Of a stretch of 64,000 nt of DNA, positions 1-64,000 are shown in pieces. The DNA is from Pyropia yezoensis (taxonomy: Eukaryota; Rhodophyta; Bangiophyceae; Bangiales; Bangiaceae), in the NCBI GenBank assembly GCA_009829735.1, contig CM020618.1, positions 43,228,878 through 43,292,877 of the forward strand, given 5' to 3'. Every line of letters begins with the position of its first letter. The first letter of the stretch is position 1. The notes below the pieces were generated by a model. The model ran no database searches. It was not told where the DNA came from and saw only the letters and a list, made by a program, of their open reading frames with translations. The position numbers and the translations under genes were made by a program.

Positions 1-2184
1 GTTAGCGCCGGCGGGTCGCCGCCTCCCACCTCAGCGGCCGCCGCCACCGGCAGTGACGTTACGGGCTCGGCGGCGGCAGCAGCAGCATCAGCGGCGGCGT
101 CAGCGGCGGCGGGGGGGGAGCCAACCACCACCTCCCTCCGCTCCCGCCTTATTTACCTCGCTCGCGCCCTCCGCGTGGCGGTCGACTCGGAACAGTATGG
201 CACGGCGGCGGCGGTGGCGGCCGAGGCGGCCCGCACACGACGCGCCGACCCGTCCCTGGCTGCCGCTGATGACCTTGCCGCGGCGGTTGCGGGGGAGGAG
301 TTTGGTGCGGCCGCCGCTGCCGCCGCGCGCCTGCGGCGGGCCGTTACGGTGGCGCCGGCGTCAGTGACGAAGCCGCTGGGGGTGGTAGCGGCCGACGGGG
401 GGGGCGAGACGGGCGGGGGGGAGGGGGGGGTGGCATCTGCGGCAGCTGCGACTACGACACCCGCGGCCAACGGCTGGGAGGGGGGGCACCTGACCAACCG
501 TCTGCTGACGCTGAGCCCCGCGGATGGCGATGGGCGGATGCACCTCGCGACGGTCGCCCCCGACGGTTCCAACGGGCTGTCGCTCGAGCTGGAGGCGGGC
601 GGTGGCCTGCTGCTACAGCCGACCTGGTCCCCCGATGGCACGTACGTGGCGGTGGCGGACGTGCGGTTGCCGCTGTCCGGGTCCAGGAGGGAAGGCGGGG
701 GGGGTGCCCTCGCGTCGGCGGCCGCGTATGTGGTCATCCTGTCGGTTGTGGATGGGGCCGAGGTGCGGCGCGTGCGTGTGTCGCCACCACCCTTTTACTT
801 TCAGTGGTCAGCCGACGGGTCGCTGCTGACGTTTCTCCACAATGAGCCCGCGCAGCCTTCGCCGACCGGGGCGGGTGGCGGCGGCGAGCCGTCGTCGCCG
901 CCTCGGCGGTCCCGGCGGGTGCGCGCTTCGGTAGTGTCTGCTGCGCCTGGTGCCGACAGCGACGCGGTACCGTTTGCGGGGGGGCACCCCCTCTACTACG
1001 CCATGTCCCCCGAGGGGGGGTCCGCGCTCGTGTATGCGGGCGATGACCGTCGGGTGGTGGTGCACGACCTGGCTGCCGGCCCGGGGGGGGGGGGTGGCGG
1101 CGGCGGCGCGCCCCCGCCACGGGTGCTATCCACGAGAAGTGGCGCGCTCGCAACGCCCCAGTGGTTGCCCCGGCCGCACCGGCAGGCTGTGGGGGATTCT
1201 GTCGCAGAGGCGGCAGGCAGTATCCTTGCCGGTGAAGATGGCGAGCCGCTGGCGCTGCTGCTCGAGGATGATGCTCCTGCTGATGCTGGCACCGGTGGTG
1301 GGGGTGCCTCTGACACCTTCTCGGCGGGGTCCCCTCCCCAGGCGCTTGTGCTCATGTCAATCAGTACCCCCTCCCGGCGGCGGGTGCTGGGCCGCTTTTG
1401 GGGCCACGTCCGGTACGCCGTTGCGCCAGGCGGCGGCCGCCTGGCCGTCCTGGTCACCAACCCACTGTCTGGGCGGGAGGAGCTGAGCGTCATTGAGGGG
1501 CCGTTTGCACTGGACCTGCCAGGCCCCCCTGGCGGTGGCGCGGGCGCCCACGGCGACCGCGCGTGGGGCGCCGCCACTCCCGCGGACGCAATCCTGTCCA
1601 ACCCAGCCAACCGGGCGGTGGCCTTTTTCTGGTCCCCCGACGGCCGCCGGCTGCTCTTCCTCACCACCCCCCGCAGCAGCGGCGGCGGCGGCGGCGGTGG
1701 AAGCATGGGCGGGGCTCCTCGCAACGCTCTCTACTCGTGGGCGGTCTATGACGCGTTGACGGGCCGTGTGGCGCGGTTTGCGCGCCACCGGCTGCCGACG
1801 GTGGGGCCCCTACTGCTGAGCTTTTTTGACCAGCACGCGCGGAGCACGACCTTTTGGTCACCCGACTCGGCGTCGTTTGTCTACGCCGCCATCCCTGTGG
1901 AGGAGGGGGAGGTGACTGCTGGCGAGACCGTCTACGGCAGCGGCGCGCCGCCGCCGCCCGCGGGCGCCGTGTCGGATGCCGAGGCCCGGTGGCTCCGCGG
2001 CGGCGGCGGTGACGGCGTCCCGTTTTCTTCGATGAAGTCAGCGGCGGCGCCGGCGGCGTTTGTGCAGACGCTCCCCGCGGCCCTGATGGACGCCTCCCTC
2101 CCGCGGGCGGGCCTCGCTGACGCGGTCGAGCCCCCTCGCCGGGTGGCCGACGGCGTGCAGTACGCGTCGTGGAGCCCGTGCTGA
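1..2184 (+). CDS. UVR-motif / TolB-like beta-propeller protein, 5' partial
   Basis: The frame is open at the left edge, so the true start lies outside the window; the stop is at 2182-2184. The first part holds two UVR-like segments (LARALRVAVDSEQYGTAA near nt 150-200 and DDLAAAVAGEEFGAAA near nt 265-315). Then come repeated PD40/WD40-like blades: WSPDGTYVAV, WSADGSLLTFL, MSPEGGSALVY, WSPDGRRLLFL, WSPDSASFVYA and a final WSPC. The blades are separated by Gly/Ser/Pro-rich low-complexity linkers. UVR motifs are small helical protein-interaction modules, and TolB-like propellers bind protein partners, so a scaffold or assembly role is inferred; no catalytic site is visible. It is convergent with the DUF760 gene. 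A second copy at 16416-17815 is broken by homopolymer indels. Confidence 0.6.
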   Translation, partial: VSAGGSPPPTSAAAATGSDVTGSAAAAAASAAASAAAGGEPTTTSLRSRLIYLARALRVAVDSEQYGTAAAVAAEAARTRRADPSLAAADDLAAAVAGEEFGAAAAAAARLRRAVTVAPASVTKPLGVVAADGGGETGGGEGGVASAAAATTTPAANGWEGGHLTNRLLTLSPADGDGRMHLATVAPDGSNGLSLELEAGGGLLLQPTWSPDGTYVAVADVRLPLSGSRREGGGGALASAAAYVVILSVVDGAEVRRVRVSPPPFYFQWSADGSLLTFLHNEPAQPSPTGAGGGGEPSSPPRRSRRVRASVVSAAPGADSDAVPFAGGHPLYYAMSPEGGSALVYAGDDRRVVVHDLAAGPGGGGGGGGAPPPRVLSTRSGALATPQWLPRPHRQAVGDSVAEAAGSILAGEDGEPLALLLEDDAPADAGTGGGGASDTFSAGSPPQALVLMSISTPSRRRVLGRFWGHVRYAVAPGGGRLAVLVTNPLSGREELSVIEGPFALDLPGPPGGGAGAHGDRAWGAATPADAILSNPANRAVAFFWSPDGRRLLFLTTPRSSGGGGGGGSMGGAPRNALYSWAVYDALTGRVARFARHRLPTVGPLLLSFFDQHARSTTFWSPDSASFVYAAIPVEEGEVTAGETVYGSGAPPPPAGAVSDAEARWLRGGGGDGVPFSSMKSAAAPAAFVQTLPAALMDASLPRAGLADAVEPPRRVADGVQYASWSPC

Positions 2185-3133
2185 GGTGAGGAAGGGCGTT
2201 GGGAGGCGGGGGGCTGATGGGGGATGGACGGGTGAACTGGGAAACAAGGCTCAGGAGCTGCAGGGGCAGCGGAAGGGGGATGGCGAGGGCTGGGGAGGGG
2301 TTTTCGGCAGGTCTCACCTTCTCGCCGCGGCCGCCTTAAATTTTTCTTTTTTTTCTTCGGCTGATTTTGCCCTGGGCTCGTGGTGGGGTCAAGCTGTTGT
2401 GACGATCAGCCGCCTACGCCGCCCGCCAGTCCCCGCACGACATGAAGCAGTGGGTCATGCGTCTGCGAGCAAAAACGTGATATGGGGAGGAGGGGGAAGC
2501 GGGATGGGCACTGCCCGACCGTCGCTTTGGACACGAAGGAGTTGCGTGGCCACGAGGGGGCCCTTTTTCCACGTCCTGCTCTCCCCTGTCCCGCGCGCAC
2601 GTCTTTTGCTCGCGATGCCCTGCCAGCGTGCTCGTGGTCAAGGCAGCAGATGGCCAGCGGTGGCGGAGGGGGGGCCCTCCATGCCTCCTCCATGCCGCTT
2701 CGACACCGCGGTCGCTGCCATATGGGAAAGAATCCGCTGGCACCACAGGGGTCGGTTGTGCCCTAGGACGGCCATGCGACAGTACTGACATAGAGGGCGG
2801 TCGTAGTGGCGTCGGTGGGGGGCTGTTGGGAGCAGCGGTTGAGGTGGAAGCTCGGTGACGGCATGCTGGGTCGCGTGCAGATGGGGGCGGCGACTGAAGA
2901 GGTGGTAATGTACCCCGGCCGCCGCCTGCCCGTTTTCCCCGAAGAACCCATCGCCCACGTCGCAGGTCGCCGTCGGCCAGTAAAGCGGCGCTGGAACACC
3001 CCAAGGCAGAAACTATGTGTCAATGATCAACTGCTTTTCGCCCGCTCCGACACGATCACCGCTTAGCTGCCTTCCGTCGCCCCCCCGCCCTCAATCCCTA
3101 CAGCAGTGCCTATGCTCTCAATCCCTACGCAGG
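2185..3133. other. Intergenic region between two convergent genes
   Basis: 949 bp between convergent stop codons. It holds one T-rich tract near 2337-2360, which may be part of a 3' untranslated region or polyadenylation area. I see no coding region, RNA gene or repeat in it. Confidence 0.4.
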
Positions 3134-4402
3134 TCAGGGGAACTCGCCTTCCAGCAATCCCCGCTCGTCACTCTTCCCCAAGGAGCGCTTCAGCTGCAGC
3201 CGCACCTCCCCTTCCCGCAGGAAGTAGCCAGTCACCAAGAGCCAAAACAGGAGCGACCCCAGCTCCACCACCCCACTCTCCACAATCGCGTCGCCCTTGG
3301 CTGGGAGGCCCTCCCGCTTGACCACCGCCTCGACAATCTTGCGCATCGCCTCCACCACCTCCTCCCCCGCGTTCGCGGTGAGGGCCGACAAATTGGCGGG
3401 CTCCATGTTGGCCATAAAAGCAATCAGCGGGTTCGAGCCCGCGGAGGTCCGCGTGAGCTCCGAGCGCAAAAGGTCCACCTCGGACCGCAGCTCTTCAACG
3501 TACTCGGAAACGGGCATCTCGCTCGTACTCCCATCGCTGTGGACAAACACCGCAACGCCACCTTCAATGCGGGGTTTGGACGACGTCTCCGCCCCTGTCC
3601 CCGACAGCTGCCTCGACGGGGATGTGAGGGACTGGAGCAGGCCGTAGCGGTACTCGGCATTGCGGATGAGGTAGCCGCTCAGCAGCAGGGAGCTCATCAG
3701 CTGCACCAGGTTGGCTGTCGCCGTCCGTACGCTCGTCTGGAACGCGTGTGCGGGGAGGGAGCCGAGCATAGAGGTGAGCGTCTGACGCATGGCGGCCTGC
3801 ACTTCCGGCGGGGCAGTCTCCTTGAAGCGGCGCATCAGCTCAGGGGGGGGGACGGACTGGACAAACTTGACGAGCTCGTTGGATTCCTCCGGTGGCTCCC
3901 CAGAGGAAGCACCCGACCCACCCGCCAGCCGAGACAGTCGTGCCAGCGCCGATGACACGGACGGGGCGGGGGTGTCGTTGACCAGAAACTCCGAGTCCCG
4001 CGACCCGCTGTCACTGCGCCCGTCCAGGGAGGCGGGGTAGGCCGACAGCTCGTCCGAATCATAGTCGCTGTCGCTGTCGCTACTCCCGCCACTCCGGGCG
4101 GTTGTCGACGAGGCGTCATCCACGTCCATGACCGGGTCGTCCCCCGACGCCGCATCGGACGCCGCATCGGCAGCCGCGTCGGCGTCTGTCCCGTCAGGCC
4201 CACCCGCCGCGGGGTCCTTAGCGGTGCTTCCATCCGATGCCCGCATGAAGAGGGTCGGCACCCGACGGAGGGGCGTCGCCACGGGCAGCCGCAGCGGCGC
4301 GACCGTCCCGCCGCCAAGGCGGCGGCGGTAGACGGCGGCGGCCGGCCGCCGGCCACCGCCGGCGCGCAGCGCTGGAGCGCCGACGCACACAAAGGCGGCC
4401 AT
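3134..4402 (-). CDS. DUF760 family protein, probably plastid-targeted
   Basis: A 422-aa intact frame starting at the ATG at 4402. The first ~55 residues are rich in Ala/Arg with almost no acidic residues, as in a chloroplast transit peptide. An acidic Ser/Asp-rich linker follows. The DUF760 core then appears twice. Repeat 1 has PPELMRRFKE, VQAAMRQTLTSMLGSLP, and SSLLLSGYLIRNAEYRYGL (residues ~175-265). The second, shorter half has NPLIAFMANMEPANLSAL and LLFWLLVTGYFLREGEVR (~325-410). The family is known from plants and algae as plastid proteins without an assigned reaction. The GYLIRNAEYR-type motif is the main diagnostic. A frameshifted second copy lies at 18759-20028. Confidence 0.75.
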   Translation of the reverse strand: MAAFVCVGAPALRAGGGRRPAAAVYRRRLGGGTVAPLRLPVATPLRRVPTLFMRASDGSTAKDPAAGGPDGTDADAAADAASDAASGDDPVMDVDDASSTTARSGGSSDSDSDYDSDELSAYPASLDGRSDSGSRDSEFLVNDTPAPSVSSALARLSRLAGGSGASSGEPPEESNELVKFVQSVPPPELMRRFKETAPPEVQAAMRQTLTSMLGSLPAHAFQTSVRTATANLVQLMSSLLLSGYLIRNAEYRYGLLQSLTSPSRQLSGTGAETSSKPRIEGGVAVFVHSDGSTSEMPVSEYVEELRSEVDLLRSELTRTSAGSNPLIAFMANMEPANLSALTANAGEEVVEAMRKIVEAVVKREGLPAKGDAIVESGVVELGSLLFWLLVTGYFLREGEVRLQLKRSLGKSDERGLLEGEFP

Positions 4403-4921
4403 GGGGCACAGAGAGGGGAGAACGACAGGGAAAAAACGGGAGGCGGGGGAAGGTGAGGGGTAGGGGAGAAGGGAGCTCGCGCGAAGGAAGCCACGGCGTC
4501 GAGGGGAAAAAGAAAAGTCCGGTTCGCGTCGTCAACGGCTGTGCGACGCGCAGTGGAGCGCGAGATGCGAGATGCTCCCCGCCCGCCGACAGCCATGCGC
4601 GCACGCTGGCCGGTGGGCCCTGGCTGCCGCCGCCAAGTGGCCCGCCATCTAGCACCTGGCCAATCAGCGGTGGGGACCGGCTTGTCGAAAGTGCCAGCAC
4701 CACTGATTGGGTTGACCAAGGTCTGGAAGGATGCCAAACCCGCAAGCCGCCGAACACTGGACCATACAAGTCCTCGTGGCACCACAAGTAGGGGTTGCTG
4801 TGACTTGGCTCTCATTGGAAACTCCAACACCGGTGTGTGCTAAATCAACCTGTCTAATTTTGTAGACTGTTCAACTTTGGCCGATGCAATGGTGTGTTGT
4901 GGTGACGTCTAAGTATCTGAA
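4403..4921 (-). promoter_or_regulatory. Putative promoter region of the DUF760 gene
   Basis: Region upstream of the minus-strand DUF760 start. CCAAT-type boxes occur in both orientations: CCAAT on the plus strand near 4659, and ATTGG (CCAAT on the coding strand) near 4703 and 4814. No clear TATA box is visible. The region is less GC-rich than the flanking genes. Promoter activity is inferred only from position and these motifs. Confidence 0.3.
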
Positions 4922-5518
4922 CGTATCCAGCTCGTTGGGCGGGGTCGCGTGTGCCTTCTGACGCATGTTTGTTCCAAATCCGGGCTCGAACGAACCAGAA
5001 CCCACGGTTCATGGAGACAAAGAGAGAAAGAGAGAAGCGCAGGTCTGCCAAAGCCTCGACGCGAGAGCGCCGTGCTCCACATCGCAGACCGGGAAGAAGC
5101 AAAGACAAAAAGAAGGGGTTACAACCCCTGAGCAATCCCAACAAACAAAGAGGGAAAGGACGGCCGCGAATCCGACCGACGAGCAATGGGCGGGAGGGTG
5201 GGCGCCGCGGTGAGGGGGCGGACGTGCCGGGCTGTGGCCGGCGTGGGGAGGCGCTCCTGGCGGCCCCCTCTTGTGGCCCTTCGCTCCGCCCCCCTTCCGA
5301 CGGCCGCTCCCGTCGTGGCCCGCCGCTGCTTCCAGGTGTCGTCGGCTCGTGGGGCCCCCCCACACCCCTTCCCGCGAGGTGCCAGGCGAGGACGGGCCAC
5401 GCGGGGTGGGGGTGTGGACGCACCCCCCCCCGCAACACCACCACAGAGACGGTCCCGCCGAGCAGACGGTCCGCGTGAGGCGGCGGTAGCGAGGAGAGGA
5501 ATTCCAGATACCCACATG
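4922..5518 (-). mobile_element. Left terminal region of YR retrotransposon, copy 1
   Basis: Contains the 34-bp repeat B2 (4922-4955), which recurs at 30540-30573, then ~245 bp unique sequence, then most of repeat A2 (5202-5518), which recurs as A1 at 49241-49571. Gypsy A is inserted after ACATG at 5514-5518. This is the same locus as 20548-21142; in copy 1 the rest of the YR element is missing because sequence beyond gypsy A is satellite. Confidence 0.6.
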
Positions 5519-5986
5519 TGTGGCAAAAACCACTCGCACACACAGTACCCAAGTTGGGGCGGTGAGCGAGGGCTGCCTCCCGTGTCGGGGGAACCGGAAG
5601 AAGTGCAAGTCGCACACACTCTATCCCTGTTGTGGGGCAATCCCCCCACGGACAAACAAGAAGATGGTGTGTGGTCCAACAGTTTCTTGGTCGGGACGGG
5701 GACGCAGGGCCAAGCCCCGCTGTCCCTCCCCTTATCCCCCCAGGGTCCACTCAGAATCTCGCCACTCAGAATCTCCCACCCCAGCACCTGCCCACCGGGC
5801 CACACGAAAATTCAAGACGATAAATGCAGAAAACCCTCAAATCCAAGTTGGATTTACTACTAAGCTAACTATCCCGAACTTAGGGAATATGGACCCAAAT
5901 GCAGGGGGAGGAACGGACCAGGCTAGTGGCCTGCCGCCCCTTGCATGGCACGTGTTGCCCCCTACCTGGGGGTCAATACTGCCACA
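5519..5986 (-). repeat. Left LTR (sense 3' LTR), gypsy A copy 1
   Basis: 468 bp, TGTGGCAA to TGCCACA. Nearly identical to 14431-14898. It sits upstream of the plus-strand gene at 6330, so any antisense promoter for that gene should lie here. Ends carry the usual TG/CA. Confidence 0.92.
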
Positions 5987-5999
5987 CTCCCCTCTCCTC
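5987..5999 (-). promoter_or_regulatory. Polypurine tract, gypsy A copy 1
   Basis: On the sense (minus) strand GAGGAGAGGGGAG directly abuts the 3' LTR, the standard position and composition of the plus-strand DNA primer in LTR retrotransposons. Confidence 0.8.
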
Positions 6000-6329
6000 A
6001 GTTCCGACCGACCCGGTCGGCCCTGTGAGGGGGTGCGTAAACGCACGTCTCGGCGTTGGGGGGGGACGTGACTTGCTGTCCCCCCCTTGAGTACGTAACG
6101 CGGATGTGGAGGCGGTCACGTTGGCCGCCCCTCTCCTCAAGCTTGCCCACTTGGCAGCTTGCTCTCCTCGGTTCACACCTCACCACCACCACCACTTCTC
6201 CTTCACCTTACACGGGGCCACCCCACGCTGGGGAGGCCACCCGTTTACCCACGATCCGAGTCCCCCTCAACTCGAGGCGGGTCTCGTGCCGCGATAGCCA
6301 GGACGTCTCTCCCCAACTTGGGGAGAGCC

Positions 6330-8273
6330 ATGGCGACTCCGGGAGTGGAGACGGACTCTCTCGATGAGCGTATGGAGGACACCTCCTACGGTGCAGCGCC
6401 TGCCGGGACTTCCGGCGGGGGCTCCGCGATCGCTCCGGGGGGTGGGACTCCCGCGTCACCCGGCTTTGGGTTGACGGCAGGATCTCCCCCGGAGGCGGGA
6501 CAAGTTGTCCCGCGTGAGGCCTTGGGGCGGTGGTTTTACCCCGCTTGGCCTCTGTATGAGGAGGGGTTGACTGTTCTTCGCTGTGGCCGACTCGGCGCAG
6601 CGATGGGTCGGGTATGGGACCGCCTACGGGAGAAGTATCCCCGTAGGGTCGGGTTCCCTGCCGGCTTCAGGACGGACCAGTTTGCCTTCCTGGACGACGA
6701 GGAGGTCGAGGACGTGCAGCGGGCCAAGGCCATGGTGGACCGCGGGGGAACTATCCCGGGTCCCGGCGACTTGCCGACCTTCACTTGGGACGCGGTGGCA
6801 ACTCGCCCCCCGTACCTTCACGAGGCCGATCCGCACACTCATCACTTTGATGTGCGGATGGAGAAGGACTTCCGGCGAGGTCCCTACTTGGTGACCTCGG
6901 CTCAACTTGAGTTTCCTCAGCAGTCTGCTGCCAGTAAGGAGCAATACTACCCGAAGAAGCCCGAGTGGTGGCCTCAAGTTGAGGTCCCCTACGGGTTCCC
7001 GGCATTGTTGCCACGGTTGCTTGACCACTTCGGCTCCGTCATGTTGACGGCTGGCCCTGATCATCTGGTGTGGGCCATGTTGGCCACCCAGTGGCTCCTC
7101 GAGGTCATGTCGACCTGGGTGTCATGTGTTCAGCGGCGGGGGATGCTCTGGCATCTCCCCCTCCGGCTCATCCAGGGTTTGGAACAGCTCACCCCTCAGC
7201 TAGTTGCTGAGGGGTGCTCGTCAGGACAACTCACTCTACTTGAGGAGATGCTCCGCCTCCACAAGTTTATCGAGTGGGAGAGCATTGAGCACAAGTTGCG
7301 CCGCCCCACTCGGGGGCCCAAGGACGATGGCGCACTTCGCCAGTTCGTATGGGTCGCTCGTGAACTTCACGACGGCCGTGTGGTCCTACGAGAGGGGTTG
7401 GGCATCGGGGACTACCCGTATGCCCCGGGGGTGGATCGTCACACTGCGCCACCCCCGGACAAGCCCATAGTTATGGCTGTGCCCTCATATGATGACCATA
7501 TGACTCAACCTACTGCGGGGGCCCCAAGTCGGGGTCGCAGTTACACCCGGGTACCGCCACCTCGGCGTGCCCCTCCGCTTCCTCCTGTTCCTTTCCAGCC
7601 TCACGGGAACATCCCGATCAGCGTGGCCGTGGAGTCATCCACACCGGTGTCTCCCAACTTGGGGGCCACCCTCCTGACGGTATACCCCAAGTTGGTGTTA
7701 CCGCCCACGCCTCTAACCTCAGAGATGATGATCACCACGTTGGTGCGCACCATTTCCTGGTTGGCCGCGTCGACCGCAACCCTCCAAAGTTCCGAGACTC
7801 CTCAACTTGAGGAGCGCGTTCGTACTGCGGTGGCGACCGCGAGTTGCGAGTCGGTGGCGGAGTTTATGACGGCCGAGTTGGCTCGCATTGGGGCTATTAT
7901 GCCCCAGCCAACCCCACTTGGGCGTGGCAAGCGTCGTGCGAGCCGGGCATACTCGCCTCCTCGCCGTCGTCGCCGTCACTCGCGGCGCTCTCCCTCCGTG
8001 TCGGAAGACGAGTTGTCTTACTCCGTCTCGGAGTCCTCTACCCCATCGGAGACGGAGTCTGTCCAGCGTCTGCGTCGCAAACTTGCGCGCAAGACCAGGC
8101 AGAAGAGTAGCCACGGTCGGCGCCACTTGCGCGACCGTGAGGGGCGCGACGGTTCCGACTTGGAGCCGCCGCCCCTTCCAACGAGTGGAGACCGTTATCG
8201 GCGTGGGTCTCGCCGCTCGCCTCCACGTGAGGGCGAGGGCCGTGGAGTGGGAGAGTCTAGCATGCGTGCCTAG
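6330..8273 (+). CDS. Antisense accessory protein of gypsy A (aORF-A)
   Basis: 647-aa intact frame on the strand opposite gag-pol, starting at the ATG at 6330 and ending 111 nt before the pol stop, so the two genes converge. Layout: disordered Gly/Pro-rich N-terminus (1-60); a folded region 60-320 with WDRLREKYPRRV, YYPKKPEWWPQVEVPYGF (206-223) and LATQWLLEVM (251-260); a Pro-rich linker; a second folded stretch ~490-565; then an Arg/Ser-rich tail with RRRRRHSRRSPS, likely a nuclear signal and nucleic-acid contact. No enzyme motif, zinc finger or membrane segment is seen, which argues against an envelope. The core resembles the antisense gene of gypsy B (39609-41726). Function unknown; regulation or anti-silencing is only a hypothesis. 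Confidence 0.75.
   Translation: MATPGVETDSLDERMEDTSYGAAPAGTSGGGSAIAPGGGTPASPGFGLTAGSPPEAGQVVPREALGRWFYPAWPLYEEGLTVLRCGRLGAAMGRVWDRLREKYPRRVGFPAGFRTDQFAFLDDEEVEDVQRAKAMVDRGGTIPGPGDLPTFTWDAVATRPPYLHEADPHTHHFDVRMEKDFRRGPYLVTSAQLEFPQQSAASKEQYYPKKPEWWPQVEVPYGFPALLPRLLDHFGSVMLTAGPDHLVWAMLATQWLLEVMSTWVSCVQRRGMLWHLPLRLIQGLEQLTPQLVAEGCSSGQLTLLEEMLRLHKFIEWESIEHKLRRPTRGPKDDGALRQFVWVARELHDGRVVLREGLGIGDYPYAPGVDRHTAPPPDKPIVMAVPSYDDHMTQPTAGAPSRGRSYTRVPPPRRAPPLPPVPFQPHGNIPISVAVESSTPVSPNLGATLLTVYPKLVLPPTPLTSEMMITTLVRTISWLAASTATLQSSETPQLEERVRTAVATASCESVAEFMTAELARIGAIMPQPTPLGRGKRRASRAYSPPRRRRRHSRRSPSVSEDELSYSVSESSTPSETESVQRLRRKLARKTRQKSSHGRRHLRDREGRDGSDLEPPPLPTSGDRYRRGSRRSPPREGEGRGVGESSMRA
7190..7216. repeat. 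Perfect 11-bp hairpin inside aORF-A
   Basis: Arms CACCCCTCAGC (7190-7200) and GCTGAGGGGTG (7206-7216) with loop TAGTT. The longest of the many perfect short hairpins in element A; it is also present in copy 2. Confidence 0.9.
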
Positions 8274-8384
8274 TTGGCAGCTGCCTTTGTTGTGAGAGTG
8301 TGAGGGTTAGGGCTGTAGTTTAAAGCCACTCTGCGTACCACTTCGACTTGAAGCACTCTCTTGGCACTGTTGCTCGGCCTTCCC

Positions 8385-11300
8385 TCACGTTGAGGGAGGG
8401 CTGTTAGGGTCTATCTCGTTCCGGGCACAGTACGCCCGGACCTTCTCAGCAGGAAGGTCCTCCACATACTCCCACGTATCATCCTTGGCTTTGTAGCCAA
8501 ACCAACGCACCCTCAACATGAGGCGGTCAGTATCCTCATCCCAGCCGTGGTCGATGAACTTGTCGAACACGTACTCCTGCGGGCCCTGTTTGGCTGCAGG
8601 CAGCGAGGGCAGGCGCCACGTTTTCAAAGCACGCGCCCAAGCTGGGTCGCCTGCAGGCGGTGGTGCAACTTTGACCACGTCCTGTCCGTTCACTGTGCGG
8701 ACCCCATCGTCACTTTCGATGGTGAAGCGCCGCCCATCAGTACGAAGGACCTGGTACGGCCCCTTCGTCTGGAACACCAACTTACCCCCAGTTGGGGTGT
8801 GTGAGTGGACCAATACCCAGTCACCCTGCTCGGGGACATGCTTGGCGTTGCGCACCTTTTTGTCAAAGGTACGCTTGTAGCGCTTTTGTGCTTTGTCCAT
8901 CTCAGCCCTGACTTTAGGGATGAGGTTTTCAAGCCTAGCAGCGAACTCCGCCTTACTCTCAGTAGGAGTGGGCGTACTGCCACCATCCTCCCTAGTTGGG
9001 AGCGGCCGCCGCACGGCAATAGACCGCACGCGACGGGGGGTCACAAAAGCGAGGGGTACTTCCCCGGTAGATGAGTGAACCTGCGAATTGTAGGCAGTGG
9101 TCAGAATAGAAATGTATTGGTCCCACGTCTTCACGTGCTCACTCACATAATGGCGCAGCTGCCTAACAATAGTTTTGTTGAAGCGCTCCACCTGCCCATT
9201 AGTTTGTGGGTGGTAGGGGGTGGCATAGTTTGCCTTAACCCCCAACATATCCAGCACTCCTTGAAACAGTACAGACGCAAATTGCGGTCCATTGTCCGAT
9301 AGTGTACTATCCGGAATGCCATACGCGGCAACCCAGTGATCTAGGAAGGCTGACACGACCGACATGGCCGTGATCTCTGCCAGTGGGATCGCTCGCGTAA
9401 GTTTCGTGAAGCGGTCACAGATGACCAGGAGGTACTGGTTGCCCTCCTCGGTCACTGGCAGTGGCCCAAGGATGTCCATCGCCAACGCGGCGAAGGGCTC
9501 CTTGGCCGGGAACAATAGCATAGCCGTAGTAGGCCGCCGTTCCATCAGACGGTTCTGTGCACAACTTGTGCAGGCAGCCACCCAACTGTAGATGTCCACC
9601 ACCATGGACGGCCAGTAGTACCTGGTCCTCAGGGTCTGGTACAGTTTACTAGACCCCAGGTGTCCACCCGTGGGAGCGTTATGCTCCCTCTCAAGGATAC
9701 TGTCCTTGAGGGATGCGGGGACGACAAGTTGTTCGGTCCCCTGGAATACCCCCCTCCTCATGAGGAGGCCATCGTCTCCCAGGAAGAACCGCGTCTCCGC
9801 CACTGTATCCAGGGTATCCCTCTGCGACTTGCAGAAGGGATCCTCGGCCTGGGCCTTCACTACTTCGTCCAGGGACAGGGGCAAGTACTTCTTGTTCCCT
9901 GGCGCCTCGGGATTCAACGCCTGACCCGAGCGCGTGACTACCCCCACGATGGGGATGTCCTCATCGACTGGGGTGGTGTCCAGTCCCTCGGTAGGTACCC
10001 GAGAGAGGCCGTCGGCAAGGGCATGTTGCCTGCCAGGTCGGTACTCAATATCAAAGTTGAAGGGTGCAAGTCGCACCCTCCACCGGTTGAGACGAGTGTT
10101 CGTACAGTCCGTCTTGAAGATGAACTGCAACGCGCGGTGGTCACAGCGGATGAGGAACTTCTCACCCTCTAGGTAGTGACGAAGTGACGTCACCGCCCAT
10201 ACCACTGCGAGTCCTTCCAACTCGGTGACTCCGTAGTTCTTCTCGGCCGAGTTTAGCCCCTTGCTGAAGTATCCCACCGGCAAGTACTCCTTGTCCGGCT
10301 GTTGCTGAAGCAACACACAACCAAGTTGGTCGTAGCTAGCGTCCACATCCAGGATGTAGTGGCCTCCCAACCTGGGAATAGCCAGGATAGGGGGCTTCAG
10401 CAGAAGGTCCCGAAGAGTCTCAAAGGATTCCTGCTCCACCCGACTTGGGGGAGGCAGGTTCTTCGGTAGCGTTGAGCTCACTAACTCATTCAACGGCTTC
10501 GCCACTTTGGCGAAGCCCTTAGTGAAACGTCGGTACACGTTACACATCCCGAGGAAGCTCCTCATCTGGGTCTGGGTCCGGGGGTACTGAGCCTTGCGGA
10601 TGGCCCTCAAGTTTTTCTCGTTGACACTGAGACGCCCCGGACGGACAACATGTCCCAAGTACTCCACCTCTTGAGTGAAGAGGTGGCACTTACTCGCCTT
10701 CAGTGACACTCCGGCGTCAGCAAGTAGCTTGAACACCTGGCCAAGATGGCCAATGTGTTCCTCCGGACTTCGGGAGAACACAATGATATCGTCTAGGTAC
10801 ACGAGACAGATCTGCCACCGTACTCCGGCCAGAATCATGTCCATAGCGCGCTGGAAAGTTGCCGGCGCGTTACACAGGCCAAACGGTAGACGCTTGCACT
10901 GGTAGGTACCACAGTGACAGGTAAAGGTAGTTTTATGCCTGTCCTCCGGGGCAATGGGAATTTGCCAGTACCCCGCGTTACAGTCCAGGGTAGAGAACAC
11001 GTTTGCCTCCCCCAGAGAGTCCAGACAGTCATCCATCCGAGGTAGGGGATAACTATCCTTCACCGTGCTCTCGTTGAGCTTACGGTAGTCGATACAGAAC
11101 CGGGGGGTCCCATCAACTTTGGGGACGATCACCACCGGACTCGCCCACTCGGCGTTGCTGGCCTCGATCACATCGAGGGCCTCCATGCGAGCAACTTGCT
11201 CCTTAACGAGGGCCCTTGAACGGGGTCCCCCCCTATACGGTTGTTGGCGTATAGGGGGCGCACCGGGTTTCAACTCGATCCGGTGTTGGGTAGCTCTCAT

Positions 11301-12368
11301 GAGTCCCAATTGACCATCCCACAACTTGTGATATTGGTCCAAGAGGCGTTCAACTTGAACCCTCAACCTGGGTGGAACACCCTCCATGTTTACCTGGGGC
11401 CGAGGAGAGGCGGCCGACTTGGCTTGATGCTTCTCCTTTCCGGACTTCGGGTCGCTACTTGCGCCCGCGCTGAGGGTGACCGCTACTACCGGTCCCTCGT
11501 GTTGGTCGATATAGCCGAACTTGGCCCCCGACTTGAAGAACTTGGGCGACGAGCTCAGGTTCATCACCTGGATCCTCCACGGGACTCCGGCTTTGGAGTC
11601 CATCGTGCCAAGGGCAACATGCACTTGGTGCTTGCGAGCAAGACGGGGGTTAGGGTGCACCAACCCGTTCCCCGCATAATCAGTTACAACATTCACGTGC
11701 GCCACCGAGTTGGGGGGCAACATGACTTTACGGGCTAAACGCAAAGTAGCAGTAAACCCTTCCCTCACAGAACAAACAGGCTTCGACTGTGAAACTGTCA
11801 CAGGAGCCACAGACTTTCCCTTACCAAGGATGGGGATAGTCTCCCCATTCATCAACTTGACCCAGTACTCAGGGCCACAAATCAAAGGCACTTGTGTTAC
11901 GACATAAGGGGTACCCAGAAGCAGGGGTACCGATATATTCTCAACTACACCATAGGTCACGTCGACCTCATGGGTCCCCAACCGAGTTGGTAGGGTCACG
12001 GCACCAACGATGGGAAGTACCCCACCATTGATATCGATCAGATGGTCAGCTTTAGACTTCCAGCGTTGGAGCCTCATCCCCTTTGGTAATAGCGACTTGC
12101 GTATCAAGGAGGCTCCTGACCCGGTATCAAGTACGATACGGACACAACAGGCGCGGCCGGGGGCAAGTTGCACCCGTCCAGCCACCTGGAAGTTCTCACC
12201 CGTCAGCACCGCGATGACCCGACGTGGGTTTACGTTCTTGGGAAGTCCCACCCGAGGTAAGCGGACTCCCTTAGGTCGCCGCAGTATCCGACACGGTTGG
12301 TTCGTCCTCTTGGCCCACTTGGCCGAGGCTGCCGTTGTGAGCTTCGGACGACCAGCTCCAACGGTCAT
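8385..12368 (-). CDS. pol: Pol polyprotein, gypsy A copy 1 (PR-RT-RNaseH-INT-chromodomain)
   Basis: 1327 aa from the first in-frame ATG. Protease DTGSGAS at ~81 with PLLLGTPYV at ~148. Reverse transcriptase ~400-560 with LDCNAGYWQIP, LPFGLCNAPATFQRAM and YLDD at 524-527. RNase H from ~670 (YILDVDAS) to ~790. Integrase zinc finger H896, H903, C933, C936; catalytic D965, D1025, E1061. C-terminal chromodomain ~1255-1315 (LRVRWFGYKAKDDTWE), which in chromoviruses directs integration to marked chromatin. No stop or lost catalytic residue is seen, so it looks functional. Its ATG overlaps the gag TGA, but it is most likely entered by -1 frameshifting at 12371-12377. Confidence 0.95.
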   Translation of the reverse strand: MTVGAGRPKLTTAASAKWAKRTNQPCRILRRPKGVRLPRVGLPKNVNPRRVIAVLTGENFQVAGRVQLAPGRACCVRIVLDTGSGASLIRKSLLPKGMRLQRWKSKADHLIDINGGVLPIVGAVTLPTRLGTHEVDVTYGVVENISVPLLLGTPYVVTQVPLICGPEYWVKLMNGETIPILGKGKSVAPVTVSQSKPVCSVREGFTATLRLARKVMLPPNSVAHVNVVTDYAGNGLVHPNPRLARKHQVHVALGTMDSKAGVPWRIQVMNLSSSPKFFKSGAKFGYIDQHEGPVVAVTLSAGASSDPKSGKEKHQAKSAASPRPQVNMEGVPPRLRVQVERLLDQYHKLWDGQLGLMRATQHRIELKPGAPPIRQQPYRGGPRSRALVKEQVARMEALDVIEASNAEWASPVVIVPKVDGTPRFCIDYRKLNESTVKDSYPLPRMDDCLDSLGEANVFSTLDCNAGYWQIPIAPEDRHKTTFTCHCGTYQCKRLPFGLCNAPATFQRAMDMILAGVRWQICLVYLDDIIVFSRSPEEHIGHLGQVFKLLADAGVSLKASKCHLFTQEVEYLGHVVRPGRLSVNEKNLRAIRKAQYPRTQTQMRSFLGMCNVYRRFTKGFAKVAKPLNELVSSTLPKNLPPPSRVEQESFETLRDLLLKPPILAIPRLGGHYILDVDASYDQLGCVLLQQQPDKEYLPVGYFSKGLNSAEKNYGVTELEGLAVVWAVTSLRHYLEGEKFLIRCDHRALQFIFKTDCTNTRLNRWRVRLAPFNFDIEYRPGRQHALADGLSRVPTEGLDTTPVDEDIPIVGVVTRSGQALNPEAPGNKKYLPLSLDEVVKAQAEDPFCKSQRDTLDTVAETRFFLGDDGLLMRRGVFQGTEQLVVPASLKDSILEREHNAPTGGHLGSSKLYQTLRTRYYWPSMVVDIYSWVAACTSCAQNRLMERRPTTAMLLFPAKEPFAALAMDILGPLPVTEEGNQYLLVICDRFTKLTRAIPLAEITAMSVVSAFLDHWVAAYGIPDSTLSDNGPQFASVLFQGVLDMLGVKANYATPYHPQTNGQVERFNKTIVRQLRHYVSEHVKTWDQYISILTTAYNSQVHSSTGEVPLAFVTPRRVRSIAVRRPLPTREDGGSTPTPTESKAEFAARLENLIPKVRAEMDKAQKRYKRTFDKKVRNAKHVPEQGDWVLVHSHTPTGGKLVFQTKGPYQVLRTDGRRFTIESDDGVRTVNGQDVVKVAPPPAGDPAWARALKTWRLPSLPAAKQGPQEYVFDKFIDHGWDEDTDRLMLRVRWFGYKAKDDTWEYVEDLPAEKVRAYCARNEIDPNSPPST

Positions 12369-12377
12369 TCGTTTCCC
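12332..12377 (-). promoter_or_regulatory. -1 frameshift signal between gag and pol, gypsy A copy 1
   Basis: On the sense strand G GGA AAC (12371-12377) is in the gag frame as X XXY YYZ, followed by GAA and the TGA stop. Six nucleotides downstream starts a stem: CCGTTG (12359-12364 complement) and GAGCT pair with AGCTC and CAACGG, 11 bp with one bulged base and a 10-nt loop. Slippery heptamer, 6-nt spacer and strong stem are the three known parts of a -1 frameshift site. Slippage enters the pol frame directly as G-K-R-M-T-V. Confidence 0.75.
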
Positions 12378-14311
12378 GCCGACTTGGCGTCCGAATCTGA
12401 GGGCGAAGGGGACGACGACGAGTCCGAGGACGACGTGTCCGCCCCCTCCGTCGAGGGTGTGGCGACCGCCACCACTGGTCGAGACCCACCCTCGCGGCGT
12501 GAACGCACTTCGTTCGTAGCCGACTTCTTACTCGCATTCCTAACAAGCTGTTGGATGCGTTTACTCAACTTGGGGCAATCATATGCCCAGTGACCATCGG
12601 AGTTGCAGTTCCAACACCGATGATCAGTTCCCGGAGGGGTCTTCCCAACTGGGGAAGACGACGAGGTACCTTGGGAAGTTCCCACGGCAGCTACCACCCT
12701 CTCCTTGCGGATTCGGCGTGCCTCTCGCAACTCTCTGGCCTGGCGCGCCTCTTCCCGTTCCTTGGCCAACTCGGCCTGACGCTCCTGGCGTTGTTCCTCC
12801 CGCAACTTGCGGTAGGCCTCGCCTCTGCGGTAGGCGAACCTAGCCAACTCGGCCAGGGTCGCCCGGGCAGTGTTATGCTCCCGGGTCTCCATCCGGACTG
12901 ACCAGTGGAGTCCTTCCACAAACCGACTCTTCACCACAGCTTGTGGATGAAGAAACCCACAAAGATTGTTGAGCTTACGGACTCGCTCCGCAAAGGACAA
13001 CTCGTCCTCCGCCTCTTCCTGATGGGCTTGCGTAAACTCCTCGACTTGAGAAGCCAACGCCGCTTCATCAACCATGGCCCTCAACAACCAGTTGACGAGC
13101 TCCAAATAGGACGTCACCTCCCCAGCGCCTCCACTTGAGGAGCTGGGCATGACGGACATAAGTTCTGTCCGCAGGTCTCCCTTCGTAAACTCCTGTAGCA
13201 TGTAAAAAGCCATGCCTTCACTTATGGCATTGTCGTCACAGGCTTTTGTGAAACGACGTAGGAACTCAAAGACACGGAGGGGGGGAGTTCCATCCCACTC
13301 CGCTTTGTGCCCAAAAGAGTGAAGTGCATTCTTCTTGGCACGGCCCATGGCTCGGGCCTGGTCAGGACCATACGCCACCGACTTGTTGTGGAGGGCGTAG
13401 GTCTCACAGTCAAAGATCCTCTGGTAGACCGGGTTGGCTACCTGGATCTTGGGCGGCACCTCACGTTGAGGGAACAGCCGCTGTGGCACTGGGGTAAGTT
13501 CACCCACAGTGCCTGTAGTCCGGCGCGGCGCGCTTGGTGTAGCCGCCGGTGTTGTCGGGGGGAACTCCCCCATGAAGGGCGTACGCCCCACCGAGTATGG
13601 TGTGGCTCCCTCGTTGGGAGTCACAGGGGTCGCCCCCTGTTCAGGGCGACCCGAGATAGGTGTCAGGGGGGGCACCCCCTGCGCCTGCGGGCTCGAAGAC
13701 CCCAATCCGGTCTGGACATTAAGGCCATCTGGCAAACTCGCCACAATCTGATTCAGAATAGTATTCGTCATCGTGACCACCAGGTCCGGCAAAGTCTGCC
13801 GCAACACAGTGGTCGCCTCCCGACGGACAGTTTCCGCGAGGAGTGGATTGACGACTCCAGTTGAGTCTCGGTCCACCTCCGGGAGTCCACCTGAGGGGTA
13901 ACCACGTTTCTCAGGGGTCTCAACCGGGGGCATGGGCGCGAGCCCATCGCCGACCAACGGAGGTCCGCCGTCCTCCGAAAGCCTAGTTGGCGATGGCTCC
14001 ATGCCAAAGTTGGCTCCAACCCGAGTGGAACTCGCGGGGACAGTCCTCACCCCTTGGGACGTTCCCGTTGAGTATACCACGCGGTGGCCAGACTTCGGCC
14101 CACCCACGTCAGAAGTGTCACCCGAGTGAACTCCCGACTGAGTCAGGGTGGCCTGTTGCCCGCCCGCACTTCCAGTCCTGCTGGCTTGAGGGACCTCTAG
14201 TCCCTCTGCGACCCCAGGTAAACCCACCTGTGTCTCACCAGTATTCAAAGGCACTGAAGTACGTGCGTCACCCGTGTACTCCCCGGACGACGGGGGGTCC
14301 GAGCTAGCCAT
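12365..14311 (-). CDS. gag: Gag protein, gypsy A copy 1
   Basis: 648 aa from the ATG at 14311. Disordered Pro/Thr/Gly-rich N-terminal half, then the retrotransposon Gag fold (FDCETYALHNKS, PLRVFEFLRRFTKACDDN, LELVNWLLRAMVDEAAL, EAEDELSFAERVRKL), a charged helical segment rich in RQERQAELAKER, and one CCHC zinc knuckle RCWNCNSDGHWAYDCP. It packages element RNA into particles. The Pro-rich segment (13440-13700) differs clearly from copy 2, more than the rest of the element. Confidence 0.9.
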   Translation of the reverse strand: MASSDPPSSGEYTGDARTSVPLNTGETQVGLPGVAEGLEVPQASRTGSAGGQQATLTQSGVHSGDTSDVGGPKSGHRVVYSTGTSQGVRTVPASSTRVGANFGMEPSPTRLSEDGGPPLVGDGLAPMPPVETPEKRGYPSGGLPEVDRDSTGVVNPLLAETVRREATTVLRQTLPDLVVTMTNTILNQIVASLPDGLNVQTGLGSSSPQAQGVPPLTPISGRPEQGATPVTPNEGATPYSVGRTPFMGEFPPTTPAATPSAPRRTTGTVGELTPVPQRLFPQREVPPKIQVANPVYQRIFDCETYALHNKSVAYGPDQARAMGRAKKNALHSFGHKAEWDGTPPLRVFEFLRRFTKACDDNAISEGMAFYMLQEFTKGDLRTELMSVMPSSSSGGAGEVTSYLELVNWLLRAMVDEAALASQVEEFTQAHQEEAEDELSFAERVRKLNNLCGFLHPQAVVKSRFVEGLHWSVRMETREHNTARATLAELARFAYRRGEAYRKLREEQRQERQAELAKEREEARQARELREARRIRKERVVAAVGTSQGTSSSSPVGKTPPGTDHRCWNCNSDGHWAYDCPKLSKRIQQLVRNASKKSATNEVRSRREGGSRPVVAVATPSTEGADTSSSDSSSSPSPSDSDAKSAGNE

Positions 14312-14410
14312 GTTGGCTAACGATCCGTATGACACGGTCCAAGTCCACCGTTCCTCTGAGACAGAGGGCCCCCTACACCCGGGTGCACCCGGAGGTAAAG
14401 TTTACCTCTG

Positions 14411-14428
14411 TCCCCTGCTGCTCCACCA
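14411..14428 (-). promoter_or_regulatory. Primer binding site, gypsy A copy 1
   Basis: On the sense strand, two bases after the 5' LTR, TGGTGGAGCAGCAGGGGA would pair with a tRNA 3' end reading ...CTCCACCA. The same 18 bases occur in gypsy B at 47911-47928. The tRNA identity is not resolved here. Confidence 0.75.
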
Positions 14429-14430
14429 AA

Positions 14431-14898
14431 TGTGGCAAAAACCACTCGCACACACAGTACCCAAGTTGGGGCGGTGTGCGAGGGCTGCCTCCCGTGTCGG
14501 GGGAACCGGAAGAAGTGCAAGTCGCACACACTCTATCCCTGTTGTGGGGCAATCCCCCCACGGACAAACAAGAAGATGGTGTGTGGTCCAACAGTTTCTT
14601 GGTCGGGACGGGGACGCAGGGCCAAGCCCCGCTGTCCCTCCCCTTATCCCCCCAGGGTCCACTCAGAATCTCGCCACTCAGAATCTCCCACCCCAGCACC
14701 TGCCCACCGGGCCACACGAAAATTCAAGACGATAAATGCAGAAAACCCTCAAATCCAAGTTGGATTTACTACTAAGCTAACTATCCCGAACTTAGGGAAT
14801 ATGGACCCAAATGCAGGGGGAGGAACGGATCAGGCTAGTGGCCTGCCGCCCCTTGCATGGCACGTGTTGCCCCCTACCTGGGGGTCAATACTGCCACA
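14431..14898 (-). repeat. Right LTR (sense 5' LTR), gypsy A copy 1
   Basis: 468 bp; differs from the left LTR near 14478 (ggtgtgcg versus ggtgagcg) and 14828 (gatcagg versus gaccagg). Followed directly by satellite rather than ACATG. Confidence 0.9.
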
Positions 14899-15915
14899 GC
14901 TGCAGCACAACATCGCAGCTCGCGGCACCCGCCGGAAAGCGGCTGCAAGCCGCGCAGGCCTCCAACACCCGCCGTCCCACACAAGAGCAGCAGGCGCCAA
15001 CCTTGGGGATCATCAGTGGCCACTGCGCAACGCCATAGCGGGCGGCACCTCCCGGCGGGTGGCTGCCACCCGCCCTGTCAACCAACTTCCGCCGTCGCAC
15101 ACAACGGTGGCAGGCGTCAACTTGGGGGACCGTCAGTACTCACCGCGCACCGTCAAAAATGCCAAAGCCGGGTGGCAAGTGGATGGCACCACCCCATTCG
15201 ACCCACAACTGCCGAACGCCACGACAGCAAGAGGCGCCAAGAAAGGTTGTCCACCACCAGCGTCCGCACTATACCACAGCTTGAGGTACCCGCCTGTATG
15301 TGGCTGCTACCTGCCCAGTCGTCACACAATCGCCGACCGCCAACCGAGGGACCGTCTGCAGCCACCGCGCGACGCCACAAGTGGCAACCTTGGCCAGCAG
15401 GTGGGTGCCGCCAGCCAAGTCCGCCCACAGCCCCCGCCCGACACAGCAGCACAAGGTGTCAAGGCAGGTTGTGCCCCTCCTGCTGCAGCACAACATCGCA
15501 GCTCGCGGCACCCGCCGGAAAGCGGCTGCAAGCCGCGCAGGCCTCCAACACCCGCCGTCCCACACAAGAGCAGCAGGCGCCAACCTTGGGGATCACCAGT
15601 GGCCACTGCGCAACGCCATAGCGGGCGGCACCTCCCGGCGGGTGGCTGCCACCCGCCCTGTCAACCAACTTCCGCCGTCGCACACAACGGTGGCAGGCGT
15701 CAACTTGGGGGACCGTCAGTACTCACCGCGCACCGTCAAAAATGCCAAAGCCGGGTGGCAAGTGGATGGCACCACCCCATTCGACCCACAACTGCCGAAC
15801 GCCACGACAGCAAGAGGCGCCAAGAAAGGTTGTCCACCACCAGCGTCCGCACTATACCACAGCTTGAGGTACCCGCCTGTATGTGGCTGCTACCTGCCCA
15901 GTCGTCACACAATCG
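14899..15915. repeat. 583-bp tandem satellite with ~117-bp subunits
   Basis: The unit starting at 14900 restarts at 15483, giving a 583-bp period; 1.7 units are present before the N gap, with only scattered changes such as 15011 versus 15594. Inside a unit, related blocks around GCAGGCGYCAACYTKGGGG and the preceding GCGG/GGGTGGC hairpins recur about every 105-118 bp, so 583 is about five diverged monomers, a higher-order repeat. Long open frames through it come from base composition, not a recognisable protein. Confidence 0.8.
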
Positions 15916-16415
15916 NNNNNNNNNNNNNNNNNNNNNNNNNNNNNNNNNNNNNNNNNNNNNNNNNNNNNNNNNNNNNNNNNNNNNNNNNNNNNNNNNNNNN
16001 NNNNNNNNNNNNNNNNNNNNNNNNNNNNNNNNNNNNNNNNNNNNNNNNNNNNNNNNNNNNNNNNNNNNNNNNNNNNNNNNNNNNNNNNNNNNNNNNNNNN
16101 NNNNNNNNNNNNNNNNNNNNNNNNNNNNNNNNNNNNNNNNNNNNNNNNNNNNNNNNNNNNNNNNNNNNNNNNNNNNNNNNNNNNNNNNNNNNNNNNNNNN
16201 NNNNNNNNNNNNNNNNNNNNNNNNNNNNNNNNNNNNNNNNNNNNNNNNNNNNNNNNNNNNNNNNNNNNNNNNNNNNNNNNNNNNNNNNNNNNNNNNNNNN
16301 NNNNNNNNNNNNNNNNNNNNNNNNNNNNNNNNNNNNNNNNNNNNNNNNNNNNNNNNNNNNNNNNNNNNNNNNNNNNNNNNNNNNNNNNNNNNNNNNNNNN
16401 NNNNNNNNNNNNNNN
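15916..16415. other. Assembly gap of exactly 500 N
   Basis: A round-number N run typical of scaffolding with unknown distance. The sequence resumes inside the second copy of the first gene (position 774 equivalent). Confidence 0.98.
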
Positions 16416-17815
16416 GCGTGCGTGTGTCGCCACCACCCTTTTACTTTCAGTGGTCAGCCGACGGGTCGCTGCTGACGTTTCTCCACAATGAGCCCGCGCA
16501 GCCTTCGCCGACCGGGGCGGGTGGCGGCGGCGAGCCGTCGTCGCCGCCTCGGCGGTCCCGGCGGGTGCGCGCTTCGGTAGTGTCTGCTGCGCCTGGTGCC
16601 GACAGCGACGCGGTACCGTTTGCGGGGGGCACCCCCTCTACTACGCCATGTCCCCCGAGGGGGGTCCGCGCTCGTGTATGCGGGCGATGACCGTCGGGTG
16701 GTGTGCACGACCTGGCTGCCGGCCCGGGGGGGGGGTGGCGCGGCGGGCGCGCCCCCGCCACGGGTGCTATCCACGAGAAGTGGCGCGCTCGCAACGCCCA
16801 GTGGTTGCCCCGGCCGCACCGGCAGGCTGTGGGGGATTCTGTCGCAGAGGCGGCAGGCAGTATCCTTGCCGGTGAAGATGGCGAGCCGCTGGCGCTGCTG
16901 CTCGAGGATGATGCTCCTGCTGATGCTGGCACCGGTGGTGGGGTGCCTCTGACACCTTCTCGGCGGGGTCCCCTCCCCAGGCGCTTGTGCTCATGTCAAT
17001 CAGTACCCCCTCCCGGCGGCGGGTGCTGGGCCGCTTTTGGGCCACGTCCGGTACGCCGTTGCGCCAGGCGGCGGCCGCCTGGCCGTCCTGGTCACCAACC
17101 CACTGTCTGGGCGGGAGGAGCTGAGCGTCATTGAGGGCCGTTTGCACTGGACCTGCCAGGCCCCCCTGGCGGTGGCGCGGGCGCCCACGGCGACCGCGCG
17201 TGGGGCGCCGCCACTCCCGCGGACGCAATCCTGTCCAACCCAGCCAACCGGGCGGTGGCCTTTTTCTGGTCCCCCGACGGCCGCCGGCTGCTCTTCCTCA
17301 CCACCCCCGCAGCAGCGGCGGCGGCGGCGGCGGTGGAAGCATGGGGGGGCTCCTCGCAACGCTCTCTACTCGTGGCGGTCTATGACGCGTTGACGGGCCG
17401 TGTGGCGCGGTTTGCGCGCCACCGGCTGCCGACGGTGGGGCCCCTACTGCTGAGCTTTTTTGACCAGCACGCGCGGGAGCACGACCTTTTGGTCACCCGA
17501 CTCGGCGTCGTTTGTCTACGCCGCCATCCCTGTGGAGGAGGGGGAGGTGACTGCTGGCGAGACCGTCTACGGCAGCGGCGCGCCGCCGCGCCCGCGGCGC
17601 CGTGTCGGATGCCGAGGCCCGGTGGCTCCGCGGCGGCGGCGGTGACGGCGTCCCGTTTTCTTCGATGAAGTCAGCGGCGCGCGCCGGCGGCGTTTGTGCA
17701 GACGCTCCCCGCGGCCTGATGGACGCCTCCCTCCCGCGGCGGGCCTCGCTGACGCGGTCGAGCCCCCTCGCCGGGTGGCCGACGGCGTGCAGTACGCGTC
17801 GTGGAGCCCGTGCTG
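16416..17815 (+). pseudogene. Second copy of UVR/beta-propeller gene, frameshifted
   Basis: Matches 774-2184 but is 11 bp shorter. The differences are mostly single-base losses in G or C runs (for example seven G at 1014-1020 become six), with a few insertions, and they break the frame repeatedly. The pattern is that of uncorrected long-read errors rather than decay by substitution, so this may not be a real pseudogene. Confidence 0.7.
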
Positions 17816-18758
17816 AGGTGAGGAAGGGCGTTGGGAGGCGGGGGGCTGATGGGGATGGACGGGTGAACTGGGAAACAAGGCTCAGGAGCTGCAGGGGCAG
17901 CGGAAGGGGGATGGCGAGGGCTGGGGAGGGGTTTTCGGCAGGTCTCACCTTCTCGCCGCGGCCGCCTTAAATTTTTCTTTTTTTCTTCGGCTGATTTTGC
18001 CCTGGGCTCGTGGTGGGGTCAAGCTGTTGTGACGATCAGCCGCCTACGCCGCCCGCCAGTCCCCGCACGACATGAAGCAGTGGGTCATGCGTCTGCGAGC
18101 AAAAACGTGATATGGGGAGGAGGGGGAAGCGGGATGGGCACTGCCCGACCGTCGCTTTGGACACGAAGGAGTTGCGTGGCCACGAGGGGGCCCTTTTTCC
18201 ACGTCCTGCTCTCCCCTGTCCCGCGCGCACGTCTTTTGCTCGCGATGCCCTGCCAGCGTGCTCGTGGTCAAGGCAGCAGATGGCCAGCGGTGGCGGAGGG
18301 GGGCCCTCCATGCCTCCTCCATGCCGCTTCGACACCGCGGTCGCTGCCATATGGGAAAGAATCCGCTGGCACCACAGGGTCGGTTGTGCCCTAGGACGGC
18401 CATGCGACAGTACTGACATAGAGGGCGGTCGTAGTGGCGTCGGTGGGGGCTGTTGGGAGCAGCGGTTGAGGTGGAAGCTCGGTGACGGCATGCTGGGTCG
18501 CGTGCAGATGGGGGCGGCGACTGAAGAGGTGGTAATGTACCCGGCCGCCGCCTGCCCGTTTTCCCCGAAGAACCCATCGCCCACGTCGCAGGTCGCCGTC
18601 GGCCAGTAAAGCGGCGCTGGAACACCCCAAGGCAGAACTATGTGTCAATGATCAACTGCTTTTCGCCCGCTCCGACACGATCACCGCTTAGCTGCCTTCC
18701 GTCGCCCCCCCGCCCTCAATCCCTACAGCAGTGCCTATGCTCTCAATCCCTACGCAGG
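17816..18758. other. Second copy of intergenic region
   Basis: Duplicate of 2185-3133 with homopolymer indels. No additional feature seen. Confidence 0.6.
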
Positions 18759-20028
18759 TCAGGGGAACTCGCCTTCCAGCAATCCCCGCTCGTCACTCTT
18801 CCCCAAGGAGCGCTTCAGCTGCAGCCGCACCTCCCCTTCCCGCAGGAAGTAGCCAGTCACCAAGAGCCAAAACAGGAGCGACCCCAGCTCTCACCACCCC
18901 ACTCTCCACAATCGCGTCGCCCTTGGCTGGAGGCCCTCCCGCTTGACCACCGCCTCGACAATCTTGCGCATCGCCTCCACCACCTCCTCCCCCGCGTTCG
19001 CGGTGAGGGCCGACAAATTGGCGGGCTCCATGTTGGCCATAAAAGCAATCAGCGGGTTCGAGCCCGCGGAGGTCCGCGTGAGCTCCGAGCGCAAAAGGTC
19101 CACCTCGGACCGCAGCTCTTCAACGTACTCGGAAACGGGCATCTCGCTCGTACTCCCATCGCTGTGGACAAACACCGCAACGCCACCTTCAATGCGGGGT
19201 TTGGACGACGTCTCCGCCCCTGTCCCCGACAGCTGCCTCGACGGGGATGTGAGGACTGGAGCAGGCCGTAGCGGTACTCGGCATTGCGGATGAGGTAGCC
19301 GCTCAGCAGCAGGGAGCTCATCAGCTGCACCAGGTTGGCTGTCGCCGTCCGTACGCTCGTCTGGAACGCGTGTGCGGGGAGGGAGCCGAGCATAGAGGGT
19401 GAGCGTCTGACGCATGGCGGCCTGCACTTCCGGCGGGCAGTCTCCTTGAAGCGGCGCATCAGCTCAGGGGGGGGGACGGACTGGACAAACTTGACGAGCT
19501 CGTTGGATTCCTCGGTGGCTCCCCAGAGGAAGCACCCGACCCACCCGCCAGCCGAGACAGTCGTGCCAGCGCCGATGACACGGACGGGGCGGGGGTGTCG
19601 TTGACCAGAAACTCCGAGTCCCCGCGACCCGGCTGTCACTGCGCCCGTCCAGGGAGGCGGGGTAGGCCGACAGCTCGTCCGAATCATAGTCGCTGTCGCT
19701 GTCGCTACTCCCCGCCACTCCGGGCGGTGTCGACGAGGCGTCATCCACGTCCATGACCGGGTCGTCCCCCCGACGCCGCATCGGACGCCCGCATCGGCAG
19801 CCGCGTCGGCGTCTGTCCCGTCAGGCCCACCCGCCGCGGGGTCCTTAGCGTGCTTCCATCCGATGCCCGCATGAAGAGGGTCGGCACCCGACGGAGGGGC
19901 GTCGCCACGGGCAGCCGCAGGGCGCGCGACCGTCCGCCGCCAAGGCGGCGGCGGTAGACGGCGGCGGCCGGCCGCCGGCCACCGCCGGCGCGCAGCGCTG
20001 GAGCGCCGACGCACACAAAGGCGGCCAT
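18759..20028 (-). pseudogene. Second copy of DUF760 gene, frameshifted
   Basis: Corresponds to 3134-4402 with several compensating one-base insertions and deletions (net +1), which fragment the frame; the core around SSLLLSGYLIRNAEYRYGL stays recognisable. Interpreted as sequence error in a redundant contig; true decay cannot be excluded. Confidence 0.7.
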
Positions 20029-20547
20029 GGGGCACAGAGAGGGGAGAACGACAGGGAAAAAACGGAGGCGGGGAAGGTGAGGGGTAGGGGAGAAGGGAGC
20101 TCGCGCGAAGGAAGCCACGGCGTCGAGGGGAAAAAGAAAAGTCCCGGTTCGCGTCGTCAACGGCTGTGCGACGCGCAAGTGGAGCGCGAGATGCGAGATG
20201 CTCCCCGCCCGCCGACAGCCATGCGCGCACGCTGGCCGGTGGCCCTGGCTGCCGCCGCCAAGTGGCCCGCCATCTAGCACCTGGCCAATCAGCGGTGGGG
20301 ACCGGCTTGTCGAAAGTGCCAGCACCACTGATTGGGTTGACCAAGGTCTGAAGGATGCCAAACCCCGCAAGCCGCCGAACACTGGACCATACAAGTCCTC
20401 GTGGCACCACAAGTAGGGGTTGCTGTGACTTGGCTCTCATTGGAAACTCCAACACCGGTGTGTGCTAAATCAACCTGTCTAATTTTGTAGACTGGTTCAA
20501 CTTTGGCCGATGCAATGGTGTGTTGTGGTGACGTCTAAGTATCTGAA

Positions 20548-20581
20548 CGTATCCAGCTCGTTGGGCGGGGTCGCGTGTGCC
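20548..20581. repeat. Repeat B2 of YR element (34 bp)
   Basis: Identical to 30540-30573 (B1) and 4922-4955 (copy 1). Begins with the CGT proposed as crossover. In B1 the same bases encode the last residues of the YR protein (GTRDPAQRAGY). Confidence 0.7.
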
Positions 20582-20825
20582 TTCTGACGCATGTTTGTTC
20601 CAAATCCGGCTCGAACGAACCAGAACCCACGGTTCATGGAGACAAAGAGAGAAAGAGAGAAGCGCAGGTCTGCCAAAGCCTCGACGCGAGAGCGCCGTGC
20701 TCCACATCGCAGACCGGGAAGAAGCAAAGACAAAAAGAAGGGGTTACAACCCTGAGCAATCCCAACAAACAAAGAGGGAAAGGACGGCCGCGAATCCGAC
20801 CGACGAGCAATGGGCGGGAGGGTGG

Positions 20826-21142
20826 GCGCCGCGGTGAGGGGGCGGACGTGCCGGGCTGTGGCCGGCGTGGGGAGGCGCTCCTGGCGGCCCCCTCTTGTGG
20901 CCCTTCGCTCCGCCCCCCTTCCGACGGCCGCTCCCGTCGTGGCCCGCCGCTGCTTCCAGGTGTCGTCGGCTCGTGGGGCCCCCCCACACCCCTTCCCGCG
21001 AGGTGCCAGGCGAGGACGGGCCACGCGGGGTGGGGGTGTGGACGCACCCCCCCCCGCAACACCACCACAGAGACGGTCCCGCCGAGCAGACGGTCCGCGT
21101 GAGGCGGCGGTAGCGAGGAGAGGAATTCCAGATACCCACATG
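20826..21142. repeat. Repeat A2 of YR element (main part)
   Basis: Matches A1 at 49241-49571; the last 14 bp lie beyond gypsy A at 30526-30539. In A1 the sequence runs uninterrupted through the ACATG where gypsy A inserted, so A1 is a natural empty-site control. Confidence 0.8.
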
Positions 21143-21609
21143 TGTGGCAAAAACCACTCGCACACACAGTACCCAAGTTGGGGCGGTGAGCGAGGGCTGC
21201 CTCCCGTGTCGGGGGAACCGGAAGAAGTGCAAGTCGCACACACTCTATCCCTGTTGTGGGGCAATCCCCCACGGACAAACAAGAAGATGGTGTGTGGTCC
21301 AACAGTTTCTTGGTCGGGACGGGGACGCAGGGCCAAGCCCCGCTGTCCCTCCCCTTATCCCCCCAGGGTCCACTCAGAATCTCGCCACTCAGAATCTCCC
21401 ACCCCAGCACCTGCCCACCGGGCCACACGAAAATTCAAGACGATAAATGCAGAAAACCCTCAAATCCAAGTTGGATTTACTACTAAGCTAACTATCCCGA
21501 ACTTAGGGAATATGGACCCAAATGCAGGGGGAGGAACGGACCAGGCTAGTGGCCTGCCGCCCCTTGCATGGCACGTGTTGCCCCCTACCTGGGGGTCAAT
21601 ACTGCCACA
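21143..21609 (-). repeat. Left LTR (sense 3' LTR), gypsy A copy 2
   Basis: 467 bp; one C shorter than its partner at a C run near 21267. Confidence 0.92.
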
Positions 21610-21951
21610 CTCCCCTCTCCTCAGTTCCGACCGACCCGGTCGGCCCTGTGAGGGGGTGCGTAAACGCACGTCTCGGCGTTGGGGGGGGACGTGACTTGCT
21701 GTCCCCCCTTGAGTACGTAACGCGGATGTGGAGGCGGTCACGTTGGCCGCCCCTCTCCTCAAGCTTGCCCACTTGGCAGCTTGCTCTCCTCGGTTCACAC
21801 CTCACCACCACCACCACTTCTCCTTCACCTTACACGGGGCCACCCCACGCTGGGGAGGCCACCCGTTTACCCACGATCCGAGTCCCCCTCAACTCGAGGC
21901 GGGTCTCGTGCCGCGATAGCCAGGACGTCTCTCCCCAACTTGGGGAGAGCC

Positions 21952-23895
21952 ATGGCGACTCCGGGAGTGGAGACGGACTCTCTCGATGAGCGTATGGAGG
22001 ACACCTCCTACGGTGCAGCGCCTGCCGGGACTTCCGGCGGGGGCTCCGCGATCGCTCCGGGGGGTGGGACTCCCGCGTCACCCGGCTTTGGGTTGACGGC
22101 AGGATCTCCCCCGGAGGCGGGACAAGTTGTCCCGCGTGAGGCCTTGGGGCGGTGGTTTTACCCCGCTTGGCCTCTGTATGAGGAGGGGTTGACTGTTCTT
22201 CGCTGTGGCCGACTCGGCGCAGCGATGGGTCGGGTATGGGACCGCCTACGGGAGAAGTATCCCCGTAGGGTCGGGTTCCCTGCCGGCTTCAGGACGGACC
22301 AGTTTGCCTTCCTGGACGACGAGGAGGTCGAGGACGTGCAGCGGGCCAAGGCCATGGTGGACCGCGGGGGAACTATCCCGGGTCCCGGCGACTTGCCGAC
22401 CTTCACTTGGGACGCGGTGGCAACTCGCCCCCCGTACCTTCACGAGGCCGATCCGCACACTCATCACTTTGATGTGCGGATGGAGAAGGACTTCCGGCGA
22501 GGTCCCTACTTGGTGACCTCGGCTCAACTTGAGTTTCCTCAGCAGTCTGCTGCCAGTAAGGAGCAATACTACCCGAAGAAGCCCGAGTGGTGGCCTCAAG
22601 TTGAGGTCCCCTACGGGTTCCCGGCATTGTTGCCACGGTTGCTTGACCACTTCGGCTCCGTCATGTTGACGGCTGGCCCTGATCATCTGGTGTGGGCCAT
22701 GTTGGCCACCCAGTGGCTCCTCGAGGTCATGTCGACCTGGGTGTCATGTGTTCAGCGGCGGGGGATGCTCTGGCATCTCCCCCTCCGGCTCATCCAGGGT
22801 TTGGAACAGCTCACCCCTCAGCTAGTTGCTGAGGGGTGCTCGTCAGGACAACTCACTCTACTTGAGGAGATGCTCCGCCTCCACAAGTTTATCGAGTGGG
22901 AGAGCATTGAGCACAAGTTGCGCCGCCCCACTCGGGGGCCCAAGGACGATGGCGCACTTCGCCAGTTCGTATGGGTCGCTCGTGAACTTCACGACGGCCG
23001 TGTGGTCCTACGAGAGGGGTTGGGCATCGGGGACTACCCGTATGCCCCGGGGGTGGATCGTCACACTGCGCCACCCCCGGACAAGCCCATAGTTATGGCT
23101 GTGCCCTCATATGATGACCATATGACTCAACCTACTGCGGGGGCCCCAAGTCGGGGTCGCAGTTACACCCGGGTACCGCCACCTCGGCGTGCCCCTCCGC
23201 TTCCTCCTGTTCCTTTCCAGCCTCACGGGAACATCCCGATCAGCGTGGCCGTGGAGTCATCCACACCGGTGTCTCCCAACTTGGGGGCCACCCTCCTGAC
23301 GGTATACCCCAAGTTGGTGTTACCGCCCACGCCTCTAACCTCAGAGATGATGATCACCACGTTGGTGCGCACCATTTCCTGGTTGGCCGCGTCGACCGCA
23401 ACCCTCCAAAGTTCCGAGACTCCTCAACTTGAGGAGCGCGTTCGTACTGCGGTGGCGACCGCGAGTTGCGAGTCGGTGGCGGAGTTTATGACGGCCGAGT
23501 TGGCTCGCATTGGGGCTATTATGCCCCAGCCAACCCCACTTGGGCGTGGCAAGCGTCGTGCGAGCCGGGCATACTCGCCTCCTCGCCGTCGTCGCCGTCA
23601 CTCGCGGCGCTCTCCCTCCGTGTCGGAAGACGAGTTGTCTTACTCCGTCTCGGAGTCCTCTACCCCATCGGAGACGGAGTCTGTCCAGCGTCTGCGTCGC
23701 AAACTTGCGCGCAAGACCAGGCAGAAGAGTAGCCACGGTCGGCGCCACTTGCGCGACCGTGAGGGGCGCGACGGTTCCGACTTGGAGCCGCCGCCCCTTC
23801 CAACGAGTGGAGACCGTTATCGGCGTGGGTCTCGCCGCTCGCCTCCACGTGAGGGCGAGGGCCGTGGAGTGGGAGAGTCTAGCATGCGTGCCTAG
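21952..23895 (+). CDS. Antisense accessory protein of gypsy A (aORF-A), copy 2
   Basis: 647 aa with the same sequence as the copy at 6330-8273 as far as I can compare, and intact. That an antisense frame of this length stays open and unchanged in both copies argues that it is translated rather than a chance open frame. Same convergent arrangement with pol. Confidence 0.75.
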   Translation: MATPGVETDSLDERMEDTSYGAAPAGTSGGGSAIAPGGGTPASPGFGLTAGSPPEAGQVVPREALGRWFYPAWPLYEEGLTVLRCGRLGAAMGRVWDRLREKYPRRVGFPAGFRTDQFAFLDDEEVEDVQRAKAMVDRGGTIPGPGDLPTFTWDAVATRPPYLHEADPHTHHFDVRMEKDFRRGPYLVTSAQLEFPQQSAASKEQYYPKKPEWWPQVEVPYGFPALLPRLLDHFGSVMLTAGPDHLVWAMLATQWLLEVMSTWVSCVQRRGMLWHLPLRLIQGLEQLTPQLVAEGCSSGQLTLLEEMLRLHKFIEWESIEHKLRRPTRGPKDDGALRQFVWVARELHDGRVVLREGLGIGDYPYAPGVDRHTAPPPDKPIVMAVPSYDDHMTQPTAGAPSRGRSYTRVPPPRRAPPLPPVPFQPHGNIPISVAVESSTPVSPNLGATLLTVYPKLVLPPTPLTSEMMITTLVRTISWLAASTATLQSSETPQLEERVRTAVATASCESVAEFMTAELARIGAIMPQPTPLGRGKRRASRAYSPPRRRRRHSRRSPSVSEDELSYSVSESSTPSETESVQRLRRKLARKTRQKSSHGRRHLRDREGRDGSDLEPPPLPTSGDRYRRGSRRSPPREGEGRGVGESSMRA

Positions 23896-24006
23896 TTGGC
23901 AGCTGCCTTTGTTGTGAGAGTGTGAGGGTTAGGGCTGTAGTTTAAAGCCACTCTGCGTACCACTTCGACTTGAAGCACTCTCTTGGCACTGTTGCTCGGC
24001 CTTCCC

Positions 24007-27000
24007 TCACGTTGAGGGAGGGCTGTTAGGGTCTATCTCGTTCCGGGCACAGTACGCCCGGACCTTCTCAGCAGGAAGGTCCTCCACATACTCCCACGTA
24101 TCATCCTTGGCTTTGTAGCCAAACCAACGCACCCTCAACATGAGGCGGTCAGTATCCTCATCCCAGCCGTGGTCGATGAACTTGTCGAACACGTACTCCT
24201 GCGGGCCCTGTTTGGCTGCAGGCAGCGAGGGCAGGCGCCACGTTTTCAAAGCACGCGCCCAAGCTGGGTCGCCTGCAGGCGGTGGTGCAACTTTGACCAC
24301 GTCCTGTCCGTTCACTGTGCGGACCCCATCGTCACTTTCGATGGTGAAGCGCCGCCCATCAGTACGAAGGACCTGGTACGGCCCCTTCGTCTGGAACACC
24401 AACTTACCCCCAGTTGGGGTGTGTGAGTGGACCAATACCCAGTCACCCTGCTCGGGGACATGCTTGGCGTTGCGCACCTTTTTGTCAAAGGTACGCTTGT
24501 AGCGCTTTTGTGCTTTGTCCATCTCAGCCCTGACTTTAGGGATGAGGTTTTCAAGCCTAGCAGCGAACTCCGCCTTACTCTCAGTAGGAGTGGGCGTACT
24601 GCCACCATCCTCCCTAGTTGGGAGCGGCCGCCGCACGGCAATAGACCGCACGCGACGGGGGGTCACAAAAGCGAGGGGTACTTCCCCGGTAGATGAGTGA
24701 ACCTGCGAATTGTAGGCAGTGGTCAGAATAGAAATGTATTGGTCCCACGTCTTCACGTGCTCACTCACATAATGGCGCAGCTGCCTAACAATAGTTTTGT
24801 TGAAGCGCTCCACCTGCCCATTAGTTTGTGGGTGGTAGGGGGTGGCATAGTTTGCCTTAACCCCCAACATATCCAGCACTCCTTGAAACAGTACAGACGC
24901 AAATTGCGGTCCATTGTCCGATAGTGTACTATCCGGAATGCCATACGCGGCAACCCAGTGATCTAGGAAGGCTGACACGACCGACATGGCCGTGATCTCT
25001 GCCAGTGGGATCGCTCGCGTAAGTTTCGTGAAGCGGTCACAGATGACCAGGAGGTACTGGTTGCCCTCCTCGGTCACTGGCAGTGGCCCAAGGATGTCCA
25101 TCGCCAACGCGGCGAAGGGCTCCTTGGCCGGGAACAATAGCATAGCCGTAGTAGGCCGCCGTTCCATCAGACGGTTCTGTGCACAACTTGTGCAGGCAGC
25201 CACCCAACTGTAGATGTCCACCACCATGGACGGCCAGTAGTACCTGGTCCTCAGGGTCTGGTACAGTTTACTAGACCCCAGGTGTCCACCCGTGGGAGCG
25301 TTATGCTCCCTCTCAAGGATACTGTCCTTGAGGGATGCGGGGACGACAAGTTGTTCGGTCCCCTGGAATACCCCCCTCCTCATGAGGAGGCCATCGTCTC
25401 CCAGGAAGAACCGCGTCTCCGCCACTGTATCCAGGGTATCCCTCTGCGACTTGCAGAAGGGATCCTCGGCCTGGGCCTTCACTACTTCGTCCAGGGACAG
25501 GGGCAAGTACTTCTTGTTCCCTGGCGCCTCGGGATTCAACGCCTGACCCGAGCGCGTGACTACCCCCACGATGGGGATGTCCTCATCGACTGGGGTGGTG
25601 TCCAGTCCCTCGGTCGGTACCCGAGAGAGGCCGTCGGCAAGGGCATGTTGCCTGCCAGGTCGGTACTCAATATCAAAGTTGAAGGGTGCAAGTCGCACCC
25701 TCCACCGGTTGAGACGAGTGTTCGTACAGTCCGTCTTGAAGATGAACTGCAACGCGCGGTGGTCACAGCGGATGAGGAACTTCTCACCCTCTAGGTAGTG
25801 ACGAAGTGACGTCACCGCCCATACCACTGCGAGTCCTTCCAACTCGGTGACTCCGTAGTTCTTCTCGGCCGAGTTTAGCCCCTTGCTGAAGTATCCCACC
25901 GGCAAGTACTCCTTGTCCGGCTGTTGCTGAAGCAACACACAACCAAGTTGGTCGTAGCTAGCGTCCACATCCAGGATGTAGTGGCCTCCCAACCTGGGAA
26001 TAGCCAGGATAGGGGGCTTCAGCAGAAGGTCCCGAAGAGTCTCAAAGGATTCCTGCTCCACCCGACTTGGGGGAGGCAGGTTCTTCGGTAGCGTTGAGCT
26101 CACTAACTCATTCAACGGCTTCGCCACTTTGGCGAAGCCCTTAGTGAAACGTCGGTACACGTTACACATCCCGAGGAAGCTCCTCATCTGGGTCTGGGTC
26201 CGGGGGTACTGAGCCTTGCGGATGGCCCTCAAGTTTTTCTCGTTGACACTGAGACGCCCCGGACGGACAACATGTCCCAAGTACTCCACCTCTTGAGTGA
26301 AGAGGTGGCACTTACTCGCCTTCAGTGACACTCCGGCGTCAGCAAGTAGCTTGAACACCTGGCCAAGATGGCCAATGTGTTCCTCCGGACTTCGGGAGAA
26401 CACAATGATATCGTCTAGGTACACGAGACAGATCTGCCACCGTACTCCGGCCAGAATCATGTCCATAGCGCGCTGGAAAGTTGCCGGCGCGTTACACAGG
26501 CCAAACGGTAGGCGCTTGCACTGGTAGGTACCACAGTGACAGGTAAAGGTAGTTTTATGCCTGTCCTCCGGGGCAATGGGAATTTGCCAGTACCCCGCGT
26601 TACAGTCCAGGGTAGAGAACACGTTTGCCTCCCCCAGAGAGTCCAGACAGTCATCCACCCGAGGTAGGGGATAACTATCCTTCACCGTGCTCTCGTTGAG
26701 CTTACGGTAGTCGATACAGAACCGGGGGGTCCCATCAACTTTGGGGACGATCACCACCGGACTCGCCCACTCGGCGTTGCTGGCCTCGATCACATCGAGG
26801 GCCTCCATGCGAGCAACTTGCTCCTTAACGAGGGCCCTTGAACGGGGTCCCCCCCTATACGGTTGTTGGCGTATAGGGGGCGCACCGGGTTTCAACTCGA
26901 TCCGGTGTTGGGTAGCTCTCATGAGTCCCAGTTGACCATCCCACAACTTGTGATATTGGTCCAAGAGGCGTTCAACTTGAACCCTCAACCTGGGTGGAAC

Positions 27001-27990
27001 ACCCTCCATGTTTACCTGGGGCCGAGGAGAGGCGGCCGACTTGGCTTGATGCTTCTCCTTTCCGGACTTCGGGTCGCTACTTGCGCCCGCGCTGAGGGTG
27101 ACCGCTACTACCGGTCCCTCGTGTTGGTCGATATAGCCGAACTTGGCCCCCGACTTGAAGAACTTGGGCGACGAGCTCAGGTTCATCACCTGAATCCTCC
27201 ACGGGACTCCGGCTTTGGAGTCCATCGTGCCAAGGGCAACATGCACTTGGTGCTTGCGAGCAAGACGGGGGTTAGGGTGCACCAACCCGTTCCCCGCATA
27301 ATCAGTTACAACATCCACGTGCGCCACCGAGTTGGGGGGCAACATGACTTTACGGGCTAAACGCAGAGTAGCAGTAAACCCTTCCCTCACAGAACAAACA
27401 GGCTTCGACTGTGAAACTGTCACAGGAGCCACAGACTTTCCCTTACCAAGGATGGGGATAGTCTCCCCATTCATCAACTTGACCCAGTACTCAGGGCCAC
27501 AAATCAAAGGCACTTGTGTTACGACATAAGGGGTACCCAGAAGCAGGGGTACCGATATATTCTCAACTACACCATAGGTCACGTCGACCTCATGGGTCCC
27601 CAACCGAGTTGGTAGGGTCACGGCACCAACGATGGGAAGTACCCCACCATTGATATCGATCAGATGGTCAGCTTTAGACTTCCAGCGTTGGAGCCTCATC
27701 CCCTTTGGTAATAGCGACTTGCGTATCAAGGAGGCTCCTGACCCGGTATCAAGTACGATACGGGCACAACAGGCGCGGCCGGGGGCAAGTTGCACCCGTC
27801 CAGCCACCTGGAAGTTCTCACCCGTCAGCACCGCGATGACCCGACGTGGGTTTACGTTCTTGGGAAGTCCCACCCGAGGTGGGCGGACTCCCTTAGGTCG
27901 CCTCAGTATCCGACACGGTTGGTTCGTCCTCTTGGCCCACTTGGCCGAGGCTGCCGTTGTGAGCTTCGGACGACCAGCTCCAACGGTCAT
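24007..27990 (-). CDS. pol: Pol polyprotein, gypsy A copy 2
   Basis: 1327 aa, intact, with all PR, RT (YLDD), RNase H, integrase HHCC and DDE, and chromodomain residues of copy 1. Differences seen by eye: L37P, V76A, N225D, M445V (numbered from the ATG). Confidence 0.95.
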   Translation of the reverse strand: MTVGAGRPKLTTAASAKWAKRTNQPCRILRRPKGVRPPRVGLPKNVNPRRVIAVLTGENFQVAGRVQLAPGRACCARIVLDTGSGASLIRKSLLPKGMRLQRWKSKADHLIDINGGVLPIVGAVTLPTRLGTHEVDVTYGVVENISVPLLLGTPYVVTQVPLICGPEYWVKLMNGETIPILGKGKSVAPVTVSQSKPVCSVREGFTATLRLARKVMLPPNSVAHVDVVTDYAGNGLVHPNPRLARKHQVHVALGTMDSKAGVPWRIQVMNLSSSPKFFKSGAKFGYIDQHEGPVVAVTLSAGASSDPKSGKEKHQAKSAASPRPQVNMEGVPPRLRVQVERLLDQYHKLWDGQLGLMRATQHRIELKPGAPPIRQQPYRGGPRSRALVKEQVARMEALDVIEASNAEWASPVVIVPKVDGTPRFCIDYRKLNESTVKDSYPLPRVDDCLDSLGEANVFSTLDCNAGYWQIPIAPEDRHKTTFTCHCGTYQCKRLPFGLCNAPATFQRAMDMILAGVRWQICLVYLDDIIVFSRSPEEHIGHLGQVFKLLADAGVSLKASKCHLFTQEVEYLGHVVRPGRLSVNEKNLRAIRKAQYPRTQTQMRSFLGMCNVYRRFTKGFAKVAKPLNELVSSTLPKNLPPPSRVEQESFETLRDLLLKPPILAIPRLGGHYILDVDASYDQLGCVLLQQQPDKEYLPVGYFSKGLNSAEKNYGVTELEGLAVVWAVTSLRHYLEGEKFLIRCDHRALQFIFKTDCTNTRLNRWRVRLAPFNFDIEYRPGRQHALADGLSRVPTEGLDTTPVDEDIPIVGVVTRSGQALNPEAPGNKKYLPLSLDEVVKAQAEDPFCKSQRDTLDTVAETRFFLGDDGLLMRRGVFQGTEQLVVPASLKDSILEREHNAPTGGHLGSSKLYQTLRTRYYWPSMVVDIYSWVAACTSCAQNRLMERRPTTAMLLFPAKEPFAALAMDILGPLPVTEEGNQYLLVICDRFTKLTRAIPLAEITAMSVVSAFLDHWVAAYGIPDSTLSDNGPQFASVLFQGVLDMLGVKANYATPYHPQTNGQVERFNKTIVRQLRHYVSEHVKTWDQYISILTTAYNSQVHSSTGEVPLAFVTPRRVRSIAVRRPLPTREDGGSTPTPTESKAEFAARLENLIPKVRAEMDKAQKRYKRTFDKKVRNAKHVPEQGDWVLVHSHTPTGGKLVFQTKGPYQVLRTDGRRFTIESDDGVRTVNGQDVVKVAPPPAGDPAWARALKTWRLPSLPAAKQGPQEYVFDKFIDHGWDEDTDRLMLRVRWFGYKAKDDTWEYVEDLPAEKVRAYCARNEIDPNSPPST

Positions 27991-27999
27991 TCGTTTCCC
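27954..27999 (-). promoter_or_regulatory. -1 frameshift signal, gypsy A copy 2
   Basis: GGGAAAC at 27993-27999 and the downstream 11-bp stem-loop are the same as in copy 1 (12332-12377). Confidence 0.75.
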
Positions 28000-29933
28000 G
28001 CCGACTTGGCGTCCGAATCTGAGGGCGAAGGGGACGACGACGAGTCCGAGGACGACGTGTCCGCCCCCTCCGTCGAGGGTGTGGCGACCGCCACCACTGG
28101 TCGAGACCCACCCTCGCGGCGTGAACGCACTTCGTTCGTAGCCGACTTCTTACTCGCATTCCTAACAAGCTGTTGGATGCGTTTACTCAACTTGGGGCAA
28201 TCATATGCCCAGTGACCATCGGAGTTGCAGTTCCAACACCGATGATCAGTTCCCGGAGGGGTCTTCCCAACTGGGGAAGACGACGAGGTACCTTGGGAAG
28301 TTCCCACGGCAGCTACCACCCTCTCCTTGCGGATTCGGCGTGCCTCTCGCAACTCTCTGGCCTGGCGCGCCTCTTCCCGTTCCTTGGCCAACTCGGCCTG
28401 ACGCTCCTGGCGTTGTTCCTCCCGCAACTTGCGGTAGGCCTCGCCTCTGCGGTAGGCGAACCTAGCCAACTCGGCCAGGGTCGCCCGGGCAGTGTTATGC
28501 TCCCGGGTCTCCATCCGGACTGACCAGTGGAGTCCTTCCACAAACCGACTCTTCACCACAGCTTGTGGATGAAGAAACCCACAAAGATTGTTGAGCTTAC
28601 GGACCCGCTCCGCAAAGGACAACTCGTCCTCCGCCTCTTCCTGATGGGCTTGCGTAAACTCCTCGACTTGAGAAGCCAACGCCGCTTCATCAACCATGGC
28701 CCTCAACAACCAGTTGACGAGCTCCAAATAGGACGTCACCTCCCCAGCGCCTCCACTTGAGGAGCTGGGCATGACGGACATAAGTTCTGTCCGCAGGTCT
28801 CCCTTCGTAAACTCCTGTAGCATGTAAAAAGCCATGCCTTCACTTATGGCATTGTCGTCACAGGCTTTTGTGAAACGACGTAGGAACTCAAAGACACGGA
28901 GGGGGGGAGTTCCATCCCACTCCGCTCTGTGCCCAAAAGAATGAAGTGCATTCTTCTTGGCACGGCCCATAGCTCGGGCCTGGTCAGGACCATACGCCAC
29001 CGACTTGTTGTGGAGAGCGTAGGTCTCACAGTCAAAGATCCGCTGGTAGACCGGGTTGGCTACCTGAATCTTGGGCGGCACCTCACGTTGAGGGAACAGC
29101 CGCTGTGGCACTGGGGTAAGTCCACCCTCAGTGCCTGTAGTCTGGTACGGCGAGCTTGGTGTAGCCGCCGGCGTTTCCGAGGGGAACTCCCCCGTGAAGG
29201 GCGTACGCCCCACCGCGTATGGTGTGGCTCCCTCGTTGGGAGTCACAGGTGTCGCCCCCAGTTCGGGGCGACCCGAGATAGGCGTGGGGAGGGATTCCCC
29301 CTGCGCCTGTGGGCTCGAAAGCCCCAATCCGGTCTGGACATTCAGGCCATCTGGCAAACTCGCTACAATCTGATTCAGAATAGTATTCGTCATCGTGACC
29401 ACCAGGTCCGGCAAAGTCTGCCGCAACACATTGGTCGCCTCCCGACGGACAGTTTCCGCGAGGAGTGGATTGACGACTCCAGTTGAGTCTCGGTCCGCCT
29501 CCGGGAGTCCACCTGAGGGGTAACCACGTTCCTCAGGGGTCTCAACCGGGGGCATGGGCGCGAGCCCATCGCCGACCAACGGAGGTCCGCCGTCCTCCGA
29601 AAGCCTAGTTGGCGATGGCTCCATGCCAAAGTTGGCTCCAACCCGAGTGGAACTCGCGGGGACAGTCCTCACTCCTTGGGACGTTCCCGTTGAGTATACC
29701 ACGCGGTGGCCAGACTTCGGCCCACCCACGTCAGAAGTGTCACCCGAGTGAACTCCCGACTGAGTCGGGGTGGCCTGTTGCCCGCCCGCACTTCCAGTCC
29801 TGCTGGCTTGAGGGACCTCTAGTCCCTCTGCGACCCCAGGTAAACCCACCTGTGTCTCACCAGTATTCAAAGGCACTGAAGTACGTGCGTCACCCGTGTA
29901 CTCCCCGGACGACGGGGGGTCCGAGCTAGCCAT
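27987..29933 (-). CDS. gag: Gag protein, gypsy A copy 2
   Basis: 648 aa from the ATG at 29933; CCHC knuckle and Gag fold as in copy 1. The segment 29060-29330 carries most of the differences from copy 1, many of them falling inside hairpins whose pairing is nevertheless kept. Confidence 0.9.
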   Translation of the reverse strand: MASSDPPSSGEYTGDARTSVPLNTGETQVGLPGVAEGLEVPQASRTGSAGGQQATPTQSGVHSGDTSDVGGPKSGHRVVYSTGTSQGVRTVPASSTRVGANFGMEPSPTRLSEDGGPPLVGDGLAPMPPVETPEERGYPSGGLPEADRDSTGVVNPLLAETVRREATNVLRQTLPDLVVTMTNTILNQIVASLPDGLNVQTGLGLSSPQAQGESLPTPISGRPELGATPVTPNEGATPYAVGRTPFTGEFPSETPAATPSSPYQTTGTEGGLTPVPQRLFPQREVPPKIQVANPVYQRIFDCETYALHNKSVAYGPDQARAMGRAKKNALHSFGHRAEWDGTPPLRVFEFLRRFTKACDDNAISEGMAFYMLQEFTKGDLRTELMSVMPSSSSGGAGEVTSYLELVNWLLRAMVDEAALASQVEEFTQAHQEEAEDELSFAERVRKLNNLCGFLHPQAVVKSRFVEGLHWSVRMETREHNTARATLAELARFAYRRGEAYRKLREEQRQERQAELAKEREEARQARELREARRIRKERVVAAVGTSQGTSSSSPVGKTPPGTDHRCWNCNSDGHWAYDCPKLSKRIQQLVRNASKKSATNEVRSRREGGSRPVVAVATPSTEGADTSSSDSSSSPSPSDSDAKSAGNE

Positions 29934-30032
29934 GTTGGCTAACGATCCGTATGACACGGTCCAAGTCCACCGTTCCTCTGAGACAGAGGGCCCCCTACAC
30001 CCGGGTGCACCCGGAGGTAAAGTTTACCTCTG

Positions 30033-30050
30033 TCCCCTGCTGCTCCACCA
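30033..30050 (-). promoter_or_regulatory. Primer binding site, gypsy A copy 2
   Basis: Same 18 bases as 14411-14428, two bases inside the 5' LTR. Confidence 0.75.
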
Positions 30051-30052
30051 AA

Positions 30053-30520
30053 TGTGGCAAAAACCACTCGCACACACAGTACCCAAGTTGGGGCGGTGAG
30101 CGAGGGCTGCCTCCCGTGTCGGGGGAACCGGAAGAAGTGCAAGTCGCACACACTCTATCCCTGTTGTGGGGCAATCCCCCCACGGACAAACAAGAAGATG
30201 GTGTGTGGTCCAACAGTTTCTTGGTCGGGACGGGGACGCAGGGCCAAGCCCCGCTGTCCCTCCCCTTATCCCCCCAGGGTCCACTCAGAATCTCGCCACT
30301 CAGAATCTCCCACCCCAGCACCTGCCCACCGGGCCACACGAAAATTCAAGACGATAAATGCAGAAAACCCTCAAATCCAAGTTGGATTTACTACTAAGCT
30401 AACTATCCCGAACTTAGGGAATATGGACCCAAATGCAGGGGGAGGAACGGACCAGGCTAGTGGCCTGCCGCCCCTTGCATGGCACGTGTTGCCCCCTACC
30501 TGGGGGTCAATACTGCCACA
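30053..30520 (-). repeat. Right LTR (sense 5' LTR), gypsy A copy 2
   Basis: 468 bp, followed by the target duplication ACATG. Confidence 0.92.
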
Positions 30521-30539
30521 ACATGGTTGCACAATGAGG

Positions 30540-30573
30540 CGTATCCAGCTCGTTGGGCGGGGTCGCGTGTGCC
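30540..30573. repeat. Repeat B1 of YR element (34 bp)
   Basis: Same 34 bp as 20548-20581, directly adjoining A2 on its left through CGT (30540-30542). Confidence 0.7.
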
Positions 30574-31558
30574 ATCCCAGCGGGAGATGTATCGGGCAAA
30601 GAAGTCCCAGGCCGCGCCCGTCGGTAGCGTCCGTGCGTCGACGTAGTACCGCGCAGTGGTAGCCTACTCCTTATGAATCATGTACGCGGCCACGACGGGC
30701 AAAGGGACACCGACCGAGTTGGCCGCGGTGGCCGCCCCACTCCGAATGCTCTTCCCCGTCCACTGGCAGCCCAGCGGGGGAGAGAGCCCAAGCCACTGCA
30801 GTACTTGTTGCAGCCAGCGAGTGGTCACGCGCGGCCTCAACGTGGCACCAGCAGGACTGAAAAGCGGGGCGTGCAGAGACCCACCGGCATAGCGGTGGGC
30901 GGTGTGAAAATCACGCAAGAAGCGCAGCGGGGCGTCGTGCTTGTAGCCTTTAGGGTGTACCGGGATCGTGAACGCCGCCCGCGTCCTGGTTCGCGTCTCG
31001 CTCTTATGGAGCGGCGTCTGCACGTGCAACCCGTCCGGCGAAAAGGTGCAGTCAATCGCGCGCATTGCTGACGCCGCGCCCGGCCGGTTAAACGACAAGT
31101 AGGCCGTGATCAAGCCCGCGCACACCCGCCGCAGCTCCTGGGTGGCGTTGTGGCTGGTGGCTAGCGCTTGAGCGCGAGCGACCACGGTCGCGGGTAAAGG
31201 CGCGCTGACGGCGGGCATCGCCCCGGCTCGAGCAGCGTCCAGCCGCAAATACCCCTTCTTCAACCGTTTAAAGATGGGGTGGGAGGTCGGCGGCGAGTAG
31301 CCTGCTAAGGCGTGCACCGTGTCAATAGGGGCCAAGTAGGCGCCGAGGGAGCCGTGTGCCACCGTGCCGCGCTGGTGCAGCCACCCGACGTAGGTCGCCA
31401 CGGTCGTGTAGTCGGCGGGTAGTGCGGGTAGGCCGTGCTGTTTGCAGTAGGTAGTAAATCGCTCCCATGCAGCCATGTAATTCCGCTTAGTATTTGATGT
31501 GTAGGCCGCTTGCAATAGGGCGCGCGCGCGCTGGGCCCCGTCGTGCCAACCGTACCCG
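30540..31558 (-). pseudogene. Tyrosine recombinase of YR retrotransposon, interrupted
   Basis: The frame is open from the Harbinger boundary at 31558 (GWHDGAQRARALLQAAYTSN) to a TAG at 30664-30666, then continues in frame with ATTARYYVDARTLP to about 30540. N-terminal SAM-like core-binding region with NTKRNYMAAWERFTTYC. The catalytic domain includes LSFNRPGAAS (first Arg), GKSIRSGAATAA (second Arg, with Lys where the family usually has His) and the Tyr in ARYYVDA, which lies after the TAG. The stop could derive from CAG by C to T. The 5' part was separated by the Harbinger insertion. It would have integrated the circular cDNA; now inactive unless the stop is read through. Confidence 0.8.
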
Positions 31559-31932
31559 ATTCGGTAATTCGAACCCGTTCCTGGGTCTGAACCAGGCTCC
31601 TGGGTCTTCCGACGATCGATATGCTCTGATTGTACGCTGAACGGGGGTTGTCAGGTATGCTGGGTCTTGGTCGACACAACTGCAACATCAGTGACATCTT
31701 CCTCAGTAAGTATATTCCATGTGCGACCACTCGCGGAAAGTCCTTGTTGCTTGGTGCCCGAAAAAGCCAACAAATCCGGCCGTCGCGACGACCACGCTCG
31801 TTGTTCCTGGAGCAGGTCCAGCACGGCTCGCCCAACTGCCCACACGCATCGCACCGCACTGACCTACGGACCCACAGCCGCCTCACCTTCGGTGGCCCCC
31901 ACGCCGCACCATCACCCTCCAGGGCGGTGGCC

Positions 31933-33612
31933 ATGCCTTCCCCGCCCACCCCGGTTGTCCGTCCCTCCCCTCTCCCGAGAAGCGTGGCCGCGGAAGCGGA
32001 CTCGTCCTTGGGCGTGCCTTCCACTCCGCGTGGCGCCAATCCTCGTGGGCGGAAGCGACCGGCGCCCTCGGCCCTCGCAGGAGCCGACGGGGCCTCATCG
32101 GCAGGCAAGAAGGTGAGATGGACACCGGCTGCCACGACGCAGCTCTTGGACTTTTTGAGCGACTCTAGCGAGCGGCGCGCGGCGCTCAAGAGCGCGAACA
32201 AGCACAAGAAGCTGGGCGTTATCTACAAACGGTGGGCGGAGATCCTGAACACAACCAACTCCTCACAGGCTTTCACGGGGCCTAAAGTCATGGCCAAGAT
32301 CAAGAAGGTTTCCAGCGCGTGGCGATCCATCCATGAGCAGGTGTCCAAGCTGCGCAACCGCGGAGCGGCAACGAAGGACGTAGATGATAAGAAAGGTATG
32401 TATTAATACTATGTATTGTCATTGATTGCTGTTTTGCACTGTCTCTCGAGAGCCTGGTGGCATGGCGTTGCCCGACGTTGGTCGCCCTGACATCGCCACC
32501 CCCTTTTCCCTTCATCGGCAGATGGTGATCTTTGTTATGAAGAGAGTCAGAGCTTTCCACATCTGACACACCGCCGTTCGCGCTTTTTGCTGCTGCTGCT
32601 TTTCTTTTGAGTATTGCGCTTCTTCTGGCTTGACACTGATGCAGCGGAATTTGAGGACTACGACAAAGGGCACTCCATTTGGGGAACCACCGCGGAGGTC
32701 GAGCGCGAGATTGTGATGGAATCTGGTCTTTCAACCCCCCCCCTCTCCCCCGCACCCACTGCCCCCCCAGCCTGCGGGGGGGGAATGATTGCCGACGGGG
32801 AGTCGCGGAGTGGTAACGACGCCTCCCCTCCTTTGAGTGGTGAAAAAACGACCCCGTCGCCGCCGCTGGCATCCCCTGCGGCCGGCGGCGCAGCGGCGTC
32901 AGCTAGCGGCGGTGCGCGTGCCCCGCTGAGGGGCAACTCGGCCACCCCGCCCAAATCCCGCGAGCTGTCGCCCGCACTGGCTGGGTTGCCCCGGGTCGTG
33001 CCCCGTGGCGCGCTGAAGAGCAAGCAGCCGTCGGCGGGCGCAAAGGCGGCGGTGCTCAATCGCGTGGCAGACGCCATGGCCAGCACCGAGGCAGGCCGCA
33101 CCGACCGCTTTGAGGCCATGCACAAACAGGCTCGCTGGACAAAGCAGTACCAGGACGGGCGTCTGGCGTTGGCGGAGCGTATGGTTGCCGTGAGGGAGCA
33201 GGAGGCGGCCCTCCAGCAACGCAACAATGATGCGGACCAGCGTCGCAGGACGAGCGAGAGCATCACTGCGAGGATGCTGCAACTTTCCTCCGCCAACGTG
33301 TCCGTGGCGGACATGCTCGCGATGCAGCGCGAGTGGATTTCGGGCGGTGGGGAAGAAGTTATGCGACCCACGGGGGGGAGCGGGGTGTCGGCGGGTGGCC
33401 GGGCAGCGGCCGCGGATGGAGAGGCTGCGAGGGAGCTTGAGGAAGCGGGAGAGGGCGGGAGTGCGGGGGGGGGCGGGGATGCGGGGGTGGGGGGGGCACC
33501 GGGGGGGAGCGTGATACCGGGGGAAGGCGGGGCGGCGGGGCGCGGCGGGGCGGCGGGGCGCGGCAGGGCACCGGGGGGGGACGGGGCACCAGATGGTGAC
33601 GAGGCTGCGTAG
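31933..33612 (+). CDS. Myb/SANT-like protein of Harbinger element (two exons)
   Basis: Exon 1 31933-32395, intron with GTATGT donor at 32396 and GCAG acceptor at 32641-32644, exon 2 32645-33612; phases agree and give 476 aa. Exon 1 ends with a trihelix/SANT-like region (VRWTPAATTQLLDFLSD, LNTTNSSQAFTGPKVMAKI, VSSAWRSIHEQVSKLRN), continued across the junction by EFEDYDKGHSIWG. A Gly/Pro-rich linker, a helical segment (RWTKQYQDGRLALAERM) and a Gly-Ala-rich tail follow. In Harbinger elements this protein binds DNA and helps import the transposase. An earlier in-frame ATG near 31656 is possible. The tail runs into a 62-bp tandem duplication. Confidence 0.7.
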
Positions 33613-33714
33613 AGAGACGGGGCAGCGGGGGGGGACGGCGCAGCGGAGGGGGACGGGGCACCAGATGGTGACGAGGCTGCGTAGAGAGACGGGGCAGCGG
33701 GGGGGGACGGCGCA
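33591..33714. repeat. 62-bp tandem duplication at the end of the SANT gene
   Basis: Unit 33591-33652 repeats at 33653-33714. It contains the stop codon of the SANT frame; 62 is not a multiple of three, so copy-number change would alter the C-terminus. Confidence 0.8.
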
Positions 33715-34049
33715 GCGGAGAGGGACGCGGCAGCGGGGAGAGACTGGGCAGCGGGAAGGGAAGGGGTAGCACGAGAAGCCGAAGCGATAGGGAGAAGCGG
33801 GGCCATGGGGCGGGGCAGCGAGTGTGACCGCCCATGCCAGTTGCGGGGTAGTTCCGACCACGTCAATTGTTCGCACAGCGAGGCTCTATGGAAGCCCGGC
33901 GAGTGGCACTGTTGTGGCTCTCGTCTACGAAATTTGCCATGCGGTCCGGGCTATCATGCCCCACTGCCGCGCCAACGACGGGCTCGCTCAACAATTGTGC
34001 GACCTGAACTGGTGTTCACCTACGTCTTCGTAAAGGAGTCCATCTAATT

Positions 34050-35426
34050 CTATTCATGGTACACTTCATACAGAGCGTCTGCTAATTCCTCCCGCGTTTG
34101 GACGGCCAGCTCGTATTCCTCCCCATCCTGTCCGTCAGCTGCGGGGGCACCGTCGTCGCCCTCGCGAGCATCCACCGTGTCCTCCCAGGTGTCCCCTTCA
34201 TCCAACAAAAAGTTATGCAAAGCCACACAGCACTCAATCACGCTGGGAACAAACTCAGTTTCCGCCGAGACCTTCGTATGTAGCACACGCCACCGTCCCT
34301 TCAGCAGTCCAAAAGCATTCTCAACCACGGCGCGAGGCGAGCATAAAAACCGGTTGTACAGCTTCCGACGCTCGGTAGTCAGCTGGTCCTGGGGGTAGGG
34401 CTTGAGCAGCCACGTCTGCAATGCAAACCCCCCGTCGGCCAATAGCAAATACCCAGGGTGAAGCACAGGGTTATCCCCGGCCTGGCGCTCGTACCATCCG
34501 CTCTCCTTGAACGCCCGACTGTCCGCCATCGAGCCGCGTAGACCAGACCGCGTCATCATAATGCGCTTGTCGGCGTCCACGATGGCTAGCAAGATGACGC
34601 CGTGGAAGCATTTCCGGGTATTGAAAGCCGCCTTAAACTTGGCTGGGGGGGTGCGGATGGGAATCAGGCACCCGTCAATGACGCCGGCAACCTTGCGGAT
34701 GCGGCAGTCCAGCCGCGTCTCAAACCGCCTCGCCACGGCAGCCTGGCCATCCAACGTCTTTGGGAAGGGGGGGCGGGGTAGCGCGCACAGGATGGCGCCG
34801 ACGACCTCACGCAAAATGGGCGAAAAGGTGGCCGCGGCCATGTCAGCCACCTCACAAGAGGTGAACTGGCTGCCACCCTGGCCAAGCCAAAACACCACCA
34901 CCAGCAGCCGTATGCGGGGCTCAATGGTTGGGGGACGTCCCACCACGCCATCTCCATCGGCACGCAAAAACGGCAGCACCAGACCAAGGAGCTTTTCAAA
35001 AGAGAATGGAGTCATACGCATTCGCTTAAAAAAGTATATGTCACTTCGCCCCAGACGGGTCACCCATGCCCTCCCACTGTCCCTCAGGTAGATGGGGCGC
35101 GCCCCACACGCTCCCCCAGGAAACAAGAGCGCCACAGAAAAAGCAAACAGGGCCGCCATATCGGCATCCTCATCGTCACTGTCGGCCGCGAGATTGCCCT
35201 GCCCCCCGACACACTCGGCGTCCCCCTCAGCCCCTCCCCCGCCGGCCGGTCCGCCCTCCTCCACCGAAACACCCAAATCCGTCTCCCCTAAAAAGGCACC
35301 AACCTCATCCCCAACGTCGGGTGAAAAATCGCCTCCCGCAAGGTCAATCGAAAATGGGTCGTCAATGTAGCGGTCGAGAGCGGCGAGAGGGTCCTCCCAA
35401 TGACGCTCCCCCCGTCGGTGGGGCAT
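34050..35426 (-). CDS. PIF/Harbinger DDE transposase
   Basis: 458 aa, intact, ATG at 35426. Acidic N-terminal region, helical segment with SDIYFFKRMRMTPFSFEKLL, then the DDE_Tnp_4 domain: first Asp in GVIDGCLIPI, second in LLADGGFALQTWLLKPY, Glu in CSPRAVVENAFGLLKGRWR. A hydrophobic stretch near residues 90-110 (AALFAFSVALLF) is odd for a nuclear protein. It cuts and pastes the element with the SANT partner. Convergent with the SANT gene, stops 438 bp apart. Confidence 0.9.
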   Translation of the reverse strand: MPHRRGERHWEDPLAALDRYIDDPFSIDLAGGDFSPDVGDEVGAFLGETDLGVSVEEGGPAGGGGAEGDAECVGGQGNLAADSDDEDADMAALFAFSVALLFPGGACGARPIYLRDSGRAWVTRLGRSDIYFFKRMRMTPFSFEKLLGLVLPFLRADGDGVVGRPPTIEPRIRLLVVVFWLGQGGSQFTSCEVADMAAATFSPILREVVGAILCALPRPPFPKTLDGQAAVARRFETRLDCRIRKVAGVIDGCLIPIRTPPAKFKAAFNTRKCFHGVILLAIVDADKRIMMTRSGLRGSMADSRAFKESGWYERQAGDNPVLHPGYLLLADGGFALQTWLLKPYPQDQLTTERRKLYNRFLCSPRAVVENAFGLLKGRWRVLHTKVSAETEFVPSVIECCVALHNFLLDEGDTWEDTVDAREGDDGAPAADGQDGEEYELAVQTREELADALYEVYHE

Positions 35427-36381
35427 GCTGCCGCGCGCTGATCACGGCACGGGATGAAGCCCACAGGGTAGGAGTGCGCACAGGTGGAAAGACGTAGTTG
35501 GTGATGGCCAGCCCCGCAGCCGTAGTCGACAGCAGCGACAGAATCCAGACGGGCAGGGGGGGGGGGTGGGGGGGAAAGGGAGGGTGGGGGGGAAAGGGAG
35601 GGTGGGGCTTGGGACACAGAGACACCCGCGACGGACAACAGGCAGAACCACCAAAACCGCAGGCACAGGGGGAGCGGAGCACAACAAGCAGCGAGTGGTC
35701 GACCTCGTAGCTGTCGACAGCTGCGCAAAAAAGTTGATGGGCGGGGGGGAGGATAGGGGGGCAGGAAGGAAGAACAGGGAAGTGGTCACGACACTCTGGG
35801 GCCTCAGCCGCCGCGGGCAGAGGGAAGAAAAATTGCGCACACGACGGCGGGTGGCAGCAGCGTCGGTGCGTCTGCGTGGGGAGGGGGGGAGGGCAAGAAC
35901 GGAAACAGACGCCAGCGACGCGCACAACGATCGGCACCTGACACAGGTGAGGTGGCGCGGGCGGGCGCCTACCCACGGTCGCCGCGGTGGTCGGTGACTG
36001 CACCTGTGAGCACACGGGTGGGGAGGCACGCAGGGGAGCAAACCCGGACAGACTGGCTTCATCACGCGACGGGGGGGGTGCGCCCCCCCTTCACACCGGC
36101 CAAGCGTTCGCTCAGGGGAGTGCACGGGGGGCGGGCGATGACTTGTCTCTTCAGTTTTGATATGGTCCAGAAAGAGATACTTGTTCCCATTTATTCTACC
36201 TCTGCCACTTACGTTCGGCTTGATCGATCGACTGACCGTACTTCACGGTGGACCTGGCCCTGGTCCCAGCACCGAGACCCGCTGCTGGAGGTGGACCAGC
36301 GCTGGGTCTGGGCCCGGCTCGGAATACTAAGAAATCGGATGCCCTGGACACAGCCTGGTCGGGTCCCAGCACCAGGATCCT
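35427..36381. other. Non-coding right part of Harbinger element
   Basis: Upstream of the transposase; G-rich repeats near 35560-35615 (AGGGTGGGGGGAAAGGG twice). Should contain the transposase promoter; no clear box seen. Confidence 0.4.
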
Positions 36382-36425
36382 ATTACCGAATTGGGCTCCG
36401 AGGTGGCGCCCGACGTGGTGTGCAA

Positions 36426-38442
36426 TCATGCGCTCCCAGCGGATAGGCGGGGCGGGGCGCTCCTCCGCGGCCCGAACCGGAAGACGTCCACACCCCACTC
36501 GGGTAAAGGGGCCGGCGAGCTTCGGCTGCCGTGGGTCAACTGCGCCTGCCGCTTGCTCAGCTCGACGCGATCCGTGCACGCCTCAGCCGCCAACCAGTAC
36601 CAGGGCTGAGCCTTCCAGCGCGGCGCTACGAGCGTCGCTTGGCAGCCCTCCCGAGTAATCTTGTCCACCACTATAGGTAGCAGGTTGAACGGGGGGTTGA
36701 CGCAATTGTTGTCCCCTCCCCAATGGTGCTCGAGAGCGTTGACGCCTTCGCAGCCTGGGCTCCAGTCCGCGGAGTAGTAGCGACCGCAGCGTGTGTTCAG
36801 GTGCGAAGCGAAGCGGTCCACCGTGTGTGGGCCGAACAGGGCGTCAATCTCTCTGAACGTTTCTGCTGGCAAGCTCCAATCTGTGGAGTCCGTGCGCCGA
36901 GACAGTCTGTCTGCATAGGCGTTCACCGCGCTGCGTAGATGCTCGGCGCGGATAGAGATGCCCCACGCCCGACACATATTGTGCAGGTCGCGGAGCTCGC
37001 TCATGAGCGACGGGGAGCGGGAAGACAGCGCGTTGAGGGCCCCCACCGTGACGGTTGAGTCGGACTTGATGAGAAGCCAGGTATCCCGCCGAGTGAGGAA
37101 TTGGCGGAAGCTTTCCAGCGCCAATCGAACAGTAGTCAGCTCGAGCAAATTGATGTGGGTGCCACGGAGGCGAGGGGAGTGGAATCCCCGCGCCGGCACA
37201 GCCCCGTCGAGCACGGCTCCCCATCCCAACGGTGACGCGTCCGTGTGTACGATATGGGCCGGGGGGCCTGGCCACAGCGCTCGGCTCAGACCGGAGTGGT
37301 TGCTTAGGTCGCCCCACCAGGCCAAGTCGCGAAGATCTTGGTGCGTGAGTCGTACGTCGCCCGCCTTCTTCCCTCCCAGTGTCGTGTACAGGCTTCGAAG
37401 ATGGTACCGAGCGGTGGTGACGGACAGGGTAGTCGAGACCGCCATCCCGCAAAAACTGCGAAGGGTCTTCACGCGCACCCACCGCCTGTGCTTGGCTGCC
37501 CAGCGGATGAGCCCACCTTCCAATGCCATAATCTTGGCTGCTCATTCCGGCCGGAGGATAAACTGCTCGCGCACCGTGTCCACCACGTGTCCCAATAAGG
37601 GCAAACTGGTCGATCCCGTCCATACACCTTTGGATGGGTGTAGAGTCAGACCTAGGCGCGCGAGGAGTGACCGCACGGCGTCGACCCCGTCCAGTGCATC
37701 GTCCGTCGTTGCCGCCTGCCCCGGTCGGGAGGGTGGCGCCCCTCCGAAGTCGTCCACGTAAGCGACCACTCGGAAGCCCAGTCGACGCAGTTCCGCCACG
37801 ACGGGTCGGCACACCTTTGTCCAAAAGTAGGGTGACAGGCGGAGCCCAAACGGCATCACCACCGGCTCGAACACCCGCCCCAGTACCGTGAAGCATAGAA
37901 AGGTACGATCCCGAGGGCGCAGATCGAGGTGGTAGAAAGCGTCCTTTATGTCCCATGAAATTAGGGAGTCTCCCGGCCGCAACTGGGGTGCCAAGTCGTA
38001 CAGGGACTCGCACTTGAACCTTCTTGGCGACAGGTGCTTGTTGGGCACGCGGTAGTCGATGACCAACCGGGGTTTCCCAGCCGAGTGGGTCACGAACGCC
38101 CCCACCACGCAGTGGGCCTTGGCCGCCTCCGCCGGAGATAGCTCCCGGTAAGAACCGTGCCGCAGTCCTCGTTGCAGCTCCGCGGTCAGAAAATCCATAT
38201 CCGCTGCTGGGACGTCGTAGCCGCGAGCGCGATGGCGGGGTGGGGCGCTCACCCACGGAAGGTGAATACCTCGAGCGAGAGTCTCGAGGACCCAAGCGCT
38301 CGCCCCGATGCGACGCCACTCCACCAGGTGACGCCGCACATTGCGAGAAGGTGGCCCGTCGGAGAGGGGGGCCACCTGGGCAGAATCGGTCCGCAACACC
38401 GGGGGGCCCACTTCCGGTGCCGCTGCCGGAAAACCCGGCGCG
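36426..38442 (-). pseudogene. Reverse transcriptase-RNase H of YR retrotransposon, one internal stop
   Basis: The RT part (about 38420-37545) has WDIKDAFYHLDL, MPFGLRLSPYFWTKV and the YVDD catalytic box. After a TGA at 37542-37544 (possibly CGA to TGA) the same frame continues with the connection (GGLIRWAAKHRRW) and RNase H: HTDASPLGWG, INLLELTTVRLALE, IKSDSTVTV, NAYADRLSR. The C-terminal part typical of DIRS-type elements follows (VDRFASHLNTRC, NNCVNPPFNLLP). It overlaps the end of gag in another frame. Closely related to DIRS/Ngaro RT, not to the gypsy RTs nearby. Confidence 0.85.
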
Positions 38443-38445
38443 CAA

Positions 38446-38848
38446 TTACTTGGCCGCCCGTGCTGCGGCGGCTTTGCCACCGCCGCGGTCACCCGTCTTC
38501 TTGGGCTTCCCCACGCCGCCCCGGCCGCCGCCCCCGCCGCCTTTGCCGCTTCCTCCGCCGCCAGCACCACCTCCCCCGTCGCCCCAGCCGTCGGTGGACG
38601 GCGTTTTAGTTTTCTTGCTCGGGGGGCGGATGGAGCTGTCCCCGCTCTGATAGGCGGCGATCTTGGCGGCGTTCTTGAGTCGGTACCCGTCTCGGAGACG
38701 CCGAAACTCTCGCATACCGGCGCCCCGGTGGAGGTTGACTGCCGGGATGTCTGCGCGCTCATACTCTCGCGCGAGAATAAGGTCAGCCTGCTTCGTTTCA
38801 AGGAAGTCGTATCGCTTGACGGCGATGCGGTGGAGCCGCTTGAGGTAG
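38446..38848 (-). pseudogene. 3' part of YR-element gag gene
   Basis: Encodes YLKRLHRIAVKRYDFLE, LILAREYERADIPAVN and a basic Gly-rich tail with KKPKKT-like Lys clusters, probably RNA-binding. Its 5' half lies at 48509-49165, on the other side of gypsy B, and the frames agree once one AGCAC copy is removed. Confidence 0.7.
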
Positions 38849-38853
38849 AGCAC

Positions 38854-39424
38854 TGTGGTATAAAACTCGATCCTCTCAGACACGTGTCTATATCCCTCGG
38901 GGGAAAGGGACAGGTAACATAGAAAGGGGAACTACGAGAATGGTATGCCTGTTGCCTCACGTGCCTGCTCGCAGAGCAAACAGATACGCACGGTAGTGCA
39001 CACGGGGAAGAGGAAAGCAAACGCGCAGTTGTCTTTTTCCTGAGGGCGCGGGCCAAGGGCGCCTCGCTGTCCCTCTTAACGTGCATCTGGGGGAGCCTCG
39101 GCACGTTGGCCAGGTAGCCCCCCCATAACCCCGAGTGGCCCCGACCCGAGTCTAACCTCGTCAGGTCGGGGGCCACTATCACTACTAATTCTATTCCCAC
39201 TCACTAATCTCACACTCAAATTTTCTCAAATCAAGTCCCTCACAAGTATGCAAAAACCCATCAGCAATCCCTCTCTCTCGTGTGGATAGCGTAGTCCACC
39301 GCATCCCAGTGCCGGGCACGGGCCACGGCCGCCAACCATCACCACACGGCGGGCGTGTTCCGGCACCTGGTGCCCTCTGGTTGTAGTCCCGGGTCGGCGC
39401 CAAGTCGGGGCCAGGGATGCTGCA
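38854..39424 (-). repeat. Left LTR (sense 3' LTR), gypsy B
   Basis: 571 bp. On the plus strand TATAAAA lies at 38859-38865, five bases from the edge, oriented to drive transcription toward the plus-strand gene. Confidence 0.92.
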
Positions 39425-39427
39425 TAG

Positions 39428-39437
39428 CTCCCTCCCT
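39428..39437 (-). promoter_or_regulatory. Polypurine tract, gypsy B
   Basis: Sense strand AGGGAGGGAG three bases before the 3' LTR. Confidence 0.7.
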
Positions 39438-39608
39438 AGTCCGGCACGTCCTCGGGCCGAACCAGGTGCCACCGTGCACAGCCTCGAGCACGTCCACACC
39501 GGTGCCGAGGTCGAGCGTCTTCACCCTGGTCACGATCACCTGCTCCGGTTCTCTGCCCCCCTTCTGTCCTTCACCTTGGCCCTCTCGTTCCCCCGGAGTC
39601 TGGACGTC

Positions 39609-41726
39609 ATGTCCAGTTCCGAGATCCAAGCTGGGCCCGTGGTTCCGGCGGCGAGTGTTGCGGAGGAGAACTCGGGTAGTCGCGCCCCTCTCCTGCCTCC
39701 GGTTCCTCGGGTGTCGATGTCGGCGCCGGTCGCCACGGCGGGGACGGATCGGGTTCCCCCGGCTTCTGTGATGCACCCGGTCGAGACCCCCCCGGTGGGT
39801 CTCCCGGAGATGCTTCTTGGGCAGGACCCACTGGCGGGCCGGCGCTACTCCACGGTGGTCGGCAACGCCGGCGCGGCCCAGTGCCAGCAGGATTGCTTGG
39901 ACCTCTGGCGCAAGGAACTCCAGCGCGGGGTCCTGACCGAGATGGATAAGGCTCGTCTTCACACGGCGGACCAGATGCGCCTGGCACAAGACCGCTCCCA
40001 GAGCTTCTCGGGTTCCTCTTGGGTTGCTCGTCTGGAGGATCTCCCCTTCGCGCTGGTGCTGGATCTACCCTTGACCGAGCGTCGCGTGTCCGCGTCCGTT
40101 CTCCGGTGGCCGGAGGAGGAAGGGTACGTCCACCGGGCGCTCAAGGTCTGGGACGAGGCGCTCAAGGGGTCGGGGAGCCTGAACTGCGACCCCCGTCCGA
40201 ACATGGTTGCTCTGGAGCCGCCTTTCTCGACCCGGAAGTACTCCAAGTTGTCACCGGCACGGGAGCAAGGCGAGCGACGCGGCCGTCAGCGTGACTTCCT
40301 CGTGAGCTGCAACCATCAGGAGTTCTGGAAGCTGGATAAGGCTAACCGGGCGGCGTACTACCCCAAGGTCATCCCGCAGCAGCAGGAAGTCGAGATCCCG
40401 GTCGGGTTTGCTCCTTCCAGCATCCCCTTCACCTGGTACTTCTTGGACGCCTTGACTCAGGCGTCGATCAAGGGCTTCTTCCACTCGATCCCGTACATGA
40501 TGTACACGTCCGAGATGACAGTCTTGGCGGCCAACCACTGGCTTCACGAGGTCTTGGTGACCAACCGGCTTTGGTTTCTCCCTGACCTCCTGATGGTCTG
40601 GATTGTCGACAAGTTGACCGTCGACTTCCTGTGCAGCCAGGACGAAGAGTACAAGGGGCTCTTCCAGGCGATGATTGACTTCCGGCGTCTGGTGCCGGTG
40701 CATGACCGGAACTTCTTGAACGCGATTGCCGACCAGAACCGCCCGCGTCGGGATGGCTTCGGTTGGGCGCAGGTGGTCTACCAGTCTTCTCCGGCCAAGG
40801 TGCAGCTGGCGACGCCGCTTCCGGCGTGGCCGCAGCTAGGTAGCTTTCCTGCCCCGGCCGCCCTTGATCTCCTGCCGACTGGGCCGCCTGTGCAAGAGTC
40901 GGGATGGGCCGCGGCGGTCGGTCGGGCGTCTGCGGCGGCTCCGCTTCCTCCTGTTGCACCTGTCGCCCCGGTGGCCTCGCCTGAACCGTCGCCGGAGCGT
41001 TCACGCCCTGTTCCGGCTGTGCCGGTACTTCAAGCTCCTCCGGCACCGCGCCTGTCTGCGGCGAGTCTGGGGGTGACCGTGCGGTCGCCTACCACTCCGG
41101 CCGCTCCGCCTCGGATGCCTTCTTCCAACGCCGGCGGCGCTGTGCCTCCGCTGGAGTTGGGTACTCCGGTTTCGGGGGCCGTTGTGGACCGTCCGGTGGT
41201 GTCATCCTCGGGGTGGTTCGAGATTCCGGCGCCGACTCTGCGCCTTACCCGCTTCCGGGTGCCTGACTGGTACCTGATCCAAGGTGGTCCAACATGCGAC
41301 CAGTACGACGTCGGTATGATTGAAGACCAGCTGGGTCGTCTTCCGGTGCAGGTTGAGGGCGTCGGGTCTTCCCTGGTGCTGGGCACTTACGCCAGCGTCT
41401 TGAACAACGTGGTTGACCGGGTGTTGGCTTGCGCGGACAGCGGCCAGATGTCGAACAGCCCGGTGGTTGGCGAACTTCTGGCGACCTTGACGCGGCATGG
41501 CTTGGCCCAGCAGTGGTCAGAAACCTTCACTGGCTTCCAGGGGCGCCGACGGGCATATCTGGATGAGCGGGAGCCCCCGGCAACTACCTGTACTACTCCT
41601 ATGGCGTCATACCGGGATGCACCGCGTCCACCGCACTACGTCATCCCGTCTTCCTCCGGTTCCCGTCGTGCCGCGGAGGCAGCGCTGGAGGACACTCCCG
41701 CGGCTCAGCGTCCGCGCCGGGAGTAG
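39609..41726 (+). CDS. Antisense accessory protein of gypsy B (aORF-B)
   Basis: 705 aa, intact, opposite strand to gag-pol, ATG at 39609, stop 145 nt before the pol stop. Pro/Ser-rich N-terminus; folded region ~75-370 including AAYYPKVIPQQQEVEIPVGF (248-267), TSEMTVLAANHWLHEVL (300-316) and WFLPDLLMVWIVDKL; long Pro/Ala-rich linker; second folded region ~585-660 (FRVPDWYLIQGG, YDVGMIEDQLGRLPVQ). The YYPK..VE[VI]P.GF and LA..WL.EV[LM] blocks match aORF-A in the same order. It lacks the Arg/Ser-rich tail of aORF-A. No known enzyme or envelope feature. Its presence in a second, diverged family indicates selection; function unknown. Confidence 0.75.
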   Translation: MSSSEIQAGPVVPAASVAEENSGSRAPLLPPVPRVSMSAPVATAGTDRVPPASVMHPVETPPVGLPEMLLGQDPLAGRRYSTVVGNAGAAQCQQDCLDLWRKELQRGVLTEMDKARLHTADQMRLAQDRSQSFSGSSWVARLEDLPFALVLDLPLTERRVSASVLRWPEEEGYVHRALKVWDEALKGSGSLNCDPRPNMVALEPPFSTRKYSKLSPAREQGERRGRQRDFLVSCNHQEFWKLDKANRAAYYPKVIPQQQEVEIPVGFAPSSIPFTWYFLDALTQASIKGFFHSIPYMMYTSEMTVLAANHWLHEVLVTNRLWFLPDLLMVWIVDKLTVDFLCSQDEEYKGLFQAMIDFRRLVPVHDRNFLNAIADQNRPRRDGFGWAQVVYQSSPAKVQLATPLPAWPQLGSFPAPAALDLLPTGPPVQESGWAAAVGRASAAAPLPPVAPVAPVASPEPSPERSRPVPAVPVLQAPPAPRLSAASLGVTVRSPTTPAAPPRMPSSNAGGAVPPLELGTPVSGAVVDRPVVSSSGWFEIPAPTLRLTRFRVPDWYLIQGGPTCDQYDVGMIEDQLGRLPVQVEGVGSSLVLGTYASVLNNVVDRVLACADSGQMSNSPVVGELLATLTRHGLAQQWSETFTGFQGRRRAYLDEREPPATTCTTPMASYRDAPRPPHYVIPSSSGSRRAAEAALEDTPAAQRPRRE

Positions 41727-41871
41727 TAGTTGGAGGCAAGGAGGGTGAGGGTCTTGGGAGAAGCGAGGAGGGAAGAGGCGGAGAGAAGGGTTGCCCGAGC
41801 GGGTGCTTGTTTTCCTTGATTGTTCCATGCTTGTATTGCGTGTTCTCCTTGATATACCCGTTCCCTTCTTC

Positions 41872-44800
41872 TCAATCCTCTTGTTCCGCATCCGTTGCGG
41901 ATGAACTCGGCTCGTCCCGAGGGTCTTGGTTGGCCCCATCCTCTTGGTCCTCCTCCGAGTCCGACTCCAGAATCTTGCCGGCTCTGGCCACTGGAGTGCC
42001 CTCTATCCCGTTCCGTCGCGTGTAGGCACAGACATCCGCGATGGGTAGCCGGTTTGGGGGTTCCCAGGTATCATCTGCCGGGTTAAAACCGAACCAGCGT
42101 ACTCGCAGGTACAGGCGTCCGTCTCTCCAGGCATGGTCCACAAACTTGACGTAGACATATTCCCGACCTTCTTCTTGGGATAGCCAGGGTACTGCGGCCC
42201 GCTTGCGCCGGGTCAAGTCCCGTTGGCTTGGCGGTGGAGCTCGGGTGACATGGTCGCTGCTCACGCGGTACGGGGAGCCATCCACGTCTAGAAGAAAGGT
42301 CCAACCGTCCGTATTCAGGATCTCATAAGGTCCATCCGTCTTCGAGTCCAGCTTCCCCCGGGTCTTGCTATGGTTGTCCACAAAAACCCAGTCGCCACCA
42401 CCCAGTTCCTTGTTCTTTTCCCGAACGCCCTTGTCATAGCCCCGCTTGTATCGCTCCTGGGTCTTCGAGATTGACTCCTTGACTCTTGGGAGCAGGAGCT
42501 TCAGTTGTTCCAGGAACTCATCCTTTGCCTTGGGACCTGACTTCAGTGCAGGCTGGAGACCGTCTGGTACTCTTTCCAGGGAGAAGTTGGTCAGCCGCCT
42601 TGGGGTGACAAAGTCGAGTGGAGCGACCCCCGTTGTCCGGTGAACTCGGGAGTTGTAGGCTAGAGTGAGGACAGCCAGGAGCTCGTCCCATTCTTCTTGG
42701 TGCTCCTCCACGTAGTGCCGTAGCATGTCTACTAGGGTCCGGTTGAATCGTTCCACCTGGCCGTTCGTTTGAGGGTGGTACGTCGTAGTGTACAAGTTCT
42801 TGATGCCCATCAGGTCACAGACTCCTTGGAAGAACAGGGATGCAAACTGGGGACCGTTGTCGGTTAAGACGGAGTCTGGAGGGCCATAGGCAGCTATCCA
42901 GTACTCGCAGAAGGCTGACGTGACATCCAGAGCCGTGATGGTCCTCAGCGGGATTGCTCGAGTGAACTTGGAGAACCGGTCACATATGATGAGCAGGTAT
43001 ATGTTGCCACTGGATGTTTCAGGTAGGGGCCCCAGGATGTCCATGCTTAAGCTTGCAAAGGGCTCCGCCGCCGGGAATAGGCGTAGCTTAGAAGTCTTCT
43101 TCCTCTGGGACAACCGGTTCCTTGCACACGAAACACAAGCCTCCAGGTACTTATGGACGTCACTGGCCATGGTTTCCCAGTAATAGTGTCGTCTCATGGA
43201 AGCATACATCCGATTGATACCAGGATGTCCGGCCTGGGGAGACGAGTGCTCCAGGCGTAGGATGTCAGCTCGTAGGCCCCGGGGTACGTAGACTTGAGTG
43301 GCCCCATCGAAGGGTGACACCCGTACTAGGAGTCCGTCCGTAGACTCGGAGAAACGACTGTTCCGGTTCAGGTCCATTTGGTGGCAAAGCTCCAAGCATT
43401 GAGGATCCGTCAGTTGTGCCTCCAGCATCCGGTGAATGGTCACCGGTTGATGAGCTTCACGTGTCTCATACAGGGGAGCGTGCCAGCCACGTCCGACATT
43501 CGGGAGGATGAAGCAAGGTATTTCCTCCGGGATAGGACCGGTATCGGCTGCAGGAGTCTCCAGCCGGGACATGGTGTCGGCGCAGTGCTGCTCCCTCCCT
43601 GCTCTGGTGCACACCTTGTACTTGAACTCCGAAAGGCGTAGGCGCCACCTGGCGACCCTTCCTTGACTGCTGTCCATACATAGCAGCCACCTTAGGTTGG
43701 CGTGGTCCGTCCGGATGAGGAACTCTTGTCCTTCAAGATATGGCCGTAACAGGAAGCAAGCCCAGACGACTGCCAAGCACTCGCGCTCGGTCGTGGAATA
43801 GTTCTTCTCAGCTGGAGTCAAGACGCGACTGTAGTAGCCTATCGGGAGAAAGTGCCCGTCAGGTTGCTGCTGGAGTAGTGAGCACCCCACCTGGACGCCA
43901 CAGGCATCCGTCTCCAGAACAAACTGGCCCTCCCGCTTGGGTAACGCCAGTACTGGAGTGGTGGTCAGGCGCTTCTTGAGCTCTTCGAAGGCCGCGGTCT
44001 GCTTCTCGTCGAACACCGGGAGTTGTGCGGGAAGCTTCTTGCTGGTGAGCTTGGTCAGTGGCCGGGCAATCAGAGCATAGTCCCGTACGAACCGGCGATA
44101 GACGTTGCACATACCCAGGAAGCTCTTGAGTTCCGTCTGGTTTTTGGGTTGCCGTGCATGCCGGAGGGCCTTGATGTTCTTCTCATTGACTCGGAGCTCC
44201 CCCGGACTCAGCACATGCCCCAGATACTCCACCTCAGTCTCAAACAGGTGGCACTTCTCGGCCTTGAGGGTAACTCCAGCCTTGGACAGGAGGGCCAGGA
44301 CCTCCCGAAGGTGCTCCAGGTGTTCCGCTGGGGTCTTGGAGAAAACGATAATGTCATCCAGGTAGACCAAACATGTTCTCCACCTTAGCCCGGACAGGAT
44401 GATGTCGATGGCTCTTTGGAAGGTCGCCGGAGCATTGGTGAGACCAAAAGGAAGACGCTTGCACCGGAATAGTCCCAGGTGGCACGTGAAGGTGGTCTTG
44501 TCCTTGTCCTCGTCAGCCAGAGGGATCTGCCAGTACCCGGCATTACAATCCAGCGTCGAGAAGAGGGTGGCATCACCAAGAAAGTCGAGGCAATCATCCA
44601 TCCGGGGTATCGGGTATACGTCCTTGACTGTCATCTCGTTCAGGCGCCGGTAGTCAACGCAGAAACGGAAGTGACCGCCGGTTTTCGGGACGACTACCAC
44701 CGGGAAAGCCCACTCGCCATCAGACGGCTCGATAACATCCATCTTGAGCATCTTGTTAACCTGCTTCTCAATCTCATCCCGGCGATGAGGTCCGGCCCGA

Positions 44801-45972
44801 TATGGTTGCATGTGCACTGGCTTAGCTTCCGGCTTGAGTTGAATCCGGTGTAGAGTGGCGTCCATCTTGCCCAGCTCTCCCGACCACAGGTGCCGATATT
44901 CCTGGAGAAGCTTCTCCAGTGCCTCCTTCAAGTCGGGAGGGACATTTTCTTGCTTGACCTTCGGCATCCCGGGTGGTGCTTGTTCGGGTTTCGGAGTAGC
45001 GCTGCCAGCCTGCTCTTGTTTCGGAGGTACGTCTAAGGCCGTCAAGTTGGATGCCAGTTCTTGTTGCAGGTTCAGGAGGTCTTCCTTGCTCATAGCACGG
45101 GCGGATCCCCGGTAAGGCTCTGCTGTACCAACTCGGGTGCCCTTGGCGAGGGTTATTGGCTTCCGGCTCACGTTGACGATTAGCACCGGGAACGGGGTGT
45201 GCCTTTCTACCTTCTTGTGATGTCCGTGGGCCAAGTATAACCGGTGTTTCGCCAGAAATTCCTTACGTCCGTAGATCAGGCATTGACCTGCAATCCGGGT
45301 CGTTACTTGAACCTTGGTCTCCGAGCGAGGAGGTAGGAGCACCGGTTTGAAGAGAGTCAAGGTAGAGGGTGGGATGCGTTCCCTCTTGCTCTTGGCTACA
45401 CGAACCTTGGCGTCCAGATGCTCCAATACCGGTGACACAAACCCATGGTTGAACTGGACCTTCCCTTCTCCGGGTAGGATGCTCTTGACATGCTGCTTCT
45501 GGAAGTCCCAGCCTAGGATGAGGGGGACTGATAGGGTCTTGACTACTAGAAAGGGAAAAAGCATTGGTTCATTGTTGACATAGATGGCGACAGGAAGACG
45601 GCCAAGCGGTCGTAGGGTTTGACCCGAAGCGTCGACGATATGGGTCCGGGTAGGCGCTCTCCAGGCATGTCGACGCCAGCCCGGAGGTAACAGGTTCTCA
45701 TTGATGACGCTTGGTCCGGCTCCCGTGTCAACCACTGGCGTAACAGCTTGGGGGAGGCTATCCCCCACACGCATACGAGCATTAATCTTGAGGTGTTCTT
45801 TACGCAGGACGAGCAATGTCCCCTTGAACAAACAGGGTGTCCAGGCGGCTACCGGTTGAGCGGGTAACTGCCGTCCTTTCTCCAGGCACGCAAGGGGAGA
45901 ACAGGTAGAAGTACCCTGCCGTCGGAGATTCGGGAAGACACTTGGGGAGAGCGCCTGCCCTACTCGTTTCCC
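41872..45972 (-). CDS. pol: Pol polyprotein, gypsy B (PR-RT-RNaseH-INT-chromodomain)
   Basis: Open from the slippery site at 45972 through the stop at 41872. The part from 45831 down is 1319 codons and has no ATG before its residue 20, consistent with expression only as a Gag-Pol frameshift product. Numbered from 45831: protease DTGAGPS ~35, LILGWDF ~105; RT YLDD 490-493; RNase H ~630-760 (VLETDACGVQVGC); integrase zinc finger LEHSSPQAGHPGINRM..CVSCARN; DDE core MDILGPLP, LTDNGPQFAS, NGQVERFNRT; chromodomain LRVRWFGFNPADDTWEPP. All catalytic residues present. Confidence 0.93.
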   Translation of the reverse strand, partial: GKRVGQALSPSVFPNLRRQGTSTCSPLACLEKGRQLPAQPVAAWTPCLFKGTLLVLRKEHLKINARMRVGDSLPQAVTPVVDTGAGPSVINENLLPPGWRRHAWRAPTRTHIVDASGQTLRPLGRLPVAIYVNNEPMLFPFLVVKTLSVPLILGWDFQKQHVKSILPGEGKVQFNHGFVSPVLEHLDAKVRVAKSKRERIPPSTLTLFKPVLLPPRSETKVQVTTRIAGQCLIYGRKEFLAKHRLYLAHGHHKKVERHTPFPVLIVNVSRKPITLAKGTRVGTAEPYRGSARAMSKEDLLNLQQELASNLTALDVPPKQEQAGSATPKPEQAPPGMPKVKQENVPPDLKEALEKLLQEYRHLWSGELGKMDATLHRIQLKPEAKPVHMQPYRAGPHRRDEIEKQVNKMLKMDVIEPSDGEWAFPVVVVPKTGGHFRFCVDYRRLNEMTVKDVYPIPRMDDCLDFLGDATLFSTLDCNAGYWQIPLADEDKDKTTFTCHLGLFRCKRLPFGLTNAPATFQRAIDIILSGLRWRTCLVYLDDIIVFSKTPAEHLEHLREVLALLSKAGVTLKAEKCHLFETEVEYLGHVLSPGELRVNEKNIKALRHARQPKNQTELKSFLGMCNVYRRFVRDYALIARPLTKLTSKKLPAQLPVFDEKQTAAFEELKKRLTTTPVLALPKREGQFVLETDACGVQVGCSLLQQQPDGHFLPIGYYSRVLTPAEKNYSTTERECLAVVWACFLLRPYLEGQEFLIRTDHANLRWLLCMDSSQGRVARWRLRLSEFKYKVCTRAGREQHCADTMSRLETPAADTGPIPEEIPCFILPNVGRGWHAPLYETREAHQPVTIHRMLEAQLTDPQCLELCHQMDLNRNSRFSESTDGLLVRVSPFDGATQVYVPRGLRADILRLEHSSPQAGHPGINRMYASMRRHYYWETMASDVHKYLEACVSCARNRLSQRKKTSKLRLFPAAEPFASLSMDILGPLPETSSGNIYLLIICDRFSKFTRAIPLRTITALDVTSAFCEYWIAAYGPPDSVLTDNGPQFASLFFQGVCDLMGIKNLYTTTYHPQTNGQVERFNRTLVDMLRHYVEEHQEEWDELLAVLTLAYNSRVHRTTGVAPLDFVTPRRLTNFSLERVPDGLQPALKSGPKAKDEFLEQLKLLLPRVKESISKTQERYKRGYDKGVREKNKELGGGDWVFVDNHSKTRGKLDSKTDGPYEILNTDGWTFLLDVDGSPYRVSSDHVTRAPPPSQRDLTRRKRAAVPWLSQEEGREYVYVKFVDHAWRDGRLYLRVRWFGFNPADDTWEPPNRLPIADVCAYTRRNGIEGTPVARAGKILESDSEEDQEDGANQDPRDEPSSSATDAEQED

Positions 45973-47720
45973 GGGTCCGAGGAGTCCTTAGAGGTTTCGG
46001 TCTCCAGGTCAAAGTCCGTAGGAGCTTCTCTTGCCAGAGCCTCCGTGATGCTCTGTAAGGTTGCCACTCGGATTGCGTGTACCTGTGCCTGGTCCATCTT
46101 GGAGGGTGCTCGCCGGTCAGCCCAGTTGACCGCCTTTGCAAACACCAGTCCTTGACGCTTGAGTTTCTCCTGGAGGTCCTTGGGAATGGTCGGGCACTGG
46201 TAGGACATGTGATCCTCCTTCTGGCACAGCCAACAAGACCGGAACCGCTGGTTCTTGACTTGCTTGGGGGCGACCAGGGATGGTTGCTCCTTGGAAACGA
46301 AGCCGCCCCACTTGTCCCCTGACCCCATGGGTGAGGCCTCGCCAACTGCGAGTACCGGTACAGGGCTATCACCTCCCTTATACTTGTCGGGTCCGGGTCG
46401 AACTCGCGAAAACGGCTTGGGAGTTGATACCATGGGAGCTTGGAGGGCCCTGGCTTGCCGGTACTTGCCCTGGGTGTAGGCCATCAACTGCTGGAAGGTA
46501 TGTTCTTGATGTTCCTGGTTGTAGTTCTCCGCATCCACTTGAAGATATTCAGGAAGCCCTTCCGAGAAGATCATCTTGAGCCTGTCCTCAAGGTAAACGT
46601 TGCCACAAGCATCGCTCATCTCCCGGACACGACGGGCGAACGCCTCTGGAGTCTCTTGTCTTTCCATGGTTGCCCGGTTCAGCCTGCCGACTGCTTTACG
46701 CAGAGAGTCCGCGTCAGCGTAGTTGGACAGGAGCCAGTTGACCGCCTCCGGATAACTCGCGACGGTACGTCCGACAATGTGTCCGGCAGAGTCTGGTAGA
46801 ACCTGTGCAAACCGCTGTTCCGCTTCTCCGGTCATGAAGTTAACCAGGAGGTAGAGAGCCTTGCCCTCGGACACATCGCTGTCATTGCATGCCTTGACAA
46901 ACCGGCGCAGGAAGGCAAAGATAAGCGCCGGTCTCTTCCCGGACAACTTAGGATGTCCCCCGAAGCTCGGCTGCATTCGCCGGTTCAGGGACGCCATCTT
47001 CTTGGCCATCTTCCGGGTGTAACCTTGGTCTTGATTCTCCAGCCGGTAGTTACCCCAATACGTGACCTTGTTCAGGGTGGCATCTCCCACTTGGTGGGCA
47101 GGGAAGTCAAACTCGACTAGCCTGCGCCGGGTGGGACCGGGAGATGCATCCCAATCATATCCCTCCTCAGAGCAGGAGGAACTGGTCTCGCTGGTGCTAG
47201 AGCGACGGCGATGACGCCGACGCCTTCGGCTGCTCCGGTTACCGGTCTTGGAGCTCCCCGCCCCATAGGATGCAAGGGGAGGAAAAGCTTGGCCGGTCCC
47301 GGGAGTCGAGGTCTCAGGGAGACCCGTAGAACCAGTCACAACGGTGCCTCTGGCATCGCTAGTGCCCACAGGAAGAGGTGTATACACCCAACTGCCATGT
47401 GTGGGTCCAGGAGTAAACACACCAGGGGCTATCCCTGGAGGTTGAGGAGTAGAACCGACAGGAGGGAGACGTCTGCTGCGAGCGGACTCAAACGCCGTTG
47501 ACCCCGGGGTGGCTCCCACAGGAGGAACAGCCGGAGGAACGGGAGCAGGTGGTGCTTGGCCGCCTGTGGACTCCAGTCCGCTACCGGATGTCACACCCAG
47601 GTCTGCTTCACCCGTAGGGAGAACGCCGGGTTGGGCACCGTCCCCCGCGGTGACCAGGGATGCGTCAAGGGACGCGGGGTCTACCCCTTCGGGCACCGTC
47701 GTGCCAGGGAGGGTAGCCAT
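45960..47720 (-). CDS. gag: Gag protein, gypsy B
   Basis: 586 aa from the ATG at 47720. Pro/Gly-rich N-terminus, a basic patch RSSRRRRRHRRRS, Gag fold with ALIFAFLRRFVKACNDSDV, SYPEAVNWLLSNYADADSL and RQETPEAFARRVREM, and one CCHC knuckle SCWLCQKEDHMSYQCP. Order and end (GNE before the stop) parallel gag of family A. Confidence 0.9.
   Translation of the reverse strand: MATLPGTTVPEGVDPASLDASLVTAGDGAQPGVLPTGEADLGVTSGSGLESTGGQAPPAPVPPAVPPVGATPGSTAFESARSRRLPPVGSTPQPPGIAPGVFTPGPTHGSWVYTPLPVGTSDARGTVVTGSTGLPETSTPGTGQAFPPLASYGAGSSKTGNRSSRRRRRHRRRSSTSETSSSCSEEGYDWDASPGPTRRRLVEFDFPAHQVGDATLNKVTYWGNYRLENQDQGYTRKMAKKMASLNRRMQPSFGGHPKLSGKRPALIFAFLRRFVKACNDSDVSEGKALYLLVNFMTGEAEQRFAQVLPDSAGHIVGRTVASYPEAVNWLLSNYADADSLRKAVGRLNRATMERQETPEAFARRVREMSDACGNVYLEDRLKMIFSEGLPEYLQVDAENYNQEHQEHTFQQLMAYTQGKYRQARALQAPMVSTPKPFSRVRPGPDKYKGGDSPVPVLAVGEASPMGSGDKWGGFVSKEQPSLVAPKQVKNQRFRSCWLCQKEDHMSYQCPTIPKDLQEKLKRQGLVFAKAVNWADRRAPSKMDQAQVHAIRVATLQSITEALAREAPTDFDLETETSKDSSDPGNE
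45966..45972 (-). promoter_or_regulatory. -1 frameshift slippery site, gypsy B
   Basis: G GGA AAC in the gag frame, then GAG and TAG. A -1 slip enters the pol frame, which is open from here. The heptamer and its distance to the stop are identical to family A. I do not see an equally strong downstream stem. Confidence 0.7.
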
Positions 47721-47910
47721 GTTGGTCTCTTGACAGCCACAGTCCAGTTGCCTGCGTGTCCAAAGATCGCCAGACCACAAGAGAGGGGTTGGAGAGCCAG
47801 GAATGGGATTCCCGTGAACGGGTGCAAATAATTCCCAAACCACAGAAAAAGACAGAACAGGAACAACCCAACCGCTGCTCCCAAATGTCACTTCTCAAAC
47901 ACTCCAATCA

Positions 47911-47928
47911 TCCCCTGCTGCTCCACCA
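47911..47928 (-). promoter_or_regulatory. Primer binding site, gypsy B
   Basis: Same 18 bases as in family A, four bases from the 5' LTR on the sense strand; implies the same tRNA primer. Confidence 0.75.
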
Positions 47929-47932
47929 AATA

Positions 47933-48503
47933 TGTGGTATAAAACTCGATCCTCTCAGACACGTGTCTATATCCCTCGGGGGAAAGGGACAGGTAACATA
48001 GAAAGGGGAACTACGAGAATGGTATGCCTGTTGCCTCACGTGCCTGCTCGCAGAGCAAACAGATACGCACGGTAGTGCACACGGGGAAGAGGAAAGCAAA
48101 CGCGCAGTTGTCTTTTTCCTGAGGGCGCGGGCCAAGGGCGCCTCGCTGTCCCTCTTAACGTGCATCTGGGGGAGCCTCGGCACGTTGGCCAGGTAGCCCC
48201 CCCATAACCCCGAGTGGCCCCGACCCGAGTCTAACCTCGTCAGGTCGGGGGCCACTATCACTACTAATTCTATTCCCACTCACTAATCTCACACTCAAAT
48301 TTTCTCAAATCAAGTCCCTCACAAGTATGCAAAAACCCATCAGCAATCCCTCTCTCTCGTGTGGATAGCGTAGTCCACCGCATCCCAGTGCCGGGCACGG
48401 GCCACGGCCGCCAACCATCACCACACGGCGGGCGTGTTCTGGCACCTGGTGCCCTCTGGTTGTAGTCCCGGGTCGGCGCCAAGTCGGGGCCAGGGATGCT
48501 ACA
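47933..48503 (-). repeat. Right LTR (sense 5' LTR), gypsy B
   Basis: 571 bp, followed by the target duplication AGCAC. Confidence 0.92.
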
Positions 48504-48508
48504 AGCAC

Positions 48509-49165
48509 GAGGGAGGAGTGGTACTCCTCCATATCTGTTGCCGAATAGGTAGAATGGCTGTGGTAGGCGTCGGAGGCCTCGTTGACAGTTTCCTGTAGCC
48601 AGTAGCAGATCTGATAGAGGGAGGTTGCCTCCATCCGATCGCGGATGTTGTCGGTAAAGGACGACAGGAAGGTGATGTCGGTCGGCTCAAAAGGGACTGG
48701 GAGCCCGTCAGACTTGACAGCCCTCGCGGGAATCTCAAAGTCTTTGAGGTATTCGCCGGGCTTGCCGATCTTGAGCTTCGTGAGCCCATGTAACGGCTCG
48801 TCAGCCTCGTCGTCGTCGGAGGACGACGGGGACGGAGGGGGGCGAGGCCCGCCGCCGCCCTGGTCGGACTCGTCGGAAGAGGAGGAGTCGGGGGTGGCAC
48901 CGCCGCCGCCCCCGCCACCGTCGTCCGAGTCGTCCTTGCGGCCGCTCCCCCCCGCGCCTCCCGTAGGCGCCGCTCTGTCGCCGGCCCCGCCGGGGTGAAG
49001 GGCACCTTGGCCTTCCGCTCCCGTCGGGACCGCCGGGGGGTTTGCATCCTTGGCCGCCTCGGTGAGGGCTCGGACCTGGTCCAAGGCCTTAGCGAGCTTA
49101 CTCTGGAGGTCAGAGATGACCTCCGCCTGGGTGGGGTCGTCCCCCCGCCCAGAGTCTGAGCCCAT
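48509..49165 (-). pseudogene. 5' part of YR-element gag gene
   Basis: ATG at 49165 (MGSDSGRGDDP). A predicted coiled coil (EVISDLQSKLAKALDQVRAL) is followed by a Gly/Ser/Asp-rich linker and a folded segment with KPGEYLKDFEIPARAV and YQICYWLQETVNEASDAYHS. It is cut at SSLVL by gypsy B; the rest is at 38446-38848. Typical of poorly conserved DIRS Gag proteins; assignment rests on position before RT. Confidence 0.65.
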
Positions 49166-49240
49166 CCCTTGCGTGGACGCAAGGAAGAACAGCGCCAACC
49201 CACAGGCACGCGGCCTGGGAAGCCCCCGCTACGCGGCGTT

Positions 49241-49571
49241 GCGCCGCGGAGAGGGGGCGGACGTGCCGGGCTGTGGCCGGCGTGGGGAGGCGCTCCTGGC
49301 GGCCCCCTCTTGTGGCCCTTCGCTCCGCCCCCCTTCCGACGGCCGCTCCCGTCGTGGCCCGCCGCTGCTTCCAGGTGTCGTCGGCTCGTGGGGCCCCCCC
49401 ACACCCCTTCCCGCGAGGTGCCAGGCGAGGACGGGCCACGCGGGGTGGGGGTGTGGACGCACCCCCCCCCGCAACACCACCACAGAGACGGTCCCGCCGA
49501 GCAGACGGTCCGCGTGAGGCGGCGGTAGCGAGGACAGGAATTCCAGATACCCACATGGCTGCACAATTAGG
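49241..49571. repeat. Repeat A1 of YR element
   Basis: 331 bp, direct repeat of A2 (20826-21142 plus 30526-30539). It contains the uninterrupted target of gypsy A at 49554-49558. The right edge of the element is marked by CGT at 49572-49574. Confidence 0.8.
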
Positions 49572-49851
49572 CGTTTGTGTTGTCATGAACCAAAACTTGG
49601 CAGCGTAGAGTGAACACAGAAAAACAGTCGTGTGGCTGGCGACGGGCAAGACGGGCACGCTCTGGCGTGTGCGCCTATCGGCTTCTGGGTGGATGCAGCC
49701 AGTCCCAGCAGCAACTGGGATGCTGGCCACCCAGCCAGGTGTTCACCAAGACCTCTTCCCTTGGCCACCCCCTCCCCCCCACCCCCTGCGACAACGCTCT
49801 GCTGGCTTGACCCGAGCGCCGCGGTGACCAGAGCCGCTGTTGGTGCCCGCC

Positions 49852-52445
49852 ATGCCGCTGCCGACGGCAGCCAGCTTGGCCGGCCGGATGGCAGCCTTAG
49901 CCATGTCCGTGGGCGGCGGGGGGGCGGGCAGTGACGGGCGCGGGGGTGGCAGCCGCGACGGCGGTGGCGGTGGCCGCGACAGCTGGCACAGTCGCGGTCA
50001 CGATGACGGCAGCGGTGGCAGTGGCAGTAGCGGTGACGATGGTGCTGTGGGCAGTGGCGCTAGCCTCGGCACCGCCCACGTGGGGCGTGTCGCGGCCGCC
50101 GCGTCGGTCGCCGCCACGCCCGCGGCCACCCCAGCGGCCACCCCCGCGGCCACCCCCGCGGCTGCTCCCGCGGCCACCTCCTCGGCACTGCCCGGGGCGC
50201 CCTATCGCCTCCCCCCGCCGCCCAGCGGGCTGCCCGACTCGCCGACGGCCTGGGAGGACGTGCAGCGGCGGGAGATGCTGGCGCGGCTCAAGCGGGAGTT
50301 CTTCATGCCCCTGCTGGTCGAGAACCCTTACACGGTCAACCATGTGGTGGGCGAGGTGCGTGCCGCGCATGAGTCGCTTGTTCCTCGATGCCTGGTGTGC
50401 CCTGAGCGCGTCCAGTGCGATTGCGTGCGGTGGGGGAACGGGGCAGGGGGGGGAGTGAGCGATGCCGTGGGCGCGGATGTGTGTGCTATTGCGGGCGACG
50501 GCGGAGGGAGGTGGCTGCGTCGGGGAGCAGAGGCGGAGGGTGGCGACAGCGCAGGCGGTAGGTGACTGACGCTTGCAGCTTGCTGGTGCATGTCCGCCGG
50601 TTTTCTGGTCTTCTCTGGCTCCTGTGCCTTTGCGTGGGTCCCGTGCTCGGGTGTTTCTCTTTGTTTCCCCCTCCCGTTCGTCTCTCTCAGGGCGCCTATG
50701 GTGTGGTAGTCTCCGCCACGGATACACGCACTGGCGAGGAGGTGGCCATCAAGCGCATCGTGTGCGTCTTTGACGAGCCGGGCGAGTCCACTCGCATCCT
50801 CCGGGAACTCAAGTTTCTTCGTCTCCTTGCCGCCCACCCCAACGTCATCACCCTGCGGGATGTGCTGCTGCCTGCAGACCCAACTACTTTCAACGACGTT
50901 TTTCTGGTGTTTGAGCTCCTCCCCTCTGATCTTTCCCGCGTCCTCCGCTGCGCGCACCTGGTGCGGTTGTCGATTGCGCACAAGCGGTCCATTATGTTCC
51001 AGTTGCTCCGCGGGGTGGCCTTCCTCCACGGCTCGGCCGTCTATCACCGGGACATTAAGGCGAGCAACGTGCTCCTTGACGACGACTGCCGGGTGCGGAT
51101 TTGTGACTTTGGCCTCGCCCGCGCTCTGCTGCCGGGCACCTCTGCGCCCGCGGCAGGCGGCCCCGCGTGGACTGACTATGTGGCCACCCGCTGGTATCGT
51201 GCGCCCGAGCTGCTCCTCTCTCCTGCGGCCGTTGCCTACTCGACTGCCATTGACGTGTGGAGCGTCGGGTGCATTTTTGCCGAGCTCCTATGCGACGGTG
51301 CCCCTCTATTCCCCGGCGTAGACCGGCAAGACATGATTAGTCGAATGGCGGCGCTCCTGGGCGTCCCATCGGCGACTTACATTTCATGCGTGGCCGACGC
51401 GGCGGCGCGGCGGTTCCTCTCCTCTATCCCACCCCCGCCGCCCGTGGGGCACCGTCGTCGTCGCCGTGGGGGCGGCGGCGACCGGCGGCGGCCACGGTTG
51501 GCGGACGCAGCCACCGTGACCGCGGGGGCCGCCCGGTCTACGCCCTCCGCTGCCGCTCATGCGGCCGCCGCCGCTTCGGTGACGGCCCCACCGCGGACGG
51601 CCCCGCCTAGCCGGCCTCGACCGCCGCCCCTGTACAATTCGGACACTCGCGATGGCCATGGTGGCGTAGCAGTCCCCTACGCTGCTGGCCAGGCCGACTC
51701 GTCCGACGCGGACACGGAAGCGCGCTCGAGTGGCCACCCGCCATCGTGTTCCTCGTCGTCGGGGGACGATGGCGACGTCGCTGACGGCGGCGGCGGTGGG
51801 TATGACGACGGGGCGCAAGGGGGCTGCACGGCCCCAGCCCAAGGGGGCGGGCCCCGTCCCCCCTGGGACCCCCCCCCCGAAACCCTGGACCGGCTGTCAC
51901 GGGTGTTCCCCATCGGTACGCCCCCTGCGGCAGTCCGTATCGTGGCCTCCCTCCTAACATTTGATGCCGCCGTCCGCCCCAGAGCCGCCGACATCCTCGC
52001 GGACCCGTGGTTTGCGCCACTCACCGCCGCGGCGGAGGCGGCCGAGGCCGATGCCCCCGTGCCAGCGCAGGTGGAGCTACCGCCTGAGGAATTTGCGTTT
52101 GAGGCGCCGGCTGCCAGCGGGGGGGCGGGGCCAAGTAAGGCCGCCTTGCGGGTGCTGTTTATGGAAGAGATGCGGCAGCATGCGAGGCGTGAGCGGGGGG
52201 GGGCCGATAGGGTTTACGCTGACGCAGCCGGCAGCGGCGGGGGCGGAAATGTGGGAAGGGGGGGCACTCCGCCCGCAGACACGTCGCCGAAGGGAGTGTG
52301 GACGGTGCTGCCGCCGCCACCTCCCACGCCACCCCCCTTGCGGGTGGGGGAAGTGTGCCTGGACCTGGGGGAGGCGTCGTCGGAGGGGTCGGCCTCGGGG
52401 GAACCATCGCTGGCGGGGGGGGAGGCGGCGGCGCTGCTGCCTTGA
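49852..52445 (+). CDS. MAP kinase, TDY type (two exons)
   Basis: Exon 1 49852-50355, intron 50356-50690 (GTGCGT donor, CTCTCAG acceptor), exon 2 50691-52445; 752 aa. The junction restores the Gly-rich loop (VVGE then GAYGVVVSA). Gly/Ala-rich N-terminus (1-110), kinase lobe with VAIKRI, catalytic loop YHRDIKASNVLL, DFG in ICDFGLARAL, and activation loop TDYVATRWYRAPEL. The TDY dual-phosphorylation motif followed by ATRWYRAPE marks a MAP kinase rather than a CDK. About 150 residues of low-complexity sequence (near 51425-51870) interrupt the C-lobe before the final helices (RIVASLLTFDAAVRPRAADI). The C-terminal tail is Gly/Pro-rich. Signalling Ser/Thr kinase, probably cytosolic/nuclear. Confidence 0.88.
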
Positions 52446-53493
52446 CGTGTACGTGGCTGGTGAAGTGAGGGCTGGGGGGACACGCAAATATCACTGCCGA
52501 CCGGCGGTCCTGCCGGCCAGGCGGGGTTGGTATGGGGGTGGCGGGGCGGTGCGGCCGGCGTCCCCGTCGGCGATGCGCGCGTGGCCCCCGCGAGGGTGAG
52601 CACACCGGTGGTCGCGCTGCCGCTAACCGTGCACCATGGCCATGGCAGCGGTTGCAATGGCACTGGCGTTGGCAGCGGCGTCGGCGACGGCGGCGACGGC
52701 CACGGCCGTGGCGGTAGTGGCGACGACCACAGTGGTGGCGGTGGCGGTGGTGGCGGCGGTCAGTTGGGGGGGGGCGGCGAGGTGGGGGACACCGAGCGGT
52801 TGCTTGTCGCCGGTGTGGCGCGGGTGTTGCATGTGTTCCCGCCTGGGGGTGACGGGAGTGTGATGTGCAGGCGACGAGGGGAGGGGGGTGGGAAGGGGCG
52901 GGGTTGTATTGAGGGGCGAGGGCATAACCGGGTGTGCCCGGCTGGGCGGGTGGCAGGGGGAGTTGTGCGTTGGCTGGTACGGGCACAGGACCTCGTACGA
53001 ACGCATGGCCGATGGTGACGGCGGGTCACACACAGCAACAACAAGCTCTTGCAACCTACTGTGCAAAACAAACCCCATCGTTCCGACCAACCACAACCAC
53101 GAGCGCTTGGTCAGTGACGACTTGGCGCACGCCTCATCGTCGTCACCCACCCATGACCGTACGAACGCAATGCAATGTAAAAGAGCGGGACGCAATGAGG
53201 CATTCACATCAACTCACGTACAGTGCGTACGGGGTTATATGTGGGGGTCATCTGGGAAAGTAGCCCACTTTTATTTTAGACTACATGCCAAGATTGAAGG
53301 ACTGTTGCTGGTGTCGGACCAGTCCTTCTAATAAATATATATACAATTTGGTCACTGGTGCAGAGATGGAGTTGCCGCTGAGCGGTCGCCCTGCGGACAA
53401 GTCACAAGCCGGGGGTCAAACACGCTCCACGGGGGGACCGTGTCCAGCGCAAACGTAAACGACAGGTTCATAGCACACTCTCACGCACAGGGC
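52446..53493. other. Intergenic region after the MAP kinase gene
   Basis: A GGC/GTG-rich low-complexity stretch (52640-52780), then a less GC-rich part. AATAAA at 53329-53334 followed by TATATATA is a possible poly(A) signal on the plus strand, though nearly 900 bp from the kinase stop. No gene recognised. Confidence 0.35.
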
Positions 53494-54096
53494 TCACTCG
53501 TCCTCGGCCTCCTCGCTCAGTACCACCATGTCCACTGTGGCGCCAATAGCCTCTATGTCCTCCTCAGCTGTCAACCACTGTCTCGCCGCCACCTCCCGCT
53601 CCGAGTCACCCACACCCTCGAACTCCTCTGAGATGGTCGCGTTAGCCATAAAGGCGACGATGTCTGAGACGTCCATGTGCGAGTTGTCAAAAGCCGGGAC
53701 CACCCCGTGCACTGTGCGCCGCACATCTGCTGCGGCCTCGGCGGGGAGCACGTCGGCCGCAGGGGAGGTGGGACGGCGCGGCCGCAGGGATGGTGGGACG
53801 GCGCGGTGGTGGTGACGGCGGTGGGGTGTCGCGTCCGCGCGCGCCGTGTTTGACCAGAACAGCAATTGTGTTCTGGCCAGTCCTAATTTGTGGGTGTCCG
53901 CATTCGAATTCCGGGGGGATAGAGACTTCTCTTCATAAATGGAGAGTTTCCCTCGTGCGAGTGCGGCTGGGTTATATGTGGACAACATATAACCCAGCCA
54001 GACATAGTCCAATAACTGGGCGTGGCTACAGCTTAGCTCTCGCAGACGATGCAACCACACTCCAACGAGGCGGTAGTCCGTTTTTTGTGGCCCCAA
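53494..54096 (-). CDS. Hypothetical protein or gene fragment
   Basis: An open frame of about 200 codons without a convincing ATG at its start. The C-terminal half (AFDNSHMDVSDIVAFM, EFEGVGDSEREVAARQWL, ending in acidic EEAEDE) has protein-like composition, while the N-terminal half overlaps a hairpin and AT-rich sequence. It may be the last exon of a larger gene or a transposase remnant. No family recognised. Confidence 0.25.
   Translation of the reverse strand: MGPQKTDYRLVGVWLHRLRELSCSHAQLLDYVWLGYMLSTYNPAALARGKLSIYEEKSLSPRNSNADTHKLGLARTQLLFWSNTARADATPHRRHHHRAVPPSLRPRRPTSPAADVLPAEAAADVRRTVHGVVPAFDNSHMDVSDIVAFMANATISEEFEGVGDSEREVAARQWLTAEEDIEAIGATVDMVVLSEEAEDE
53965..53999. repeat. Perfect 15-bp hairpin
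   Basis: Arms GGCTGGGTTATATGT and ACATATAACCCAGCC separated by GGACA, in a locally AT-rich stretch. Another near-perfect inverted repeat (about 9 of 10 bp, around CAGAACA) lies at about 53850-53880. Could be a foldback element end. Confidence 0.9.
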
Positions 54097-54406
54097 CTCG
54101 AGGAATTGATCCGACCTGCACCGCCTTGTTCGCCACCACCGCGGCGTCGGATGTGGCCGCGGCCACCGTTCGCCGGCGTGCCCGGCTCAGCCGATGCTGC
54201 TGCCGCCATCACCGCCACCGCCTCTGCCGCCGCTGCCGCCGCTGCCGTCGCCTCCCGCTGCCTTCCGCCGCCGCCTCCCGCTGCCTTCCGCCGCCGCCTT
54301 TCTGCCGCCAAACCCCCCGTTGACGTCATCGCCGCTGCCCCCGCCGCTCCGCCGACGCCGAGGCCGTTGCCGCCGCGCCGAGCGGCGGCGCCCCCGTCGC
54401 CCAGCC

Positions 54407-56794
54407 ATGGCCGACCCGTCACCGCCGGCCGAGCCGCTCCACGGCGCGCTGCGGGTGCTCACCGCCGCGTCAGCCGTACGTTGGGGGGTGGGGGGGGCAG
54501 GGCGATGACGCACAATGTGTGGGATGGACGTTTCCGGGAAGGGGAGGTGGGGGTGGCGGCTGTCGTGCCGGCCTTGTTACAAGGACCTTTGAGGCTCAGA
54601 GTATACCAGGGGGGGCGGGGGGTGGAGGTGGTCTCACTCCACAGTGTCAGGTTGCTTGGTTGGTGGGAGGAGTGTGTGTGGGCAGCCAGCCGTCTGAGTG
54701 TTCTGGGAACTGATGGCGACTCTCTGGGGGTGCGTTTGTCCACGGCGGCTGAGAGGGTTGGTTTTCCTGGCTCTCGTCTTCTTGTACCCGTGCTGCCCCC
54801 CCGCCGTGCCTCCTGTGTGACTGGTTGGTTTGTGGCTGGCGGTGGCAACGGTGTAGGTGGTGGGCGCCGTCGTTGTGGCGCGCGGGGTGTCCAACCTCCT
54901 CACCATGCGCCGGTGGCGGCGGACGCTGATCGTGGTGGAGGGCAAGCGCAAGGGGCTTCCGTACGTATGTGGGGGACGTGGGTAGCAGGACGGTGTGGCA
55001 ACACTGGGAGCTGAGATGGGCCACGCGTGATGGCGGGCGGGGGGGGACCGGCAGCGGTGGGGGGCGGCTGTGGAGAGTGGCTCGGGTGTGGTGCCCGCGC
55101 CGTCATGGTGCCACCGTCACTGCCGCGACCGGGTGTGGCCTGGGGGGCGTCCCTGGCGCGCCGCCACTGACGGTCTCCCCTGCGCGGCAGTCCGCTCGTT
55201 GCGTACTGGGCACGTCGTGCTCACTCTGCTGCGGCACGCTCTTGCTGCGTGGTTGCTCTCCACACCTGCCCTCCCTCCCCCTCTCCTTGCTTCATACCTC
55301 TTCAGTGCGCCTGGCCCGCCCCCCTCCCTTTTTGTCGGCAACACCCCCGCCCTCTCCCATGCCTACTACCGCACCCTGTACACCCACGTTGAGGAGCCCG
55401 TGTCGGTCTTTTACGTCCACGCCACCCCCTTTGTGGTGGTCAATGACGCGGCCGCCGTCCGCACCGTCCTGTCGGGGTCGGGGGGGGTGTTCATCAAGCC
55501 CCGCTACTTTGGCTACCGCTCCGCCGCCGTGCGGGCGGCGGTCGACGCGGACAATGCGCTGTGCTCGGCGACCGCCGACGACGGGTCCCCGGTGGGTGGC
55601 GGGGGGGCCGCCACCCGGCGGGTGCTCCTCAACCTCCTCGACGCCAACCTGCCGCTGGTATGTGAGGCCGTCGAGGCGCTCCTCGCCTCCTTCCCGGTCC
55701 AGGCGCCCGCCACCACCACCGGCGGGCCCGGCACGGCTGTTGTGTGGGCCGACGGTGCCGCGGCGGGGGTGGATTCGCAACCGAGGGTTACGGCCGCGGT
55801 GGTGGCGCTCAACCTGCGGCTGCTCTTTGACGTTGGCACTGGCTTCCCGGGCGCCGACAACCCAACCGCCGCTGACGCGGCGGCCCGCATTGGCGTGGCG
55901 GGCGCCGAGTTTGCCCGCCGCATGGTCAACCCCGCCCGGGCGGTGACGGCACCCCTGGCGGGGCTCCGCTACGCCGCCGCCGTCGTCGGCCTTGTCCGCC
56001 TCGGCCGCCGGCTGGTGACGGCCGTCGACAGCCTGCCGCCCGCCCACTGGGTGGGCGCCTGGGTCGGCGCCGCCGCGCCAGTGGCCAAACTGGGCAAGGT
56101 GGTGGGGCTGCTCATGGCCAGCTCCCAGACGGTGCCTACCAGCGTCTTGTGGCTGCTGCACCTGCTCGCCACCCACCCGGCCGTGCGGGCGCGCATCGCC
56201 GCCGAGGCGGCGTCGGTGCTGGGCGGAGTGGCTCTCGCTGACGAGGCGCCGTCGGCGGACGCGGCGGCTGCGGCGGTGGCGGCCGCGGCCGCGGCGGGGG
56301 GTCCCCGCTGGTGGCGCCCCGACGGGGTGACGACGCTGGAGCGCCTCCCCTACACCGAGGCGGTGGTCAAGGAGGCCCTCCGCCTGTTCCCGCCCTTCCC
56401 GCTCATTGCACGGGTGGCGACGGCGGACACGTCCGTGGGCGGGGTGGCCATCCCCGCCCGCACCCCCGTGTACGTCCTCCCCTGGCTGCTCCACCGCAAC
56501 GGCGCCCACTTCCGCAACCCCCACACCTTTGACCCGGACCGGTGGCTGCCCGCCGCCGGCGGCGGCGCCCGCGTCACCGGCGGCGCCCCGTCCGAGTGGG
56601 TGTTCGCGCCCTTTGGGCGGGGGCCCCGCGCGTGTGCCGGCGCCGCGGTGGCGCTGACGGAGCTCAAGGTGGCCGCCCTGGCCGCCGCCGTCGACTGGCG
56701 GTACGGCGTGGGGTGGGCAGAGGGGGGGGCCCCGGACGTGTACCCCGCCCTCGGCGTTGTGCCCGCGGGCATCCAGGTGGTCCGCACCCACTGA
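54407..56794 (+). CDS. Cytochrome P450 (three exons)
   Basis: Model 54407-54475, 54857-54960, 55306-56794; donors GTACGT and GTACGT, acceptors GTGTAG and CTCTTCAG, phases consistent, 553 aa. The N-terminus forms a hydrophobic anchor across the first junction (HGALRVLTAASA then VVGAVVVARGV), followed by a Pro-rich hinge (LPAPGPPPSLFVGN). I-helix region MASSQTVPTSVLWLL, ExxR in KEALRLFPP, FDPDRWLP, and heme-binding FGRGPRACAG with the Cys ligand. A membrane-bound mono-oxygenase; substrate unknown. The I-helix has SSQT where AGxDT is usual, so oxygen activation may differ. Confidence 0.85.
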
Positions 56795-56834
56795 GCAGAC
56801 GGACGGGGGTGTGGGGGGAGGGGAGGCGAAGCGC

Positions 56835-56870
56835 CCTGCCCCGCCCCGCCCCGCCCCGCCCCGCCCCGCC
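56835..56870. repeat. CCCCG microsatellite
   Basis: About six or seven tandem CCCCG units just downstream of the P450 stop. Confidence 0.9.
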
Positions 56871-57404
56871 TTCCCGCCCGCCCGTCCACCCTCCCGCCAC
56901 AGCCCGTCGCTACCACCTCCCGCCGAGGGCGGCCGTGGTCTCGCGCGGCGGCTGCCCCGCTCGAGTACTGCCCCGTGTGGCGCGCCTTTTTCTCTTTTTT
57001 GTACGAGCGGCGTTGGGGATGACTCTCTCGTGTCCAAGGGGGGAGGCGGGAGGCCCTCTCGCGCCGACGCAGCCCCTCGCCACCCTCGCCACCAGTTTTT
57101 TTTGCTTAGGTTAACCTGTTCTTAGAGCCGACGCACTACGCAGCGCCCACCCCCCCCCCCCTTGTTTTCTTTTCCACTTGTCTTGCAGCCGCTCGGGCGT
57201 GGCGGTACGGGCCGTCCCCCGCCCAGCCTCCCCTGCACGCCCGTTGCAGTGGGAAGAGTGAATGGGGTCCGTCGCACGCCACCGCACGCGGAGCCGGCCG
57301 GTCGGGCTGGCAAAGGTGTTGAACTGGGGAAGGTCAGCTCCCTGGGCCGCCCCGCCGGTCATGGGACCATGGGACGTAACTTTGGTTGGTACCTGTGTAG
57401 CCTC
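56871..57404. other. Intergenic region between convergent genes
   Basis: Contains T8 at about 57094 and a C run at 57150-57161. No gene or RNA recognised. Confidence 0.35.
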
Positions 57405-59645
57405 TCAGCAGGGGGGCATGCCGGCCTCCCGCTCAGCTTGCCCCTCCAACAGCCACGGAACGCTCCTTGGCGGCGCGCTGCTGGGGGAGGCTTGTGGCAG
57501 GGGGGAGCCCCCTTCCATGTCCGCCCGCGTGGTGGTGGGCCGCCGCAGCGACAGACACCTCTGGCCGGGGCCCCTCCTCAGCGCCCAGGCGGCCACCCGC
57601 TCAGCGGGGGATGGCGGGGGGTCCTCTTGAGCCAGCCAGTTGTTCTCGTCCCACCACGTCGCTGGCCATGACCCGCCATACGGGCCTTGCTGCTCCCCCC
57701 GGACCGCTGCGAGCCGCGCGCGCTTGCGGAGGGAAAAGGCGGCGATGAAGGCGCTGACAGACACCACAGTGTACAGGACGGCGCTCCCCACCGCCAGGCC
57801 CACCAGCAGCCTGGGGCGGTAGCCGACGGCGCTAATCAAGAGCAACGTCTCCGACCGCACCAGCGGGGCGCCCGTCAGGTTGCGGTGGAACGGGAGTGCC
57901 TGCGCGACGGCCGGCGTGACGTGCGCTTCCAGCCAGTCCAGGTCGGCGGTTGCGTGAAAGGTGGAGCCCCGGACCTCGAGGATCGCCAGCATGCCCACCC
58001 CCGACAGGGACACGGCGCCGACGGCAAAGGTGGCGACCATGGCGGCCATCGAGTACCGGCCGGGGGCGAGGCACGCCTGCACCGCCAGCGCCGCCGCCTC
58101 GGGCAGCAGCACAATCAGCGACAGCACAATGTCAATCGCCTCGGCGCGGTCGGGCGGGGGGTCTACGTTGAAGATGGCGCTGTTGAAGTGGTGGGACAAG
58201 CCCTCCCGCACCTCTGCCAGCGCAATGTAGTTCTCTGGCCACCCGCCGCTGGCCAGGCGGGTGCGCCAAAAGGGCGCGCCCGCCGCCGCCGGCACCCTGC
58301 ACGCGGTGAGCCGCGACGCGAGCGCCGCCTCGTGGCCGCTCGCCGGGTTGATCTCCCGGGCGCCCAGGCCCGGCAGCCAGGGGGGGCGGAAGGGGACTTC
58401 CGTGCGCCGGAAGGGGCCTCCGCACCCGTCGGCGTGGGGGGATGGGGACGGCGCCGCGCCGCCGTCGGTGCCGTTGGTGGTGGCTGCCGCCGCCGGCGGC
58501 CGAAGGTACCAGGTAACCCCACACCTGCGCTGCACCGCCGTGGAGACGCCGGGCCGCCAGTGCTGCATGGCGGCAAAGTCCCGCGCCGCCCCGGCGGTGG
58601 CACACAGGCGGCTGTGGCGGATGAGCCAGCCGGGCTTGCGGCACGCCACCGACGCGATGGCCTGCAGCCACAGCTGGCTGTCGGTCGGCGGGGCGGTGGC
58701 GTTGGCCAGGCTCCACCCGCGGTGCCCGTTCTGCAACACGCCGGGCAGCTTGTCGTGCTGGACAATGCCGTTTGCGTGGCAGGCGGCGGACAACAGCACG
58801 TCCGCCCGCACGCGCCACGGTCCGTGGGCGCCCCGCAGCCAGGCGGGGTCGGCAAGGACCCCACGCCCGAGGGAGAGCATGTCCTTGTCCTGCAGTGCCA
58901 CCGGCGCCCGGTGGGAACCGCCCCGCCCTTTGGTCGGGGCTGTCAGGATGGGCAGTTGGGCGTCGCTAAAGTCGTCGAGCGTGGCGCTGGCCACGTCAAT
59001 GGCCCCCACCTCGTGGCACTTTTCCGACAGGCACAGCCCCGCGGAAAGGCGGACGACAGACAGCACGTCGTACTTGCCCGTCACCCGCTGTACGCTCCCG
59101 GAAAAGGTATTCCGGAGGGTGGTGGTCCGGCTGACCACATCCCGCTCATGCAACAAGGCGTCTCCGGTAAACAGGGAGGCACTTGACAGCCACCCGGCGT
59201 TGGCGTGGTGGTGCTCCCCCGCGTGGGACACCCGCTTGCTGAGCAGGATGGGGCCCGCCTGCAGCGGCCCCCGCCGCAGGCTGCCGATGCGCGACCGCCA
59301 CGCGTGACGGTCGTACGGGAGCGCGTGGGTCAGCTCCCCCTCCTTGTCCCCCAGGTAGACCTGCCCGGTCGTTGGGGGTTGGCAAACGTCGGCTGGACGG
59401 GGCTGGGCCAGGGGGGTGGGCTTTCCGCCGCGGAGCGCAAAGAGGTGGCGATCCGCCGGGCCCGGACCGGCGCCCGCCGTGCCCGGCAGGTGGCACTGCA
59501 GGGACGCGAGCTTGTCAAAGGCCCCCAGTCCAAGGGAGGGGGGGGATGGGAAGGCCGGGCCCGGGGGGGGGGGGGGGGGCGCACCCGACACGGCCACGAC
59601 AGTCGCAGCGGCGGCAATGATAACCAACAGGTGTGGCCGCCGCAT
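57405..59645 (-). CDS. Secreted/membrane protein of unknown function
   Basis: 746 aa, intact, ATG at 59645. Signal peptide (RRPHLLVIIAAAATVVAVSG), then ~480 residues of probable lumenal or extracellular domain with many Cys and candidate N-glycosylation sites (NATA, NGTD). Near the C-terminus are hydrophobic segments IVLSLIVLLPEAAALAV, AAMVATFAVGAVSLSGVGML and LLVGLAVGSAVLYTVVSVSA, followed by a basic then Pro-rich cytosolic tail. I recognise no family. It is convergent with the P450 gene. Confidence 0.6.
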   Translation of the reverse strand: MRRPHLLVIIAAAATVVAVSGAPPPPPPGPAFPSPPSLGLGAFDKLASLQCHLPGTAGAGPGPADRHLFALRGGKPTPLAQPRPADVCQPPTTGQVYLGDKEGELTHALPYDRHAWRSRIGSLRRGPLQAGPILLSKRVSHAGEHHHANAGWLSSASLFTGDALLHERDVVSRTTTLRNTFSGSVQRVTGKYDVLSVVRLSAGLCLSEKCHEVGAIDVASATLDDFSDAQLPILTAPTKGRGGSHRAPVALQDKDMLSLGRGVLADPAWLRGAHGPWRVRADVLLSAACHANGIVQHDKLPGVLQNGHRGWSLANATAPPTDSQLWLQAIASVACRKPGWLIRHSRLCATAGAARDFAAMQHWRPGVSTAVQRRCGVTWYLRPPAAAATTNGTDGGAAPSPSPHADGCGGPFRRTEVPFRPPWLPGLGAREINPASGHEAALASRLTACRVPAAAGAPFWRTRLASGGWPENYIALAEVREGLSHHFNSAIFNVDPPPDRAEAIDIVLSLIVLLPEAAALAVQACLAPGRYSMAAMVATFAVGAVSLSGVGMLAILEVRGSTFHATADLDWLEAHVTPAVAQALPFHRNLTGAPLVRSETLLLISAVGYRPRLLVGLAVGSAVLYTVVSVSAFIAAFSLRKRARLAAVRGEQQGPYGGSWPATWWDENNWLAQEDPPPSPAERVAAWALRRGPGQRCLSLRRPTTTRADMEGGSPLPQASPSSAPPRSVPWLLEGQAEREAGMPPC

Positions 59646-60306
59646 GATGACATGCTCAGCAGCGAGGCGGCAGTGGTCCCTGGTGGTCGGACGGAACAGA
59701 GCGGGACGGGGACCTCCGTGCTACTGCCACCGTCGACAGTGGTTTGAAGTCCTACCGTGGCCCTTTTATGCTTTGCAGGCTCACCACTGCCACCCATGGT
59801 TCTCTGCCTGTGGCACCTTCCTCTACGGCCTCAAGGCGCAGGGGTGGGGAGCGGGGGGGGGCGCGTTGATACGAGCCGCGGCCAGGAACGGGTGGGGCCC
59901 CACCCGCTCCGGAACGGCCGTTCCGGGGCGGCACCGTCTTGTCTCCCCTCCCAACACCAGCGTGGAGCTCCTTGCCCACGCGGATGCAGTGGATGAACTG
60001 GGTCCCTACTGTAGCGGGCACAGACCAGATGCCGTGGACGGCGCGCCGGAGCGCTGGAGCTGCCTCGCTGTGGATTGCCGGCTGGCGGGGGGCGCGCCCC
60101 CATTGGCGCGCATCTCGGAGAGATGATCGGGATAGTGGTCCAACAGGCGCGCGCGTCCCGCACTGCTGTAAGTGCAGGACTGGGTGGGCCCGTGCTAGCA
60201 CGCTACGGGAGCGCCAGCGAGGGCAGCGCCCGCCTTGCTGTACAGCACAGTGCGTACACGCACGCACTGCCCAGGTGGGTCTGGGGAGCGTACCCTCGTC
60301 CAGCAG
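59646..60306. other. Intergenic region
   Basis: Upstream of the minus-strand membrane protein gene, so likely holds its promoter. Palindromes GGGTGGGGCCCCACCC and GGAACGGCCGTTCC near 59895-59925. No coding region recognised. Confidence 0.35.
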
Positions 60307-60522
60307 CTGGGGTACAGTCAGTATTGGGCATTGTCACGGCCCATGGCATGGCTGACACAACTGTATACCTTGCCCACCCCATTGCTACTTTTGGCAACGA
60401 TCGACGTTTATCGCAGTGTGGAGGCCTTTGTAAGGCGATGATCGTCGATCGATCGTGACTGGGTATTGTCACGCGCGTGACAATACTCAGTCAAACAATA
60501 CCCAATACTGACTGTACCCCAG
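60307..60522. mobile_element. Foldback MITE (216 bp) with perfect 22-bp terminal inverted repeats
   Basis: Ends 60307-60328 and 60501-60522 are perfect inverted complements. Inside the right part a 24-bp perfect palindrome (60463-60486, centre CACGCGCGTG) extends with one mismatch to about 36 bp. If the ends are taken as CAGTCAGTATTGGG (60315 and 60514), they are flanked by TA on both sides, as in Tc1/mariner elements, but six further paired bases lie outside. No coding capacity. Confidence 0.75.
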
Positions 60523-61182
60523 GGTGCACCCGGGTGGGCCGCGGCAGTCACGCCTGGCATCGGCCTGGCGCTGCGGCCGGCCCCAGGGGTTCTGTGCCTA
60601 GAGTGGGGTTAGGTTGGGGTCGTTGGGGTGGGGTTAGGTTGCACTTGCACGCCATTGGTCGGGGCCCAGATTGCTTGGGGCCGCACGTTGAGCTAGATTC
60701 GCTACGCGCAATGTAGATGGCATCAAGGGGTGGGGTTAGGTTCCTGGCCGTCACAATTGTTGTAGAACCAGGCCACAACCGGAACAGATGCACCTCGGCC
60801 GTGGCGCCAAACCTCCGGGCGCCAGCCGCCGCTGTTCAACCCACCTGAGAGCCCGCCTTTTTTTGCGCGCCACCTAGACGACGACCGCAGGGGGATGGCG
60901 CTGGCCTACCGCCTCGCATGACTGTTGGCGTGGACGCGCCGCCGTGGGGGGGGTCCTGGCGTGTTGCACAATGAGCGCAGGGGGCGAGGAGCGCCGTCCC
61001 GCATCAGCCGACGGTGTGCGGTGTACCTTACCTCGCCGACTGGCTTCCGTTGACCCCCCCTCCCCCCCCTCATTTGTCGTGGTGACGCCTGACCCCTTCT
61101 TCGTCATCCGTGTTCGTTCATCCCGTGTCACTCTTCCCGTGACCTGCGCCCCCCCGAGAGCGGGGCGGTCGTGGGCCGGAAG
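60523..61182. other. Intergenic region with repeated GGGGTTAGGTT
   Basis: The 11-mer GGGGTTAGGTT occurs at 60605, 60630 and 60732, all in the same direction. The last part should contain the promoter and leader of the transposase gene at 61183. Confidence 0.5.
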
Positions 61183-64000
61183 ATGAGCGCCAGTCAGATG
61201 ACTACGGACAATGCACTCGTGACCGGCGTCGATGGTGCCGTGGCCGGCAACGTTATCCCGTTTGAGAAGAACGCCGCCGGGCTGTTCAAGGTATGTTGGT
61301 TTGTTATCTATTTGAGTGGCGTATCTGTGTTTGACGCTTCACCGAGTGTGCATTGGGCTCCAAAGATTTTCATATATCTGACTACAGTGGTATTGCATCG
61401 ACATGGTCAACTCTCGCGGATGTGTTGGTGCCGTAGATCAGTGGAAAGACACATGTGAAGCAGGTTGTATTTCATGCTACCTCCTCGTCCGCGGTGTACT
61501 TGTCTTCTTCCCCTGAAGGAGTAGCACACATCATGACTTTGCCACGTGACGCGTTATCCAACTTTTGGAAAGAGTCACCGTACACATGGGGAAACCCCAA
61601 GGGGGTTGACCCTCGTGTGTACGTCGCGCTGGGGGGGGCGTCAGTGCCCCACCGGGTGGAGAGCCGCGGCTGCACCCCACCCATGGTGTGCTCCCTCATG
61701 AGTGCAGACCTCAGTGGGTTCTCGCACGGCACGGTGGACTTTGAGGACCCCAACTGGGTTGCTGCCATGCAGCAGGTGGAGCAGGATGAGTCTCCCGAAC
61801 GTGCAGTCTACAAGTCGACCCTGGTACGTTTCTCAAGCCCTCAGACGCTTGTTTCCTGCTCTTTTGAGAGTGCGAATTTTCTTCCTTTCTTATTCTTTTT
61901 GTTCTCTTTGAGTTTGTCCTGACGAACCGTACGCTCGTGGCATCGTCCTGCAGTCCAATATCCTTCTCGTCTGTCCTCTCATGGCAGGCTTTTTTCCGCG
62001 CTCTGAACAGAAAATATCCCACCTGCCCGTACGTGGACCCCGCAAGTGGAGACCAGTGCGCTGGCCACTGGACGGTCGTCCACCCGCGAGACGGCAAACC
62101 GTTTGTGGGATGCTCTGGTTGGCGACCCGGCCACCCCTCTACGAGGTGTGGTGGCCACCTGGGCGCGCAAATCAGCTCCACGGACAGCCCGGCTGTGCTT
62201 GAGGAGCTACAGGCGTCGGGGCCACGGCCGGAGGCTGGTACGGAAAATTGCATCTACATTGCCCCGAAAGCAAGCAAGGCCAAGTTCTGCTTTCGGCATG
62301 GCGGGGTGGAGCCACGTTTGGTGACAGCTGGAGGTGGCTCCTGTGAAGTACGGTCCAAGCTCTTTATCCCCACGTCAGCGGCTGCGGGGTCGCTCCAGGT
62401 TATTGATGTACTTCGTGGGACGCACAGCCACGTCTTCCCTGTTCTCAAACCATCCTCTACGTTGGTCGCACGGGTTGTGCGCGAGAACACCAGCCAGCCG
62501 ATGAGGACGCTCCAGGTAAGATTTGAGAATATGTTGGGAGGGTGGGGGGAGGGAAGCCAGCGAGAGGTTGCGACATCGCCGGACAAGTTGCAGGGAAGGG
62601 CGTGCGTCAGAGGCCCATACACCTAGAACACTTCCTTACCGCTGTCTCGTGTGTTATGACCATTTCTGTTATTCCACCTACAGCGCCTGATCCAGGAAGA
62701 AAGTGGGGGTTCCCGGGCGTCCGACCAGCTGGTCCGCTCTCTCCGTCGGGCAGCGAAGTGCGAGGCACACCCTTTTGGCCAGGATCTCGGAGGCGTGATG
62801 CACGCGAGACGTCGGTACGGCGGAAATCACTCGTATATCCGCGCAGTATTCGACTGTGGGCAGTACGCGGCCGTTATCCTCCAAACAGATGAGCAGGCTG
62901 CGCTCGCCGGTACCCAACCTATTGTGATGGCTGACACAACTTTTGACGTTGTCGCTCCCGGGAGCGCCAAAGACGGGGCGTCCGCAGAGGCCATTGCCGC
63001 CGCTAGCAAACACGCGTTTGACTAGCACCACTTTTCCATAGGGTACGTGAATATCTTCTTTGTGACATGGTCGCTGACGTCTTTTTTTGAATGGATGTGG
63101 TCCGGTCGTACGGTAGTGTCAATGGCGCGAAGTCACTCACACCCTGCTATCATAATGGCTTCGCTTCTGTGTGTGGCGCGACGTGTGTCATGAATGTGAA
63201 CCATCACAGAGCATACCTGCCATCCGAACGGCGGTCAGTTACACTCTTCCGTGCGCTGGTGGTTGGCAAAACAACTGAGATGTACTGTGAACTATTCCAG
63301 TACTACTTCACGGCAGCTATGGGGGCCGGCCTTCGCTCCCCTGCCGATGAGGCCTCGACCACGGTTGCTCCGGCCGCGGCACACGAGACAGCGGCCGTCA
63401 CTTCTGGGCGGCCGCAACGTGGAGCCCAGTTTTCCGCGGTCCTATTGGACTTTGAGCTGGCAGAGCACAACGGGCTGTTCAAGGCCCTCGCCAACGTTTT
63501 TGGGGATATTCCCCTGCGCTATCACGGTCGCGTGGTAGGCTGTCGCGTGCACCTCCAGCGCTTCCTACTCCCCAAATGCGGGAACGACTACAACCATCCA
63601 TTTTTCGTCAACCTTATGCGTCTGAGAGACGTGGACGACGTGGTGGGCGTGACGCGGGTCATGCAAAAACTACACGAAATGTACGAGCTGTACGACGGCG
63701 AGGAAAGAGGCGGCAGCAAGGCCAACTGCCTTAAGTGGATGCTGGACAACAGGTCTATTGTAGTTGCCGCCTTCCCTTTTTGCTCCGGCCAGCTGAGCCG
63801 TGATGCTATTCGCGCTACCGGCGAGAGCACGAATGCCATCGAGTCGCTGAACAAGCAAACTCAGGATGTGGTGGCAGCTGACGGCGACCGATCGCTGCTG
63901 GGCGTCATTGGCAGTTTATGGAAATTTGACAAACAGACACTGGCGGAGCTGAGCCAGACGAATATGTCGGGCAGGACTGCCCCGGCGGCGTCAACCTCGG
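61183..64000 (+). CDS. MULE-like transposase gene, 3' partial, multi-exon
   Basis: Exons 61183-61290, 61464-61823, 61988-62515 and 62684 to about 63022, all phase 0 with GT-AG borders; a further exon, open from about 63116 to the edge. Exon 3 carries a zinc-ribbon-like segment (CPYVDPASGDQCAGHW, FVGCSGWRPGHPSTRCGG). Exon 4 has the first Asp (VMADTTFDVV). The last exon has the second Asp (AVLLDFELAEHNGLF), GCRVHLQRFL and the Glu (STNAIESLNKQTQ). The link between exon 4 and the last exon is unclear: the frame meets TAG at 63023-63025, so there is either a weak donor (GTTTGA at 63015) or an inactivating stop. No terminal inverted repeat was identified. Confidence 0.65.

Follow-up and report, generated by a model that had tools for sequence, protein, structure and literature searches.

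The hairpins that fill element A, a Ty3-type LTR retrotransposon in the window (the whole stretch of 64,000 nucleotides analysed here), share a loop core. Most of the excess of perfect stems in the element is centred on A-(G/C)-T, and about 65 strong hairpins with this centre are scattered over its LTRs and its three genes at a mean density of one per 140 bp (three of these recur in both LTRs and enter the count once for each). Family C, a sister family of A, carries 52, so that in both families multiple dispersed stem-loops display a common loop motif, as packaging signals do. We give a probability of about 0.45 to the reading that the hairpins of element A constitute a dispersed, selected stem-loop code read by a protein of the element, in the manner of multi-site packaging signals. 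As far as sequence can indicate, the hairpins suggest that element A labels its own nucleic acid with an address. An earlier note on this DNA listed a number of the stems; it overlooked the A(G/C)T core, the fact that families spell it differently, and its occurrence in family C as well.

LTRs, reverse transcriptase, RNase H and integrase, found in that order, place element A among the Ty3-type elements (Table 1). The pol product matches Pfam models PF00078, PF17917/PF17919, PF17921 and PF00665, and has a weak match to a chromodomain, whose C-terminal presence marks the chromovirus branch (PF00385, 19.5 bits, under the curated cutoff of 25.1); the gag ORF matches PF00098 with 24.8 bits at a cutoff of 20.8. 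The 5' LTR, read in the sense direction, begins with TGTGGC and ends with GCCACA. The ambisense layout, with an opposite-strand ORF, is common to elements A, B and C. In element A this ORF has no Pfam match, the structure model of its protein is unusable (mean pLDDT 31.8), and a search with this protein of 704 aa, in which 7996 candidates were scored, lists a single match (97% identity). The loci used for comparison were picked by the spelling of a reverse-transcriptase motif among the matches listed; they lie mostly on C1 and are not a random sample. Family C (pol 57-62% identical to that of A) rests on L012 and L044, since L043, fetched as a C candidate, turned out to be A-like (96%). L020 is a mixed locus in which A sequence is nested, the alignments of L036 and L038 are partial, and L024 and L017 were left out of the gag and opposite-strand blocks, respectively, because they do not align there. 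L034 does not align to A (43% identity) and was excluded from the copy comparisons; although stems are in excess in it (z7 4.1), it lacks the A(G/C)T signal (z -0.3). Pol relatives were also sought in viral contigs, and none was confirmed.

Table 1. Elements, genes and selected hairpins in the window
Feature	Position	Strand	Basis or remark
Element A, Ty3-type LTR retrotransposon	5519..14898	-	gag-pol on - strand; LTR pair by self-BLAST, hairpin centres, Pfam domains
5' LTR of element A, 468 bp	14431..14898	-	self-BLAST
Hairpins in 5' LTR of element A	centres 14759, 14791, 14838		
3' LTR of element A, 468 bp	5519..5986	-	self-BLAST
Hairpins in 3' LTR of element A	centres 5847, 5879, 5926		
gag ORF, 656 aa, one CCHC zinc knuckle	12365..14335	-	PF00098
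pol ORF, 1327 aa: reverse transcriptase, RNase H, integrase, weak chromodomain match	8385..12368	-	Pfam
Opposite-strand ORF, 704 aa	6159..8273	+	C-terminal part basic, arginine/serine-rich
A', near-identical second copy of element A, in duplicated stretch	21143..30520	-	64 strong hairpins
Element B, related Ty3-type element, same ambisense layout	38854..48506	-	natural control
11-bp stem, loop TAGTT	7190..7216		A(G/C)T-centred
9-bp stem, loop ACT	6307..6327		CAACTTG core
8-bp stem, loop AGT	6495..6513		CAAGTTG core
9-bp stem, loop GAGTG	10664..10686		homologous place in family C also has a stem
8-bp stem, loop TACTG	9690..9710		
8-bp stem, loop AACTG	12639..12659		
7-bp stem, loop AAGTC	10061..10079		
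7-bp stem, loop TAGTC	11830..11848		
7-bp stem, loop AGT	14392..14408		between 5' LTR and gag
11-bp stem, loop without A(G/C)T	11229..11258		perfected stepwise among subfamilies; 1 bp short in earlier note
10-bp stem	10495..10517		1 bp short in earlier note

The stem excess that the earlier note reported in element A is borne out against both dinucleotide- and codon-preserving shuffles, and all 13 of the stems it named are present, two of them 1 bp longer than given. With stems defined as perfect Watson-Crick arms around loops of 3-10 nt, element A (5519-14898) contains 57, 29, 12, 7 and 3 stems of at least 6, 7, 8, 9 and 10 bp, against means of 20.8, 5.6, 1.5, 0.35 and 0.08 in 200 windowed dinucleotide shuffles, none of which reached any observed value (p=0.005, the floor). 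Against synonymous-codon shuffles, the counts at the same lengths are 25/11/5/3/2 vs 7.1/1.9/0.5/0.1/0.02 in pol and 12/7/4/2/1 vs 5.5/1.2/0.25/0.06/0.01 in the opposite-strand ORF; gag shows a weaker excess than these two, 11/5/2/1/0 vs 4.8/1.2/0.4/0.1/0 (p 0.01/0.015/0.06/0.08/1). Element B lacks the excess, as had been claimed, with 21/5/0/0/0 vs 19.7/5.0/1.3/0.3/0.06. In element A the excess peaks where the loop is 0-15 nt long, declines at 20-40 nt and is gone beyond 40. Inverted repeats in A and C lie strongly over expectation (z 9-13.5), mirror repeats show no excess (z <1), and direct or same-direction complementary repeats of at least 7 bp reach a z of at most 3.6. The host stretch 48507-64000 has inverted repeats in excess as well (84/33/11 vs about 55/16/5), but its mirror and direct repeats exceed the shuffles even more, and the excess there is therefore one of low complexity. 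Rfam returned 0 matches at E<=1 in 5519-14898.

The A(G/C)T core was first spotted by eye in the stem list of element A and then tested in A, C and B. It occupies the centre of 17 of the 34 odd-loop stems of at least 6 bp in A (1.2 expected) and 27 of 52 in C (1.9 expected), against 0 of 17 in B. Among trinucleotides with at least 20 occurrences, AGT and ACT have the two highest flank self-complementarities in A (0.42 and 0.38; trinucleotide mean 0.27) and likewise hold the top two places in C, where AT-type cores carry some signal too (0.36). Stems with other centres retain a residual excess, 11 vs 4.2 at lengths of at least 7 bp. Strong hairpins number 15 in gag, 27 in pol and 16 in the opposite-strand ORF of A, vs 1.5, 2.1 and 2.0 in codon-preserving shuffles, the opposite-strand ORF being as rich in hairpins as the other genes; the corresponding genes of B contain 1, 0 and 1. 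No dependence of the core on codon phase was found in gag, pol or the opposite-strand ORF, as strong hairpins occur in all three phases. Across the 323 kb scanned, their density per kb is 5.6 in A-like, 4.0 in C-like, 0.53 in B-like and 0.29 in other DNA: the strong hairpins are clade-restricted, with a tenfold lower density in B-like and other fetched DNA.

The arms of the hairpins can be of arbitrary sequence, provided that the two are complementary, and the spelling of the core is specific to the family, AA(G/C)TT-like in A and GA(G/C)TC-like in C. Spacing is somewhat even: its coefficient of variation is 0.76 in both families, whereas randomly picked sites give 0.94 for A (p 0.03) and 0.97 for C (p 0.02). 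Hairpins of the two families stand mostly at different positions, which suggests that the code is kept while its sites turn over.

Close copies of element A preserve the hairpins. Counted per site, three close copies lost the core at 3 of 65 hairpin sites vs 32 of 173 control sites, in which no more than 2 of 7 pairs form (p 0.007), and seven more distant copies lost it at 29 of 62 vs 118 of 176 (p 0.006). Paired arm positions d3-7 differ in 11 of 1386 observations in close copies, vs 122 of 3560 for unpaired positions at non-hairpin sites. At third codon positions of gag and pol, changes affect 4 of 156 sites vs 183 of 1738 in close copies (per-site test, p 0.0004); the difference is not significant in distant copies (p 0.11). 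Conservation of arms and cores in close copies, third codon positions included, supports selection. Of the 10 other loci shown for the 10495-10517 stem, 7 have kept it perfect. Taken over all stems together, the polarised differences that separate two subgroups of A, one of them represented by a single A copy in gag and the opposite-strand ORF, comprise 6 gains (7.0 expected, hence no excess) and 16 losses among 143; arm divergence is not lower in the distant copy L030 or in family C. Retention of stems exceeds the null (p<=0.05) in 15 of 20 comparisons for pol and 3 of 10 for the opposite-strand ORF, but in none of the 10 for gag. Compensatory changes within the A clade, with related copies taken as partly separate observations (as in the arm-defect and hairpin-variability counts), number 19 vs 5-11 in slid controls for stems of at least 6 bp and show no excess at 7 bp or more (6 vs 3-6); adding C gives 45 vs 18-37 and 16 vs 11-16. 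Unpaired positions within strong hairpins vary more than elsewhere, which we count against the code and for which we have no explanation.

Under the reading of a selected stem-loop code, the element would itself encode the nucleic-acid-binding protein that reads the core; Gag, with its zinc knuckle, is the likeliest candidate, ahead of the basic opposite-strand protein. Such a reader might bind many weak sites cooperatively and thereby recognise, pack or compact the genome of its own element in the course of retrotransposition. An element-encoded reader is preferred to a host factor because the hairpins are clade-restricted and their core is spelled differently in each family. It is a more tentative idea that the roughly 65 hairpins act as strand-blind DNA hairpins and together form an element-wide self-recognition code, a family-specific password that the element's own protein reads; sister families in one nucleus would then not copy or pack each other.

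Somewhat more doubtful is the alternative that the hairpins act in DNA, folded in single-stranded cDNA at reverse transcription or extruded as small cruciforms in the integrated copy, with a strand-blind protein reading the nearly palindromic core, which is its own reverse complement except for the centre base. Pairing appears to be Watson-Crick only. Mismatches near and far from A(G/C)T in A and C have ratios of 0.78 for GU, 0.78 for AC and 0.80 for others; single stem defects are GU in 57 cases vs AC in 55; and the 160 non-Watson-Crick pairs of strong hairpins divide into 35 GU, 41 AC and 84 others, so that in neither orientation is G.U tolerated better than A.C or other mismatches. The lack of any gain from G.U pairs makes a DNA-level or two-strand reader possible; it is not what one would usually expect if the fold were read in a single RNA strand, and it argues for caution. 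A sense-RNA fold is disfavoured weakly, the G.U tolerance test having been run without a known RNA as positive control. Use of AGT and ACT is balanced, at 35:30 in A and 25:27 in C, which is what a strand-blind reader would entail. Folding energy, which the earlier note had proposed to compare on both strands, exceeds that of shuffled controls about equally on the two: in 100-nt windows by 15.5 and 15.9% in A and 18.5 and 18.1% in C, against 0.8-1.0% in B and -1.0 to -1.2% in L022, another Ty3-type locus. Against action in DNA stand weak sense-strand asymmetries of the core, post hoc and suggestive (one-sided p 0.044 in the A clade; p 0.062 in C, on the opposite side from A), the lack of any known DNA-hairpin-binding domain recognised by Pfam among the proteins of element A, and the arms of 5-8 bp, which are short for stable cruciforms. 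Of the selected RNA structure that the earlier note envisaged, the selection is supported by conserved arms and cores and by folding energy, while action as RNA finds no backing in G.U preference or strand bias.

Genome-scale ordered RNA structure without a specific reader is unlikely to be the explanation. Local folds would protect the RNA, slow sense-antisense annealing or hide the element from silencing, and the loop core would reflect a thermodynamic or replication preference. Both A and C possess the excess folding energy typical of such structure, and its size in 350-nt windows (15.7% in A, 17.7% in C and 0.4% in B on the sense strand; 15.7 and 14.1% on the two strands of A) is within the viral range described in PMC7642675: about 15% in SARS-CoV-2, 7.5-10.7% in HCV and a mean of 1.1% in unstructured viruses. 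The same source describes stem positions as poorly conserved, and protection of two strands would explain why G.U is unfavoured. Ordered structure predicts, however, neither a single loop core nor its change between families, and element B has the same ambisense layout yet lacks such structure.

Still less probable is a mutational origin, proposed in the earlier note, in which imperfect palindromes are made perfect, without function, by a reverse transcriptase that switches templates. Watson-Crick-only pairing and clade restriction fit this origin, and the core, C-R-A-S-T-Y-G, could perhaps nucleate fold-back. The changes are not concentrated in one arm: in two-defect stems, all stems lumped, they fall in the same arm in 65 cases, in different arms in 57 and otherwise in 11, with related copies counted as partly separate observations. 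The hairpin at 11229-11258 was perfected by separate steps, newly gained stems are not in excess in the youngest comparison, and in close copies changes are scarcer in arms and cores than elsewhere, also at third codon positions. Conserved cores are not what mutation acting alone would predict. The proposal is thus unsupported. Chance, base composition, codon usage or low complexity, for which the host stretch 48507-64000 offers an example and element A nothing, is almost certainly not the cause in view of the dinucleotide and synonymous shuffles, the mirror- and direct-repeat controls and element B.

To our knowledge, the way in which an LTR retrotransposon picks out its own genome from hundreds of related ones sharing a nucleus has yet to be explained. 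Were this choice to rest on a dispersed loop code, specific to the family and under selection, it could be tested with synthetic hairpins and purified proteins; the A(G/C)T index is itself a test that needs only sequence and can be applied to any genome. If true, the code would extend the packaging-signal idea from RNA viruses and hepatitis B virus to cellular retroelements; if the hairpins act in DNA, their reader would be of a kind unfamiliar to us from retroelements.

Several known systems resemble the hairpins of element A in part. Quasi-palindrome correction and short template switches produce perfect short Watson-Crick inverted repeats like those of A; both processes, however, would leave changes clustered in one arm and a loop core that is not conserved, and A shows neither. 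In integron attC sites and phage N4 hairpin promoters, single-stranded DNA hairpins with free arms, few conserved bases and Watson-Crick pairing are read by their structure, as may be the case in A, but these are single or few functional sites vs about 65 throughout element A. The plant LTR retrotransposons Grande, RIRE2 and Retand have antisense ORFs between pol and the 3' LTR, an ambisense layout like that of A, B and C; the parts of PMC7264820 drawn on mention no dispersed hairpin code, and the portions of open PubMed Central papers covered report none in an LTR retrotransposon. Genome-scale ordered RNA structure shares with A and C a genome-wide folding-energy excess of the same size and stem positions poorly conserved between relatives (PMC7642675), but in A and C one loop core with family-specific spelling marks most of the excess and the strands are about equal. 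Packaging-signal-mediated assembly differs in that A is an LTR retrotransposon with a near-palindromic core, in which AGT and ACT are used alike and G.U is unfavoured, its hairpins being putative binding sites. According to PMC7612645 and PMC7793301, such assembly employs many short stem-loops dispersed across coding sequence with a short conserved loop motif, examples being the -RGAG- loops of HBV and the contacts in enterovirus-E, and in this it is like element A.

Element A, a Ty3-type LTR retrotransposon on the reverse strand, is filled with perfect hairpins. All 13 hairpins named in an earlier note are present in the sequence, and the excess it reported holds against shuffles: 57 stems of at least 6 bp against 20.8, 29 against 5.6 at a minimum of 7 bp, 12 against 1.5 at 8 bp and 7 against 0.35 at 9 bp. 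The excess persists in pol and the opposite-strand ORF when only synonymous codons are shuffled, and is weaker in gag. The related element B, described in the same note as having no such excess, indeed shows no surplus of stems over shuffles. In A the excess peaks at loop lengths of 0-15 nt and has vanished beyond 40 nt. As controls of repeat type, mirror repeats show no excess, and direct and same-direction complementary repeats a mild one at most, at lengths of at least 7 bp (z up to 3.6). Folding energy, computed on both strands, exceeds that of shuffles by 15.5-15.9% in A, 18.1-18.5% in the sister family C and about 1% in B.

The window is a 64-kb part of C1 in a genome of 107.5 Mb and 11 contigs, across which a degenerate reverse-transcriptase motif has 1639 matches. 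Family C, like A and B, carries an opposite-strand ORF, and this ambisense layout resembles that of the plant Grande/Retand elements. The opposite-strand proteins of A and B share 25% identity; a database search with that of A listed one match, a near-identical protein. A stretch common to A and B, TTTGGTGGAGCAGCAGGGG, follows their 5' LTRs directly or nearly so and is perhaps the same primer binding site. Between B and the second copy of A, the intervals 36426-39200 (-) and 34050-35426 (-), judged by eye from translations, appear to contain, respectively, a reverse-transcriptase element of another type and an ORF resembling a transposase. A 14.1-kb stretch containing element A occurs twice (770-14898 and 16416-30520; 99.2% identity, 55 gap openings), adjoining a 500-N gap at 15916-16415; this resembles a haplotig or a duplication from assembly, in which a single insertion is present twice. 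A 434-bp repeat lies beside A (14899-15332 and 15482-15915, 99.8% identity).

Retrotransposon features in window coordinates
Feature	Position	Strand	Description
Element A	5519-14898		Ty3-type LTR retrotransposon; LTRs 468 bp; gag and pol on - strand
Opposite-strand ORF of A	6159-8273	+	704 aa; between pol and 3' LTR; without Pfam match
Element B	38854-48506		Layout as in A; pol about 48% identical to that of A
Opposite-strand ORF of B	39417-41726	+	769 aa; between pol and 3' LTR

Thirty loci fetched from the same genome were scored for stem excess alongside A and B. The excess appears in 11 A-like copies, weakly in one of these, L030 (z7 2.1), and in one copy of family C, L012; 16 loci, B-like or other Ty3-type, have none, and two are ambiguous, L020 (mixed) and L034 (not alignable). 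In family C, whose pol is 57-62% identical to that of A, the excess spans gag, both pol pieces and the opposite-strand ORF. The pol of L012 is open in two overlapping frames (L012:3426-7462; 812 and 540 aa), which may reflect a frameshift, copy damage or an assembly error. The hairpins of C mostly lie elsewhere than those of A: coincidences number 1 in gag and 1 in the opposite-strand ORF, against 1.2 and 1.5 by rotation, and 2 and 4 in the two pol pieces, against 1.1 and 1.2, the hairpin at 10664-10686 being among the coincident pol positions.

Reading the loops in the stem list of A brought out a three-letter core, A(G/C)T. Flanks are most self-complementary around AGT and ACT, both in A (0.422 and 0.379; next trinucleotide 0.300, mean of those scored 0.269) and in C (0.385 and 0.366; next 0.298, mean 0.266); the two fall outside the top five trinucleotides in B, another Ty3-type locus and host DNA. 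Across pol windows the A(G/C)T index reaches z 8.7 in A and 5.0-8.6 in 11 of 12 A- and C-clade loci; the partial copy L036 has 2.1, and none of the other loci exceeds 2.5. Strong hairpins, those in which 5 or more of the 7 pairs flanking the core can form, occupy 65 of 342 A(G/C)T sites in A and 52 of 310 in C, about 5 being expected in each. Among stems of at least 7 bp, A has 18 that carry the core in the loop or next to it (1.2 expected) and C has 22 (1.0 expected). Coreless stems of this length are also above expectation, with 11 in A (4.2 expected) and 9 in C (3.7 expected), so the core leaves a smaller part of the excess unaccounted for; it is present in 7 of the 13 hairpins first named.

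The two families spell the core differently. The heptamer CAA(G/C)TTG occurs 22 times in A against 1.4 in shuffles, and CGA(G/C)TCG 11 times in C against 1.7. In A the core must be preceded by A or succeeded by T: AAGTT and AAGTC score 0.59, CAGTT 0.54 and GAGTT 0.52, against 0.25 for GAGTC and 0.21 for CAGTC. This rule is also valid in five further A-clade copies (L024, L029, L035, L030 and L032). In C, a G ahead of the core or a C behind it suffices (GAGTC 0.39, AAGTC 0.55 and CAGTC 0.45, against 0.20 for both CAGTG and CAGTA), and the rule is looser than that of A, AT-type sites still scoring 0.36.

Cores are preferentially retained at hairpin sites. In three close copies the loss affects 3 of 65 hairpin sites, compared with 32 of 173 sites that lack a hairpin (p 0.007); in seven more distant copies it affects 29 of 62 hairpin sites, compared with 118 of 176 others (p 0.006). 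Paired arm positions d3-7 are nearly unchanged in close copies. At third codon positions these copies differ at 4 of 156 sites in arms and at 183 of 1738 elsewhere (p 0.0004), a contrast that is absent at first and second positions. Distant copies give the same direction at third positions without significance (54 of 156 sites in arms, 700 of 1685 elsewhere, p 0.11). Other results weigh against selection. Unpaired positions within strong A-clade hairpins are about twice as variable as those around non-hairpin A(G/C)T sites (0.073 against 0.035, close copies). Stem retention reaches p<=0.05 in 15 of 20 pol and 3 of 10 opposite-strand ORF comparisons, and in gag is no better than in permuted controls. 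Arms in L030 and C are no more conserved, polarised differences between two A subgroups with all stems lumped reveal no preferential gain (16 losses in 143), and compensatory changes within the A clade are in excess at stems of at least 6 bp but not at those of 7 bp or more. We infer that chance stems and copies in decay dilute the signal and so give these mixed results.

Selected RNA structure, one explanation offered earlier, agrees with the conserved arms and cores of close copies; its expected pairing signature does not appear. An RNA fold should favour G.U over A.C on one strand, and we took this general expectation alone as the yardstick. Single defects comprise 57 G.U and 55 A.C, with no G.U preference, and all mismatch types are equally depleted around the core, G.U not being spared. 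The flanking base does show a sense-strand asymmetry, a weak and post hoc one. With G.U not favoured and strand asymmetry weak, the functional form may therefore be DNA, both RNA strands or strictly paired RNA. The other proposal, a template-switching reverse transcriptase, predicts changes in one arm and is not borne out by stems with two defects, which fall in the same arm in 65 cases and in different arms in 57. The 11-bp stem at 11229-11258 was perfected by separate steps.

As judged from sequence comparison, the hairpins are dispersed, selected and clade-restricted, with a family-specific loop core; their spacing is somewhat even. An element-encoded protein would read the core at many weak sites, and by analogy the hairpins may work like dispersed packaging signals. 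They are a candidate member of that class, since binding by a reader is putative and either strand may act. In HBV, -RGAG- loops serve as dispersed packaging signals (PMC7612645). Such signals are among the closest known systems to the hairpins of A, the other being genome-scale ordered RNA structure (PMC7642675).
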